A stretch of 64,000 nucleotides of DNA, from assembly GCF_040529055.1 (NCBI RefSeq), contig NZ_CP132342.1, forward strand, positions 1 through 64,000. The letters run 5' to 3'. The position numbers were made by a program, and so were the translations under genes. How positions within the stretch are numbered: the stretch's first letter is position 1; each line of letters starts with the position of its first letter. This DNA is from Xanthomonas sontii (GTDB taxonomy: Bacteria; Pseudomonadota; Gammaproteobacteria; Xanthomonadales; Xanthomonadaceae). Shown in pieces: positions 1-64,000 of the stretch. The notes beneath the pieces were generated by a model. That model was not told where the DNA came from. It did not search any database and saw only the letters and a list, made by a program, of their open reading frames with translations.

Positions 1-2972
1 CCGGCGGCGAGCGCGTCGTCGCCTTCGACGTAGGCGCCGGCGTCGCTGTTCCCGGCGCTGGCCTGCAGGTACTTGCCGGCCTCCTGCAACTGCGCCACGT
101 TGACCGCGTCGGTGGCTTCGGTGCCGGCGGCGACGCTGGTGATCTGCCGGGTCAGGCCGTTGCCGACATCGCCGACCGACACGCTGTTGTCGCGCGCGGC
201 GTAAGAATGCGCGCCGAGCGCGACCGCATTGGTCGGCGCCTGGTTGCGCGCATCGTCCAGCCAGGTGCTGACCCGCGCGCCGTAGCCGATCGCGGTGGCA
301 TCGCTGCCGTTGGCCTGGCTGTCGGTGCCGAGCGCGGTGCCGTTGTTGTTGTAGATCGACGTCACCGCACGTGCGCCCAGCGCGACGCTGTCAGGGTTCC
401 AGGCGGTGGCCTTGTAGCCCAGCGCGATGCCGCTGTCGCCGGCGGCCAGCGCATAGCTGCCCAACGACACCGTGCGCGGCGCGAACGAACCGGCGCTGTG
501 GCCGATGGCGACCGAATCGACGTTGCCCGGCAGGTTCGGGAACACGTTCGCGTTGTAGCCCAGCGCGATCGCGTAGTCGGACTGGCTCTGCGCGCCGGCG
601 CCCAGCGCGATGCCGCCGACGCCGGTGGCGGCGGCGATGCCCACGCTGTTGCCGGCGCTGGCCGCGGCGGTGCTGACGCCGCCCACGGCGACGCTGTCGG
701 TGCCGCTGGCCAGCGCGTTCATGCCCATCGCCACCGCACTGGTGGCGGTGGCGCGCGCGCCGATGCCCATCGCGGTGGCGTAGTCGCCTGCGGCGCGAGC
801 GCTGTAGCCCACCGCCGTGCCCAGGTCGCCGGCCACTTCGGACAGGCCGCCGACCGCGGTGGCACCATCCTTGAAGGTCTGCGCGTGATAGCCCAGCGCG
901 GTGCTCTGCACACCGCCGGCCGAGGTGCCGGTGCCGACCGCGGTGGTCAGCGGATCCAGCGCCTGCGCGCCGCCGCCGACCGCGGTGGCGGCCACGCCCA
1001 GGGCCTGGGTGGTCTGCTCGCGGCTGCCGACGATGAAGCCGTTCTCGTCGTACTCGTACACCGTCGCGGTGCTGCCGATGGCCGTGGCCGAGGTGCCGAC
1101 CGCCGTGGCATCGGTACCGACCGCACTGGCGTGGGCGCCGCTGGCGACCGCGCCGCTGCCCAGCGCCGAGGCGCCGAGGCCGGCGGCGGTGCTGGTGGAC
1201 CCCACGGCGGTGGTGTAGTCGCCATCGGCCAGCGCATCGGCGCCGGCGGCGGTGGCCTGCTGACCCTGCGCCAGCGCGGTGCCGTCGCCGCTGCCGGCGA
1301 ACAGGCGCGCGGTGCCGTCGGCCACCTGCTTGACCGCGTCGAGCTGGTCCAGGTTCACCGCATCGGTGCCTTCGGTGCCGGCGGCGACGTTGGCGATCTG
1401 CCGCTCCTTGCCGGCACTGCCCACCGACACCGTGTCGGCGCGATCGGCGACCGATCCCTGGCCGAGCGCGACGCTGCCGCTGGCCGCGGCCTTGGCGCCG
1501 TAGCCCAGCGCGGTGGAATCGTCGGCCTGCGCCCACGACGCGGCGCCGAACGCGGCGCTGGACGCGCCATCGGCCGAACTCAGCCAGCCGACCGAGGTGG
1601 AGAACGCACCGTTGGCCCAGGCGCCGGCGCCGAATGCGCTGCCGCCCTCGCCCTGCGCCTCGGTGGTGAACAGGCCGAGCACGCTGCCGCCGACCGCGGT
1701 GCTGGATGCCCCGCTGGCCAGGCTCGAATAGCCCAGCGCCACGGCATTGCCGCCGCTGGCGTTGGCGCCGTAGCCGACTGCCGAAGCGAAATCGCCGCCG
1801 GCCTGGCTGAAGCCGCCGTTGGCGGTCGCGGCCAGCCCGGTGGCGGCGGCGGAGAAGCCGGTTGCCGTGCTCTGCAGGCCGTCGGCGCGTGCCGCCGTGC
1901 CCAGTGCGGTGGAGAACGCGCCATTGGCCTGCGCGCCGGCGCCGAACGCGCTGGCGCCCTGCTCGGCCGCGGTGGTGGTGCCTTCCAGCAGCACCTCGCC
2001 GTTCTCGTCGACGATCGACAACGCGCCGCCGACCGCCGTTGCCGAGGCGCCGACGGCGGTGGCGTTGCTGCCGACCGCGGTGGCGTTGCCGCCCAGCGTG
2101 GTGGCGCCGCTGCCCAGTGCGCTGGCGCCGTTGCCGATGGCGTTGGCGCCTTCGCCGGCGGCGATCGCATTGGCGCCCTCGACGTAGGCGCCGGCATCGC
2201 TGGCGTCGCTGCCGCTGGACTGGAAATACTTGGCGGTGGTGTCGGCGGTCTGCCTGACCGCGTCGAGCTGGGCCACGTTGACCGCATCGGTGGCCTCGGT
2301 GCCGGCGGCCACGTGGGTGATCTGGCGCTCGCCGCCGGCCTTGCCGACCGAGACGCTGTCGTCGCGGTCGGCCACCGCGTCGGCGCCCAGCGCCACGCTG
2401 TTGCGGCCCTGCGCGACGGCGCTGTTGCCCAGCGCGGTGCTGTTGAAGCCGCTGGCGCTGGAGAAGCCGCCGACCGCGGTGGCGTAGTCGCCGGTCGCGT
2501 CGGCCGCCACGCCGACCGCGGCGCTGGCCGCGCCGGAGGCGATGCTCTCGGCGCCGAGCGCGGTCGCGCCGTCGCCACTGGCGGTGCTGTAGTAGCCGAG
2601 CGCGCTGGCCTCCACGCCGCTGGCGTCGCTGAGGGTGCCGCTGGCCACGCTGCCGTCGCCGCTGGCGTTGCTGGCCGCGCCGGTCGCGGTGCTCTGCGCG
2701 CCGCTGGCGTTGCTCTCGGCACCGACCGCGGTGGCGTAGTCGCCGCTGGCGCTGGCGTTGTCGCCGATCTGCACGGCCTGCGCCTGGGCGGTGCCGGGAA
2801 GGACGCCGGCACCCAGCGCCAGCGCGATCGCGCCGGCCAGGGCCAGGCCGTGTGCGCGTGCGGCGCGGCGGTCGCGGACGACGGCCCCGCGCGCATCGCC
2901 GCTGGCCAGTTCCGATGCCACGACCCACATCCCCAGTGCGTTGTTCCAGACCTTGCGATAAATCCGATTCAT
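1..2972 (-). CDS. YadA-like trimeric autotransporter adhesin, 3' end outside window
   Basis: The frame is open from ATG 2972 to the left window edge with no stop, so 990 codons are visible and the C-terminal membrane anchor is not. Residues 1-23 (MNRIYRKVWNNALGMWVV...) are an extended signal peptide region typical of very large autotransporters. A hydrophobic segment follows, with a likely cleavage near AQA at about residue 65. The rest is alanine/glycine-rich head repeats of the pattern ALGxxAxAxGxxSxA. Three neck motifs (DAVN-x-x-QL, each preceded by VAAGTE) lie near residues 228, 538 and 954, so at least three head-neck modules are strung together. GAGGAG at 2987-2982, nine bases before the ATG, supports this start. 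The family forms surface trimers that bind host surfaces or other cells. No partner gene is adjacent. Confidence 0.9.
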   Translation of the reverse strand, partial: MNRIYRKVWNNALGMWVVASELASGDARGAVVRDRRAARAHGLALAGAIALALGAGVLPGTAQAQAVQIGDNASASGDYATAVGAESNASGAQSTATGAASNASGDGSVASGTLSDASGVEASALGYYSTASGDGATALGAESIASGAASAAVGVAADATGDYATAVGGFSSASGFNSTALGNSAVAQGRNSVALGADAVADRDDSVSVGKAGGERQITHVAAGTEATDAVNVAQLDAVRQTADTTAKYFQSSGSDASDAGAYVEGANAIAAGEGANAIGNGASALGSGATTLGGNATAVGSNATAVGASATAVGGALSIVDENGEVLLEGTTTAAEQGASAFGAGAQANGAFSTALGTAARADGLQSTATGFSAAATGLAATANGGFSQAGGDFASAVGYGANASGGNAVALGYSSLASGASSTAVGGSVLGLFTTEAQGEGGSAFGAGAWANGAFSTSVGWLSSADGASSAAFGAASWAQADDSTALGYGAKAAASGSVALGQGSVADRADTVSVGSAGKERQIANVAAGTEGTDAVNLDQLDAVKQVADGTARLFAGSGDGTALAQGQQATAAGADALADGDYTTAVGSTSTAAGLGASALGSGAVASGAHASAVGTDATAVGTSATAIGSTATVYEYDENGFIVGSREQTTQALGVAATAVGGGAQALDPLTTAVGTGTSAGGVQSTALGYHAQTFKDGATAVGGLSEVAGDLGTAVGYSARAAGDYATAMGIGARATATSAVAMGMNALASGTDSVAVGGVSTAAASAGNSVGIAAATGVGGIALGAGAQSQSDYAIALGYNANVFPNLPGNVDSVAIGHSAGSFAPRTVSLGSYALAAGDSGIALGYKATAWNPDSVALGARAVTSIYNNNGTALGTDSQANGSDATAIGYGARVSTWLDDARNQAPTNAVALGAHSYAARDNSVSVGDVGNGLTRQITSVAAGTEATDAVNVAQLQEAGKYLQASAGNSDAGAYVEGDDALAA

Positions 2973-3192
2973 CGACGACTGCTCCTCAATTCGGCTGGTT
3001 TTTGGTCAAAAAGCCACCCTCGCCCGGCGTTCCGGCCGGCCGACCCCCTGTCGGTTTTTGGGTGCCGCACGTCCCTTAGCGGGACGCGAGAGGCTCACGC
3101 CTGTCGCTGCTCGGAGCTGTAGATGAACCGAGGTGGAATGCGGAACTGACCCGAGTGTTAACTCGGCCTCTCGAGTACGTCAAGTTTTTGAC
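2973..3192 (-). promoter_or_regulatory. Probable promoter and structured 5' leader of the adhesin
   Basis: On the minus strand TTGACG (3183-3178) and TAACAC (3160-3155) are 17 bases apart, a plausible sigma-70 promoter with a weak -10. An inverted repeat, GTCAAGTTTTTGAC (3179-3192), overlaps the -35 and could be an operator. The leader would be about 175 nt. It contains short hairpins, including GTCCC/GGGAC at 3071-3085 and CCGAC/GTCGG at 3040-3054, the latter beside a run of five T on the plus strand. I do not recognise a known riboswitch. Confidence 0.3.
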
Positions 3193-4057
3193 TTAATGCG
3201 ACATGCGCCGTGACACAGACCGCGAATTCAGCCTGATTTCGTTAAATTTTCGATAAATATCAATGAAAACAACCAGCTCGCGCCAATTTTTCGGCACATA
3301 CCTTGCCAGCCTTGACACACCGCGCTTCGGGCGATTTCGTTTCCTGTCAAGGACTTGACGTAACCGGGTGGTAGCGGCGCAAAAGCGCGCCCAGGCATGA
3401 CCGGTGACAGCTCCAGACGGCTGCGCATGGCGCCGACTGCGCGAAATGGGGCGAGCGGTCGCGCGGCGGAGCGACCTTGTGCCGGACGACGGGCGGGTGC
3501 TGCCGGGCTGTCGCTACACGGCGAAGAGCACCACGCGCGGGAGGACGCATCATTCGCTTGCAAGCGGTGGCGGATGGCGCAGGCACACGCACGCTGCAGC
3601 GATGACGGCACCGCGCAAGGCGCACCGCACCGCGATGTCTCGTATGAGCGGCTTCAGCCGCGACCACGCGCGGTCAGCGCATGCGCAGGCGGGAGCGCCG
3701 AGGAAACCCACTCGGCACACAGGAAAATCGACGGCATCGGCCGCCAAACCGCCAGTTCGGCCGGGCCTGGGTGCGGTCCTGCGTCGGGACTGAAGTCCCT
3801 CCCACATGGACACTGCGACGCGCGATTCGGCGCATGCGCCACGCCACCAATCCCGGCACTGCATTCTGCATCCCACGGCGATGGCAGCGCGGCACAGACC
3901 CGAGCAACGCAGCCGGCAGCGCCGGCCCGCACATCGCGGCGGCAGGCGCTGCCGACGGCGGCCTGGCAAGGGCCAGCGCCAGCACCCGAACACGTCGCCG
4001 TCGGCAGCCCACCAGACAGGCGCGTCGCCATCGCGGCGAGCGCGCCAGGGGCGGGCT
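3193..4057. other. Long intergenic region without a convincing gene
   Basis: About 865 bases between the adhesin leader and the end of purL. The part next to the adhesin (3193-3300) is AT-rich. A perfect inverted repeat GTCAAG-GA-CTTGAC lies at 3346-3359 and shares its half-site with the repeat at 3179-3192, so one regulator may bind both. The remainder is GC-rich and holds one dispersed palindrome at 3782-3805. Short open frames here have no coherent protein character. Confidence 0.5.
3782..3805 (-). repeat. REP-like palindromic repeat
   Basis: A 24-bp sequence whose core is GGGACT-GA-AGTCCC, ending in CTCCCAC. The same sequence family occurs inverted at 21247-21270 and again at 21458-21481, so it is a dispersed intergenic repeat. 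It lies 250 bases beyond the 3' end of purL. Confidence 0.7.
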
Positions 4058-8089
<4,032 letters not shown>

Positions 8090-8138
8090 GTCCGGGGAAC
8101 CGTGTGAGGAAACGGGCTGGCTATTGTAGCGGAGAGCT

Positions 8139-8383
8139 GGGAATGGGGATTCGGGAATGGGGAATCGGCACAGCCCGCCGCCGAGCGGGGTCGGCGCCAG
8201 CGGACATGCTAGAGGTGGTTGGGCGACAGCGGACGCGGCGCTCCAGCGGCAAAACGCGGCGCGGCAACAGCGGTGGCGCAGAGGCCGCACCGCCGACCGA
8301 GGGGGAGAGACGGGCGTTCAGCGGCCGTGGCCGCGGGAACGAGCGACGTCGCACCCATTCCCGATTCCCGTTTCCCCATTCCC
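8139..8383. repeat. Heptamer-arm palindromic element, long-spacer copy C
   Basis: This fills most of the 300-bp gap between dsbC and purL. Four units (8139-8166) and four inverted units (8356-8383) flank a 189-nt GC-rich spacer with no recognisable gene. The right arm ends seven bases from the dsbC stop codon. Any purL promoter must lie inside or beside this element. Confidence 0.75.
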
Positions 8384-8389
8384 GGCCGC

Positions 8390-9196
8390 TCAGCGGCTTC
8401 CGCCCGCCTTGGTCGCTTCCGCCGCGCGCTTATCGAGCGCTTCGCGCATCTTGGCCGGGGGCAGGTAGCCGCCGATCTGGGTGCCGTCCGGGGCGAAGAT
8501 CGCCGGGGTGCCGTTGACGCCCAGGCGCTGGCCCAGGTTGTACTGCATGGTCACCGGGTTCTTGCAGTTGGTCGCGCTCGGCACCTTGCCGTTGGCCTTG
8601 GCGTCGGTCAGCGCCTGCTTCTTGTCGGCCGCGCACCACACCGCGACCATGTCCTTGTAGTCCTGGCTGCCCAGGCCCATGCGCGGATACGCCAGGTACT
8701 CCACGGCGATGCCCTGCTTGTTGAGCTCGCCGATCTCGCTGTGCAGCTTGCGGCAGTAGCCGCATTCGATATCGGTGAACACGCTGATGGTGTACTTGGG
8801 ATTGGCCGGGGCGAACACGATGCGGTCGGCACGCGGCGCCGATTCCAGCAGCTTGCGGCGGTAGCTCAGCAGGCCTTCGCTGGAGGCGAACTGCTTTTCC
8901 TGGATGTCGAACGGCTGCGCCTGGAACAGGTAGCGGCCGTCGTCGGAGACGTACAGCACCTGCCCGCCGACCACCACTTCGCGGAAGCCGGGGAACGGCG
9001 CGGCGCCGATGTAGTCGGGCTTGAAGTTGGGATCGAGCTGCAGCAGCGCCGCGCGTACGCGCTGCTCGCCCGGTGCGCCGGCAGGAGCGGCGGCGGCCGG
9101 CTTGGCAGCGGCAGCGCCGCCGGTGGGCGAAGCCGGCTGCGCGCAGGCGGAAAGAGAAGTGGCGCACAGCAGCGCAAAAAGAGCAAAACGGAGCAT
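8390..9196 (-). CDS. dsbC: Periplasmic thiol:disulfide interchange protein DsbC
   Basis: Disulfide isomerase of the periplasm, 268 aa. It has a hydrophobic N-terminus ending in LSAC at residue 18, which reads as a lipoprotein signal or, less likely, a plain signal peptide. An Ala/Pro linker follows, then the N-terminal dimerisation domain (about 45-120). The C-terminal thioredoxin fold has active site C145-G-Y-C148 and a cis-proline loop (GVNGTPAIF). Two further cysteines (WCAAD, NCKN) match the structural disulfide of the family. It lies downstream of xerD on the same strand, as in many gammaproteobacteria, but one unrelated gene separates the two here. Confidence 0.93.
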   Translation of the reverse strand: MLRFALFALLCATSLSACAQPASPTGGAAAAKPAAAAPAGAPGEQRVRAALLQLDPNFKPDYIGAAPFPGFREVVVGGQVLYVSDDGRYLFQAQPFDIQEKQFASSEGLLSYRRKLLESAPRADRIVFAPANPKYTISVFTDIECGYCRKLHSEIGELNKQGIAVEYLAYPRMGLGSQDYKDMVAVWCAADKKQALTDAKANGKVPSATNCKNPVTMQYNLGQRLGVNGTPAIFAPDGTQIGGYLPPAKMREALDKRAAEATKAGGSR

Positions 9197-9302
9197 TGGC
9201 TATCCATGAGGGCTGCGGATCGGCTGGATTGTCGCATACCCCCTTGTCCGCTCGATGTAGACAGGCTGAGCGGGGGGCACGCCGTCGCAGCAAGGGCGCG
9301 GA

Positions 9303-11498
9303 TCAGTATTTCGCGTGCTCCGGATAGCTGCCCGCACCCGCCGGATCGCGCAGCGCCAGTGGCAGCGACCAGCGCAGCAGACCGCCATCGGTCAAGGCCC
9401 AGAGCGTGGCGCCGTCCCACGAAAACGCCAGTGTGTTCAGCGAACCGCGCGCCGGCGAGGCCAAGCGCAGCGGTGTCTGCGCGGCGGCGATCTGCCACAG
9501 CGCCAGCTGCGGCCCGGCCGCGGCGGGGGCGTCGCTGCCCAGCGCCAGCAGCCGGCCGTGCGCCGAACGGGCCGCCGCCTTCAGCGCGTCGGCGCACCCC
9601 AGCAAGGCCGACAGGCGCACGCGGCCGTCGTCCATATCCAGCACGTGCATACCGACGAAGCGCGCTTCGGGCTGCGCCTTCGACGCGCCGGACGGCGCGA
9701 ACTGCGGCGTCCCGGTGCCGTGGTCGGCCAGCATCAGCACGAAGCCGCTGGCGATCCAGCGACCCTGCAGCGACCCCAACGGGGTGGGCACCCACTGTGC
9801 CACGCCGGAGGCGTCGGCCGGATCGGGGCGACCGAAACGCTGCGGCAACGCGAACGCGCGCAGGACACGCCCGCTGGTCGGATCGAGGGCGGCGATGCCC
9901 TGGGCATCCTCCACCCACAGCGCATGCGGGTCGCGCAGGCGCACCGGCCACAGCTGCGCATTGCCCTTCTTCGCCGCATCCATCAACGCCTGTCGCGGCG
10001 CGCCGAACACCGGCGCGAACGCCCAGGGTCCATCCGCCGCCGGTACCGCGGCGGTCGGCGCATTCAGGATGAACCGACTGCTGCCGAACGCACCGCCGCC
10101 GCCAGCGTAGCTGTGATCGAAATACACGGGGCGCTGCGCGGCGTCCAGTTCCCAGCGCGCGTAGCCATCGCTGCCCTCGCCATCGACCCGGTAGCGATGC
10201 AGGCGCCGCGAGGCGACGTCATAGACATACAGGACGGCGGACTCGCCAGCGGCGCCGGCCAGGAACCACACGCGGCTGCCCTGCGCATCGGACATCAGCC
10301 GTTGCGCACCGCCCTCGCCCTGCCAGACCGTTTCCGTCTGCCAGCGCGTGCCGTCGTGATGCAGCCGCCACAGCCGGGTGCTGGCGCCCGTCCCGCCCAG
10401 CACCTGCATGCTGAGCAACAGATCGCCGTCGGGCAGCGCCAGCAGATCGCGCGGGTAGCGGGCGCCGCTGTCCGCCGTGGCCAGTTCGCCGCCGAGCGCG
10501 TCCCAGGGCAGCGCGTCGAACGGCAACAGCGGCACGTCGTTGCGCGGCGGGACAAACGCGATGGCCGGCGCCGCACGGGCGCGCTGCGGCGGCAGCGTCC
10601 ATGCCAACGGCGACGCGGCCACACGCACCGGCTGCTGCGGCACGCTCGCGGCGAGCGCCTGGCGCACGGCCTGGAACAGCACCGCCGGCACCACGCGCTG
10701 GCTCAACCGCGACGGCTGCGACGCACCGCCCAGCGGATTGAACTGGGTGATCTGCCTGATCACGCTGTAATCCGGATTGGCGTAGTTGTCGGTGCGCTCG
10801 ATGCTCAGCGCGGTGGTCGCATGCCCCATGGCCGCGGTCATGTCGAAGACGCATACCCTCAGTTCCAGACGCCCGCTCAGTCCCTGGCGTTCGCTGCGCG
10901 TGGCGCAGTATTCCGCATAGCGCGTCTCGCGGAACACAGCCAGTTCGGCGCGATCCTGTGGCGCCCAATCGCTGCGCTCGCGCGCCTGTTGCAGGCGCGT
11001 GCGCGCCTCCTCCTCAGTCAGCGCGCCCTGCTCCACCGCCGCCTGCAGCATCGGCTGCGCGAAGCGCTCGGCCAGCGCCGCGCGCAGGTCCTGGCGGCGT
11101 GACAGCAGGACCCGGCCCCAATCGTCGGGCAGATACGACAGCGGCAAGGTCTCGTTGCCTTCCTGGAAGCCCCCCTGCGCCTGCACGACGCCACGTACCG
11201 CGGCCTGCACCTGGGCATAGGGCGCTGCGATCAGCAGATGCGCCGCCGTGGCCGGTTCGCGCTGCCCGCCCGGCAGCGTCCAGAACAGCAGATCCTCGTG
11301 GCGACGCACCGCCGGTGCCTGCGCCTCCAGCGCCGTGCCGGCAGCCGCGATCTGCCACGCGCTGTCGCCAGGCTCGGCCGCCGGCATGGCGGACGGCTGC
11401 ACCGGCCCGGCCGCGAACGCGCTGCCGAGCGCGAGCAGCAGCAGGCCGGCACAAGCTCGTGCCGGCGCATGGGAAACGCGATGTCGCAACTCGCTCAT
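9303..11498 (-). CDS. Exported protein of unknown function, probable beta-propeller
   Basis: I do not recognise this 731-aa protein. It begins with a positively charged stretch and a hydrophobic signal sequence (LLLLALGSAFA-A, cleavage near residue 30), so it should be secreted to the periplasm or outer membrane. The N-terminal 280 residues are mixed helix and strand with two cysteines (EYCATRS, LRVCVFD). From about residue 330 on, short repeats of the type LLALPDGDLLLSMQ, LWRLHHDG, LYVYDVASRRLHRYRV and LNTLAFSWDGATLWALTDGG suggest a WD/NHL-like propeller. It sits between xerD and dsbC, which are neighbours in many relatives, so it looks like an insertion into that pair. The start ATG 11498 has no strong ribosome binding site. 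Confidence 0.75.
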   Translation of the reverse strand: MSELRHRVSHAPARACAGLLLLALGSAFAAGPVQPSAMPAAEPGDSAWQIAAAGTALEAQAPAVRRHEDLLFWTLPGGQREPATAAHLLIAAPYAQVQAAVRGVVQAQGGFQEGNETLPLSYLPDDWGRVLLSRRQDLRAALAERFAQPMLQAAVEQGALTEEEARTRLQQARERSDWAPQDRAELAVFRETRYAEYCATRSERQGLSGRLELRVCVFDMTAAMGHATTALSIERTDNYANPDYSVIRQITQFNPLGGASQPSRLSQRVVPAVLFQAVRQALAASVPQQPVRVAASPLAWTLPPQRARAAPAIAFVPPRNDVPLLPFDALPWDALGGELATADSGARYPRDLLALPDGDLLLSMQVLGGTGASTRLWRLHHDGTRWQTETVWQGEGGAQRLMSDAQGSRVWFLAGAAGESAVLYVYDVASRRLHRYRVDGEGSDGYARWELDAAQRPVYFDHSYAGGGGAFGSSRFILNAPTAAVPAADGPWAFAPVFGAPRQALMDAAKKGNAQLWPVRLRDPHALWVEDAQGIAALDPTSGRVLRAFALPQRFGRPDPADASGVAQWVPTPLGSLQGRWIASGFVLMLADHGTGTPQFAPSGASKAQPEARFVGMHVLDMDDGRVRLSALLGCADALKAAARSAHGRLLALGSDAPAAAGPQLALWQIAAAQTPLRLASPARGSLNTLAFSWDGATLWALTDGGLLRWSLPLALRDPAGAGSYPEHAKY

Positions 11499-11555
11499 GG
11501 ACGCACTCGATGGAAGGAAAAGGATGCCATCGCCAGCGGCAGCTGCAGTTGCCGC

Positions 11556-12530
11556 TCAGCCACGCGGATGATGCTTGCGGTGCAGGCTCTGCAGGTGCTC
11601 GCGCGCCACCAGCGTGTAGATCTGGGTGGTGGACAGGGAACTGTGGCCGAGCAGCATCTGCAGCGCGCGCAGGTCGGCGCCGCGGTTGAGCAGATGCGTG
11701 GCGAAGCTGTGGCGCAGGCCGTGCGGGCTGATCCGTGCAGGATCGATTCCGGCCACCGCCGCATAGCGCTTGACCAGCGCCCAGAACTGCTGGCGGGTCA
11801 GCGCGCGCCGTGCGGCATCGATGAACAGCGGCACCACGCCATCGCTGGCCGGCACCGCCTGCCCGGCCGCCAGCGCCGGACGGGCGCTGTCCAGGTAGCG
11901 CTGCAGCCAGTGCTGCGATTCCTCGCCCAGCGGCACCAGCCGCTCCTTGCTGCCCTTGCCGGTGACCCGCAGCACGCCCTGGCGCAGATTCACTGCGTTG
12001 GCCGGCAGGTTGACCAGCTCGCTGACGCGCAAGCCGGCGGCGTACATCAGCTCGAGCATGGCGCGGTCGCGCAGGCCTGCCGGCGCGGTCGCGTCCGGCG
12101 CCGCCAGCAGCGCATCGATCTGGCTTTCGGCCAGCGCCTTGGGCAGCGAACGCGGCAGCCGCGGCGGCTCCAGCAGCGCGGTCGGATCGTCGCTGCGCTC
12201 GCCGCGGCGCACGCGCAGCGCGAAGAACGCGCGCAGCGACGACAGCCAGCGGGCGTTGCTGCGCGGCGAATAGCCCAGCTCGGTACGCCATGCCAGGTAA
12301 TCGAACAGCGCCTGTCGATCGGCACCGACCAGCCCGCCGCCGGCACCGTCGCGCCAACGCGCAAACCCCTCCAGGTCGCGGCGGTAGCTGTCCAGACTCT
12401 GCCGCGCCAACCCCTGCTCGGCCCAGGCCGCATCCAGGAACTGCTGGATCGCCAGCGCATCGGCCTCGCGCAGCGGCGCGAGCCGTTGCGTCTGCTGGCG
12501 GCGTTCGGCGGGGGAATGCAGGGAGGGCAT
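11556..12530 (-). CDS. xerD: Site-specific tyrosine recombinase XerD
   Basis: Resolves chromosome dimers at dif together with XerC. The protein is 324 aa from ATG 12530, compared with about 300 in E. coli. The N-terminal SAM-like core-binding domain covers residues 25-110. The catalytic residues are visible: Arg in [12 protein letters not shown], Lys in [12 protein letters not shown], then [24 protein letters not shown] with the nucleophile Tyr. Only three bases separate the start codon from a tandem array of twelve GGGAATC heptamers, so no Shine-Dalgarno sequence is visible and the frame stays open upstream through the array. The real start could be this ATG or lie further upstream. Confidence 0.93.
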
Positions 12531-12533
12531 TTG

Positions 12534-12622
12534 GGGAATCGGGAATCGGGAATCGGGAATCGGGAATCGGGAATCGGGAATCGGGAATCGGGAATCGGGA
12601 ATCGGGAATCGGGAATCGGGAA
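12534..12622. repeat. Tandem heptamer array, 12.7 copies of GGGAATC
   Basis: Twelve perfect consecutive copies (12534-12617) plus a partial one, directly abutting the xerD start. Unlike the other elements in this window it has no spacer and no inverted arm. Perfect identity of the units implies recent expansion, and copy number is likely to vary between strains. Confidence 0.9.
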
Positions 12623-12746
12623 AGCCTAGCGGCTTTGCCGGGGGGCGCAAGGTCGATGTGGGCGGGACGAGCGCAGGGCTGCGCATGCCCGAGCCGCGCG
12701 CAACGCAGTCCACCGCAAAGCGTGCGACTGGCTCTAAGCTGTGTCG

Positions 12747-13223
12747 ATGAGCGCACCGCCTCCCGATCCCACCCCCCGCCCGCGCGCGCTGCTGCTGTGG
12801 CGGCTGCTGGCACTGTTCTACGACGCCTGGCCGGTACTGGCGCTGTGGTTCGTGGTCTCGGCGCTGTTCACCCTCGGCTACACGCTGGAAGGCCATGCGC
12901 CGCGCGAGAACATCGCTCCTTTCAGCGCCCTGCAGTGGCTGCTGTGGCTGTGCTGCTGGGTGGTCGCCGGCCTGTACGCGACGCTGAGCTGGCGCCGCGG
13001 CGGCCAGACCCTGGGCATGCGTCCATGGCGGCTGCGCCTGCACGGCGCCGACGGCAACGCGCCAGGCTGGGGCGCGCTGTGGCGGCGCTATCTGGTCGGC
13101 ACGGTGTCGTTGCTGCTGGGCGGGCTGGGGTTCTGGTGGGCGCTTTTTGATCGGGAGCGGTTGACGTGGCACGACAGGGCCAGCGGCACCTATCTGACAC
13201 GATTGCCCAAAGCCAAGCCCTGA
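12747..13223 (+). CDS. RDD family membrane protein
   Basis: A small inner-membrane protein of 158 aa, function unknown. The start ATG 12747 is preferred; an in-frame GTG six bases upstream is possible. Three hydrophobic segments are visible (about 23-50, 66-90 and 110-135). The signature residues of the RDD family appear as the Arg near the N-terminus ([14 protein letters not shown]), the [13 protein letters not shown] turn after the second segment, and the terminal [10 protein letters not shown]. It is divergent from xerD across the heptamer array and converges with the next minus-strand gene. Confidence 0.85.
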
Positions 13224-13412
13224 CCGCAGCACACAGGCGCGCGGCGGCGCGCCGACCACTCCTGCCACATCGGGACCACTGCGGCGCGGCACGACCGTGC
13301 CAGCCGCACCTATCTCATGTCGTTGGACGCATCGTCGAACGGAAGCGCGCATGGCGAATCCAGCACGACATCGACGCCGATCAGCGAGCACTGGCGAGAA
13401 CGCCGAACAGCA

Positions 13413-13745
13413 TCACCCCCCATCAGCATGCCTGCGCGCCGATGCGGCCCTGCGCGAGGCGACCACACCACCGATCCACCGCTCCAAGGACCGACCCAGC
13501 CAGTAGCTCGCCCAGAACATGGGCAGCAGCACCAGCGCGTATGCGACGACCCTCGGCAACCGCTCCAACCATGGCAACAGGTCGAGCATCGCCAGCGGAA
13601 GGGTGATTGGAACGAACGGCAATTGCCGCAACCCTGCCTGGAGATGGCCATCGACCTGCAGATTGCTCGCCATCCAGCGGCAGCCAACGATCACCGCCGC
13701 ATACAACAGGCAGAACACCAGGCCAGTGGTGCTCGGACGACGCAT
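13413..13745 (-). CDS. Small membrane protein of unknown function downstream of lptG
   Basis: 110 aa from ATG 13745, beginning two bases after the lptG stop, so it is very likely translated with lptFG. It has two or three hydrophobic stretches (LVFCLLYAAVIVGCRW near the N-terminus, and VVAYALVLLPMFWASYWLGR at about 67-86) and a basic tail. I do not recognise a family. Its position suggests a role at the inner membrane, but that is inference from neighbourhood only. Confidence 0.65.
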   Translation of the reverse strand: MRRPSTTGLVFCLLYAAVIVGCRWMASNLQVDGHLQAGLRQLPFVPITLPLAMLDLLPWLERLPRVVAYALVLLPMFWASYWLGRSLERWIGGVVASRRAASARRHADGG

Positions 13746-13747
13746 CG

Positions 13748-14854
13748 CTAACTGCTGCGTTTGCGGAACAGCAACCAGGACACGGTGAGCATCACCAGCG
13801 GCGGCAAGGCGTAGGCGATGCGGTAGTCGAACTTCAGGGCGCCGGCCATGCGGCCGAAGAACAGCTGCAGCAGCCAGAACACCAGGGCGAACAGGATGCC
13901 CAGGAACAGGCGCTTGCCCATGCCGCCGCTGCGCAGCGCGCCGAACGCGAACGGGATCGCGGCGAAGCACAGCGCCAGCACGTTCAGCGGATAGAACCAG
14001 CGGCTCCAGTACTGGTCCTCGTAGTCGCGCGCGTCCAGGCCGTTGCGGCGGCGGTACTCGATGCTGGTGTGCAGGTCGCGCGCCGACAGGTTGCGCGGCT
14101 TGGCCAGGCCCGAGGCCAGCGCCGCCGCGTCCAGCTGCGATTGCCACGGCAGGCTGTCGAACTTCTCGCGCTGCACCGAGCGTTCGGCGAAGGTGTCGCG
14201 GTAGGCCTGCTTGAGCGTCCAGCCGTTGTGCCGGTGCTCGGCGATGGCGGCATGGGTCAGCGACGCCAGCCGGCCGCTCTCGTCCAGCGTGTACAGGCGC
14301 ACGTCGCGCAGCTCCAGCCAGGTGCCGCCGCCGTCCTCCAGGTGCTCTTCGCCGGCCTGGGCATTGAGGAAGGTGTTGCCCTCGCGCGCCCACAGCCCGG
14401 AATAGCGCGCCATGCTCATGTCGCCGTTGTACTTGGCGTTGGCCTTGATCGCGTCGGCCTGGTTCTGCGCCCATGGCGCCAGGGTCTCGCCGTTGACCAC
14501 CATGACCACGGTCAGCACCGCCATGGTCGAGGCCGCCGCCAGGCTCAGCCGGCGCCGCGACAGACCCAGCGCGCGCAGCGCGGTCAGTTCGGAGGTGGCC
14601 GCAAGCTGGCCCAGGCCCATCAGCACGCCGATCACCGCGCCGGTGGGGAACAGGGTGTAGGCGCGGCGCGGCACCGTGTAGGCCACGAACGCGGCGGCAT
14701 GGCCCAGGCTGTAGCTGCCGGTGCCGATGACCTTGAACTCGTTGGACAGGGCCATGATCACGTCCAGGCCCAGCAGCACCGCCCAGGTCAGCAGCACCGT
14801 GCCGAGCACGGCGCGGCCCACGTACACATCGTGCAGGTTCGGACGCAACCTCAT
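13748..14854 (-). CDS. lptG: LPS export ABC transporter permease LptG
   Basis: One of the two permeases of the LptB2FG complex, which extracts LPS from the inner membrane and pushes it onto the LptC/A bridge. 368 aa from ATG 14854, overlapping the lptF stop by ATGA. Three transmembrane segments at each end flank a periplasmic beta-jellyroll domain (about 130-270). The cytosolic coupling region contains TSELTALRALGLSRRRL. It is the second gene of lptF-lptG. Confidence 0.94.
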   Translation of the reverse strand: MRLRPNLHDVYVGRAVLGTVLLTWAVLLGLDVIMALSNEFKVIGTGSYSLGHAAAFVAYTVPRRAYTLFPTGAVIGVLMGLGQLAATSELTALRALGLSRRRLSLAAASTMAVLTVVMVVNGETLAPWAQNQADAIKANAKYNGDMSMARYSGLWAREGNTFLNAQAGEEHLEDGGGTWLELRDVRLYTLDESGRLASLTHAAIAEHRHNGWTLKQAYRDTFAERSVQREKFDSLPWQSQLDAAALASGLAKPRNLSARDLHTSIEYRRRNGLDARDYEDQYWSRWFYPLNVLALCFAAIPFAFGALRSGGMGKRLFLGILFALVFWLLQLFFGRMAGALKFDYRIAYALPPLVMLTVSWLLFRKRSS

Positions 14855-15936
14855 GCCGGCTGCCTCCGCGGCCGCGACAGCCGGCCATCGCGCAGGTACA
14901 TCCACACCGACAAGGCCAGCAACGGCAGGGTCAGCCACCACAGGCCGAACGCGCGCGGCAGCTTCTCGGTGCTCAGCCACTGGGTGCCGAGGAACATCAG
15001 GTTGGTGCCGACCAGGTAGGCCAGGAACGCCAGCATGATCCGGCCATAGCGCTGCTGCCGCGGCGAGCTGCGCGACAGCGGCAGGGTCAGCAGCGCGAAG
15101 GCCAGCGCCAGCAGCGGCGGCGCCAGGCGCGCATGCAGCTGCGCATTGGCCTGCGGGCGCGGATCGCCGATCAGCTTGGCGGTGGGCAGCAGTTCCGGGT
15201 CATCGTCCTTGCGCGCGGCGTTGCGGTCGGGCAGCGCCACGTCGTTGCTGACGAAGCGCATCATCCGGTAGTCCAGCCCGTCGCCGGCCAGCGGGCCCTC
15301 GACCCGGTAGCCGTCCTCCAGGCGCAGGTAGCGGTCGGCCTTGCCCTCGAAGAACATGGCGCCGCGCTGCGCGGTGACCACGTCGAGGCGGCCGTCCTTC
15401 TGCCGTTGCATGAACACCTTGCTGAGCTTGGTGCCGTCCCCGGACAGGGTGCTGATGTAGACGATGCCGCCGTCGGACAGCGGGGTGAAGCGCCCGGCCT
15501 CCAGCCCGGCCATCAGCAGGCTGTGGTTGGCCTCGTCGATCAGCCGGTCGGAGGTACGGTCGGCCCAGGGGCCTAGCCACAGCGAGCACATGCCGACCAG
15601 GGTCACCACCGGGATCACCAGCATCAGGATCGGCCGCAGCAGGCGCCGCGGACCCACGCCGATGGCGGTGATCACCGCCATTTCCGAGTCGCGGTACAGC
15701 CGCGCCAGCGCCAGCAGCAGGCCCAGCATCAGCGCCAGCGGCAGGATCAGCGGCAGGTACACCACGAACTGCAGGCCGAGCTGTGAAAACAACAACTTGG
15801 CCGGGATGCGGCCATCGGCGATGTTGCCCAGGATGTCCACCAGCACACCACCGACGCTGACCACCAGCAGCACGATCAGGGTGGCCGAGAAGCTCTGGAC
15901 GAAATCGCGCAGCAGGTATCGATCGAGCTTCGGCAT
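14851..15936 (-). CDS. lptF: LPS export ABC transporter permease LptF
   Basis: Partner permease of LptG in LPS transport, 361 aa. It starts MPKLDRYLLRDFVQSF, the usual amphipathic entry to the first transmembrane helix. The coupling motif DSEMAVITAIGVGPRRLL lies at about residue 93. A periplasmic domain follows, then three C-terminal helices. It is divergent from pepA with a 107-bp gap, the same arrangement as in E. coli. Confidence 0.95.
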   Translation of the reverse strand: MPKLDRYLLRDFVQSFSATLIVLLVVSVGGVLVDILGNIADGRIPAKLLFSQLGLQFVVYLPLILPLALMLGLLLALARLYRDSEMAVITAIGVGPRRLLRPILMLVIPVVTLVGMCSLWLGPWADRTSDRLIDEANHSLLMAGLEAGRFTPLSDGGIVYISTLSGDGTKLSKVFMQRQKDGRLDVVTAQRGAMFFEGKADRYLRLEDGYRVEGPLAGDGLDYRMMRFVSNDVALPDRNAARKDDDPELLPTAKLIGDPRPQANAQLHARLAPPLLALAFALLTLPLSRSSPRQQRYGRIMLAFLAYLVGTNLMFLGTQWLSTEKLPRAFGLWWLTLPLLALSVWMYLRDGRLSRPRRQPA

Positions 15937-16043
15937 GGGGGTGGGTTGATTTAAACTCTCGGATTCGTTCGCGGCTGCCCCAGCCTATCCGACTGGGGGT
16001 AAAGAGTCCGCGATTGTACGGATTTGCCAACGGAATCTGATCA

Positions 16044-17516
<1,473 letters not shown>

Positions 17517-17525
<9 letters not shown>

Positions 17526-17632
17526 GAACCGGGAATCGGGAATCGTGAAAAGCGCCCTGTCTGACCCAACCGGAGGCGGCGCACGCGCCGCCACCCGCTG
17601 TTCCCATTCCCTATTCCCCATTCCCCACTCCC
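17517..17632. repeat. Heptamer-arm palindromic element between pepA and holC (copy E)
   Basis: Four 7-bp units (17517-17544), a 60-nt spacer beginning GTGAAAAGC, and four inverted units (17605-17632). It overlaps the pepA stop codon and ends eight bases before the holC start, so it fills the whole intergenic gap. Confidence 0.8.
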
Positions 17633-17639
17633 AGCACTG

Positions 17640-18062
17640 ATGCGCGCCGACTTCTACCTGATCGCCAAGCCGCGGTTCCTCAACGAACCGCTGCGGCTGG
17701 TGTGCGAACTGGCGCGCAAGGCCAACGACGCCAACCTGTGGACGCTGGTGCTGGCGCGCGACATGGCCCAGGCCGAGGAACTGGACGAGCTGTTGTGGGC
17801 GTTCGATGCCGACGCCTACATCCCGCACCAGATCGCCGACGCCGATGCCGACGAGGAAGAGGCGCAGGTGCTGATCGTCCCGCCCGGCGTCGACGCACCG
17901 GAGCGGCCGCTGGTGATCAACCTGCGCGATGCGCCCTACCTGGGCGCCTGCGACCGCGTCCTCGAAGTGGTGCCGGCCGACCCGTCTGCGCGCGACCCGC
18001 TGCGCGAGCGCTGGAAGCAGTACAAGGCCCAGGGCTACGCGGTCAGCAAGCACGATATGTGA
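17640..18062 (+). CDS. holC: DNA polymerase III chi subunit
   Basis: Clamp-loader accessory subunit that links the polymerase holoenzyme to SSB through psi. 140 aa, with the family pattern FYLIAKPRF…[11 protein letters not shown] at the start and [12 protein letters not shown]…RVLEVVP in the C-terminal half. It lies between pepA and valS, the conserved location of holC. A candidate for its partner psi is encoded at 23857-24351 in the same window. Confidence 0.92.
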
Positions 18063-18069
18063 TGAAGCG

Positions 18070-18172
18070 GAGAATCGGGAATGGAGAATCGGGAATCGTT
18101 TCTCCAAGCGCCGCATTGAGGCGGCCCCTGCTCTGCGCTCCATCGATTCCCCATTCCCGATTCCCGATTCCC
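18070..18172. repeat. Heptamer-arm palindromic element between holC and valS (copy F)
   Basis: Four units (18070-18097), a 47-nt spacer and four inverted units (18145-18172). It begins seven bases after the holC stop and ends five bases before the valS start, leaving no ordinary ribosome binding site outside the element. Confidence 0.8.
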
Positions 18173-18177
18173 AGCCC

Positions 18178-21162
<2,985 letters not shown>

Positions 21163-21246
21163 CGCGAGCGATTGGGCCGCCTCCGCCCATCACGGCGGCG
21201 GCGGAGGCATCATCATGCAGTATCGCGCGTCTGACGGATGCGCGAT

Positions 21247-21270
21247 GTGGGAGGGACGTCAGTCCCGACG
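21247..21270 (+). repeat. REP-like palindromic repeat
   Basis: GTGGGAGGGACGTCAGTCCC followed by GACG. It is the inverse orientation of the copy at 3782-3805 with one change in the core. Paired with the inverted copy at 21458-21481 it forms a two-unit cluster. Confidence 0.7.
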
Positions 21271-21457
21271 CGCTGCACCATCAGACGGCAAGCAATGCTG
21301 TCTGTCGTGGCCGGAGCCGCTCCTGCAGCGGGTCCCCGTCGTTATTGGATCCGCTCTGGAGTCGCTCCCACAGAAATTCTCGGCGAGTTGTTTGGTGCAC
21401 TGGTGGAAGCACCTAGACCAGACCGCTATCGAAGCCGGTGGCGATCTGCACTTCGCT

Positions 21458-21481
21458 CGTCGCGACTGAAGTCGCTCCCAC
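21458..21481 (-). repeat. REP-like palindromic repeat
   Basis: CGTCGCGACTGAAGTCGCTC followed by CCAC. Compared with the copy at 3782, bases change on both sides of the stem (GGGACT/AGTCCC becoming GCGACT/AGTCGC), so pairing is kept. Such compensatory change indicates that the hairpin is what is conserved. Confidence 0.7.
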
Positions 21482-21609
21482 AGTTGGCTCCCACAACGCA
21501 CCTGCGACGAGCGCGGCCAACGTTAAAAGCCGCTCTGCGCCCGAGCACTGGCATTCCGCGCAACACGCACACCGCCGCCCGGCCTTCCAGGCGGCGGCGT
21601 AGCGATCCC

Positions 21610-22764
21610 TCAGAGCTTCCCGGCGCCGGCCTTGGCCTTGACGTCCGCCGCCACCTTGTTCGCCGGCAACAGCGAATAGGTGTACGGCGGGGTCCAGCCG
21701 ATGTTGTTGTTCCAGGAACAGTTCAGCGCCTGGCCGTTGAGCAGCGAGCCGAAATCGCGGTAGACGCTGCCGCCGTAGTCGGCCGCGATCTTGTCGCAGC
21801 TGCTCACGCCGCTGATGTCGAAGACGTTGTTCTCGGAGAAGATCTTCGATTCCTTGCCGACGCCGTGCGCGTAGGAGAACGGATACACCGAATTGCTGGT
21901 GCTGCCCACGTGGTAGTTGTTGTACAGGTGCACCTGGCCGAAGCGCACCCGCGGCGCGCGCGCGGAGATGTTCTCGAACAGGGTGTTGTGGATGGTCACC
22001 TTGAGCTTGCCGCTGTCGGTGCTGGAGGCGCTGTCGCTGGAGCCGATCAGGTTGTTCTTCTCGTGCGACTTGAACACCGAGTACGACACGGTGACGTAGT
22101 TGGCGCCTTTCTTGATGTCCAGCGCGCCGTCGTGGTGCTGCTTGGGGCGGCCGTTGGCGGTGCCGTTCTGGTCGTCGGTGCGGCGGCCGTCGGTGAAGGT
22201 CACGTGGTCCACCCACACGTTGCTGGCGCCCTCGATGGTCATGCCGTCGTATTCGGAATTCCAGTTGCCGGCGCTGCCGTCGTTCGGATCCCACACCGGT
22301 TGCGGATCCCATGGATTCTCGATGGTCAGGTTGCGCACGATCACGTCGTTGGCCTTGACGTAGAAGTAGCCCTCGCGGATCTCGGCGTTGCTGCCGACGC
22401 CGATCAGCGTGGTCTTGGTGGGCACATCCAGGCGCGCGCGGCTCTTCATGTCCGCGGTGGTGCTGTACGGCGTGCCTTCGCTGATGTCGATGATGCCGTT
22501 GACCTTGATGATGCGGCCGTTGCTGCCGGCACTGGCTTTCAGCGCAGCCTTCAGCTGTGCCGCGGTGCTGACGCTGTAGACGTCGGCCGCGGCGGCCTTG
22601 GAACCGCCCTTGGTGCCGCCGTTCTGCGTGGCCCAGCCGGTGCTGGCGACCTCCAGGCTGGCGTCGGCATGGGCGGCGCCGGCCAGGCCGGCCAGGCACA
22701 GGGCCAGGCCGAACGTGCGCAGCGGCGAGCGTGGCGATGAAGCGATGAGGGACTGCGTGGTCAT
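21610..22764 (-). CDS. Secreted pectate lyase, polysaccharide lyase family 1
   Basis: Cleaves pectate in plant cell walls by beta-elimination. 384 aa from ATG 22764, preceded by ACGAGG. A signal peptide ([14 protein letters not shown], cleavage near residue 33) directs it to secretion, presumably by the type II system. The parallel beta-helix core shows the calcium-site and family motifs [31 protein letters not shown] and the catalytic-arginine motif [16 protein letters not shown]. It is a single gene converging with valS. A Clp/CRP-like site lies upstream at 22977-22992. Confidence 0.93.
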
Positions 22765-23371
22765 CCTGGAAACCTCGTGAGCGTGCGTGGTTTGGACGCA
22801 GGCGCGCGCGCTCCGCAGCAGCGGAATGCACGGCGACGCCTGCGCGATCGCTGTCCCCTCGGACAACTGCGGGTCATGCCTTCGTGGGAGGCAGGCGCCG
22901 AAGAGGCGCGCACTGTAGGCAGCGCGTGGCACGTGTAAAGAGGCGTTGGAGAAACGCGCGATCCAACCGCACAATGTGTGAACCACGTCGCACGAATCGC
23001 CTGCGCGCGCCAGGGCGACGCGGCACCATCGCTGCGGGACAACAACGCTGTCCCACCGACAGAAGGCGACATTGCGGAAGCCGCCTGCGACAGCGCAAAA
23101 ACACCGAAAGCCGCAAACGGCAGGTGGCAGCCGCCGGGCCTCGCCCATCGACACGCAGCACGCAGGTGCGATTGCCACAACGAACACTGCCGGCGCCACC
23201 GCCGACCGCCTGCAGCGGCATCGCCAGGATCAGGTTGGGGGACGCATGCGGCGCAGTGCCGCCGCGCCGGGCGGGAGTGGAGCAGCACCACCTACACCGC
23301 CGCCTTCCGCACCCAGGCGGCGGCGGCACTCGAACGAAACCGCACGCCGCCCGCGGCGGACGCGCAGGAGC
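22765..23371. other. Intergenic region upstream of pectate lyase
   Basis: About 600 bases between the pectate lyase start and the rimI stop, both on the minus strand. It should contain the lyase promoter. Visible elements are a CRP-like site (22977-22992) and a hairpin GGGACA/TGTCCC (23036-23054). No convincing gene is present in either direction. Confidence 0.5.
22977..22992. promoter_or_regulatory. Candidate Clp (CRP-like) binding site
   Basis: TGTGA-N6-TCGCA, one mismatch from the palindromic consensus TGTGA-N6-TCACA used by Xanthomonas Clp. It lies about 210 bases upstream of the pectate lyase start. Clp is known to activate extracellular enzyme genes in X. campestris; its use here is inference. 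Confidence 0.3.
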
Positions 23372-23860
23372 TCAGGACATGCCGTCGAAGAACAGCTCGA
23401 TCGCCATCACCAGCGCGTCCTCGCGGCCGTTCGCGGCCGGGTAGTAGCGCGGGCGGCGGCCGATCTCGTTGAAGCCTTCACTGTGGTACAGGGCGATCGC
23501 ATTGGGATTGGACGGCCGCACTTCCAGGAACACCCGGCGCGCGCCGAGATCGACGCCGTACTTGATCAGCGCGCGCAGCAGCAGCCGGCCGTAGCCGCGC
23601 GACTGCCGCTCGGGCGCCACGCAGACGTTGAGGATGTGCGCCTCGTCGGCAGCGACGCTGATCACGCCGTAGCCGACGATCGTGCCCTCCTCCACCAGCA
23701 CCCAGCCCGGGTAACCGGCCTGCAGGCAGTCGCGGAAGATGCCGCGGGTCCAGGGGAACGGATAGGCGCGGCGCTCGATCTCCATCACCGCGTCCAGATC
23801 GGCCTCGCGCAAGGCGCGCAGCGTGGCCGTGGGCGCCGATGCCGACCCCAGTGCGCTCAT
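23372..23860 (-). CDS. rimI: Ribosomal protein S18 alanine N-acetyltransferase
   Basis: GNAT acetyltransferase of 162 aa from ATG 23860, overlapping the upstream gene's stop by ATGA. The acetyl-CoA loop is seen as VCVAPERQSRGYGRLLLRALI. ERRAYPFPWTRGIFRDCL and the terminal FNEIGRRPRYYPA…EDALVMAIEL are typical of RimI. It is the last gene of pssA-holD-rimI; the holD-rimI pairing is conserved in E. coli. Confidence 0.93.
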   Translation of the reverse strand: MSALGSASAPTATLRALREADLDAVMEIERRAYPFPWTRGIFRDCLQAGYPGWVLVEEGTIVGYGVISVAADEAHILNVCVAPERQSRGYGRLLLRALIKYGVDLGARRVFLEVRPSNPNAIALYHSEGFNEIGRRPRYYPAANGREDALVMAIELFFDGMS

Positions 23861-24351
23861 CGCGGCGCCCGCTTGCGCAGCGCGCGCAACTGCGGCCACA
23901 GCGCGCGTTTGGCCGCCGCATTGCCGCGCAGTTCGTCCAGCGGCCAGGTCGCCATCAGCGCCTGCGTGGCCGGATCGTTGGGATTGAGGCCGGAGGCGCG
24001 CAGCAGGGCGATCTGCAGGCGGTCGGGCAGGCGCAGGCCGACCCGGCGCGCCCCTGCCGCGGGGGCCGCACGCGGCGCGTCCGGCTGCACCGCTGGTGCC
24101 GGTGGTGCCGGCGCCCGTCGCCGTTCCGGTGCGTCGCCAGCCGGCATGTCGGCGGCATGGCCGCCACGCGGCGGCGCCGATGCCGATGGCGCGCGCTGCA
24201 CCGGCGGCGCCGGCTCGGTCGCCGGCGACGGGATGGGCTCTGGCTCGACCACGGCCGCGGCATCCACATACACGGTGTGGCCCAGCGCCTGCAACCAGCC
24301 GACCTGTTCGGCCGACCACAACGGCGCATGCATGGACGCGGGCTCGCTCAT
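23857..24351 (-). CDS. holD: Probable DNA polymerase III psi subunit (HolD-like)
   Basis: 164 aa from ATG 24351, overlapping pssA upstream and rimI downstream, both by ATGA. The N-terminus (VGWLQALGHTVYV) resembles the chi-binding start of psi. A proline/alanine-rich linker covers about residues 45-105. The C-terminus, LDELRGNAAAKRALWPQL, resembles the end of E. coli HolD (LTDLRANPTARAALWQQI, from memory). Together with the rimI neighbour this supports psi, the bridge between the clamp loader and chi. Overall similarity is low, so the call rests on the ends plus synteny. Confidence 0.62.
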   Translation of the reverse strand: MSEPASMHAPLWSAEQVGWLQALGHTVYVDAAAVVEPEPIPSPATEPAPPVQRAPSASAPPRGGHAADMPAGDAPERRRAPAPPAPAVQPDAPRAAPAAGARRVGLRLPDRLQIALLRASGLNPNDPATQALMATWPLDELRGNAAAKRALWPQLRALRKRAPR

Positions 24352-25124
24352 GCCGCGTCCGGCACCTTGCGCCAGCGCCGCCACAGCCACAGGCAGGGGC
24401 CGGACAGCGCGTACAGCGCGCCGATCGCCAGCAGCGCCCGGGCCAGGTCGATGACCAGCACCGCCAGCACGATCGGCGCCAGCACCAGCATCAGGAACGG
24501 CACCCGGTCGGTGCGCGGGCCCTTCTCGCCACTGCCCTTGAAGCTCCAGAAGCGGATGCGGCTGACCATCAGCAGCGCCGCGGTGACGGTCAGGCCCAGC
24601 GCCACGTAGCGCAGCTGTTCGCCGTCCCAGCCCAGCGAGCCGTCGGCGAAGGACCACACGAAGGCCATCATCAGCCCGGCCGCGGCCGGACTGGCCAGGC
24701 CCACGAACCAGCGCTTGTCGACCGTGCCGACCTGGGTGTTGAAGCGGGCCAGGCGCAGCGCGGCGCAGGCCGCGTACAGGAACGCCGCCGACCAGCCGAC
24801 CCGGCCGAGCATGCCGCCATCGAACTTCAGCGCCGACAACGACCAGTGGTACATCACCAGCGCCGGCGCCATGCCGAAGCTGACCAGGTCGGCCAGCGAG
24901 TCGTACTGCACGCCGAATTCGCTGCTGGTGCCGGTCAGCCGCGCCACGCGCCCGTCCAGCCCGTCCATCACCGCGGCCACGAACACCGCCACGCTGGCGT
25001 GCACGAACTGGCCGTTGGCGGCGGCGATGATGGCGTAGAAACCGGAGAACAGGCCGGCGGTGGTGAACAGGTTCGGCAGCAGGTAGATGGTGCGCGAACG
25101 GGGGGGCGGTCGGGATGGGTCCAT
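24348..25124 (-). CDS. pssA: CDP-diacylglycerol--serine O-phosphatidyltransferase
   Basis: Makes phosphatidylserine, the precursor of phosphatidylethanolamine, in the inner membrane. 258 aa with about six to eight hydrophobic segments. The CDP-alcohol phosphatidyltransferase signature is intact: DGLDGRVAR, then G and the two aspartates in EFGVQYDSLADL. It belongs to the integral-membrane subclass and heads the overlapping pssA-holD-rimI operon. Confidence 0.93.
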   Translation of the reverse strand: MDPSRPPPRSRTIYLLPNLFTTAGLFSGFYAIIAAANGQFVHASVAVFVAAVMDGLDGRVARLTGTSSEFGVQYDSLADLVSFGMAPALVMYHWSLSALKFDGGMLGRVGWSAAFLYAACAALRLARFNTQVGTVDKRWFVGLASPAAAGLMMAFVWSFADGSLGWDGEQLRYVALGLTVTAALLMVSRIRFWSFKGSGEKGPRTDRVPFLMLVLAPIVLAVLVIDLARALLAIGALYALSGPCLWLWRRWRKVPDAA

Positions 25125-25201
25125 CCCGCCAGTCTAATCGACTTGCCAGGCCCGTCGGCGGGTGCTGCAATCGGCGCTCCCGCCGCGCCCTGGAGACCGA
25201 G

Positions 25202-25594
25202 ATGCGCGCCCTGCCCCGGTTTTGCTGCCTGCCCCTGCTCGCCGTCAGCGGCATGCTCGGCGCCACCACCCTGTACCAATGGAAGGACGCGCAGGGCGTC
25301 ACCCACTATGCCGAGACCCCGCCCCCCGGCGGCAAGTACCAGGTGCGCAAGGTCGACACCCGTGGCGATGCCCCGACCGAGACGCCCGAGGCGGCCCCGG
25401 CCGAGAACGCCAAGTGCCTGACCGCGCGCAAGAACCTGGACATCCTCGACAAGCCCGGCAAGATCACCACCGACAGCGATGGCGACGGCAAGCCGGACGG
25501 AGAACTGGACGAATCCCAGCGCGGCGCGCAGAAGGCCCTGGCCGAGGCCGCGATCAAGGCCTACTGCACCCCGGCCGCCGCACCCGCCAAGTAA
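25202..25594 (+). CDS. DUF4124 domain protein, exported
   Basis: 130 aa from ATG 25202 with GGAG seven bases upstream. It has a signal sequence (LPLLAVSGMLGA), then the DUF4124 core TLYQWKDAQGVTHYAETPPPGG, common in exported proteins of this order but of unknown role. Two cysteines (AKCLTARK and AYCTP) could pair in the periplasm. A stretch TDSDGDGKPDGELDE resembles a calcium-binding loop. It is divergent from pssA. Confidence 0.85.
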   Translation: MRALPRFCCLPLLAVSGMLGATTLYQWKDAQGVTHYAETPPPGGKYQVRKVDTRGDAPTETPEAAPAENAKCLTARKNLDILDKPGKITTDSDGDGKPDGELDESQRGAQKALAEAAIKAYCTPAAAPAK

Positions 25595-25694
25595 GCGGAA
25601 CGCGCCCCGAACGCGCGCGGCCGGCCGCGGGCGATGCCCGCAGCGCCGGCAATGACTGGCAAAATGGGCGACCCGCCGTCTGCGAAGCCCCTCG

Positions 25695-27389
25695 ATGCGC
25701 CTTTCCCAGTTCCACCTGCACACCACCAAGGAAACCCCGGCCGACGCCGAACTGGTCAGCCACCAGCTGATGCTGCGCGCGGGCATGATCCGCAAGCTCG
25801 CCTCCGGCCTGTACACCTGGTCGCCGCTGGGCCTGCGCGTGCTGCGCAAGGTGGAAGCGGTGGTGCGCGAGGAAATGAACCGCGCCGGCGCGGTGGAAGT
25901 GCTGTTCCCGACCATCCAGCCGCGCGAGCTGTGGGACGCCACCGGGCGCTGGAGCAAGTTCGGCGGGCTGATGCTGCGCATGCAGGACCGCAAGGAACAG
26001 GACTATTGCTACAGCCCGACCGCCGAAGAGGCCGCCGCCGATTTCGCGCGGCAGGAGCTGAGCAGCTACAAGCAGTTGCCGGTCAACTTCTACCAGATCC
26101 AGACCAAGTTCCGCGACGAGATCCGCCCGCGCTTCGGGGTGATGCGCGCGCGCGAGTTCCTGATGAAGGACGCCTACTCGTTCCACATCAGCGACGAGGA
26201 CCTGGCGCGCGAGTACGAGAACATGAAGGCGGCCTACACCCGCATCTTCACCCGCCTGGGGCTGCAGTTCCGCGCGGTGCAGGCCGATTCCGGCGACATC
26301 GGCGGCGACGCCTCGCAGGAGTTCCATGTGCTGGCCGCCTCCGGCGAGGATTCGCTGGCGTTCTCCACCGGCTCGGACTACGCGGCCAACGTCGAAGCCG
26401 CCGTCGCCGCGGCACCGGCCCCGCGCCCGGCTGCCTGCGAGGAGCTGCGCAAGGTCGCCACGCCCACCCAGAAGACCTGCGAGGCGGTGGCCGAGCTGCT
26501 CGGCCTGCCGCTGCAGCGCACGGTCAAGTCGGTGGCGGTGATGGCCGGCGAGACCTTCGTGCTGGCGCTGGTGCGCGGCGATCACACGGTCAACGAGATC
26601 AAGCTGGGCAAGGTCGCCGGCCTGGCCGGCTACCGCATGGCCAGCGAGGCCGAGATCCTCGCGCACCTGGGCAGCGAACCGGGCTTCCTCGGCCCGCTGG
26701 GTCCGCGCCAGCCGATCCGCGTGGTCGCCGACCGCGACGTGGCGGCGCTGGCCGACTTCGTGGTCGGCGCCAACGAGCGCGGCTTCCACCTGACCGGGGT
26801 CAACTGGGGCCGCGACCTGCCGGAACCGGATGCCGTCGCCGACCTGCGCAACGTGGTCGAGGGCGAGCGCGCCCACGACGGCGGCGAGATCCGCCTGGCC
26901 CGCGGCATCGAGGTCGGACATGTGTTCCAGCTCGGCCGCCAGTACGCGCAGGCGCTGGACGCCACCGTGGTGGACGAGAACGGCAAGACCGTGACGCTGG
27001 CGATGGGCTGCTACGGCATCGGCATTTCCCGCATCGTCGCTGCGGCGATCGAGCAGAACCACGACGACGCCGGCATCCGCTGGCCGCAGCCGATGGCGCC
27101 GTGGACGGTGGCGGTGTGCGTGATCAATCCCAAGCGCGATCCGGCGGTCGACGCCGCTGGCGAGGCGCTGCTGGCCGAGCTGCAGCAGGCCGGACTGGAT
27201 GCGGTGCTGGACGACCGCGGCCTGCGCCCCGGCGCGATGTTCGCCGATATCGAATTGATCGGCGTTCCGCACCGGGTGGTGGTCTCGGAGCGGGGCCTGG
27301 CCGCCGGCACCTTCGAATATCGCGCGCGCAGCGGCGGCGATGCCGAACACCTGGATCGAACCGCCTTGCTGGCACGCCTGCAGGCGTGA
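25695..27389 (+). CDS. proS: Prolyl-tRNA synthetase
   Basis: Class II synthetase, 564 aa, bacterial type with an inserted editing domain (about residues 235-380, including [24 protein letters not shown]). Class II motifs include [15 protein letters not shown] and the motif-3 region [23 protein letters not shown]. The anticodon-binding domain closes the protein. It is followed at once by a strong terminator. Confidence 0.96.
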
Positions 27390-27395
27390 CGAAAG

Positions 27396-27424
27396 GGGCC
27401 GGGAGGATATCCCGGCCCTTTTTC
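27396..27424 (+). terminator. Rho-independent terminator of proS
   Basis: GGGCCGGGA (27396-27404), a five-base loop, TCCCGGCCC (27410-27418) and a run of T. It lies seven bases beyond the proS stop. Confidence 0.9.
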
Positions 27425-27558
27425 TTTACGCCGCCGTCACGCGTTATGGGGGAAACCAGGCGGGTATCGGCGCAATTGAATACGCCCGGCATGGATCCAT
27501 AAGGACATATTCCAACGCCATTGCAACTGGAAATACCCGGCGCGAATAAGCCGAATAT

Positions 27559-27587
27559 TTGTCAAGGCGATTCCGCATCATTATGAT
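27559..27587 (+). promoter_or_regulatory. Sigma-70 promoter of the H-NS-like gene
   Basis: TTGTCA (27559-27564) and TATGAT (27582-27587) are exactly 17 bases apart in an unusually AT-rich leader, 52 bases before the start codon of the downstream gene. Confidence 0.6.
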
Positions 27588-27639
27588 TCTGCGCTGCCAG
27601 GGAATGGCGGAAGGCCACCACCCATTTTCCGGAGTAAAG

Positions 27640-28101
27640 ATGACCATCGATCTCAGCGGCCTGTCGGCCAAGCAATTGGGCGCGCTCATCAAGACCGCCA
27701 AGAAGCAGCAGTCCATCGTCGCCAAGCGCACTCCCATCGCCAAGGTCCGCACCCAGCTAACCCGCCTGGCCAAGAGCCACGGCTACAGCATCGAGGAAGT
27801 CTTTGGCGGCGCCCCCGCCGCGCGCGGCCGCAAGGCCGGCAAGCCGGGTCCGAAGCCGGGCCGCAAACTGGGCAAGGTTCCGCCGAAATACCGCAATCCC
27901 GCCAATGCCGCCGAAACCTGGACCGGCCGCGGCAAGCAGCCGCGCTGGCTGGCCGATCTGGTCGCCAAGGGCAAGAAGGTCGACGATTTCCTGATCGCCG
28001 GCGGCGCCGCCAAATCCGCCGCGCCGGCCAAGAAGACCGCCAAGAAGGCGGTCAAGCGCGTCGCCAAGAAGGCCAGCAAGAGCGCTGCGCCGAAGGCCTG
28101 A
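27640..28101 (+). CDS. H-NS family nucleoid protein (Xrv type) with lysine-rich tail
   Basis: 153 aa from ATG 27640 (MTIDLSGLSAKQLG) with GGAGT upstream. The N-terminal 60 residues form the helical oligomerisation region, shorter than in enteric H-NS. The DNA-binding core is recognisable as KYRNPANAAETWTGRGKQPRWL. After it comes a tail of about 35 residues made almost wholly of Lys and Ala, like histone H1 tails. Related Xanthomonas proteins (XrvA/B/C) regulate virulence genes and silence foreign DNA. It is monocistronic, with its own promoter and terminator, as expected for a highly expressed DNA-binding protein. Confidence 0.88.
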   Translation: MTIDLSGLSAKQLGALIKTAKKQQSIVAKRTPIAKVRTQLTRLAKSHGYSIEEVFGGAPAARGRKAGKPGPKPGRKLGKVPPKYRNPANAAETWTGRGKQPRWLADLVAKGKKVDDFLIAGGAAKSAAPAKKTAKKAVKRVAKKASKSAAPKA

Positions 28102-28124
28102 TCCGCCACGGCAACCGCAGTCGA

Positions 28125-28150
28125 AACGCCGGCGCATGCCGGCGTTTTTT
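28125..28150 (+). terminator. Rho-independent terminator of the H-NS-like gene
   Basis: AACGCCGGC, loop GCAT, GCCGGCGTT, then T's. It lies 23 bases beyond the stop and may also serve the convergent gene on the other strand. Confidence 0.9.
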
Positions 28151-28160
28151 ATTGCCGCAT

Positions 28161-29420
28161 TCAAAGATTCTTGCGCGCCGGCACCAACAGATTGCCGAAC
28201 AGCAGGCCGGCGACCAGCGCCATCACGATATTGGTCACCGTCAGCAGCGCCGATTGCCCGCCGAGCACGTCCTGCTGCTGGACCAGGGTCAACAGCCCGC
28301 GCAAGCTGGCACTCCCCGGCACCAGCATGATGATGCCCGGCAACCGGACCAGCGCGCCCGGCCGGTGCACGATGCGTCCGAACAGATTGCCGGCCGCGGT
28401 CAATACCATCGCCGACAGGAAGATGCCGACCGGGCTGCCCCAGGCGTCGCCGGCGAAGCGCGCGATCGCGTAGCCGGCCACCGATGCCGCCATCACGAAC
28501 GGATAATCGCGCAGGCTGGCCTTGAACAGCAGGGCGAACGCATAGGCGGCCACCAGCAGCGAGGCCCATTCCACCCAGCCGTGCTGCGGCCGCGACGCCC
28601 GCACCATCGGCTCCAGGCCCAGCAGTTGCGCCAGGGTCACCGCGATCACCGCGCCGACGGTCAGCTTGACGATGGTGGTGACCGCGCCGGCGAAGCGCGC
28701 CGTGCCCGAGACCCAGTGCTGGCTGGTGAGTTCGTTGACCGCATTGGTCAGCGCCATACCCGGCAGCAGCACCACCAGCGAGGCGATGATCACCGTATTG
28801 AGATTCAGCGGCGCCACGAAACTGGCCACCAGGGTCGCGACGAAACCGGCCAGCAAGGCCGCCAGCGCGTCGTTGGCTTCTTTGGTGGCCGGGCGCTTGT
28901 CGGTGAGCTGGGTGAGCACGCCGATCAGCAGGCCGATGGCGGTGGCGGTGGCGATGTCCAGCCACGGCAGGCGCCACAACCCGGCCACGCCGGCCGCGGC
29001 CAGGCCGAAGCCGAGCACCTGCATCGCCATCCAGCGCCGCCCCGGCGGCTGGTCCAGCTGGCGCAGCGCGGTGTGGCCCTGGGCCACGCTCATGCGCCCG
29101 CTGGCCACGTCGTCGGCGATGCGGTCGGCGACGCTGAGCTTGTGCAGGTCGTTGTCGCCGGGCGCCAGCCGCACCACGCGGGTGATGTCGCTGGAGCCGA
29201 TCGCCTTGGTCGGGTCGCTGAAGCTGAGGATCAGCCCGGTCGGGTTGGACCAGGGTTCGCAGTCCAGGTCCAACTGCTGCGCCAGCGCCACCACCGCCGC
29301 CTCCAGCCGCTGCGCGGTGGTGCCGTAGGTGTGCAGTCGCCCGGCGATGTCGGAGACGAAGGCGATGCGCTGCGCGTAGGTCGCGTTGGCGGAGGGACTG
29401 ACGGTGGGAGCGGCGGGCAT
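28161..29420 (-). CDS. ThrE-family threonine/serine exporter
   Basis: 419 aa from ATG 29420. The N-terminal half is the ThrE (DUF1212) domain: a soluble part (to about residue 130) with QRIAFVSDIAGRLHTYGTTAQRLE, then about five transmembrane helices. The C-terminal half is the ThrB/ThrE_2-like five-helix domain ending with LVPGSASLRGLL. Both halves on one chain is the arrangement of the Corynebacterium exporter. Substrate by homology: small amino acids leaving the cell. It is divergent from the MCE operon across 100 bases. Confidence 0.85.
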   Translation of the reverse strand: MPAAPTVSPSANATYAQRIAFVSDIAGRLHTYGTTAQRLEAAVVALAQQLDLDCEPWSNPTGLILSFSDPTKAIGSSDITRVVRLAPGDNDLHKLSVADRIADDVASGRMSVAQGHTALRQLDQPPGRRWMAMQVLGFGLAAAGVAGLWRLPWLDIATATAIGLLIGVLTQLTDKRPATKEANDALAALLAGFVATLVASFVAPLNLNTVIIASLVVLLPGMALTNAVNELTSQHWVSGTARFAGAVTTIVKLTVGAVIAVTLAQLLGLEPMVRASRPQHGWVEWASLLVAAYAFALLFKASLRDYPFVMAASVAGYAIARFAGDAWGSPVGIFLSAMVLTAAGNLFGRIVHRPGALVRLPGIIMLVPGSASLRGLLTLVQQQDVLGGQSALLTVTNIVMALVAGLLFGNLLVPARKNL

Positions 29421-29520
29421 GTCGGCTAGTATGGCGCGAACGCCGCGCCCGGCCACCCCGTCGCGATCACCACATCTGCAACACGGGCGAAACAGGTATG
29501 CTCGCGCACCGGACGCCCCC

Positions 29521-30633
29521 ATGATCGAACCGCAACCGCCCAAACTCAGCCAGGACGACCGAGACCCCTCGCGGGTGCGGCTGACCGGCAGTTGGACCCT
29601 GGCCACGGCCCTGGCCTCCTCGGAAGTGCTGCGCGGCATGCCGGCCGGCACCACCGGCATCGACGCCAGCGGCATCGGCCAGCTGGATTCGGCCGGGGTG
29701 CTGCAACTGATGCGCTACGCCACCCGCAACGGCATCGCCCACGAGGCGCTGGATTTCCGCCAGGATCACCGCGCCCTGGTCTCGACCATCGAGGACGTGG
29801 CCGACGACCGCCCCAAGCGCAAGCGCGACTACGGTTTCGCCGCGGCGCTGGAGCGCCTGGGCTACGCGGTGCACCGCAACGGCAAGGAAATCGTCGCCCT
29901 GGTCGGCTTCCTCGGCGAGACCCTGGTCAAGCTGCTGCGGCTGCTGCACGCGCCGCGCCGGTTCCGCCTGACCGCCACCGTGCACCACATGGAGCAAGTC
30001 GGCCTGGACGCGGTGCCGCTGGTGGCGCTGCTGTCGTATCTGGTCGGCGCGGTGATCGCCTTCCTCGGCTCCACGATCCTGCGCGACTTCGGCGCCGAGA
30101 TCTACGTGGTGGAACTGGTCAGCATCGCCTTCCTGCGCGAGTTCGCGGTGCTGCTGACCGCGATCGTGCTGGCCGGGCGCACCGCCAGCGCGTTCACCGC
30201 GCAGATCGGCGCGATGAAGGCGCGCGAGGAGGTCGATGCGATCCAGACCCTGGGCCTGGACCCGATGGATCTGCTGGTGATCCCGCGGCTGGTGGCGCTG
30301 CTGCTGATGCTGCCGCTGCTGACCTTCGTGGCGATGATCGCCGGTCTGGCCGGCGGCGTCACCGTCGGCGCCTTCGACCTGGGCATCCCGCCGCAGATGT
30401 ACCTGGCGCGCATGCACGACACCATCCAGATCCGGCACATGCTGGTGGGCCTGTCCAAGGCGCCGATCTTCGCCATCGTGATCGGCCTGATCGGCTGCCT
30501 GGAGGGACTGCGCGTGGAAGGCACCGCGCAGTCCGTCGGCGAGCGCACCACCTCCAGCGTGGTACAGACGATCTCGCTGGTGATCATCATCGACGCGATC
30601 GCCGCGCTGTGGTTCATGAACATGGGGTGGTGA
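29521..30633 (+). CDS. MlaE-type lipid ABC transporter permease with N-terminal STAS domain
   Basis: 370 aa. Residues 1-95 form a STAS-like domain (GIDASGIGQLDSAGVLQLM). From about residue 110 comes the MlaE/YrbE permease with its conserved LREFAVLLTAIVLAGRTASAFTAQ and GAMKAREEVDAIQTLGLDPM segments. It is the first gene of permease, ATPase, MCE protein and lipoprotein, an inner-membrane complex moving phospholipids across the envelope. The gene order and the fused STAS domain differ from the canonical mlaFEDCB operon, so this is probably a separate Mla-like system. Confidence 0.92.
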   Translation: MIEPQPPKLSQDDRDPSRVRLTGSWTLATALASSEVLRGMPAGTTGIDASGIGQLDSAGVLQLMRYATRNGIAHEALDFRQDHRALVSTIEDVADDRPKRKRDYGFAAALERLGYAVHRNGKEIVALVGFLGETLVKLLRLLHAPRRFRLTATVHHMEQVGLDAVPLVALLSYLVGAVIAFLGSTILRDFGAEIYVVELVSIAFLREFAVLLTAIVLAGRTASAFTAQIGAMKAREEVDAIQTLGLDPMDLLVIPRLVALLLMLPLLTFVAMIAGLAGGVTVGAFDLGIPPQMYLARMHDTIQIRHMLVGLSKAPIFAIVIGLIGCLEGLRVEGTAQSVGERTTSSVVQTISLVIIIDAIAALWFMNMGW

Positions 30634-30642
30634 CGTGAAGCC

Positions 30643-30747
30643 GGGAATCGGGAGTGGGGAATCGGGAATCGGAAAAGCTGGCGGCGTCCGCGACGCTGGC
30701 CAGGAGTGCACGCTTTGACCATTCCCGATTCCCCACTCCCGAATCCC
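30643..30747. repeat. Heptamer-arm palindromic element spanning the start of the ATPase gene (copy G)
   Basis: Four units (30643-30670), a 49-nt spacer starting GGAAAAGC, and four inverted units (30720-30747). The spacer carries an AGGAG and the start codon of the downstream gene; the right arm encodes its first residues. Confidence 0.85.
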
Positions 30748-31536
30748 GAGCAAGACCTCGCCATCTCCGTCCGCGGCCTGGTCAATCGCTTCGGCAGCCA
30801 GACCGTGCACGAGGACCTGGACCTGGACGTGCGCCGCGGCGAGATCCTCGGCGTGGTCGGCGGATCGGGCACCGGCAAGTCGGTGCTGATGCGCACCATC
30901 CTCGGCCTGCGCGAGCCCGATGCCGGCAAGATCCAGGTGCTCGGCGTGGATACCGATTCCGGCCGCCGCGCCGATCGCCTGCACGTGGAGCGCAACACCG
31001 GCGTGCTGTTCCAGGACGGCGCGCTGTTCTCCTCGCTGACCGTCGGCGAGAACGTGCAGGTGCCGCTGAAGGAGCATTTCGGCGAACTGCCCGACAGCTG
31101 GCATTACGAGCTGGCGCTGCTGAAGGTGAAGCTGGCCGGCCTGCCCGCCGATGCATTGAACAAGCTGCCCTCGCAGCTGTCCGGCGGCATGCGCAAGCGC
31201 GCCGGGCTGGCGCGTGCGCTGGCGCTGGACCCGCCCCTGTTGTTCCTGGACGAACCCACCGCCGGCCTGGACCCGATCGGCGCGGCCGCCTTCGACCGGC
31301 TGATCCGCACCCTGCAGGAAGCGCTGGGCCTGACCGTGTTCCTCATCACCCACGACCTGGACACCTTGTACGCTATCTGCGACCGCGTGGCGGTGCTGGC
31401 CGACCGCAAGGTCATCGCCAACGCGCCGCTGGCCGAGATCGAGCAAGTGGACCATCCGTGGATCCAAGAGTATTTCCACGGCCCGCGCGCCCGCGCCGCG
31501 CGCGATGCCAAGACCGCCTGGACCGAGACCCCCTGA
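30715..31536 (+). CDS. MlaF-type lipid ABC transporter ATP-binding protein
   Basis: 273 aa from TTG 30715, placed eight bases after AGGAG; an in-frame GTG at 30706 overlaps that AGGAG and is less likely. Walker A is GGSGTGKSVLM, the signature is LSGGMRKRAGLARAL and Walker B is LLFLDEPTAGLDP, with the switch His in LITHDLDT. It powers the permease encoded just upstream. Residues 2-11 (TIPDSPLPNP) are the translated arm of the palindromic element 30643-30747; the conserved fold begins at about residue 16. Confidence 0.92.
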   Translation: MTIPDSPLPNPEQDLAISVRGLVNRFGSQTVHEDLDLDVRRGEILGVVGGSGTGKSVLMRTILGLREPDAGKIQVLGVDTDSGRRADRLHVERNTGVLFQDGALFSSLTVGENVQVPLKEHFGELPDSWHYELALLKVKLAGLPADALNKLPSQLSGGMRKRAGLARALALDPPLLFLDEPTAGLDPIGAAAFDRLIRTLQEALGLTVFLITHDLDTLYAICDRVAVLADRKVIANAPLAEIEQVDHPWIQEYFHGPRARAARDAKTAWTETP

Positions 31537-31540
31537 GCCC

Positions 31541-32467
31541 ATGGAAACCAAAGCCAATTACGTGCTGATCGGCGCCTTCACCATCGTGGTGGGGATCGCG
31601 CTGCTGCTGTTCGGACTCTGGGCCGCCAAGTATTCCTCCGACCGCACCTGGCAGGAATACCGCGTGGTGTTCCGCGAGGCGGTGACCGGCCTGTCGGTCG
31701 GCAGCCCGGTGCAGTACAACGGCATCGCGGTGGGCTCGATCACCGAGCTGACCCTGGCGCCGAACGATCCGCGCCAGGTGGTGGCGCGGATCCGGGTCAA
31801 CTCGACCACGCCGATCAAGAGCGACACCCGCGCCAAGCTGGGCATCACCAGCCTGACCGGCCCGTCGATCATCCAACTGTCCGGCGGCACCCCGGAAGCG
31901 CCGGCGCTGACCTCGATCGACAACAGCGATGCGCCGATCATCCAGACCACGCCCTCGGCGCTGCAGAACATCACCGACACCGCCAACCGCATCGTCGAGC
32001 GCCTGGACGAGGTGCTCAGCGACCGCAACGTCGCCAGCATCACCGCCACCCTGCACAACCTGGAGACCATCAGCGGCGGCCTGGCCGACCGCGACCAGGG
32101 CATGCAGTCGCTGATCGTCAGCGCGCGCGATGCGGCGCGCAACCTCGACACCACGCTCAAGACCACCAACGGCACCATCCAGCGCCTGGACCAGAACCTG
32201 GTGCAGCAGTTGCCGCCGATCCTGGACAAGCTGGAGGACACGCTGAGCAAGCTGGATTCGGCCGCCGGCAATGCCGACAAGATCCTTGGCGAGAACCGCT
32301 CGGCGATCAACAGCTTCGCCAACGACGGCCTCGGCCAGCTCGGCCCGACCCTGACCGAACTGCGTGGCCTGATCCGCGACCTGCGCCGGGTCAGCGACCG
32401 CCTGGACAACAACCCCGCGCGCTACCTGCTCGGCCGCGACGCCCCGAAGGAGTTCAAACCCAAATGA
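31541..32467 (+). CDS. MCE (MlaD-like) substrate-binding protein with long helical C-terminus
   Basis: 308 aa anchored by one N-terminal transmembrane helix (about 8-28). A single MCE domain follows (about 40-117: FREAVTGLSVGSPVQYNGIA…LTGPSIIQLSGG). The remaining 170 residues are predicted largely helical with heptad-like spacing (LEDTLSKLDSAAGNADKIL and similar). E. coli MlaD is only 183 aa and lacks this region. The length recalls proteins such as PqiB that build a tunnel across the periplasm. It starts four bases after the ATPase gene and overlaps the next gene by ATGA. Confidence 0.9.
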   Translation: METKANYVLIGAFTIVVGIALLLFGLWAAKYSSDRTWQEYRVVFREAVTGLSVGSPVQYNGIAVGSITELTLAPNDPRQVVARIRVNSTTPIKSDTRAKLGITSLTGPSIIQLSGGTPEAPALTSIDNSDAPIIQTTPSALQNITDTANRIVERLDEVLSDRNVASITATLHNLETISGGLADRDQGMQSLIVSARDAARNLDTTLKTTNGTIQRLDQNLVQQLPPILDKLEDTLSKLDSAAGNADKILGENRSAINSFANDGLGQLGPTLTELRGLIRDLRRVSDRLDNNPARYLLGRDAPKEFKPK

Positions 32468-33138
32468 AGCCGATGCGCGCCTTCCTCCTGCTCGCCGTGC
32501 CGGCCCTGCTGCTGGCCGGCTGCTCGCTGCCCGGCGGCAACAAGGAGCCGGTGACGATCTACGCGCCAGACGTGCGGGTCACGGCCGACCCGGCCTGGCC
32601 GCAGGTGAGCTGGCAACTGGCGCTGACCAAGCCCAGCGCCGCGCGCGTGGTCGACAGTTCGCGCATCGCGGTGCGGCCGACGCCCGACGAACTGCAGGTA
32701 TATGGCGGCGTAAGTTGGGCGCAACCGGCCACCGACATGCTCGAGGACATGCTGCTGCGCGCGTTCGAGGATTCCGGGCGCATTCCGGGCGTGGCCCGGC
32801 TCGGCACCGGCATCCGCGCCGACTACAAGCTGCTGCTGGACCTGCGCCGTTTCGAATCGGACTACGCCGGGCGCGCGGTGCCGTCGGCCACCATCGAACT
32901 CAACGCCAAGCTGCTGTACAGCGCCGACCAGCGCGTGGTCGCCTCGCGCACCTTCCTGGTGACCCAGCCCGCCGCCGGCACAGCCGAATCGCAGGTGGTC
33001 GACGCCTTCGGCCAGGCCATGTCGCAACTCGGCCACGACGTGGTCGGCTGGACCCTGCAGCAGGGCCAGGCCGACGCCGCCACCGCGCTGGCGCCCAGCG
33101 TGCCGCCGCCGGCCAGCCAGAAGCCGCCGCGGCGCTGA
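32464..33138 (+). CDS. PqiC-like ABC transport auxiliary lipoprotein
   Basis: 224 aa, beginning within the stop of the MCE gene (ATGA). The lipobox LLAGC (Cys at about residue 20) marks an outer-membrane lipoprotein. The body matches the ABC_trans_aux family: TIYAPDVRV, then SSRIAVRPTPDELQVYGGVSWA and YKLLLDLRRFESDY. By analogy with PqiC it would cap the helical tube of the MCE protein at the outer membrane. The Pro/Lys-rich tail is probably disordered. Confidence 0.87.
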   Translation: MKPMRAFLLLAVPALLLAGCSLPGGNKEPVTIYAPDVRVTADPAWPQVSWQLALTKPSAARVVDSSRIAVRPTPDELQVYGGVSWAQPATDMLEDMLLRAFEDSGRIPGVARLGTGIRADYKLLLDLRRFESDYAGRAVPSATIELNAKLLYSADQRVVASRTFLVTQPAAGTAESQVVDAFGQAMSQLGHDVVGWTLQQGQADAATALAPSVPPPASQKPPRR

Positions 33139-33141
33139 TGG

Positions 33142-33886
33142 CTCCCCTCTCCCACCGGGAGAGGGGTCGGGGGTGAGGGTGCGACGGCCGCGGAGCCGTC
33201 TTCTCCAGACACCTCCCCAGCCACCCGGCCCTCATCCGCCCCTTTGGGGCACCTTCCCCCAAAAAGGGGGCCGTGGTCCCGGCGGGAGAAGGGATCACAG
33301 CTTCGCTCCCCTCTCCCACCGGGAGAGGGGTCGGGGGTGAGGGTGCGACGGCCGCGGAGCCGTCTTCTCCAGACACCTCCCTAGCCACCCAACCCTCATC
33401 CGCCCCTTCGGGGCACCTTCTCCCAAAGGGAGAAGGATCACGGCTTCGCTCCCCTCTCCCACCGGGAGAGGGGTCGGGGGTGAGGGTGCGGCGGCCGCAG
33501 AGCCGTCTTCCCCAGACACCTCCCTGGCAACCCGACCCTCATCCGCCCCTTCGGGGCACCTTCTCCCAAAGGGAGAAGGAATCAAGGCTTCGCTCCCCTC
33601 TCCCACCGGGAGAGGGGTCAGGGGTGAGGGTGCGACGACCGCGGAGCCGTCTTCTCCAGACACATCCCTGGCAACCCGACCCTCATCCGCCCCTTCGGGG
33701 CACCTTCTCCCAAAGGGAGAAGAAATCAAGGCTTCGCTCCCCTCTCCCACCGGGAGAGGGGCCGGGGTGAGGGTGCGGCGGCCGCGGAGTCAGTTCCCCA
33801 GACACCTCTCCAGCCACCCGAACCTCATCCGCCCCTTCGGGGCACCTTCCCCCAAAAAGGGGGCCGTGGTCCCGGCGTGAGCGTGA
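33142..33886. repeat. Tandem array: five copies of a 144-bp two-hairpin repeat
   Basis: Unit starts (CTCCCCTCTCCCACCGGGAG) are at 33142, 33306, 33449, 33593 and 33737, spaced 164, 143, 144 and 144 bases. Each unit carries one hairpin at its start (CCTCTCCC-ACC-GGGAGAGG) and another near its end (CTTCTCCC-AAA-GGGAGAAG), plus a conserved middle. The first and last units hold a variant end with a run of A and G. It fills the gap between the convergent lipoprotein and alkB-like genes. Single units of this type are common between Xanthomonas genes to my knowledge; a five-unit run is less usual. Confidence 0.9.
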
Positions 33887-33900
33887 GAAGGGAGGCGCCA

Positions 33901-34476
33901 TCACACGATCCTGCGGAAGGTCAGATTGATCCGCTCCCCCACCGGCTTGGCCGTACGCGGCAGCGCATGCCTGTACAGGCGCTGGGTCTCGCCCGCCATC
34001 AGCAACAGCCCGCCGGAGGTCAGTTCCAGCGCCTGGCGCAGTACCGGCTCCCGACGATGGCGCAGCACGAAGCGACGCGTCGCACCCAGGCTCAGCGAGG
34101 CGATCACCGGCGTCGGACCGAGTTCGCGCTCGTCGTCGCTGTGCCAGCCCATGGCGTCGCGGCCGTCGCGGTAACGATTGGCGAGCACGCTGTTGAACGC
34201 CACCCCGGTCTCGGCCGCCAAGCGCGCGCGCAGCGGCAGCAGCGCCGCTGGCCACGGATGCGGCGCGAAGCGGGTGCCGGAATAACGGTAGCTGGCGTCG
34301 GCGTCGCCGATCCAGCAGCTCAGCCGCGGCGAATCGACCAGCTTGCCGAACAGGCGGATCCGGTGCACCTCCCACGGCACGTCCTGCAGCAACTGCGCGC
34401 ACAGTGCCGCCGCCACGGCCGGGTCCAGCCACTCGGGATACCAGCGCAGATCGGCGCCAGGCAGGTCCAGTTCCAT
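33901..34476 (-). CDS. AlkB-like 2-oxoglutarate/Fe(II) dioxygenase
   Basis: 191 aa of the ALKBH2/3-like type that removes alkyl groups from nucleic acid bases. The iron ligands appear in GWHSDDERELG (H-x-D) and a later His in RLYRHALPR. The 2-oxoglutarate-binding arginines are in ERINLTFRRI at the C-terminus. NRYRDGRDAMGWH and SLSLGATRRFVLRHR are characteristic. It is a stand-alone gene ending beside the repeat array. Confidence 0.9.
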   Translation of the reverse strand: MELDLPGADLRWYPEWLDPAVAAALCAQLLQDVPWEVHRIRLFGKLVDSPRLSCWIGDADASYRYSGTRFAPHPWPAALLPLRARLAAETGVAFNSVLANRYRDGRDAMGWHSDDERELGPTPVIASLSLGATRRFVLRHRREPVLRQALELTSGGLLLMAGETQRLYRHALPRTAKPVGERINLTFRRIV

Positions 34477-34589
34477 CGCGCCACGCTAGCATGTCGGCGA
34501 CCACCATACGCCGGCGTGCGGAATTTGCCCCTTCACGCGCAAACCCTGAAAATGCAGGCAGCCAGAACGAGCCAACGGGAGCGGAGCAG

Positions 34590-36233
34590 ATGACGGGAAC
34601 CGAGGGCGGCGCCAACGCGCCGCAGCCAGTGGAGCGCGACGTCATGGAATACGACGTCGTCACCGTCGGCGCAGGCCCGGCCGGGTTGGCGTTCGCGATC
34701 CGGCTCAAGCAGCTCAACCCCGACATCTCGGTCTGCGTGATCGAGAAAGCCAGCACCATCGGCGCGCACATCCTGTCCGGCGCGGTGATCGAACCGGCGC
34801 CGCTGGATGCGCTGCTGCCGGGCTGGCGCGACAACCCGCCGCCGATCTGCGTGCCGGCGGCCGAGGACGAGTTCTGGTACCTGAGCAAGGACGGCGGGCA
34901 CAAGTTCCCGATGGTGCCGCCGGGCATGCGCAACCACGGCAACTTCATCGTCAGCCTCGGCGCGATGTGCGCCTGGCTGGCGCCGCAGGCCGAGGCGCTG
35001 GGCGTGGAGATCTACCCCGGCTTCGCCGCCGCCGAGACCCTGCACGCCGAGGACGGCACGGTGCTGGGCGTGCGCATCGGCGACATGGGCGTGGCCAAGG
35101 ACGGATCGCACAAGCCCGGCTACACCGCCGGCATCGACATCCGCGCCAAGGTCACGGTGCTGGCCGAAGGCGCGCGCGGGCATCTGACCAAGCGCCTGAT
35201 CGCGCGCTTCGCGCTCGACGCCGGGCACGATCCGCAAGCCTTCTCGATCGGCATCAAGGAGCTGTGGCAGCTGCCCGAAGGCCGGGTCAGCCCCGGCAAG
35301 ATCGTGCACACCCTCGGTTGGCCGGCCGACAGCAAGACCTATGGCGGCAGCTTCCTGTATCACCTGGAGAACAACCAGGTGGCGCTCGGCTACGTCAGCG
35401 GCCTGGACTACCACGACCCCGAATACCGCCCGTGGGAGGCCTTCCAGCAGTGGAAGAACCACCCGATGATGAAGTCGCTGCTGGAAGGCGGCACCATCCT
35501 CTCGGCCGGCGCGCGCGCCATCGCCAGCGGCGGCTGGCAGTCGCTGCCGAAGGTGGAGATGCCCGGCGCGCTGCTGATCGGCGACACCGCCGGCCTGCTC
35601 AACGTGCCCAAGATCAAGGGTACCCACCAGGCGATCCGCAGCGGCATGCTCGCCGCCGAACACCTCGCCGCCGGTGCCGCGCTGGACCCGGCCGGCTTCG
35701 ACGCGCGCCTGCGCAACTCCGAAGTGATGGCCGAGCTCCGTCAGGTACGCAACATCAAGCCCGGCTTCAAGAAGGGGCTGTGGTTCGGCCTGCTCAACGG
35801 CGCCTGGGAAACCCTGGTCAAGGGCGCCTCGCCGTGGACGCTGAAGGTCGGTGCCGACTGGAAGAGCCTGGACCGGCTCGGCGAGCACGAGCAACCCAAG
35901 CGCGACTACGTGCAGCGCGAGCTGGCGCCGCGCGACCGCCTGCAGGGCGTGTACTTCGCCGCCACCGAGCACGACGAGGACCAGCCGGTGCACCTGCACG
36001 TGCTGGATCCGCAGATCTGCGTGACCCGCTGCACCGAGGAATACGGCAACCCCTGCACGCGCTTCTGCCCGGCGGCGGTGTACGAGATCGTCGACGACGC
36101 GGCCGGCAAGCGCCTGCAGATCAACGCCGCCAACTGCGTGCACTGCAAGACCTGCGACATCAAGGATCCCTACGCGATCATCAACTGGGTGACGCCGGAA
36201 GGCGGCTCCGGGCCGAATTACCAGAACCTGTGA
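34590..36233 (+). CDS. Electron transfer flavoprotein-ubiquinone oxidoreductase
   Basis: Passes electrons from reduced ETF to ubiquinone at the inner membrane. 547 aa from ATG 34590 after GGAG. The FAD-binding GAGPAGLAFAIRLKQ lies near the N-terminus and the ubiquinone/FAD domain runs through GDTAGLLNVPKIKGTHQAIRSG. The 4Fe-4S cluster cysteines are in TRCTEEYGNPCTRFCP and NCVHCKTCDIKDP near the end. Its electron donors, etfB and etfA, lie 10 kb away at 46405-48089. The stop overlaps the GTG start of the following polysaccharide gene. Confidence 0.95.
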   Translation: MTGTEGGANAPQPVERDVMEYDVVTVGAGPAGLAFAIRLKQLNPDISVCVIEKASTIGAHILSGAVIEPAPLDALLPGWRDNPPPICVPAAEDEFWYLSKDGGHKFPMVPPGMRNHGNFIVSLGAMCAWLAPQAEALGVEIYPGFAAAETLHAEDGTVLGVRIGDMGVAKDGSHKPGYTAGIDIRAKVTVLAEGARGHLTKRLIARFALDAGHDPQAFSIGIKELWQLPEGRVSPGKIVHTLGWPADSKTYGGSFLYHLENNQVALGYVSGLDYHDPEYRPWEAFQQWKNHPMMKSLLEGGTILSAGARAIASGGWQSLPKVEMPGALLIGDTAGLLNVPKIKGTHQAIRSGMLAAEHLAAGAALDPAGFDARLRNSEVMAELRQVRNIKPGFKKGLWFGLLNGAWETLVKGASPWTLKVGADWKSLDRLGEHEQPKRDYVQRELAPRDRLQGVYFAATEHDEDQPVHLHVLDPQICVTRCTEEYGNPCTRFCPAAVYEIVDDAAGKRLQINAANCVHCKTCDIKDPYAIINWVTPEGGSGPNYQNL

Positions 36234-38296
36234 GCGCAGGCCTGCCCGCGCGCCTGAAGACCGCACTGTTCCTGACGCTGCGTGCCGGCTTCCGCGCCCT
36301 GCCGCTGTCGCAGGCGCAGCGCGACCGCCTGCGCGCGCGGTTCCTGGAACGCCATGCGGACCTGGTGCCGCCACCACCGCGCGGACAGGTGGGCGGTGGG
36401 TTCGGCGAACGCCGCGCGCGCGCGCGCGCCGACGAGCGTGCGATCGGCCATGTCTCCTCGCAGCAGGCGCCGTTGCCGACACTGCTGCCGGCCACCGTGG
36501 TGGCGTTCTACCTGCCGCAGTTCCATCCGATCCCGGAGAACGATGCCTGGTGGGGCACCGGTTTCACCGAATGGCGCAACGTCGCCCGCGCGCTGCCGCA
36601 ATTCGAGGGACACGTGCAGCCGCGGCTGCCGGCGGACCTGGGCTTCTACGACCTGCGCAACCCGGACAGCATGCGCCAGCAGGTGGCGCTCGCGAAGCAG
36701 TACGGCGTCGGCGCGTTCTGCTTCTACTTCTACTGGTTCGGCGGCAAGACCCTGCTGGAGACGCCGCTGCGGCAGTGGCTGGACGATCCCACGCTGGAAC
36801 TGCCGTTCTGCCTGTGCTGGGCCAACGAACAATGGTCGCGGCGCTGGGACGGCCGCGGCGACGACGTGCTGATGGCACAGGCGCACAGCGCGCAGGACGA
36901 CCTGGACTTCATCGCGCACGTCGCCGACTACCTGCGCGATCCGCGCTGCCTGCGCGTGGACGGCCGGCCGATGCTGCTGGTGTACCGCCCGCACCTGCTG
37001 CCGGATCCGCAGGCCACCGCGACGCGTTGGCGCGACTGGTGCCGCGCGCACGGCATCGGCGAACTGCACCTGGCCTACGTGCAGGGCTTCGAGCGGCCGG
37101 ATCCGCGCGACATCGGTTTCGACGCGGCGGTCGAGTTCCCGCCGAACATGAGCAATCCGCGTTCGCTGGCGGCCGATCAGCACCTGCTCAATCCAAACTA
37201 CAGCGGTGCCGTGCTGGATTGGCGCGCCCTGGCCGCAGAGATCGCCGCGCGCCCGCTGCCCGACTACCTGCTGTATCCGGGGGTCAACCCGGGCTGGGAC
37301 AACGAAGCGCGCCGCCCCGGTGCCGGCCGCGTCTATCTGCATGCCTCGCCGCGCGGCTACGAGGACTGGCTGCGCACCACGATCCACACCCGGCTGCAGG
37401 GCCGCCGCGCCGAGCAGCGCCTGGTCTTCGTCAACGCCTGGAACGAGTGGGCCGAAGGCGCCGTGCTGGAACCGGATGCGCGACTGGGTCATGCCTATCT
37501 CGACGCCACCCGTCGCGCGCTTGCACCGCTGCCGGCGCGCGACACGACACCGCACGCGATCATCCACGCCTGGTATCCGCAGGTGCTGCCGGAACTGCTG
37601 GCGCAGCTCGCCGCGAGCGCCCTGCCCTGGCGCCTGCTGGTCACCACCTCGCCCGAGCAGGCCGATGCCGTGCGCACGCACCTGCAAGCGTGCGCATTCC
37701 CGTTCGAGGTGATAGTGCTGGAGAACCGCGGCCGCGACATCCTGCCATTCCTGCACGCGGCCGAGCGGCTGCTGCGCGACGGCGTGGACGTGGTGCTGAA
37801 ACTGCACACCAAGCGCAGCACCCATCTGCACAACGGCGATGCCTGGCGCAGCGAGTTGCTGCAACGCCTGGCCGGCGCCGACCGCGCCGCGCGCGTGCTG
37901 CAGGCCTTCGCGCAGGAACCTGCGCTCGGCCTGGTCGCGCCCGAAGGCCACCTGCTGCCGCTGGCCGACTTCTGGGGCGGCAACCGCGCGGCCGCCGACT
38001 ACCTGCTGCGCCGGACCGGCCATCGCGATACGCGCCTGGAGCAGGCGCAGTTCATCTCGGGCAGCATGTTCTGGGCACGCCTGCAGGCGTTGCGGCCGCT
38101 GCTGGACAGCGGCCTGTGCCCGTCGGAATTCGAGCCGGAGCAAGGGCAACTCGACGCCACCCTGGCGCATGCGGTGGAGCGGCTGGTCGCGCCGCTGGCC
38201 GAGCGCGTCGGCTATCGCGTCACTACCGTGGCCGACCTGCTCGGCCAGCCGCCACCAGTGTCCGCCGACTACGCCTACGCGCAGCGAAGCAGCTGA
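36230..38296 (+). CDS. WbsX-like (GH99-like) and RgpF-domain polysaccharide protein
   Basis: 688 aa from GTG 36230, which overlaps the preceding TGA (GTGA). An N-terminal basic region of about 80 residues is followed by a glycosyltransferase WbsX/GH99-like domain (about 85-430), with FYLPQFHPIPENDAWWG, CLCWANEQWSRRWDG and FVNAWNEWAEGAVLEPD. A rhamnan-synthesis RgpF domain (about 435-685) follows, with ENRGRDILPFLHAAERLL, LKLHTKRSTH and ISGSMFWAR. Such fusions occur in O-antigen and capsule loci. Here it sits 10 kb outside the LPS locus, translationally coupled to an electron-transfer gene. It may act on the rhamnose polymer that the rml genes support; the exact linkage is unknown. Confidence 0.85.
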   Translation: MSAGLPARLKTALFLTLRAGFRALPLSQAQRDRLRARFLERHADLVPPPPRGQVGGGFGERRARARADERAIGHVSSQQAPLPTLLPATVVAFYLPQFHPIPENDAWWGTGFTEWRNVARALPQFEGHVQPRLPADLGFYDLRNPDSMRQQVALAKQYGVGAFCFYFYWFGGKTLLETPLRQWLDDPTLELPFCLCWANEQWSRRWDGRGDDVLMAQAHSAQDDLDFIAHVADYLRDPRCLRVDGRPMLLVYRPHLLPDPQATATRWRDWCRAHGIGELHLAYVQGFERPDPRDIGFDAAVEFPPNMSNPRSLAADQHLLNPNYSGAVLDWRALAAEIAARPLPDYLLYPGVNPGWDNEARRPGAGRVYLHASPRGYEDWLRTTIHTRLQGRRAEQRLVFVNAWNEWAEGAVLEPDARLGHAYLDATRRALAPLPARDTTPHAIIHAWYPQVLPELLAQLAASALPWRLLVTTSPEQADAVRTHLQACAFPFEVIVLENRGRDILPFLHAAERLLRDGVDVVLKLHTKRSTHLHNGDAWRSELLQRLAGADRAARVLQAFAQEPALGLVAPEGHLLPLADFWGGNRAAADYLLRRTGHRDTRLEQAQFISGSMFWARLQALRPLLDSGLCPSEFEPEQGQLDATLAHAVERLVAPLAERVGYRVTTVADLLGQPPPVSADYAYAQRSS

Positions 38297-38314
38297 GGGA
38301 AGCTGTTCCGGCGC

Positions 38315-38947
<633 letters not shown>

Positions 38948-38948
38948 G

Positions 38949-39686
38949 TCAGGCGTCCTTCTGGCGCAGGGTGCGCTGTTCGATGCGTTTTTCGGGATGC
39001 GGGTTGTGCACGATGCGGTCGACGTAGATGCCGGGCAGGTGCACCTGGTCCGGATCCAGGCTGCCGGTCTCCACGACGTCCTCGACCTCGGCGATGCAGA
39101 GCTTGCCGGCCATCGCGCAGGCCGGGTTGAAGTTGCGCGCGGTCTTGCGGAACACCAGGTTGCCGGCGGCATCGGCCTTCCATGCCTTGACCAGGGCCAC
39201 GTCGGCGCGCAACGCGGTCTCCAGCACGTAGTGCTTGCCGTCGAACTCGCGGGTCTCCTTGCCCTCGGCCACCACCGTGCCGTAGCCGGTGGCGGTGAAG
39301 AACGCGGGGATGCCGGCACCGCCGGCGCGCAGGCGCTCGGCCAGGGTGCCCTGCGGGTTGAACTCCAGTTCCAGTTCGCCGGCCAGGTACTGACGCTCGA
39401 ACTCCTTGTTCTCGCCGACGTAGGACGAAATCATCTTGCGGATCTGCCGCGTCGCCAGCAGTTGCCCCAGGCCGAAGCCATCGACGCCGGCGTTGTTGGA
39501 GATCACGGTGAGACCGTTGACGCCGCTGTCGCGCAAGGCCGCGATCAGGGCCTCGGGAATACCGCACAGGCCGAACCCGCCGACCGCCAGGGTCTGTCCG
39601 TCCGCCACCACATCGGCCAGCGCCGTGGCCGCATCGGGGAAAAGCTTGCCGCGCCGCCCGCCCGCAGGGGTAGAGGTGTCGCCCAT
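38949..39686 (-). CDS. 3-oxoacid CoA-transferase subunit A
   Basis: 245 aa from ATG 39686 with GGAG seven bases upstream; an in-frame ATG fifteen bases earlier has less support. The subunit A motifs [28 protein letters not shown] and [18 protein letters not shown] are present. It is divergent from xanA, with 133 bases between the genes. Confidence 0.93.
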
Positions 39687-39819
39687 TCGCCAGCTCCGCA
39701 TTGGAATGTAGACGGCTAGTTTAGCCGTTCGGGGACTGCGACCCCCGCCGCACCGCCGCAACGGCCGATTAAGCGCCGTAACGTTACACTCCGGTTTCCC
39801 CCAACTAGGACCCTCTTCC

Positions 39820-41166
39820 ATGTCGCTTCCCGCATTCAAGGCCTACGACATCCGCGGTCGCGTACCCGACGAACTGAACGAGGACTTGGCCCGCCGCATC
39901 GGCGTGGCGCTGGCGGGGCAATTGGGTAGCGGCCCGGTGGTGGTTGGCCATGACGTGCGCCTGGCCAGCCAGGGGCTGCAGGACGCACTGTCGGCCGGCC
40001 TGCGCGCCAGCGGCCGCGAGGTCATCGACATCGGCCTGTGCGGCACCGAGGAAGTGTATTTCCAGACCGACCACCTGCAGGCGGCCGGCGGCGTGATGGT
40101 TACCGCCAGCCACAACCCGATGGACTACAACGGCATGAAGCTGGTGCGCGAGAACGCGCGCCCGATCAGCTCCGACACCGGCCTGTTCGCGATCCGCGAC
40201 ACCGTCGCCGCCGACACCGCGGCGGCCGCCGAGCCGACCGCCGCCGAGCACCACCGCCCGGACAAGAGCGCTTACATCGAACACCTGCTGAGCTATGTCG
40301 ACCGCGCCACGCTCAAGCCGCTGAAGCTGGTGGTCAACGCCGGCAACGGCGGCGCCGGCGCCATCGTCGACCTGCTCGCGCCGCACCTGCCGTTCGAGTT
40401 CGTGCGCGTCTTCCACGAACCGGACGGTCACTTCCCCAACGGCATTCCCAACCCGCTGCTGCCGGAGAACCGCGCCGCCACCGCCAACGCGGTCAAGCAG
40501 CACGGCGCCGACTTCGGTATCGCCTGGGACGGCGACTTCGACCGCTGCTTCTTCTTCGACGCCGACGGCCGCTTCATCGAGGGCTACTACCTGGTGGGCC
40601 TGCTGGCGCAGGCGATCCTGGCCAAGCAGCCGGGCGGCAAGGTCGTGCACGACCCACGCCTGACCTGGAACACCATCGAACAGGTCGAAGAAGCCGGCGG
40701 CATCCCGGTGCTGTGCAAGAGCGGCCATGCCTTCATCAAGGAGAAGATGCGCAGCGAGAACGCCGTGTACGGCGGCGAAATGAGCGCGCACCATTACTTC
40801 CGCGAATTCGCCTACGCCGACTCGGGCATGATCCCGTGGCTGCTGATCGCCGAACTGGTGTCGCAGTCCGGCGGCTCGCTGGCCGACCTGGTCGAGGCGC
40901 GCATGCAGAAATTCCCGTGCAGCGGCGAGATCAACTTCAAGGTCGCCGACGCCAAGGCGGCGGTGGCACGGGTGATGGAACACTTCGCCTCGCATGCGCC
41001 GACGCTGGACTACACCGACGGCGTCAGCGCCGAATTCGCCGACTGGCGTTTCAACCTGCGCAGTTCCAACACCGAACCGCTGCTGCGCCTGAACGTGGAA
41101 ACCCGCGGCGACGCGGCGCTGCTGGAGCAGCGCACCCAGGAGATCTCCGAGCTGCTGCGCGGCTGA
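39820..41166 (+). CDS. xanA: Phosphoglucomutase/phosphomannomutase XanA
   Basis: Interconverts hexose 6- and 1-phosphates, supplying glucose-1-P (to dTDP-rhamnose and UDP-glucose) and mannose-1-P (to GDP-mannose) for xanthan and LPS. 448 aa. The phosphoserine loop is [14 protein letters not shown], the metal loop is [11 protein letters not shown], the sugar-binding loop is [12 protein letters not shown] and the phosphate-binding loop is [14 protein letters not shown]. It is followed by xanB in the same direction. Confidence 0.96.
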
Positions 41167-41210
41167 TCCCACCACCCTCCCCCTAGACGCACTATGGAGT
41201 TCCCCCGCCC

Positions 41211-42614
41211 ATGAGCGACGTCCTTCCCATCATCCTGTCCGGCGGTTCCGGCACGCGGCTGTGGCCGCTGTCGCGCGAGTCGTACCCGAAACAGTTCCTG
41301 CCGCTGGTCGGCGAGCAGAGCATGCTGCAGGCCACCTGGCAGCGCGCGGCACCCGTGGCCGCGCACGCGCCGATCGTGGTCGCCAACGAGGAGCACCGCT
41401 TCGTCGCGGCCGAGCAGTTGCAGCAGATCGGCGTGAAGCCACATGCGATCCTGCTCGAACCCAAGGGCCGCAACACCGCGCCGGCGATCGCCGTGGCGGC
41501 GCTGGAGGCCGCGCGCGATGGCGCCGACCCGCTGTTGCTGGTCCTGCCCTCCGACCATGTGATCGGCGACGAAGCCGCCTTCCAGGCCGCGGTGCGCGTG
41601 GCCGCCGTTGCGGCCGAGCAAGGCAAGCTGGTGACGTTCGGGATCAAGCCGACCGCACCGGAAACCGGCTACGGCTACATCAAGGCCGCCGCCGGCGACG
41701 GCGCGCACGCGGTCGAGCGCTTCGTCGAAAAGCCCGACCTGGCCACCGCGAAAAGCTACCTGGCCTCCGGCGAGTACTACTGGAACAGCGGCATGTTCCT
41801 GTTCCGCGCCTCGCGCTATCTGGAAGAACTGCGCAAGTTCCAACCCGCCATCGCCGATGCCTGCACCAAGGCCTGGCAATCGGCCAAGCGCGATGCCGAC
41901 TTCACCCGTCTGGACAAGGAGGCCTTCGCCGCCAGCCCCTCCGATTCCATCGACTACGCGGTGATGGAGAAGACCGCCGACGCGGTGGTGGTGCCGCTGG
42001 ACGCGAAGTGGAGCGATGTCGGCTCGTGGTCGGCGCTGCTGGACGTGTCGCCGCAGGACACCAACGGCAACGCCCACCACGGCGACGTGATCGAGATCGA
42101 TTGCCGCAACACCTACGCCTACGGCTCGCGCCTGATCGCGATGGTGGGCCTGCAGGACGTGGTGGTGGTGGAGACCGACGATGCGGTACTGGTCGGCCAT
42201 CGCGAACGCATCCAGGAAGTGAAGGACATCGTCGGCAGGATCAAGGCCGATGGGCGTTCCGAAGCCACCTGGCACCGCAAGGTGTACCGCCCGTGGGGCG
42301 CCTACGATTCGATCGACAACGGCCAGCGCTTCCAGGTCAAGCGCATCACGGTCAAGCCCGGCGCCACGCTGAGCCTGCAGATGCATCACCACCGTGCCGA
42401 GCACTGGATCGTGGTCAGCGGCACCGCCGAGGTCACGCGTGGCGAAGAGGTGCTGCTGCTCACCGAGAACCAGAGCACCTACATCCCGCTCGGCGTGACG
42501 CATCGTTTGAAGAACCCGGGCAAGCTGCCGCTGGAGCTGATCGAAGTGCAGTCGGGCAGCTACCTCGGCGAGGACGACATCGTGCGCTTCGAGGACACCT
42601 ACGGTCGCACCTGA
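41211..42614 (+). CDS. xanB: Mannose-1-phosphate guanylyltransferase / mannose-6-phosphate isomerase XanB
   Basis: Bifunctional enzyme of 467 aa making GDP-mannose. The N-terminal nucleotidyltransferase has [20 protein letters not shown] and [14 protein letters not shown]. The C-terminal cupin isomerase domain (about 350-467) has [20 protein letters not shown] and the metal ligands in [14 protein letters not shown]. It is second gene after xanA and is followed by a strong terminator. Confidence 0.96.
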
Positions 42615-42636
42615 GTTCGGCGCACGCCGCAAACGC

Positions 42637-42668
42637 AAAGAGCCGGGCATTGCCCGGCTCTTTGTTTT
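42637..42668 (+). terminator. Bidirectional terminator between xanB and rmlD
   Basis: AAAGAGCCGGGC, loop ATT, GCCCGGCTCTTT, then GTTTTT. The A-run on the other side lets it also stop leftward transcription after rmlD. Confidence 0.9.
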
Positions 42669-42697
42669 TCGGCTGCGTGGTTTAACGTGTGCGGCGG

Positions 42698-43612
42698 TCA
42701 GGCTGCCGGCGCTGCCGCGGCGAGTTCGCCGATGACCTGGCGCAGACCATCGCGCCACTGTGGCAGTTCCAGCGCGAAATCGCGCTGCAGGCGCGACACG
42801 TCCAGACGCGAATATGCCGGACGCTTGGCCGGGGTCGGATACTCCGCGGTGGTGATCGGCAACACCCGCGGCGCACGCGGCAACAGGCCCGCGGCCACCG
42901 CCTCGGCGAAGATCGCCTCGGCGAAACCGTGCCAGGTGGTCTCGCCGGCCGCGGTCAGATGCCAGGTGCCGGACGGCAGCGTCGCGCGCTGTGCCAGCAC
43001 GCGCGCGGCGACATCGGCGATCAGCGCCGCCGGCGTCGGCGTGCCGACCTGGTCGGCGACCACCTTGAGTTCGTCGCGGTCGGCGCCGACCCGCAACATG
43101 GTGCGCAGGAAATTGTGGCCGTGCGCGGCGTAGACCCAGGCGGTGCGGAAGATCAGGTGCTGCGCACCGGAGGCGCGGATCGCCTCCTCGCCGGCCAGCT
43201 TGGTGGCGCCGTACACGCCCAGCGGCGCGGTGGGCGCATCTTCGGGATAGGGTTGCGTGCCCTGCCCGTCGAACACGTAATCGGTGGAGTAATGCACCAG
43301 CGGCACGCCATGCGCCGCGCACCAGGCGGCGATCGCCGCCGGCGACTCGGCATTGGCACGGTGCGCCGCTTCGGCGTCCTGCTCGGCACGATCGACCGCG
43401 GTGTAGGCCGCGGCATTGACCACCGCCGTCGGCCGCAGCCGGTCCAGCAGTTCGCCCAGGGTCTGCGGCTGGTCGAAATCGGCGCGCTCGCAGGCGCTGC
43501 CGTCGGGCAACTGGCCGCTGCGCGTGGTCGCGACCACCGGGCCCTGCCCGGCCAGCGCCGGCAGCAGTTCCTGCCCGACCTGGCCGTTGCCGCCGAAGAC
43601 CAGCACGCTCAT
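42698..43612 (-). CDS. rmlD: dTDP-4-dehydrorhamnose reductase
   Basis: Last step of dTDP-L-rhamnose synthesis. 304 aa, extended SDR fold. The nucleotide-binding motif is FGGNGQVGQELL, followed by NAAAYTAVDRAE, HYSTDYVFDG and the catalytic YGATKLAGE. It is last gene of rmlB-rmlA-rmlC-rmlD and overlaps the rmlC stop by ATGA. Confidence 0.96.
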   Translation of the reverse strand: MSVLVFGGNGQVGQELLPALAGQGPVVATTRSGQLPDGSACERADFDQPQTLGELLDRLRPTAVVNAAAYTAVDRAEQDAEAAHRANAESPAAIAAWCAAHGVPLVHYSTDYVFDGQGTQPYPEDAPTAPLGVYGATKLAGEEAIRASGAQHLIFRTAWVYAAHGHNFLRTMLRVGADRDELKVVADQVGTPTPAALIADVAARVLAQRATLPSGTWHLTAAGETTWHGFAEAIFAEAVAAGLLPRAPRVLPITTAEYPTPAKRPAYSRLDVSRLQRDFALELPQWRDGLRQVIGELAAAAPAA

Positions 43613-44166
43613 GGCTGGTAGACCGGCAGACGATCCTCCGCGATGTCCTTCAAAAATGGCGCCTTTTCGTCCTTGGCCGACAGCAACGGCGCATTGAGCG
43701 GCCAGTCCACCGCAATATCGGCGTCATCCCAGCGCACCGAGGCATCCGCTTCCTGGACGTAGACATCGGTACAGAGATAGCTGAACACCGCGCGCTCCGA
43801 CAGCACCGCGAACCCATGGGCGAAGCCCTCCGGGATCCAGAATTGCTTGTGGTTCTCCGCGCTCAAGATGGCGGCAACCCAGCGACCGAAGTAAGGCGAA
43901 CCGCGGCGTATGTCCACGGCGACGTCATAGACCTCGCCCTCCAGGACGCTGACCAGCTTGCCCTGCGGCCGCGGCCACTGATAGTGCAAGCCACGCAGCA
44001 CGCCCTTGGAAGAGACTGAAACGTTGCTCTGCAAGAACGCGGCCGGCAAACCGGCCTGCGCAAACCGCTCGGCGTTCCAGCTTTCGAAGAAATGGCCGCG
44101 CGCGTCGCCGAACACCCTGGGTTCGATGACAGCACAGCCGGGTATCGCGGTCTCGATCAGGTTCAA
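43609..44166 (-). CDS. rmlC: dTDP-4-dehydrorhamnose 3,5-epimerase
   Basis: 185 aa from TTG 44166, which overlaps the rmlA stop as TTGA and is preceded by GAGGAAAG. This start gives the usual family length. The cupin fold includes the catalytic His in [11 protein letters not shown] and the conserved [16 protein letters not shown]. Confidence 0.95.
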
Positions 44167-45050
44167 AGAAGCTTTCCTCGTTTTGCCAGCGCCTGCAAAT
44201 ACAGGCCATAGCTGTTCTTGACCATTGGAAGCGCCAAACGTTGCAATTGTTCGGCGTCGATCCATCCCTGCAGGAACGCGATCTCCTCCGGGCAGCAGAC
44301 TTGCAGCCCTTGGCGCGCCTGGATGGTCTCGATGAAATTGGAGGCTTCGTGCAACGATTGATGCGTACCGGTATCCAGCCACGCATAGCCGCGCCCCAAG
44401 GCTTCCAAGTGCAACTGCCCTTCCTGGAGATAGCGCCGATTGAGGTCGGTGATCTCCAACTCGCCACGGGCGGAGGGCGTCAGCGCTGCGGCATGGCGAC
44501 TGGCATCGCCGTCGTAGAAATACAGGCCCGTCACCGCATAGTTGGACCGCGGCGACGCCGGCTTTTCCTCGATATCGATCACCTTGCCGGACTGGTCGAA
44601 CTCCGCCACGCCATAACGCTGTGGATCGTTCACCCAGTAGCCGAACACGGTCGCGCCGTGCATGCGGGCATCGGCGCGACGCAAGGTCTCGGTCAACCCA
44701 TGGCCGTGGAAGATGTTGTCGCCCAACACCAGACAGCTTGGCTTTTCGTCGACGAAATCGCGTCCGATCAGATAAGCCTGCGCCAATCCATCGGGGCTGG
44801 GTTGCACCGCGTACTGGATCTCCATGCCCCACTGCGCCCCGTCTCCCAGCAGCCTGCGGAACAGCGCCTGCTCGTGGGGCGTATTGATCACCAGCACCTG
44901 ACGAATGCCCGCGAGCATCAGCACGCTGAGCGGGTAGTAGATCATCGGCTTATCGTAGACGGGCAGCAATTGCTTGCTGACCGCCTGGGTGATCGGATAC
45001 AGCCTGGTGCCGGACCCTCCGGCGAGGATGATGCCCTTACGTTGGGTCAT
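44163..45050 (-). CDS. rmlA: Glucose-1-phosphate thymidylyltransferase
   Basis: First committed step of dTDP-rhamnose synthesis, 295 aa. The activated-sugar signature is [16 protein letters not shown], with [16 protein letters not shown] and DNIFHGHGL following. It draws on glucose-1-P from XanA encoded nearby. Confidence 0.96.
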
Positions 45051-45111
45051 GGTCAGATTCTGTCGAAACGCTGCTTCGCGCAGCGGACATGAGGATCGAA
45101 CGGCAACGGCA

Positions 45112-46167
45112 TCATTGCAACGCGCCCATGCGTTCCAGCCGATAGCTGCCGTCGAGCACGCCCCGCACCCAGTCCTGGTGGCTCAGGTACCAGTCCACGG
45201 TGAGCGCAATGCCCTGTTCGAAGGTGTACTGGGGCTCCCAGCCCAGTTCATTCTTCAGCTTGGACGCGTCGATCGCGTAGCGTCGGTCGTGCCCAGGCCG
45301 GTCGGCGACATAGGTGATCTGGCTGGCGCGCGGCTTGCCGTCTTCGCGCGGACGCCGCGCGTCCAGCAGCGCGCAGATCGCCTGCACCACCTCGATGTTC
45401 TGCTTTTCCGCATTGCCGCCGACGTTGTAGGTCTCGCCCACCTTGCCCTTGGCCAGCACGGTGCGGATCGCCTCGCAGTGATCGCCGACGAACAGCCAGT
45501 CGCGCACCTGCTTGCCATCGCCGTATACCGGCAGCGGCTCGCCGGCCAGCGCCTTGGCGATCACCAGCGGAATGAGCTTTTCCGGGAAGTGGTACGGGCC
45601 GTAGTTGTTGGAGCAGTTGGTGGTCAGCACCGGCAAACCGTAGGTGTGGTGGAACGCGCGCACCAGGTGGTCGGACGCGGCCTTGGACGCCGAATACGGC
45701 GAGTTCGGCGCATACGGCGTGGTTTCGCTGAACTTGCCGGTCTCGCCGAGCGTGCCGTAGACCTCGTCGGTGGACACGTGCAGGAAGCGGAACGCGTTGC
45801 GGCTGCCGTCCGACAGCGCCTTCCAGTGATCGCGCACCGACTCCAGCAAGCCGAGGGTGCCGACCACATTGGTCTGGATGAAGGCGCCTGGCCCGTCGAT
45901 CGAGCGGTCCACGTGGCTTTCGGCAGCGAAATTGACCACGGCGTCGGGCTGGTACTCGGCGAGCAGGCGGCACACCAGATCGCGGTCGCCGATATCCCCG
46001 TGCACGAACACATGGTCAGGGTTGCCGTCCAGCGACGCCAGCGTGTTCAGGTTTCCGGCATAGGTCAACGCATCCAGGTTGATTACACGGATGCCGCGCG
46101 CCACTGCCTCGAGCACGAAATTACCGCCGATGAAACCGGCGCCGCCGGTCACGAGCCAAGTCGCCAA
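45112..46167 (-). CDS. rmlB: dTDP-glucose 4,6-dehydratase
   Basis: 351 aa from TTG 46167, preceded by GGAGAAAGG; the family start ([17 protein letters not shown]) supports it over an upstream ATG. NAD-binding [17 protein letters not shown] and catalytic YSASK are present. It is the first gene of the leftward rml operon. A 237-bp divergent region separates it from etfB. A TAGAAT hexamer at 46332-46337, facing etfB, is the only promoter-like sequence I can point to there. Confidence 0.95.
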
Positions 46168-46404
46168 TGCCTTTCTCCTGTGTCTTGGCAGGCGCGCCAC
46201 ACCGAATCGCTGGAGCGCAACCGGTAAGGATAACGCTCAGGAGGCCGTACGACGCGCCTACGCAACGGGCGCCGTTCAGTCCGCCGATCGGACCTCGACC
46301 ATACGCCCTCGCATGGTCCCCCGCGCCCGGTTAGAATCCTCCGACTGCCCCGTGCCAGCCGCCGCGGCCGGGCCTTCCCGCACTGCTGAAGGATCTCGTA
46401 CACG

Positions 46405-47151
46405 ATGAAAATCCTCGTCGCCTACAAGCGCGTGGTGGACTACAACGTCCGCATCCAGGTCAAGCCGGACGGCTCCGGCGTGGTCACCGAGGGCGTCAAG
46501 CTCTCCGCCAACCCGTTCGACGAAATCGCCCTGGAAGAGGCGCTGCGCCTGCGCGACGCCGGCATCGCCAGCGAGGTGGTGGTCGCCACCATCGCCCCGG
46601 CCGATGCCGCCGCGCACCTGCGCAACGGCCTGGCGATGGGCGCCAACCGCGCCATCCACGTGGTCGCCGACGCGGCGATCCAGCCGCTGACCGCCGCGCG
46701 CACCCTGCTCAAGCTGGTCGAGCAGGAGCAGCCGGACCTGGTGATCCTCGGCAAGCAGGCGATCGACGACGACGCCAACCAGACCGGGCAGATGCTGGCC
46801 ACGCTGTGGGGCCGGCCGCAGGCGACCTTCGCCGGCAAGCTGGTGGTGGCCGACGGCAAGGCCACGGTGACCCGCGAGGTCGACGCCGGCCTGGAGACCC
46901 TGGAAGTGGACCTGCCGGCGGTGGTCACCACCGACCTGCGCCTGAACGAGCCGCGCTTCATCAAGCTGCCGGACATCATGAAGGCCAAGAGCAAGCCGCT
47001 GCAGACGCTGGCCTTCGCCGACCTGGGCGTGGAGGCCAACGACAGCCTCACCACCACCCACTACGCCCCGCCGGCCAAGCGCAGCCGCGGCGTGATGGTC
47101 AAGGATGCCGCCGAACTGGTGGCCGCACTCAAGCAGAAGGGGTTGCTGTAA
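46405..47151 (+). CDS. etfB: Electron transfer flavoprotein beta subunit
   Basis: 246-248 aa class protein (248 codons including stop) that binds AMP and, with EtfA, carries electrons from acyl-CoA and other dehydrogenases to ETF-ubiquinone oxidoreductase (34590-36233). KILVAYKRVVDYNVRI, GKQAIDDDANQTGQMLA and the LRLNEPRFIKLPDIMKA signature are clear. The last base of its stop codon is the first base of the etfA start. Confidence 0.96.
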   Translation: MKILVAYKRVVDYNVRIQVKPDGSGVVTEGVKLSANPFDEIALEEALRLRDAGIASEVVVATIAPADAAAHLRNGLAMGANRAIHVVADAAIQPLTAARTLLKLVEQEQPDLVILGKQAIDDDANQTGQMLATLWGRPQATFAGKLVVADGKATVTREVDAGLETLEVDLPAVVTTDLRLNEPRFIKLPDIMKAKSKPLQTLAFADLGVEANDSLTTTHYAPPAKRSRGVMVKDAAELVAALKQKGLL

Positions 47152-48089
47152 TGGCCAAGATCCTCGTCGTCGCCGAACATCTCAACGGGCAGCTCAACGC
47201 CGCCACCGCCAAGTGCGTCAGCGCCGCGCAGGCGCTGTCGGCCGAGGCCATCGACATCGTCGTGCTGGCCGCCGATCCGGCCGCGGTGGCCGCCCAGGCC
47301 GCGCAGATCGCCGGCGTCGCCCGTGTCCTGACTGTCGCCAATCCTGCCAACGAACACGCCATCGCGCAGGTGCTGGGCCCGCAGATCGCCGCCCTGGCGG
47401 CGGGCTACACCCACGTGTTCGGCCCCTCCACCACGTTCGGCAAGGACCTGATGCCGGTGGTGGCGGCCCTGCTCGGCGTCAACCAGATCTCCGACCTGAT
47501 GGCCGTGGACGGCGACTACGCGTTCAAGCGCCCGATCTACGCCGGCAACGCCATCATCAGCGTGCAGGCGCCGTCCGACCAGATCGTGGTCGCCACCGTG
47601 CGCAGCGCCTCCTGGCCGGAAGCGGCGCAGGGCGGCAGCGCGGCGGTCGAAGCGGCCAGCGTGGACGCGGCGCTGCCGAGCCACACCCGCTTCGTCGGTC
47701 TCGCCGCCGGCAAGTCCGATCGCCCCGACCTGCAGAGCGCCAAGCGCGTGGTCTCCGGCGGCCGCGGCGTCGGCTCGGCGGAGAACTTCCAGATCGTCTA
47801 CCAGCTCGCCGACAAGCTGAGCGCAGCGGTCGGCGCCTCGCGCGCGGCGGTCGACGCCGGCTACGTGCCCAATGAGCTGCAGGTTGGCCAGACCGGCAAG
47901 ATCATCGCGCCGGAGCTGTACGTGGCGGTCGGCATTTCCGGCGCCATCCAGCACCTGACCGGCATCAAGGACGCCGGCACCATCGTCGCGATCAACAAGG
48001 ACCCGGAATCGCCGATCTTCGAGATCGCCGACATCGGCCTGGTCGGCGACCTGTTCACGGTGCTGCCGGAGCTGGAAAAGGCGCTCTGA
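47151..48089 (+). CDS. etfA: Electron transfer flavoprotein alpha subunit
   Basis: 312 aa. The C-terminal FAD domain has [31 protein letters not shown] and [21 protein letters not shown]. It overlaps etfB by one base. It marks the left border of the Xanthomonas LPS locus, and base composition drops just after it. Confidence 0.96.
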
Positions 48090-48105
48090 TCAAGCTCGAC
48101 TGCAA

Positions 48106-48130
48106 CCGCCGCCCTTTTAGTGGGCGGCGG
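48106..48130 (+). terminator. Hairpin after etfA, possible terminator
   Basis: CCGCCGCCC, seven-base loop with four T, GGGCGGCGG, starting 17 bases after the etfA stop. There is no T-run after the stem, so termination efficiency is doubtful. Confidence 0.45.
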
Positions 48131-48147
48131 CTCTGCCGCCAGCGTTC

Positions 48148-48153
48148 TATAAT
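48148..48153 (+). promoter_or_regulatory. Candidate -10 element of the arabinose module
   Basis: A perfect TATAAT in GC-rich surroundings, 59 bases before the preferred start of the HAD-UbiA gene. No good -35 is visible at 16-18 bases. If it is used, the upstream ATG at 48152 cannot be in the transcript. Confidence 0.4.
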
Positions 48154-48211
48154 GCATCCTGCCTTGCGCCCACCGTCAGCACTGACGGCAAACAATCAGG
48201 ATAGCCAACTC

Positions 48212-49630
48212 GTGACACTAGAAAAGCGGGCCCTTTGCGTAGACCTCGATGGCACGCTGCTTCGTTCTGATGTTCTTTACGAATCCCTTTTGTCGCTGCT
48301 GGCGCGCAATCCCTTATACGCGCTGCTAGTTCCATTCTGGCTGCTTCGCGGCAAGGCAGCAGTAAAGCGCGAGCTTGCGTCGCGGGTCAGTCTAGCGCCT
48401 GAAACTCTTCCCTACGACGAGCGCGTGATAGAAATTTTGCGGACCACGCAGCAGCGGCCGCGCGTGCTCTGCACCGCATCCGACCGGTTGTTGGTGGCAC
48501 CTATCGCCGATCATCTAGGACTGTTTGAAGACGTCATTGCAAGTGACGGCGACATCAACCTAGCCGGACAGCGTAAAGCGGAAGCCCTAGTGGCTCGCTA
48601 CGGCGAGAAAGGGTTCGACTATGTTGCAAACGGACGCGTTGATCTGGATGTCTGGAAGCATTCCGCTCGAGCGATCGTTGTTAACGCCGGTTCTTCGCTG
48701 GCAGACAAGGCCGCGCGCGTCACCCAAGTCGAAACACATCTTCCCGCTCGAAATGGCGGGCTCGGCGCTTGGATCAAAGCGTTCCGGTTGCATCAATGGT
48801 TGAAGAACCTGCTGGTCTTTGTGCCGTTGCTGACAGCGCATCAATTCCTTAACGGGAAGGCACTAATCGATGCTGGGCTCGCGTTTCTGGCATTCAGCTT
48901 GTGCGCATCCGGCGTCTATCTGCTGAATGACCTGCTGGACCTCACTCCTGATCGCTTGCACGAGCGCAAGCGCAAGCGCCCTTTTGCGGCAGGCTCACTT
49001 CCTCTACTGCATGGATTGCTGGCCGCTCCGGCATTGACGATGGCCGGTCTTGGTTTGGCGCTGTGGTGTAGCTCTGACTTTCTTGTGGTTCTCGTGTGCT
49101 ATTACGTCATGACGCTGGCCTACTCGTTCAAGCTCAAGCGAATCGTGATGATTGACGTTGTACTCCTGGCGGCCCTTTACACGGTTCGCATCGTCGGAGG
49201 TACGGCAGCGATTGACGCCGTCATGTCGTTCTGGCTCCTCGCCTTTTCGATGTTCATTTTCCTCAGTCTGGCTTTGCTCAAACGCTATACGGAATTGGCT
49301 GCAGCCCTCTCCAACGGCAAGTTGCAAGCCGCAGGGCGAGGCTATTCAGTCACCGATCTCTCATTGATCCAATCGCTGGGCGCTGCGTCGGGCTACTGCG
49401 CAGTCTTAGTGCTTGCCCTCTACATCAATAGTCCACAAAGCGTAGCCCTTTACCGGCATCCGCAAGTGCTCTGGTTGTTGTGCCCGGTCCTCCTTTACTG
49501 GACCAGCAGGACATGGATCGTGGCCCACCGCGGCGAGATGCATGACGACCCAGTGGTATTCGCCGCAACCGATCGCGTTAGCCAAGTCGTGATCGCTGTG
49601 GCCGGACTCGTAGCGCTTCTCGCGATATGA
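48212..49630 (+). CDS. HAD phosphatase fused to UbiA prenyltransferase (decaprenyl-phosphate phosphoribosyltransferase type)
   Basis: 472 aa from GTG 48212 with AGGA eleven bases upstream; an in-frame ATG at 48152 overlaps a TATAAT and is disfavoured. Residues 1-180 form a HAD domain: CVDLDGTLLRSD, then TASDR, the Lys in GQRKAEAL and NGRVDLDVW. The rest is a UbiA integral-membrane transferase with eight to nine helices, first Asp motif LLNDLLDLTPDRLHERKRKR and second motif YSFKLKRIVMIDVVLL. UbiA enzymes in this context (Mycobacterium Rv3806c, Azorhizobium NoeC) join phosphoribose to a polyprenyl phosphate. The HAD part could remove the 5-phosphate, so one protein may do both steps. It overlaps the next gene by four bases. 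Confidence 0.85.
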   Translation: MTLEKRALCVDLDGTLLRSDVLYESLLSLLARNPLYALLVPFWLLRGKAAVKRELASRVSLAPETLPYDERVIEILRTTQQRPRVLCTASDRLLVAPIADHLGLFEDVIASDGDINLAGQRKAEALVARYGEKGFDYVANGRVDLDVWKHSARAIVVNAGSSLADKAARVTQVETHLPARNGGLGAWIKAFRLHQWLKNLLVFVPLLTAHQFLNGKALIDAGLAFLAFSLCASGVYLLNDLLDLTPDRLHERKRKRPFAAGSLPLLHGLLAAPALTMAGLGLALWCSSDFLVVLVCYYVMTLAYSFKLKRIVMIDVVLLAALYTVRIVGGTAAIDAVMSFWLLAFSMFIFLSLALLKRYTELAAALSNGKLQAAGRGYSVTDLSLIQSLGAASGYCAVLVLALYINSPQSVALYRHPQVLWLLCPVLLYWTSRTWIVAHRGEMHDDPVVFAATDRVSQVVIAVAGLVALLAI

Positions 49631-50931
49631 CGGATACTACGGGTCAATCCTGGGGGCGTTATCCGCGGGTAGAGCAGCGTCTGCACCGCCTTTATGACAG
49701 AAACACGCCGCTGCCGGCGCTACGCGAGGCCGCGCTGCCACATGGCAATGGCCGAAGCTATGGCGATAGTTGCCTCAATCCGGGGGGTACGCTGTATCTA
49801 ACTCGCGGCCTAGATCGCTTCATCGCATTCGACCCTGCGACGGGTATTCTTCGTTGCGAGGCCGGGGTGACGCTGGATGAGGTCATTCGTCTTGTGTTAC
49901 CGCAGGGATGGTTTCTGCCGGTCACTCCCGGGACGCGATATGCGACAGTTGGGGGCGCGATCGCTAACGACGTACACGGGAAGAATCATCATCGCGCAGG
50001 TAGCTTTGGCAATCATCTCCTTGCTATGGAGCTTTTGCGAACCGACGGAAGTCGCCATCTATTGCAAGCCGGTCACCCCAGCGGGCTGTTTGAGGCATCC
50101 GTGGGAGGGCTCGGTCTCACAGGCATCATTCTATGGGCTGAACTGCGACTGCGCCGAGTGCCGGGTCCATGGCTGGAAACCGAGTGCATTCGCTTTCAGA
50201 ACCTGGATGAGTTCTTCGCATTGTCGCAGGCTTCTTCCAGCGGATACGAATACACCGTTGCCTGGATCGACTGTCTCGCCAAGGGCAAACAAATGGGTCG
50301 CGGGCACTTCCTGCGTAGCGATCACGCCCCTGGCGACCGGCGTTCAGAGCCAAGGCAAGGCCAACGCAACATGCCGCTCACCCCCCCCTTTTCCATGGTC
50401 AATAGCTTGACCTTGGGAGCCTTTAATACAGCTTACTATTGGCGCCAACCATCCATTAGAAAGCGATACTCTGCGCACTATCGCAGCTATTTCTACCCAC
50501 TGGACGGCATCGCGAACTGGAATCGCATGTATGGCCCCAAGGGGTTTCTACAGCACCAGTGCGCGCTACCCTCGGAAACAGCACGCGATGCCGTTTCTGC
50601 GCTACTGACTGAAATCTCACATAGCGGTAGCGGCTCCTTCCTCGCTGTTCTCAAGGAGTTTGGAAACATACCGTCTCTAGGGCTGCTATCTTTTCCGCGC
50701 CCTGGAACGACACTTGCGCTCGATTTCCCTAATACTGGACAAGACGTATTCCGCTTGCTCGATCGACTTGACAGAGTCGTGGCACATGCCGGAGGAGCAA
50801 TCTATCCAGCGAAAGACGCGCGCATGTCGGCAGAGATTTTCAAAAGCGGCTTCCCGGCGTGGCAGCAGTTTCAGCGATATGTCGATCCACAACTTTCTTC
50901 TGGCTTATGGCGTCGCGTAACGGAGGTTTAA
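49627..50931 (+). CDS. DprE1-like decaprenylphosphoryl-beta-D-ribose 2'-oxidase
   Basis: 434 aa FAD-dependent oxidase of the VAO/ALO class. With the next gene it would epimerise polyprenyl-phosphoryl-ribose to the arabinose form. The FAD-binding segment includes PHGNGRSYGDSCLNPGG and GGAIANDVHGKNHHRAGSFG. The conserved YPAKDAR holds Lys396, equivalent to the catalytic lysine of mycobacterial DprE1. At the position matching the benzothiazinone-target Cys387 of that enzyme this protein appears to have Ala364 (alignment by eye, in FPRPGTTLALDF). It starts within the last codons of the HAD-UbiA gene (ATGA overlap) and its stop shares a base with the next start. Confidence 0.9.
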   Translation: MTDTTGQSWGRYPRVEQRLHRLYDRNTPLPALREAALPHGNGRSYGDSCLNPGGTLYLTRGLDRFIAFDPATGILRCEAGVTLDEVIRLVLPQGWFLPVTPGTRYATVGGAIANDVHGKNHHRAGSFGNHLLAMELLRTDGSRHLLQAGHPSGLFEASVGGLGLTGIILWAELRLRRVPGPWLETECIRFQNLDEFFALSQASSSGYEYTVAWIDCLAKGKQMGRGHFLRSDHAPGDRRSEPRQGQRNMPLTPPFSMVNSLTLGAFNTAYYWRQPSIRKRYSAHYRSYFYPLDGIANWNRMYGPKGFLQHQCALPSETARDAVSALLTEISHSGSGSFLAVLKEFGNIPSLGLLSFPRPGTTLALDFPNTGQDVFRLLDRLDRVVAHAGGAIYPAKDARMSAEIFKSGFPAWQQFQRYVDPQLSSGLWRRVTEV

Positions 50932-51665
50932 TGCAACGGGTTCTAATCATCGGCGCCACATCCGCGATCGCCGAGGCTGTCGCCAGGCGCTATGCGCAGC
51001 GTGGAGCCATGCTTGCTCTAGTTGGACGCAATGTTCAACGACTGGAAGCGACTTCGCAGGATCTACTGGCGCGTGGAGCGCCAGCCGTCACCGTGCACAT
51101 CCTCGATGTCAATCGTTTAGAAGACCACGCCACTTGTCTAGATGCAGCAAGCCAGGCATTGGACGGCGCGATCGATGTCGCACTCATCGCGCACGGAACG
51201 CTGCCGGACCAGGCAGATTGCACCGCTTCAGTCGAGTACGCGCTTCACGAATTCTCGACTAACGGAACATCCGCTATTGCGTTATCAATTCGATTGGCAC
51301 AAAAGCTAACGTCGGGATCAACGCTAGCAGTCATTTCCTCAGTGGCCGGTGATCGAGGCCGTTCCAGCAACTATTTATACGGCAGCGCAAAGGCAGCCGT
51401 TACCACCTTTCTGAGTGGTCTAGGTCAACAACTTCGCAGCAAGGGCATCAATGTGCTGACAATAAAACCCGGCTTTGTCGACACGCCGATGACAGCTCAG
51501 TTCAAAAAGGGTGCGCTCTGGGCGACACCGGATCGCGTAGCCCGCGGCATCCTACGCAGCATAGACAGGAAACGCTCCGTCGCTTACCTCCCGGGCTTCT
51601 GGCGTCTCATCATGGCCGTTATCACCCACATCCCAGAAACCGTTTTTCGCAGAATCAAACTGTGA
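50931..51665 (+). CDS. DprE2-like SDR reductase
   Basis: 244 aa from ATG 50931, preceded by GGAGG. A short-chain dehydrogenase with nucleotide-binding GATSAIAEAVARRYA, serine in AVISSVAGDRGRSS and the YGSAK catalytic pair. IKPGFVDTPMTAQFKKG and the hydrophobic tail match DprE2, which reduces the 2-keto intermediate made by DprE1 to polyprenyl-phosphoryl-D-arabinofuranose. The pairing with the previous gene makes this assignment much stronger than sequence alone would. Confidence 0.87.
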   Translation: MQRVLIIGATSAIAEAVARRYAQRGAMLALVGRNVQRLEATSQDLLARGAPAVTVHILDVNRLEDHATCLDAASQALDGAIDVALIAHGTLPDQADCTASVEYALHEFSTNGTSAIALSIRLAQKLTSGSTLAVISSVAGDRGRSSNYLYGSAKAAVTTFLSGLGQQLRSKGINVLTIKPGFVDTPMTAQFKKGALWATPDRVARGILRSIDRKRSVAYLPGFWRLIMAVITHIPETVFRRIKL

Positions 51666-52078
51666 GGCACTTAAAGTTAGTCGGCATGTATGCCGGTTTT
51701 GCTGCAATATCGATACTGGCAAACATTGGCACACAGGCGCTCTGCGTCTACCTGTATCGGGGCCCCTACTATTTACCTCTTTCCATGTGTGCAGGCACTG
51801 CCACAGGCCTCATCAGCAAGTACCTACTGGATAAGTACTTTATATTCTCCCACAAGAGCGAAGATCTTGGCGCAGAAGCGACCACGTTCGTTCTCTATCT
51901 CGCTATGGGCCTGATCACCACCATTATATTCTGGGGAACAGAAGCACTCTTCCAGGTCGCATTCAAATCTGATGCAATGAGATACGTCGGCGGCGTGATT
52001 GGCCTTTGCTTTGGCTACACACTGAAATACTGGCTGGACAAGAAATTCGTATTCAACAACGACAGATCCCGCCATTAA
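51662..52078 (+). CDS. GtrA-family membrane protein, probable lipid-linked sugar flippase
   Basis: 138 aa from GTG 51662, overlapping the previous TGA. Four transmembrane helices are evident, with the family motif GLISKYLLDKYFIF between helices 2 and 3 and LKYWLDKKFVF at the end. GtrA proteins act on polyprenyl-phosphate sugars. The mycobacterial neighbour of dprE1 (Rv3789) is of this family and has been linked to decaprenyl-phosphoryl-arabinose. Here it closes the four-gene overlapping cluster. Confidence 0.87.
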   Translation: MRHLKLVGMYAGFAAISILANIGTQALCVYLYRGPYYLPLSMCAGTATGLISKYLLDKYFIFSHKSEDLGAEATTFVLYLAMGLITTIIFWGTEALFQVAFKSDAMRYVGGVIGLCFGYTLKYWLDKKFVFNNDRSRH

Positions 52079-52159
52079 ACTAACCCACGGCGACTGGCCC
52101 AAGTCTGCCGACGGCGAAGAGATTGTCTTCGCCGCAAGCAGAGCCATAAAGGTACGCGA

Positions 52160-53806
52160 TCAGCGCTTTAGACGATAGAGATCAAGCACTGAGTATTCAC
52201 CAAAGTAACCCGGCGATGGAGTCTCGTACGTCTCTACGCGGTCGTAGTTGTCGAAGAACCACGCCCTATCCTCCCGCGTTGAGAACAACGGGGCGCCAGG
52301 GCAACTTTTGGGGGGAGTCACCATCGTATTTTTCTCCACCTCGAAGCGTCGCTTGATTACGAACTGCGGCTTTAGATCCTGCAGAGAACGCACGAAATAC
52401 CGGCAGCCATAATCATGCGCACGGGCCAGAGCGCTTTCATCCACTAGCCCAACCTCATCAAAGACGTGCGCATCATTGAAGTAACCCTGCCAGCCAGCGG
52501 CTTCCATCCAGACGGACTTTGCATGCCAGCGATCATTCAGCTCATGCGACAGTCGCCCACGGAAACCCGCGTCCTGCTGGATCCAGGAGATAATCTCGGC
52601 ACGTTTTGCCTCGGTACGCGGAACAGCTAGCCAGCACAGCGCAAGTACGCAGAAGGCAAATACCGTAGTTCGTCGGGCCGCACCGACGTCCTCTGCGCGC
52701 ATCCAAAGTATCGCCGTCACCACCAGACGGGAAAGCAACACGAGCACGAATGCCAGCCAGAAACTAACGTACCATTCCCACAAAGATGGGATCAAGAGAA
52801 TAAAGCAACTATAACCAGCCACGAACAGCGAATAAACGCCACTGCGCCAAGGCACGCTGTTCCGCCCTTGCTTGAAAAATATAAACGCATCGGCGAGCGC
52901 GATTATGCCGACAAGACTGAGCAACGCCACGCTGACCCCAGCACCCATCCCGATAAAGGCATCCAGATAGTCGAACCGATTCACGATTGCATCAAAGGTG
53001 AGGGGGCTAGAAGGAGCTCCAAAGTAGGCCTTAGCAGCAACCGTTCCAGGCACCAATCGCCCTGAAATCATCCAAAACAAAATGGGCACCGTCGCCACGC
53101 CAACTGCATACGCAGCGACGTCGCGTAGCACCTGCCGCCGGCCGCGCTGCAACAGGAGATAGGGCACAACGCTCAAGAACGCGACAACGGCGATCTCAGG
53201 TCTGTTCCAGGCAAGAACTGCAGCGATACCCGCCATCAAGTATGACCTTGCCTGACTCAAGGCCCCAGCCATCCAGGCTAAAACCGCAACAGAGAGCAGC
53301 AAGAAAGAACCTTCTAGCCCAAGATACAGAAAGCGTAATGGCCAAAAGAAGAAGACGGAACACACGGCGAGAACGACAGCCGTCAATGTGCGCGTATGCC
53401 GTGGCGCCCGATACACCAGGATCACCATTGCGGCTACGTTGAAGATTACACATGCCAAGTAGTGAAGTGCCAGAACATCCTGACCTCCAGTCAACACCAT
53501 CAGCGGCTTGACTATGACGCTGGAAGCCAGCCAAAACAGCGGATCTGTGACCCCGAGCGCTGAGTAGCCCACATTGTAGACAAGACCATGCCCCTCCAGC
53601 ATATTGCGAAGGTGCCTCAGACCAATCATCGCATCCTCTTGCATTCCCACGTGACGCAATGCATAAACTAATTGAGCAGAGGGCGCTAACGCTATCAATA
53701 TCGCCAAAAAAGCGATCAGTATATCCAAGCCCCTCTCGACAGTGAAATCCCCTATTAAACCTTTCCAACCCATATCACGTCCAAGCATGCGCACACTTAT
53801 ACCCAT
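52160..53806 (-). CDS. GT-C membrane glycosyltransferase, candidate arabinofuranosyltransferase
   Basis: 548 aa with about ten to twelve transmembrane segments in the first 400 residues and a soluble C-terminal domain. The first periplasmic loop has QEDAMIGLRHLRNMLEGHGL followed by VYN and GVTDPLFWL. This is the acidic-residue pattern of polyprenyl-phosphate-sugar-dependent GT-C enzymes such as mycobacterial AftB. I infer it uses the arabinose lipid made by the convergent four-gene cluster, because no other donor system lies beside it. Starts at ATG 53806, 53788 and 53770 are all possible; the last has GGA six bases upstream. Confidence 0.75.
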   Translation of the reverse strand: MGISVRMLGRDMGWKGLIGDFTVERGLDILIAFLAILIALAPSAQLVYALRHVGMQEDAMIGLRHLRNMLEGHGLVYNVGYSALGVTDPLFWLASSVIVKPLMVLTGGQDVLALHYLACVIFNVAAMVILVYRAPRHTRTLTAVVLAVCSVFFFWPLRFLYLGLEGSFLLLSVAVLAWMAGALSQARSYLMAGIAAVLAWNRPEIAVVAFLSVVPYLLLQRGRRQVLRDVAAYAVGVATVPILFWMISGRLVPGTVAAKAYFGAPSSPLTFDAIVNRFDYLDAFIGMGAGVSVALLSLVGIIALADAFIFFKQGRNSVPWRSGVYSLFVAGYSCFILLIPSLWEWYVSFWLAFVLVLLSRLVVTAILWMRAEDVGAARRTTVFAFCVLALCWLAVPRTEAKRAEIISWIQQDAGFRGRLSHELNDRWHAKSVWMEAAGWQGYFNDAHVFDEVGLVDESALARAHDYGCRYFVRSLQDLKPQFVIKRRFEVEKNTMVTPPKSCPGAPLFSTREDRAWFFDNYDRVETYETPSPGYFGEYSVLDLYRLKR

Positions 53807-54163
53807 CGGTTACGTTTGAGGAAATCGCCTAAGAGCTGGACCTTTCCGCCGGCCATGCTAGACGTGACTCGAGCGAGCTTCTTCGCAGCCACTAATCATA
53901 CCACGCACCTTCGTTCGCACATGGGCGCCCAATGATCAGGGCAACCAGGCCGGCGGGGACACGCGGGGTAGAGGCCACATACCATAATTTCTGCGCCCGA
54001 CCGCCTTGGGCAGCTACCGACGGCATCGCGTGAAGCGTCAATGGCTTGTCGGGTGAAGGCGGCAAACAGCGGATTGCAAGAAAGGGCCTTTGAGCGATCA
54101 CAGCCTGGAAATCCAAAGCTCTTTCTGCGAAAATCAGCGGTCATTCGACGCAACGGGGTCTAG
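53807..54163. other. Intergenic region inside the LPS locus
   Basis: 357 bases between the divergent GT-C gene and galE. It should hold their promoters, but I see no clear hexamer pair. A 74-codon open frame on the minus strand (53892-54116) has an unremarkable composition and could be a decayed gene fragment. galE is preceded by GGGG six bases before its start. Confidence 0.4.
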
Positions 54164-55180
54164 ATGCGCATTCTGGTAACAGGTGGAGCTGGCTACATCG
54201 GCAGCCACGTTTGCGTGGAACTGTTGCAGCGCGGGCATGAGCTATTGATCTACGACAATCTCTGCAATTCGCGTGGCGATGTCACAGAAGCGATAACGGC
54301 CATCACTCATAAGCCCGCACCGCTAGTCGTAGGCGATGTTCGCGATAGCGGCGCCCTAATGGAATGCATGCGTCAGTTCGTCCCCGAGGCGATCATCCAT
54401 TTTGCGGCGTTGAAGTCCGTTGGCGAGAGTCTGGAGCATCCTCTCAGCTATTACGCCAGCAATATCGGCGGCACTGTGAATCTCCTGCAATGCATGGCGC
54501 AACTGGGCTGCAAGAAGCTTGTCTTCAGCTCGTCGGCGAATGTCTATGGCGTCCCCGAAAGATGCCCAGTCAAGGAAGATGCTGCCCGCTCCACTTCCAC
54601 GCCTTACGGGCGCACCAAACTCTTCGGCGAACACATCATTCTGGACGCGCGTGCCGCGGATCCGGACCTCAAGGCAATCAACTTGCGCTACTTCAATCCT
54701 GCGGGCGCCCACCCATCAGCACTCATTGGAGAGCGACCCGTTGGCAAACCCAGCAACCTCGTCCCCTTCGTGGCACAGGTGGCACACGGGTGGCATCCTT
54801 CAGTGAAGGTCTTCGGCCACGACTACCCTACGCCCGACGGCACTGGCGTAAGAGACTTCATCCATGTCTGTGACCTAGCCGAAGCGCATGTGCAGGCGCT
54901 TGAGCATATTGACGCTATCACGGACCTCGACGCAATTAACCTTGGCACTGGCCGCGGGTACTCGGTCCTGGAAATCATTCGAGCATTTGAAACGGCATCA
55001 GGCCAATCGATCCCCTTCGATCTTGTGGACAGGCGCCCCGGCGACATACCGGAAAGCTGGGCCGATCCATCTTTAGCAGAAGAAAGAATGGGCTGGAAAG
55101 CCAAACGTGATCTAATGGCAATGTGCAAGGACGCTTGGCGCTGGCAGCAGACATTGCAAAAGCCGCTCGCTGGCGCTTAG
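54164..55180 (+). CDS. galE: UDP-glucose 4-epimerase
   Basis: 338 aa extended SDR converting UDP-glucose and UDP-galactose, possibly also the N-acetyl forms. NAD-binding TGGAGYIGSHVCVELL, VFSSSANVYG, catalytic YGRTKLFGEHI and GTGRGYSVLEII are present. It is a single plus-strand gene between two minus-strand blocks, ending 17 bases from a convergent glycosyltransferase. It suggests galactose, GalNAc or a derivative in the O-antigen. Confidence 0.95.
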   Translation: MRILVTGGAGYIGSHVCVELLQRGHELLIYDNLCNSRGDVTEAITAITHKPAPLVVGDVRDSGALMECMRQFVPEAIIHFAALKSVGESLEHPLSYYASNIGGTVNLLQCMAQLGCKKLVFSSSANVYGVPERCPVKEDAARSTSTPYGRTKLFGEHIILDARAADPDLKAINLRYFNPAGAHPSALIGERPVGKPSNLVPFVAQVAHGWHPSVKVFGHDYPTPDGTGVRDFIHVCDLAEAHVQALEHIDAITDLDAINLGTGRGYSVLEIIRAFETASGQSIPFDLVDRRPGDIPESWADPSLAEERMGWKAKRDLMAMCKDAWRWQQTLQKPLAGA

Positions 55181-55197
55181 CACTGCGCCGAACGAGC

Positions 55198-57246
55198 TCA
55201 ACTTCTGCCCGAGTGGCCGGCTACCCGCCTCGCAAGGTGATAGAGCACCCTGATCAGAAGGCTGAAGCCAGGAAGACGACGAAGCACATTGAGCTGGCTC
55301 AACGACTGCTCCAGCTCCGAGAGCAACAATCCAGAAAAGGCGCTACCGGGGATCTGTTCTGGCGCAATGATGGGTTGGAGGCTAGCGAGGCCGCCTCCAG
55401 CCCCATTGATAGGCACCATTTCCATGACGAGACAAGCATGGCGTCGCCGCATGTCAGCAGAATGGATCATTGATCCTTGCCGCTGTCGATATAGGAAATG
55501 TACATCTGGCGTCACGATGAACCGGCGTCCTTCTGACAGAGCTCGGCGATAGAACTCCCAATCCTCGTACGCTCTTAGATCTTCGCGATAGCGAAGTCCT
55601 ACCACGACCTCACGCCTGGCAAGGCACGTAGCGGTGGAAAAGGAGTTCATATATCGACCGGACCAAAAGCCCTCCCCCAATAAGGGGATCACATATTTCA
55701 TCTCCAATGAATGAAAACTCTGCTCGCGAGATACTGAGGTAAAATAAGCGGCCTTAGGGATGACGAAATCGAACTCGGGATTTCGTTGCAGCGCTCCAAC
55801 GGCGACCTCAATAAACGTCGGGCTAATGATGTCGTCGGCGTCGAGTGCAAGCACATAATCCCCACTAGCCGCCAGCATACCCACGTTGCGGGCAGCAGAA
55901 AGTCCTATGTTGTAAGGCAACCAGACCACTCTAAGGCGGCCACTTTGCTCCTGCTCAAGGCGCCGAAGCGTGCTCCGAGACGCTTCTTCCGTGGATGCGT
56001 CATCCACGACCAGAACATCAAGATTCGGGTAGCTTGAAGACCATACGCTCGCCAGCGTACTACATATGTATTCGCCCAAATTGAAGTGAGTAATTACCAC
56101 AGCGACGCGCGGAGCTTCAAGAGCTATCTCCTTACGCGAATCACCACAGTCAGGCAACGACCATACCGGAAACGCCGGCGGCGCCAGAGACGGGCGCCAA
56201 GTTAAAGACTGAGCCAGCGCATCGAGCAGTTGCGTCACTTCGCCATTGTAGGCAAGGATATTATGTCCAAGCCTCCAACCAGACTCCTCGCGCAACGCTG
56301 GATTGGCAGCATTGACAACGCAGCGCACTCCATTTGACGCTATCTCGATGACCTGCATCGCGGCAGGCGCCCAACGATTAGCAAAAATAGCCACTGTCAT
56401 CGAATTGGCAGACTTACCCCAATCCGAGGGCAATTGTCTGAGGCGGCCACGCAAATCCTTGGGCACTAACGCAAGATCTGCTCCAGCGACCGTCATATCC
56501 AGACGAAGACCACCGCGCCATTGGGGATTTTGTCTGCACAGTCCGACGAAGGCTCTCATCACAATGCGCAATGACTGAGGCTCGTCAGAAACGCACACGA
56601 AATCATCGACAGCCACGTCCCCAGCCACGCCTAGGGCGAAGGGAGCCTGCACCAACGCACACGCCAAGCGCTCCTGCAGGGCATCTGCCTCCAAGCCGAG
56701 CGCGCTACAAAAATCACTTGAGATCGCAGAGTTAAGGCAAATCGCCAGATCACAGTCGCGTAGCGTTTTACGCTCCAGATCCATCAGCCTCAGGTCGGCA
56801 AGACACAGGGGTTGCGCTCTACGGATCGACTCAAGCGCGCTGCACCTATTTAGACGAACGGCAATGGTGGCGCCAGCGAATCCCCAATTGAGTAAACGTG
56901 CCTGCAGCGTGGAAAAAGCGATTCCGCAAAATATGGGAAACTCTATGTACGTGGCACGCATATGCAGATCCAGAGCGCGCAATCCCCGCATCACCGACGT
57001 ACTTCGATAGAAACTCAAGTCATCGTTACTGCTAGCGAGAGTCGGAAAGCGCCCTGGAGCAGAACCGGGCTCTGCGTCGGCGTCAACATCAAGAGACACC
57101 CTGTTGTGCCAACGAAGTTGCCCTCTATCTTCTCCGATGATGACCAAAAGGCTTTCATAGGGTTCGGAGGCCAACCTGGCTTGCAGCAACAGAGCGTCTT
57201 CCTCGTCAAGAGTAGAGCAGCTGCCATCAAATACAAAAACGCGCAT
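55198..57246 (-). CDS. Two-domain glycosyltransferase, degenerate GT-B plus intact GT2
   Basis: 682 aa. The N-terminal 360 residues follow the layout of the neighbouring paralogue's GT4 domain but lack its donor-site features: there is no glycine-rich loop near the start, and the usual E-x7-E region reads NRWAPAAMQVIEIASNG. From about residue 380 comes an intact GT-A (GT2) domain: VAVVITHFNLGEYICSTL, VLVVDDAS, NIGLSAARN, the DxD in LALDADDI and the ED motif in YEDWEF. The active unit is therefore probably only the C-terminal half. It is the last gene of the leftward LPS operon, three bases after its paralogue. Confidence 0.87.
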   Translation of the reverse strand: MRVFVFDGSCSTLDEEDALLLQARLASEPYESLLVIIGEDRGQLRWHNRVSLDVDADAEPGSAPGRFPTLASSNDDLSFYRSTSVMRGLRALDLHMRATYIEFPIFCGIAFSTLQARLLNWGFAGATIAVRLNRCSALESIRRAQPLCLADLRLMDLERKTLRDCDLAICLNSAISSDFCSALGLEADALQERLACALVQAPFALGVAGDVAVDDFVCVSDEPQSLRIVMRAFVGLCRQNPQWRGGLRLDMTVAGADLALVPKDLRGRLRQLPSDWGKSANSMTVAIFANRWAPAAMQVIEIASNGVRCVVNAANPALREESGWRLGHNILAYNGEVTQLLDALAQSLTWRPSLAPPAFPVWSLPDCGDSRKEIALEAPRVAVVITHFNLGEYICSTLASVWSSSYPNLDVLVVDDASTEEASRSTLRRLEQEQSGRLRVVWLPYNIGLSAARNVGMLAASGDYVLALDADDIISPTFIEVAVGALQRNPEFDFVIPKAAYFTSVSREQSFHSLEMKYVIPLLGEGFWSGRYMNSFSTATCLARREVVVGLRYREDLRAYEDWEFYRRALSEGRRFIVTPDVHFLYRQRQGSMIHSADMRRRHACLVMEMVPINGAGGGLASLQPIIAPEQIPGSAFSGLLLSELEQSLSQLNVLRRLPGFSLLIRVLYHLARRVAGHSGRS

Positions 57247-57249
57247 GTT

Positions 57250-59442
57250 TTAGATCGCACGCCTACCTAAACGAGCCCTAAAGCCGAGCGTCCTGCGCGC
57301 CAGCCATTTGCCGAATCCCAGCGACCATGGAGCCCGCCTTTGCAAAAATCTCGCACACGCTAATGCATAGCGCACCGCTTCACTTTCACGCAGTTCACGC
57401 AGTTGCTGCGACGCCACATCAGATCCGATAATGATCATGCCGGAGCCACCTCCGCCCTGCACGCCGATTGCATACGCAGGCACAACCAACGATGACCCGA
57501 TATTGATCTGTTTGGAGTGCATCAGGCGTCGATACGCTTGTACATAGGCGTCTGAGGGGCTCGCAACTCCATTCGTCATCGGATGCATGGGATAGGATGC
57601 AATTTCAACTGCTGATGAAACAACAATCGCGGATCCCGATTGACATAGCCTGAGCAGAAATTCCCATCCTTCGGAAACGGGCAATGCTTCATCGAAGCGC
57701 AGCGTCCGGGCGACGGCCGTCCGAACCATGAAGGACTCAGGGCCAAAACGATTCTCGTACAGCCCGCCAAGCCTAGCTTCTCCGCAAAATATGCTGTACA
57801 GATCGAAGTTGGCGTTGCGATCAACGGCTGACGGCAGATTAGAAGCGACACCATATTGCGCAGTAACCGCGTCGCATCGCGAATGGTTAGCAAGGCAATG
57901 CAAGCCCCTGGACAAAAATCCCGCGCTGACAAACTCACCGGAACGGATGAAGAATACCGTATCCGACTCGATAAGTTCGATTGCAGCATTACGTGCGACC
58001 GCTCCTCCGCTACGCATGACTTGGCGGACGACTGTGATCCCGTCGCCCAACCCAGCCAATGCATGCAGCGCGTCCGGACTCGTCGGGTCACTCGACGCAT
58101 CGTCAACCACAACTATCTTACTGATAGCCGCGTTGGAACCTAGGACGCTGTCGACGGTCGCTAGGAGGTTACTTCCGCCATCCTGATTCAGTATGACAAC
58201 GGACAGACTAGGCAGCACCCCACGCCTCGCAGGAGGCTCGCTGTAACAAAACATCCATGGCTTGGCATCGTCCGGAACCTCAACCGGAACGCGCTCCGCT
58301 GCCCCCGAATCAGAGAATATATGAAGTAGAGCTGAGGCAAGCCCGCCTGCCGTTCCATCGAACTTCGCGCAGTTCCTACCATCAACCCAAGGAGTTCCAG
58401 CGCCAAATGCGGGATTACGCTCATTGAGCACACAAACGGCACCGGCGAGGGACGCTTCATAGGCGGCAAGGCAGAAAGATTCCCAAGGCGACGGAAAGAT
58501 ACATACCGACTCACCGATTGCTTGCTCTCGCGCCGCCCCAGATACCCCTGCTCTGAAGGACACCCGATCCTTCAGATCCTGAGGGATCAGAGAAATGATC
58601 GCTTCTCTGTAATTTGCGTCGAAAGAGTGAGCAAGGAAAACGATTTTCCCGTTGTACTTCGGAGCCGAGCGCATGAACTGCACACAGCCCCTCACAAAAA
58701 TATCTGGACGTTTGATATCTTGAAGTTTAGAGGAAAAAACCAGAGGCGTTTCAACCCCAAGCTCAACGCTTCTTGAAACAGGTTCAAGATGATCCAGCAG
58801 CACGGGCGGGGCATGCAAGCAAACCCTTTTATCCCATTCGATCGGATCGAATCCATAAAAACACTGGAACGCACGCGACACAGTCGACAACTGTGCGACG
58901 ATCAGATCGCAATCGGCCAACGCCTTGCGCTCAAGATCGTAAAGACACAAACCATGCACGCTAGGCGCACGCGGCTCAAAATCGCAAAGAATGCTGTCGG
59001 TTGTATGAAGACGGACGGCGAGGACTGTCTCGGCAAAGTCGCTACCAAGCAGCTTTTCCTGTGTGCAAGCGAATGCACCCGCTCCCCAGTCGATAAACTC
59101 TACGTAATCGAGTTTTCCATGGAGCTGCTGTAGTTTTCTCAACCCCTGCAGAACCAGCGTCGACTCCCAATGCAACACCGTGTTGCTATAGCTATGCATC
59201 GGAGCATAGCGCCTGCCCTGATCGTCGCATAGTTGGTAATCGGGACTGGCGAACGCAAGAAATGCGACGTCGGGATAGACGGATGAAAAGCTATCTGCAG
59301 ACACATTGTCGCCAATGTAAAGCACGGCCATATGTGCGCGCTGCTCTGCAGGTGTGGTTGCCAATATATTTGCAACCACACGACCTATGCCTCCAGCGGT
59401 AAAGGGATACAGTTCCCGAGTCACAAAAACTGTCAAGCCCAT
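57250..59442 (-). CDS. Two-domain glycosyltransferase, intact GT4 plus degenerate GT2
   Basis: 730 aa. The N-terminal GT-B (GT4) domain is intact, with YPFTAGGIGRVVANIL at the start and the E-x7-E motif in ESFCLAAYEASLAG at about residue 320. From about residue 425 a GT2-like domain follows (LSVVILNQDGGSNLLATVD, IVVVDDASSD). Where a DxD should stand the sequence reads FFIRSGEF, and the ED motif has become SEGWEF. This half is probably inactive as a transferase. The pattern is the mirror image of the adjacent paralogue. The gene starts three bases after the upstream stop. Confidence 0.87.
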   Translation of the reverse strand: MGLTVFVTRELYPFTAGGIGRVVANILATTPAEQRAHMAVLYIGDNVSADSFSSVYPDVAFLAFASPDYQLCDDQGRRYAPMHSYSNTVLHWESTLVLQGLRKLQQLHGKLDYVEFIDWGAGAFACTQEKLLGSDFAETVLAVRLHTTDSILCDFEPRAPSVHGLCLYDLERKALADCDLIVAQLSTVSRAFQCFYGFDPIEWDKRVCLHAPPVLLDHLEPVSRSVELGVETPLVFSSKLQDIKRPDIFVRGCVQFMRSAPKYNGKIVFLAHSFDANYREAIISLIPQDLKDRVSFRAGVSGAAREQAIGESVCIFPSPWESFCLAAYEASLAGAVCVLNERNPAFGAGTPWVDGRNCAKFDGTAGGLASALLHIFSDSGAAERVPVEVPDDAKPWMFCYSEPPARRGVLPSLSVVILNQDGGSNLLATVDSVLGSNAAISKIVVVDDASSDPTSPDALHALAGLGDGITVVRQVMRSGGAVARNAAIELIESDTVFFIRSGEFVSAGFLSRGLHCLANHSRCDAVTAQYGVASNLPSAVDRNANFDLYSIFCGEARLGGLYENRFGPESFMVRTAVARTLRFDEALPVSEGWEFLLRLCQSGSAIVVSSAVEIASYPMHPMTNGVASPSDAYVQAYRRLMHSKQINIGSSLVVPAYAIGVQGGGGSGMIIIGSDVASQQLRELRESEAVRYALACARFLQRRAPWSLGFGKWLARRTLGFRARLGRRAI

Positions 59443-59445
59443 CGA

Positions 59446-61578
59446 TCATATCTCCAGAAAATCTGCGTAGCGCGTAGCAGCCAAGGCGGTGAGTTGCTCA
59501 CAGTAGGAATCCATCATCCCGTCCATCTCCGAGTTGTCTACGGACAACACCCGAGAAATGGCTTCAGAAACACCAATTACCGAAAGCGGGTCGTCGACCT
59601 GCGTACATCTTACGTATGGATGATCCTCAAGAGCATCCAAGCCAAGGCGTCCACGTATGCTCGGAGTTCCCACGGCCAATGCTTCAAGCTCAACCATCGG
59701 ATGGCAGTCGACTATGGAAACATTAAGTACCAGATCTGCAAGCGACATGGTCTGCAACATCTGCCTTGCATCCAATTTCGGAAGCCGCTCAATCGGCTTT
59801 CCGGGTGTGTAAGGTAGATGGAAATCGTCCGCAAGTACCCAGACCTTTCCGACCGATGGCGAATGCACGGCTGCTGCCACATTGGTCATCAGGTTCTTAT
59901 GTACAAGGTTCCAGGAAGGCGAGAAAGCAGTGGCTGCATCCCGGCGCCGGGCGACCTTCCTCCTGAGCGACGGGGCAAAAGGCGGAACGTTGTAGATCTG
60001 CGGCCTCCAGCCAACCTCACCGATCGTGACATCGCTCCCCCCACGCATGCATTGAATCCGCCGGATCAACCCCTCATGCGCCATTTTGAGAGCCATCGAA
60101 AAAAACTTGCGTTCCTCCGTATGCACCCACATGACCGGTGCCCCATGCCAAACTAGATAGACATGATCAAACCCTGCTTCGCGCAGCCCCCTGATCCAGT
60201 GAGTCATCTGGAGCGAGAATCCATGCACGACGAGACGCTCAACAGCGCGCGCCTGCAGCCATTGGGAAACGTCCTCCAAATCGGCGGATGTTGGACTGGA
60301 GCCAGCATCGATTGCCAGCTTGTGACCAGGCAGCGCCCCGGCCGCCGCGCGGATGCCGAACCACTGCTGATGAAATACGTGACAGACTTTATCGAAACCA
60401 GGAACTGAGCGGGTGAACATGGTATCCCGCGCAGAATCCAATTCGTACGGCGGGGGCACCAAGGAAGCCGTTGAGAGCGATGCAGACGTTGAGGAGCCAT
60501 GCGGAACGCCTTCCTTCTCGGAACGGCCAAGCACCGCCGCTCTGATTTTTGCCCTCAAATCGAGCTGCCGCTCCAGGACCGCAATTCGTTCTACATCGGC
60601 AGAACTCCTTTCTGTATCGTCGCGAATGCGATCAATAAGCCGTTCGCCAAGCTGCACCACCCTATAAATGGGCGAATCCGATGCCGCGCCTTCCAATAGT
60701 TCCGGACGCGTCTCCCTGACTTTCTCAAGCAGCTTATCGGCTGCGCGCTCAGCAGCATGCAGCATTTCATCTGCATCGTGCGCTCTTCCAAGCGCTGCCC
60801 CCTCGACTTTGGAGGCGAATTCAGACTCCGCTGTGCGCACAGCCGCGATGGTATTTTCGTGAACCTTGTCAAGATAGTCGGTTCTGCTCACAGGCACGAA
60901 CTGTCCGCCAGTGAACCAACGCAAACAACGAGTTTCGCTGGATTCAGCGGGCCGCAACACGTAAAGCCCATGATCAGGAAAGGATTCACCGTCAACGTCA
61001 AGTTCGAAATCCTGCGCCAACGTGAAAGCGTAATCATGCGTCCAACAGCCGGCGTGCCACCGATTACCCAGAATATCGATCGAAACCGGCTTGTTCTCTA
61101 TCAAGCATATTTCGCCCTCTTTGCGCAAAACATGCCGCATCGCCTCAAGCGCTGAGCGCGCTTGCTGGCGATTATTGTGGATCAATACAGAAACAGTAAA
61201 TATCACATCGAAACTTTCTGGACCCCACGGCAGATCCTCGCCAACGGCGATCCGCTCATGGATGATATCAGCGAGCAAAGCCGGCGGGCTATCAAAAATC
61301 GGCTGCACCATAGCCGTGGAAATGTCGAATCCATAGTATTGGACGCCATCAATTTCAGAAAGGAGGTATGTCATCCTTCCGAATCCACAACCGAAATCTA
61401 GCACCGAGATCGGCCCTCCTTTGGCAGCGACAAGCTTCCTAAGGTAATCTTGCAGCCAGCGCTCCTGCATTTCGTAATTTACGTTATTTAACTCGCGACG
61501 AATGCGCTGCTGTTCCGCATATAGCCGCCCGTCCCTGTTCAACCAATAATCGCGATTCTCGCCATCTGAACTAGTCAT
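59446..61578 (-). CDS. Methyltransferase, helical spacer and glycosyltransferase fusion
   Basis: 710 aa. Residues 30-215 form a class I SAM-dependent methyltransferase (VLDFGCGFGRMTYLL at about 59-73, YYGFDIS, VSVLIHN). Residues about 245-345 are charged and helical, likely coiled coil (ADEMLHAAERAADKLLEKV and RIAVLERQLDLRAKIRAAVL). Residues about 385-705 resemble a GT-B glycosyltransferase (LAIDAGSSPTSADLEDVSQW, NVPPFAP, VDCHPMVELEALAVGTPSI). Joining a methyltransferase to a coiled coil recalls WbdD, which caps O-antigen chains and measures their length. Its place next to wzt supports a chain-end role, but that is inference. It shares one base with the wzt stop. Confidence 0.82.
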   Translation of the reverse strand: MTSSDGENRDYWLNRDGRLYAEQQRIRRELNNVNYEMQERWLQDYLRKLVAAKGGPISVLDFGCGFGRMTYLLSEIDGVQYYGFDISTAMVQPIFDSPPALLADIIHERIAVGEDLPWGPESFDVIFTVSVLIHNNRQQARSALEAMRHVLRKEGEICLIENKPVSIDILGNRWHAGCWTHDYAFTLAQDFELDVDGESFPDHGLYVLRPAESSETRCLRWFTGGQFVPVSRTDYLDKVHENTIAAVRTAESEFASKVEGAALGRAHDADEMLHAAERAADKLLEKVRETRPELLEGAASDSPIYRVVQLGERLIDRIRDDTERSSADVERIAVLERQLDLRAKIRAAVLGRSEKEGVPHGSSTSASLSTASLVPPPYELDSARDTMFTRSVPGFDKVCHVFHQQWFGIRAAAGALPGHKLAIDAGSSPTSADLEDVSQWLQARAVERLVVHGFSLQMTHWIRGLREAGFDHVYLVWHGAPVMWVHTEERKFFSMALKMAHEGLIRRIQCMRGGSDVTIGEVGWRPQIYNVPPFAPSLRRKVARRRDAATAFSPSWNLVHKNLMTNVAAAVHSPSVGKVWVLADDFHLPYTPGKPIERLPKLDARQMLQTMSLADLVLNVSIVDCHPMVELEALAVGTPSIRGRLGLDALEDHPYVRCTQVDDPLSVIGVSEAISRVLSVDNSEMDGMMDSYCEQLTALAATRYADFLEI

Positions 61579-62294
61579 TAGTTTCGCATCTCGTCGGCGA
61601 TCACACGACCATGCTCAAGATGCATGATGCGATTGCAATTCGCACTAATAATATCTTGATTGTGGCTTGCTAACACCAAAATACTCGCTTGGCTCACGAT
61701 ATGAGCGAGACGCTGCTGCGCCCGGGCATTAAAATCAGCATCACCCACACCCAGCCATTCATCCATCAACAAAATCTCTGCATCGAAGCTGGTTGCGATG
61801 GCAAAGGCAAGCCGCACTAGCATTCCGCTTGAGTAAGCCCGCACGGGCATTGCGACGTAGCTGCCAAGCCCAGAAAACTCAACAATAGCAGGTATTTTTT
61901 TTGCGATTTCATGGCTTGACAATCCATGCAGCAGGCCTTTCAGCCGCACGTTTTCGAGGCCTGTCGCCTCGAAATCCATACCCATCGTCACGTCTAGAAG
62001 ATTCGCGATACGACCCTGGCTTCGGACATAGCCGAAGGTGGGCTCATAAATACCAGCGAGTGTTTTCAGCAGCGTAGTCTTGCCGGCACCATTGTGTCCG
62101 ACCAAGCCAAGCTTATCACCCTCGCGCAGTTCGAACGAAACATCCCGAAGTGAGTCCACCACTGTGATATTGCGACTTGTGGGCGCGACCTTTCCGCCAG
62201 TAACCGCTGCCATGATGACACCTTTCATGGACCGATTATTGGCGCCATAGATGGGTAACTTTACGCTGCAATTTACAACACTAATGAACGTCAT
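61578..62294 (-). CDS. wzt: O-antigen ABC transporter ATP-binding protein Wzt, short form
   Basis: 238 aa. Walker A is GHNGAGKTTLL, the signature is YSSGMLVRLAFAIA, Walker B is ILLMDEWLGVGD and the switch His is in LASHNQD. It energises export of the lipid-linked O-antigen with the adjacent permease. It stops right after the nucleotide-binding domain, so it lacks the C-terminal carbohydrate-binding domain that lets some Wzt proteins recognise a methylated chain end. It starts one base after the wzm stop. Confidence 0.93.
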   Translation of the reverse strand: MTFISVVNCSVKLPIYGANNRSMKGVIMAAVTGGKVAPTSRNITVVDSLRDVSFELREGDKLGLVGHNGAGKTTLLKTLAGIYEPTFGYVRSQGRIANLLDVTMGMDFEATGLENVRLKGLLHGLSSHEIAKKIPAIVEFSGLGSYVAMPVRAYSSGMLVRLAFAIATSFDAEILLMDEWLGVGDADFNARAQQRLAHIVSQASILVLASHNQDIISANCNRIMHLEHGRVIADEMRN

Positions 62295-62295
62295 T

Positions 62296-63183
62296 TCACA
62301 CCCAAAAGGAGATCTTATGCCTGTTCACAGCAAGAAACGGCACTGCGACCAAATAGCAACCAATAGTGAATCCGATCACCACCCAGTAGGAATGGGCGGC
62401 CGGAATCTCACCCATAAGCGGGGCACGCACAAGCTGGATGAAATGATATACGGGATTGAAGTCCGCAACCCACCGATGCGGCCCCAGCATATCGGCCTTC
62501 CAAATGATCGGCGTCATGAAGAAGCCGAGCTGCATGAAGTTTGCGATAGCTGGCTGCAGATCTCGAAATCGTGCAGAAAGCAGTCCGAACAGCGCAGTTA
62601 CAGGAATAGATGCCAAAAGAATAGCAACCACGCCCGGAATGGCCAGCCACCATATTGCTTGCGGCTCTATTTTCAGGTAGATGGCGAACGGTATGTAAGC
62701 AATTGCACCGTGCAAGAACACGATAAAAGTGCGGACCACAAGCCTCATACAGTGCAGAGTCAACGGCAGCCGCATGGAACGGATAAGGTTTTCGGAAGCC
62801 GTGAAAGTGGTACACCCCTCCTGGACCGTTGTAGAAATATAGATCCAGATAATATCGCCAAGCGCAATATAGGGCAGGTAATCCCTTAAATTCATTCGGA
62901 AAAGCTGGCTATACAACAGCCCAACACCTAGGATCAGCACGAACATGCTTATCGTGATCCAAAGTGGCCCGAGAATTGAACGGCGGTACTTATGCTTTGT
63001 ATCCAGCACAGCCAAGGAGAACCAAGCACGCCATGCTCCCATTCCGGCAACCACATCGGCAGCCAACGATCGCATTGGGCTTTGTTGAGTGTCCCTGTAG
63101 CACGCATAGTGCGAAGAAGACAGTTTCGAGGCGCGACTTTCGGCCGTATGTATTGCTGTCCCCGTCTGGTTTTGGCTAATCAT
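62296..63183 (-). CDS. wzm: O-antigen ABC transporter permease Wzm
   Basis: 295 aa with an N-terminal cytosolic stretch of about 50 residues and six transmembrane helices. It shows the ABC-2 polysaccharide-export features: KHKYRRSILGPLWITISMFV before helix 1, and FFMTPIIWKADMLG then NPVYHFIQLVRAPLMGE near the end. Its start codon overlaps the metB stop (ATGA), so the export genes follow metB in one transcription unit or are translationally coupled to it. Confidence 0.93.
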   Translation of the reverse strand: MISQNQTGTAIHTAESRASKLSSSHYACYRDTQQSPMRSLAADVVAGMGAWRAWFSLAVLDTKHKYRRSILGPLWITISMFVLILGVGLLYSQLFRMNLRDYLPYIALGDIIWIYISTTVQEGCTTFTASENLIRSMRLPLTLHCMRLVVRTFIVFLHGAIAYIPFAIYLKIEPQAIWWLAIPGVVAILLASIPVTALFGLLSARFRDLQPAIANFMQLGFFMTPIIWKADMLGPHRWVADFNPVYHFIQLVRAPLMGEIPAAHSYWVVIGFTIGCYLVAVPFLAVNRHKISFWV

Positions 63184-64000
63184 TCAAGTGCTACCTTCAA
63201 GTCGTTCCGCAAATCCCCCACATCCTCCACCCCCACGCTCAACCGCACCAGCGCATCGCTGATGCCGAGCTGCTCGCGGCGTGCGACCGGCACCGAAGCA
63301 TGGGTCATCACCGCAGGATGGTTGACCAGGCTCTCCACGCCGCCGAGGGATTCGGCCAGGGTGAACAGGCGGGTGCGCTCGCAGAAGCGCTTGGCCGCGT
63401 CGAAGCCGCCCTTGAGCACGATCGAGACGATGCCGCCGTAGCCGGCCATCTGCCGGCCGGCCAGGGCGTGCTGCGGGTGCGAGGGCAGGCCCGGGTAGAT
63501 CACCTTCTCCACTGCCGGGTGCGTCTCCAGCCACTGCGCCAGCGCCAGGGCGTTGTCGCAGTGCGCGCGCATGCGCAGCGGCAGGGTCTTCAGCCCGCGC
63601 AGGGCCAGGAAGCTGTCGAACGGGCCCTGCACGCCGCCCACCGAGTTCTGCAGGAAGGCGAGCTGCTCGGCGAGCTCGGCGTTGTCGCCGACCACGGCCA
63701 TGCCGCCGACCATGTCCGAGTGGCCGTTGAGATATTTGGTCGCCGAATGCACCACGATGTCCGCGCCCAGCGCCAGCGGCCGCTGCAGCAGCGGCGAGGC
63801 GAAGGTGTTGTCGACCACCACCAGCAGGCCGTGCTTGCGCGCGATCGCGGCGATCGCCGCGATATCGACGATCTTCAGCATCGGATTGGTCGGGGTCTCG
63901 ATCCACACCATCTTCGTGGTCGGGCGGATCGCGGCCTCGAACGCGGCCGGGTCGGTCAGGTCGACGAAACCGAACTCCAGCGCGGCGGTGCGCTTGCGCA
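63180..64000 (-). CDS. metB: Cystathionine gamma-synthase/lyase family protein, 5' end outside window
   Basis: 273 codons plus stop are visible; the start lies beyond the right edge. It is a PLP enzyme of the Cys/Met metabolism family with TKMVWIETPTNPMLKIVDI, DNTFASPLLQRPLALGADIV, the PLP lysine in HSATKYLNGHSD, and FTLAESLGGVESLVNHPAVM near the end. It is the usual right border of the Xanthomonas LPS locus. High GC resumes exactly here. Synthase and lyase activities cannot be separated from this part alone. Confidence 0.93.
   Translation of the reverse strand, partial: RKRTAALEFGFVDLTDPAAFEAAIRPTTKMVWIETPTNPMLKIVDIAAIAAIARKHGLLVVVDNTFASPLLQRPLALGADIVVHSATKYLNGHSDMVGGMAVVGDNAELAEQLAFLQNSVGGVQGPFDSFLALRGLKTLPLRMRAHCDNALALAQWLETHPAVEKVIYPGLPSHPQHALAGRQMAGYGGIVSIVLKGGFDAAKRFCERTRLFTLAESLGGVESLVNHPAVMTHASVPVARREQLGISDALVRLSVGVEDVGDLRNDLKVALE

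Follow-up and report, generated by a model that had tools for sequence, protein, structure and literature searches.

A predicted D-arabinofuranose donor and transfer module in the O-antigen locus of Xanthomonas sontii

Introduction

The sugar D-arabinofuranose (D-Araf) is best known from cell walls of the tuberculosis type. The mycobacterial DPA pathway and its arabinosyltransferase AftB (Rv3806c, Rv3807c, DprE1, DprE2, Rv3789 and AftB; PDB 8j8j, 4aut and 9dlf/9dlh) share with the Xanthomonas locus described here the UbiA, DprE1 and DprE2 chemistry, by homology, and a GtrA-type gene, and AftB is nearest in sequence to the GT-C protein of this locus. In our locus, a HAD domain joined to UbiA would act as the phosphatase, a role that Rv3807c has in mycobacteria. 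The acceptor here would be O-antigen, and undecaprenol is expected as the lipid because the host is Gram-negative. For AftB, PMC12041299 names D62 as the catalytic residue and R221 and R372 as essential.

The O1/O2 system of Citrobacter youngae (ORF15, ORF14 and ORF12/GT136; PMC11127046) likewise combines a HAD-UbiA donor synthase, auxiliary epimerase(s), an exporter and a GT-C enzyme in an O-antigen context. Its exporter is of the MATE type, in contrast to the GtrA/SMR type found here, and the candidate transferase here is AftB-like by profile and predicted fold. Three-component pentofuranose systems were defined by Kelly 2024, and PMC11127046 mentions Araf versions with DprE1/E2 as well as Xanthomonas candidates. 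At the level of genes, our locus contains a HAD-UbiA protein with its catalytic residues, an exporter gene (GtrA) and a GT-C gene in the cluster. GtrABC-type periplasmic O-antigen glucosylation also shares the GtrA exporter, a lipid-phosphate sugar and a GT-C acting after polymerisation, with HAD-UbiA, DprE1 and DprE2 here taking the place of GtrB.

For the LPS loci of Xanthomonas and Stenotrophomonas, genes of this type at the etfA end were published in 2007 by Patil, who listed them but never as Araf genes; the string 'arabin' is absent from the text (PMC2238763). The sequence-only reading had presented the module as undescribed for Xanthomonas, a claim that these two publications do not support, with the genes in print in 2007 (PMC2238763) and the pathway and Xanthomonas candidates in 2024 (PMC11127046).

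Results

Organisation of the locus

The window, which is the whole 64,000-nucleotide stretch analysed, contains an LPS locus bordered on the left by the conserved etfB-etfA pair (46405..48089, plus strand) and on the right by metB (63180..63998, minus strand, cut by the window end). Both etfB and metB occur in 20/20 genus genomes. Between these borders lie five intact module ORFs, in agreement with the earlier description of four overlapping plus-strand genes and a convergent GT-C gene. The plus-strand genes encode a HAD-UbiA fusion (48152..49630), a DprE1-like FAD oxidase (49627..50931), a DprE2-like SDR reductase of 244 aa (50931..51665) and a small GtrA membrane protein, a candidate flippase (51662..52078). 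They overlap through ATGA at 49627-49630, a single base in TAATG at 50931, and GTGA at 51662-51665. The AftB-like GT-C gene, a candidate arabinofuranosyltransferase by profile and predicted fold, faces them from the minus strand (52160..53806). This placement on the opposite strand, outside the donor operon, weighs against assigning all five genes to one arabinofuranose system.

On its other side, the GT-C gene is followed by the O-antigen genes that lead to metB. These begin with galE (54164..55180, plus strand; UDP-glucose 4-epimerase, TIGR01179 above cut-off) and continue on the minus strand with two large glycosyltransferases (55198..57246 and 57250..59442), each with a C-terminal GT2 domain (PF00535) and each 32% identical to the same 760-aa gene, near a GT-C relative in locus L128; by position, the second is the counterpart of that gene. 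Next comes a protein with an N-terminal methyltransferase domain (59446..61578), which matches methyltransferase families, is 29% identical to its L128 counterpart and is assigned to O-antigen assembly. Two further ORFs encode a wzt-like ABC transporter ATPase of 238 aa (61578..62294), 35-45% identical over 182-234 aa to the ATPase that the other 19 genus genomes encode at this locus, and a wzm-like permease of 295 aa (62296..63183), which adjoins wzt as published for the locus (PMC2238763). From the module to metB, the ORF list contains no other large many-span protein besides the GT-C protein and Wzm.

The five module genes have a GC content of 0.49-0.57, compared with 0.695 upstream. As a mark of the module alone, low GC was dropped, since the low values continue to wzm at 63.2 kb and cover the whole O-antigen locus.

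Donor-synthesis genes

Profile searches recovered the HAD-UbiA, DprE1-like, DprE2-like and GtrA families that had been proposed, and led from the GT-C profile to AftB; the UbiA, FAD_binding_4, adh_short and GtrA domains all score above their Pfam cut-offs. The HAD-UbiA protein, a predicted polyprenyl-phosphate phosphoribosyltransferase with an N-terminal 5'-phosphatase, matches NF006088 at 669.6 bits (cut-off 351) in the NCBIfam scan, with decaprenyl-phosphate phosphoribosyltransferase models next, below their cut-offs, and matches the PDB structure of that enzyme (8j8j) at 1.8e-26. It carries DLDGT at residue 31, NDxxDxxxD at 259 and KRYTE at 377. The window protein has counterparts of residues mutated in C. 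youngae ORF15 (N247, D248, D251, D255, R366, E369 and HAD D18), of which R366A and E369A retained activity (PMC11127046). The HAD domain is predicted to be one that can supply the 5'-phosphatase step, a point that the sequence-only reading left unmentioned, as it did the shortened state of this copy. At E<=1e-20 the genome yields no second HAD-UbiA match, and it has three UbiA-family matches in total.

The DprE1-like protein, with predicted C2 oxidation of prenyl-phosphate ribofuranose, finds its best NCBIfam family in NF053785 at 366.8 bits, below the cut-off of 500; all 12 genus matches are below it too. Against the PDB it matches DprE1 at 1e-76 and the next kinds of FAD oxidase at 4e-7, so that, for DprE1, the grouping with unrelated oxidoreductases that would have told against the sequence-only reading is not seen. 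The active-site motifs GRSYGD, HGKNHH, FLQxQ and AKDxR are kept. For the next gene, the start was corrected from that of a longer ORF at 50859 to the ATG at 50931; scanned as the longer ORF (Pfam, NCBIfam), its product scores 311.4 bits with the SDR model NF005489 (cut-off 267) and, second, 188.8 bits with the DprE2 model NF053786, below the cut-off of 250. It has YGSAK at 150 and, judged by place and kinship, is DprE2-like. The DprE1- and DprE2-like proteins both score under their equivalog cut-offs, which weighs against the arabinofuranose reading.

The GtrA protein (PF04138) matches NF037976 at 163.6 bits (cut-off 50), and tblastn found no match to its type in the 19 other genus loci. According to PMC11127046, direct demonstration of flippase activity is lacking for GtrA-type proteins in pentofuranose systems. 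Homology and active-site motifs support a predicted synthesis of polyprenyl-phosphate D-Araf by the donor genes.

The GT-C protein and its relatives

The GT-C protein has no Pfam or NCBIfam match. Within its family, one of 13 members matches DUF4131 at 0.00034, and the rest match more weakly. Against the PDB, its profile finds mycobacterial AftB as the only match up to E=1, at E=1.1e-4; this match is weak and partial, covering positions 37-245 and excluding AftB R372. AftB D62 and R221 align with D58 and R202 of the window protein. AftB was missed by a phmmer search of the PDB that used the window protein alone, and one Xanthomonas and one Dyella GT-C protein, each searched alone, found no glycosyltransferase in the PDB, a single-sequence test weaker than the profile test of the window protein.

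The predicted model has a GT-C fold with AftB ranked first, including as the top Foldseek match (8.2e-6). The VIA-align Z scores are 16.2 for AftB, 15.2 for Pmt and 15.0 for ALG12. Because the AftB score is close to those of other GT-C folds, the predicted fold does not choose the sugar. ArnT, which is the closest solved relative of GT136 by sequence (PMC11127046), ranks below AftB.

At E<=1e-10, GT-C relatives were confined to the own genome among 369 class and 398 phylum genomes, counts that include that genome, with at most three candidates per genome among the matches listed. At the same threshold, BLAST found no relative in any of 80 named DprE1 loci. A profile search of these loci found one distant relative (L055; E=1.6e-19, 25% identical to P0002), on the same strand and just upstream of PF03706-type, UbiA, DprE1 and DprE2 genes. 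In genome G766, a relative with 45% identity has as neighbours rmlA, rmlB and genes that correspond to the large assembly genes of the window. It is not adjacent to donor genes there; UbiA-DprE1-DprE2 lies elsewhere in that genome (L075), the sole outside GT-C genome examined. The HAD-UbiA-DprE1-DprE2 combination is itself common.

Comparison across the genus

The proposed comparison of etfA-metB loci was carried out on 20 genomes, the window genome included, and showed DprE1/E2 in 12 of them, with the window copy short and divergent. In the other 11, the set is longer and includes an additional epimerase and FAD oxidase; these two genes and the PF03706 genes are missing from the window module. 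Two genomes (G002 and G018) have HAD-UbiA without DprE1/E2. The published etfA-end blocks (Xoo BXO8 ORF9-17, Xac 306, S. maltophilia R551-3; PMC2238763) share with the window the site, the prenyltransferase, the oxidoreductase, the short-chain dehydrogenase and GtrA, and those of Xanthomonas also contain an NAD epimerase, a further FAD oxidase, a 328-aa membrane protein and other large membrane proteins. S. maltophilia R551-3 has three genes there, for a short-chain dehydrogenase, an oxidoreductase and an integral membrane protein, which is probably UbiA. This short form resembles that of the window.

The module enzymes of the window are 68-71% identical to those of the other 11 genomes, whereas identity among those 11 is 90-92%; on these values, the idea that the window holds the usual Xanthomonas set with deletions was dropped. 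For etfA, the mean identity to the 19 other genomes is 93.2%. Because the module enzymes are this divergent while etfA is at 93%, we conclude that the etfA-metB interior, module included, replaced an older locus, which probably held the longer module version. In the DprE1 tree, the window sequence pairs with that of Stenotrophomonas sp. Ste86 (support 100/99) and has 15 Xanthomonas rows as its sister group, and a far-away origin of the donor genes was dropped on this evidence. The source of the donor genes may differ from that of the GT-C, GtrA and O-antigen genes.

Discussion

The five genes probably constitute a system that makes polyprenyl-phosphate D-Araf as donor and transfers the sugar to the O-antigen. 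The UbiA part would transfer ribose-5-phosphate from PRPP to undecaprenyl phosphate, and the HAD part would remove the 5'-phosphate. DprE1 would then oxidise C2 and DprE2 would reduce the product to the arabino form, after which GtrA would help to move the lipid-linked sugar through the inner membrane. In the periplasm, the AftB-like GT-C would add D-Araf to the Wzm/Wzt-exported O-antigen, as a side or end residue; the linkage would be beta if the enzyme works as AftB does, with retention. What the analysis shows is which genes are present, their families, kept motifs, modelled fold and neighbours, and the replacement of the locus; the sugar, the activities, the acceptor and the linkage are predictions. 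Homology and neighbourhood support both the predicted synthesis, export and GT-C transfer of prenyl-phosphate D-Araf and the link to O-antigen, as first suggested from the sequence.

A more specific version is tentative and, on balance, doubtful. It holds that an AftB-type retaining GT-C caps the Xanthomonas O-antigen with beta-D-Araf, and that the etfA slot is an exchange site for lipid-phosphate pentose modules, in which a short Araf form displaced a longer one whose epimerase and FAD oxidase convert the sugar further. If true, this would be mycobacterial-style terminal arabinosylation on Gram-negative LPS; in the 2024 survey, pentofuranose side chains were alpha-linked in all but one example (PMC11127046).

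Prenyl-phosphate D-Araf could instead be made and spent on another glycan, chiefly type IV pilin as in Pseudomonas, which we consider unlikely. PMC11127046 cites Araf from a DprE-type pathway on P. aeruginosa pilin, and in the present genome a pair of adjacent pilin genes precedes a large multi-span protein that has no Pfam family and is related to proteins annotated as ArnT-family or protein O-mannosyl-transferase. However, orthologues of this protein (87-88%) occur in G007 and G011, both without a HAD-UbiA match, relatives at E<=1e-30 occur in only 3 of 12 DprE1 genomes (window, G008 and G014), and the window-type GT-C accompanies O-antigen genes in G766. Neither hhalign of the GT-C profile against the pilin-linked protein nor phmmer of that protein against the PDB gave a match. 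It is also rather improbable that the GT-C serves the O-antigen with another lipid-linked sugar and adjoins the donor module by chance. Its convergent orientation, the G766 relative away from donor genes and the BLAST result for the 80 loci would fit such an arrangement, whereas the sole PDB sequence relative is an Araf transferase that uses prenyl-phosphate Araf, with the catalytic Asp and one Arg kept. The position of the L055 family member directly upstream of UbiA-DprE1-DprE2, the co-occurrence of these genes with the GT-C in G766, and Wzm as the only other large many-span candidate before metB also argue against a chance neighbour.

That the module stops at ribofuranose or another pentose is very improbable. 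The HAD-UbiA step alone yields prenyl-phosphate Ribf (PMC11127046), and the two genomes with HAD-UbiA but no DprE1/E2 may be read in this way. In the window, in contrast, intact and overlapping DprE1- and DprE2-like genes are both present, with DprE1 motifs kept, and candidate systems of Araf glycans in the 2024 survey are those with DprE1/E2 homologues (PMC11127046). That the module is a leftover of an older LPS cluster, decayed or silent, as the genes missing relative to the 11 longer sets might suggest, is scarcely credible, given that the five ORFs are intact with their overlaps kept and that the genes present diverge by about 30% from their relatives, and so are not the usual set minus pieces.

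The D-Araf system that we favour is a gene set of a known kind; what is new is the replaced short copy and the AftB-like last enzyme. Among the papers listed by a literature search that covered few subscription journals, there was no report of D-Araf in LPS of Xanthomonas other than the candidate systems of PMC11127046. On this reading, the O-antigen of a plant-associated genus would bear a defined sugar, D-Araf, and the locus offers a Gram-negative family of AftB-like enzymes without a Pfam entry. The genus comparison shows that predicted pentofuranose modules are exchanged between species at a single fixed site, which bears on how the cell surface varies for the plants and phages that meet it.

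Gene content and donor enzymes

The LPS locus is bordered on the left by etfB-etfA (46405-48089) and on the right by metB (minus strand, from 63180), and etfB and metB are present in all 20 genus genomes, the source genome included; its host is a Xanthomonas, probably of group 1. Four plus-strand genes adjoin etfA and, by their reading frames and families, encode HAD-UbiA (48152-49630), DprE1-like, DprE2-like and GtrA proteins, with overlaps of 4, 1 and 4 bases. Opposing the GtrA end is a 548-aa AftB-like membrane glycosyltransferase (GT-C; 52160-53806, minus strand), beyond which lie galE, three large minus-strand assembly genes, wzt and wzm. Two inverted repeats were read off the sequence: CCGCCGCCC/GGGCGGCGG, at about 48106-48130, separates etfA from the module, and GGCGAAGA/TCTTCGCC occupies the gap where the GtrA and GT-C genes converge.

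Kelly et al. (2024) defined a three-component pentofuranose pathway, in which Citrobacter youngae ORF15 was demonstrated to form prenyl-P-ribofuranose from PRPP (PMC11127046). The window HAD-UbiA protein, the only HAD-UbiA match in its genome at E<=1e-20, has the domain order of ORF15, HAD then UbiA, and counterparts of the residues mutated there (DLDGT, NDxxDxxxD, and R and E of KRYTE; PMC11127046); the phosphatase step, performed by a separate protein in mycobacteria, therefore appears to be built in. It scores far above the cut-off of family NF006088, followed by decaprenyl-phosphate phosphoribosyltransferases, and in the UbiA portion it can be aligned to PDB 8j8j. In both family and PDB searches the best match of the DprE1-like protein is DprE1 (PDB 1e-76 versus 4e-7 for the next kinds of FAD oxidase); it retains GRSYGD, HGKNHH, FLQxQ and AKDxR, while falling below the NCBIfam DprE1 cut-off, as do all 12 genus matches. 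In place of the Cys of mycobacterial NVCVDFP, the residue targeted by benzothiazinones, it carries Ala. The DprE2-like protein is an SDR, below the DprE2 cut-off and above that of NF005489, and the family scan identifies the fourth protein as GtrA. Homology lends good support to the gene content and to the predicted donor chemistry, and the four genes very probably make prenyl-P-D-Araf.

A shortened module in an exchanged locus

By tblastn, DprE1 and DprE2 occur together in 12 of the 20 genus loci, and a whole-genome DprE1 search also returned 12. Eleven of these 12 loci carry an NAD epimerase (PF01370), an FAD oxidase (PF01593) and a second GtrA type, and in ten etfA and UbiA are separated by a PF03706 gene; the same search of the 20 loci found none of the four in the window. 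The usual Xanthomonas module places the epimerase (locus L018, 11921-12976) and the FAD amine-oxidase-type enzyme (locus L016, 13010-14308) after DprE2, a position they hold in 11/12 DprE1 genomes of the genus. One may speculate that these enzymes convert prenyl-P-D-Araf to another pentose; L-xylose is the C4 epimer of D-arabinose and is reportedly a constituent of a Xanthomonas O-antigen. Two genomes, G002 (L096) and G018 (L112), have a HAD-UbiA gene adjoining etfA, 62% to that of the window, without DprE1/E2, and are candidates for a ribofuranose or other-pentose system. Three others (G005, G016, G017) have an FAD oxidase relative at 30-31% and no HAD-UbiA, and tblastn of the genus loci gave no matches to the module queries in G007, G011 and G015.

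The window's etfA shares a mean identity of 93.2% with other genus genomes, but its UbiA, DprE1 and DprE2 share only 70.5% (a mean that takes in G002 and G018), 67.6% and 70.1%, against 92.3% (both left out), 89.6% and 92.0% among the 11 other DprE1/E2 genomes. This shows that the locus interior was exchanged between conserved borders, in agreement with the horizontal transfer at Xanthomonas LPS loci described by Patil et al. (2007; PMC2238763). In a DprE1 tree of 90 rows (the 12 genus rows and 78 of 80 named loci, two duplicates of G001 and G013 being dropped), the window and Stenotrophomonas sp. Ste86 form a pair (support 100/99) that adjoins a set of 15 Xanthomonas rows.

These 80 named loci are the best of 582 confirmed and thus sample near relatives. 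Near DprE1 they hold UbiA in 74/80, DprE2 in 76/80, epimerase and FAD oxidase together in 29/80 and a window-type GtrA in 3/80. Where etfA is in view (17 loci), both extra enzymes are always present, and the short form is thus an exception at the etfA site within this sample. At that site, S. maltophilia R551-3 is nevertheless described as having three genes (short-chain dehydrogenase, oxidoreductase, integral membrane protein; PMC2238763), of which the last is probably UbiA. In L038-L066, 16 of 29 loci have a PF03706-like gene just 5' of UbiA or between UbiA and DprE1, possibly an alternative exporter or transferase; none of these 16 has a GtrA match, which 39/80 loci have near DprE1.

The transferase and its probable acceptor

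The window GT-C is found in its own genome alone among the 20, and its family profile has no member in the other 19 genus loci. The best 80 of 582 DprE1 loci contain no BLAST relative and a single distant profile member (E=1.6e-19), in the gammaproteobacterial locus L055 (5945-7402), immediately 5' of, and co-directional with, PF03706-type, UbiA, DprE1 and DprE2 genes. In a genome labelled Comamonas sp. KCTC 72670, a 45% relative lies near rmlA and rmlB. Beyond it, in an arrangement like the window's, come a stretch on the opposite strand that matches the window's two large glycosyltransferases at 21-26%, a 760-aa gene that matches each of them at 32% and, abutting this gene, an equivalent of the methyltransferase gene (29%). 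UbiA-DprE1-DprE2 sits elsewhere in that genome (L075, record BNCN01000012.1). The DprE1 of L075 groups with Myxococcus vastator (100/99), and the organism label looks wrong.

The best indication that the O-antigen serves as acceptor is the company of the GT-C, which travels with O-antigen genes. Pilin is the chief rival acceptor: two pilin genes of the source genome are directly followed by a large membrane protein (L134:7582-9423; C1:2135581-2137419). No Pfam family was found for this protein. Of the candidates scored, 2318 are related to it (E<=0.001), some bearing the name ArnT family or protein O-mannosyl-transferase, and it is likely a pilin glycosyltransferase. However, G007 and G011 have orthologues of it (87-88%) and no HAD-UbiA match, so it need not use the module's donor. 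Beside the pilin locus, on the minus strand (L134:9508-13352), are GT4-type, PF03706, methyltransferase and GT2 genes. The genome has a second GtrA gene (C1:122646-122996, L135), and inspection by eye of the ORFs picked in the surrounding 7 kb recognised no glycosyltransferase. The full reading, in which the four genes make the donor and the window GT-C spends it on the O-antigen, is likely overall. A beta linkage would be a guess from AftB, cited as the beta precedent where all examples but one are alpha (PMC11127046).

Relation to known systems

Candidate systems for Araf-bearing glycans have DprE1/E2 homologues, and Xanthomonas is named among those with several epimerases or GT-Cs (PMC11127046). 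For Xoo BXO8, prenyltransferase, oxidoreductase, short-chain dehydrogenase, epimerase, oxidase and GtrA genes were listed, with counterparts in Xac 306 (PMC2238763); that paper contains no word with 'arabin' in it. What we count as new is that the module is shortened, that it was exchanged together with the locus, and that an AftB-like transferase lies in an O-antigen locus. The system is of a known kind; its transferase is a variant and its history is informative.
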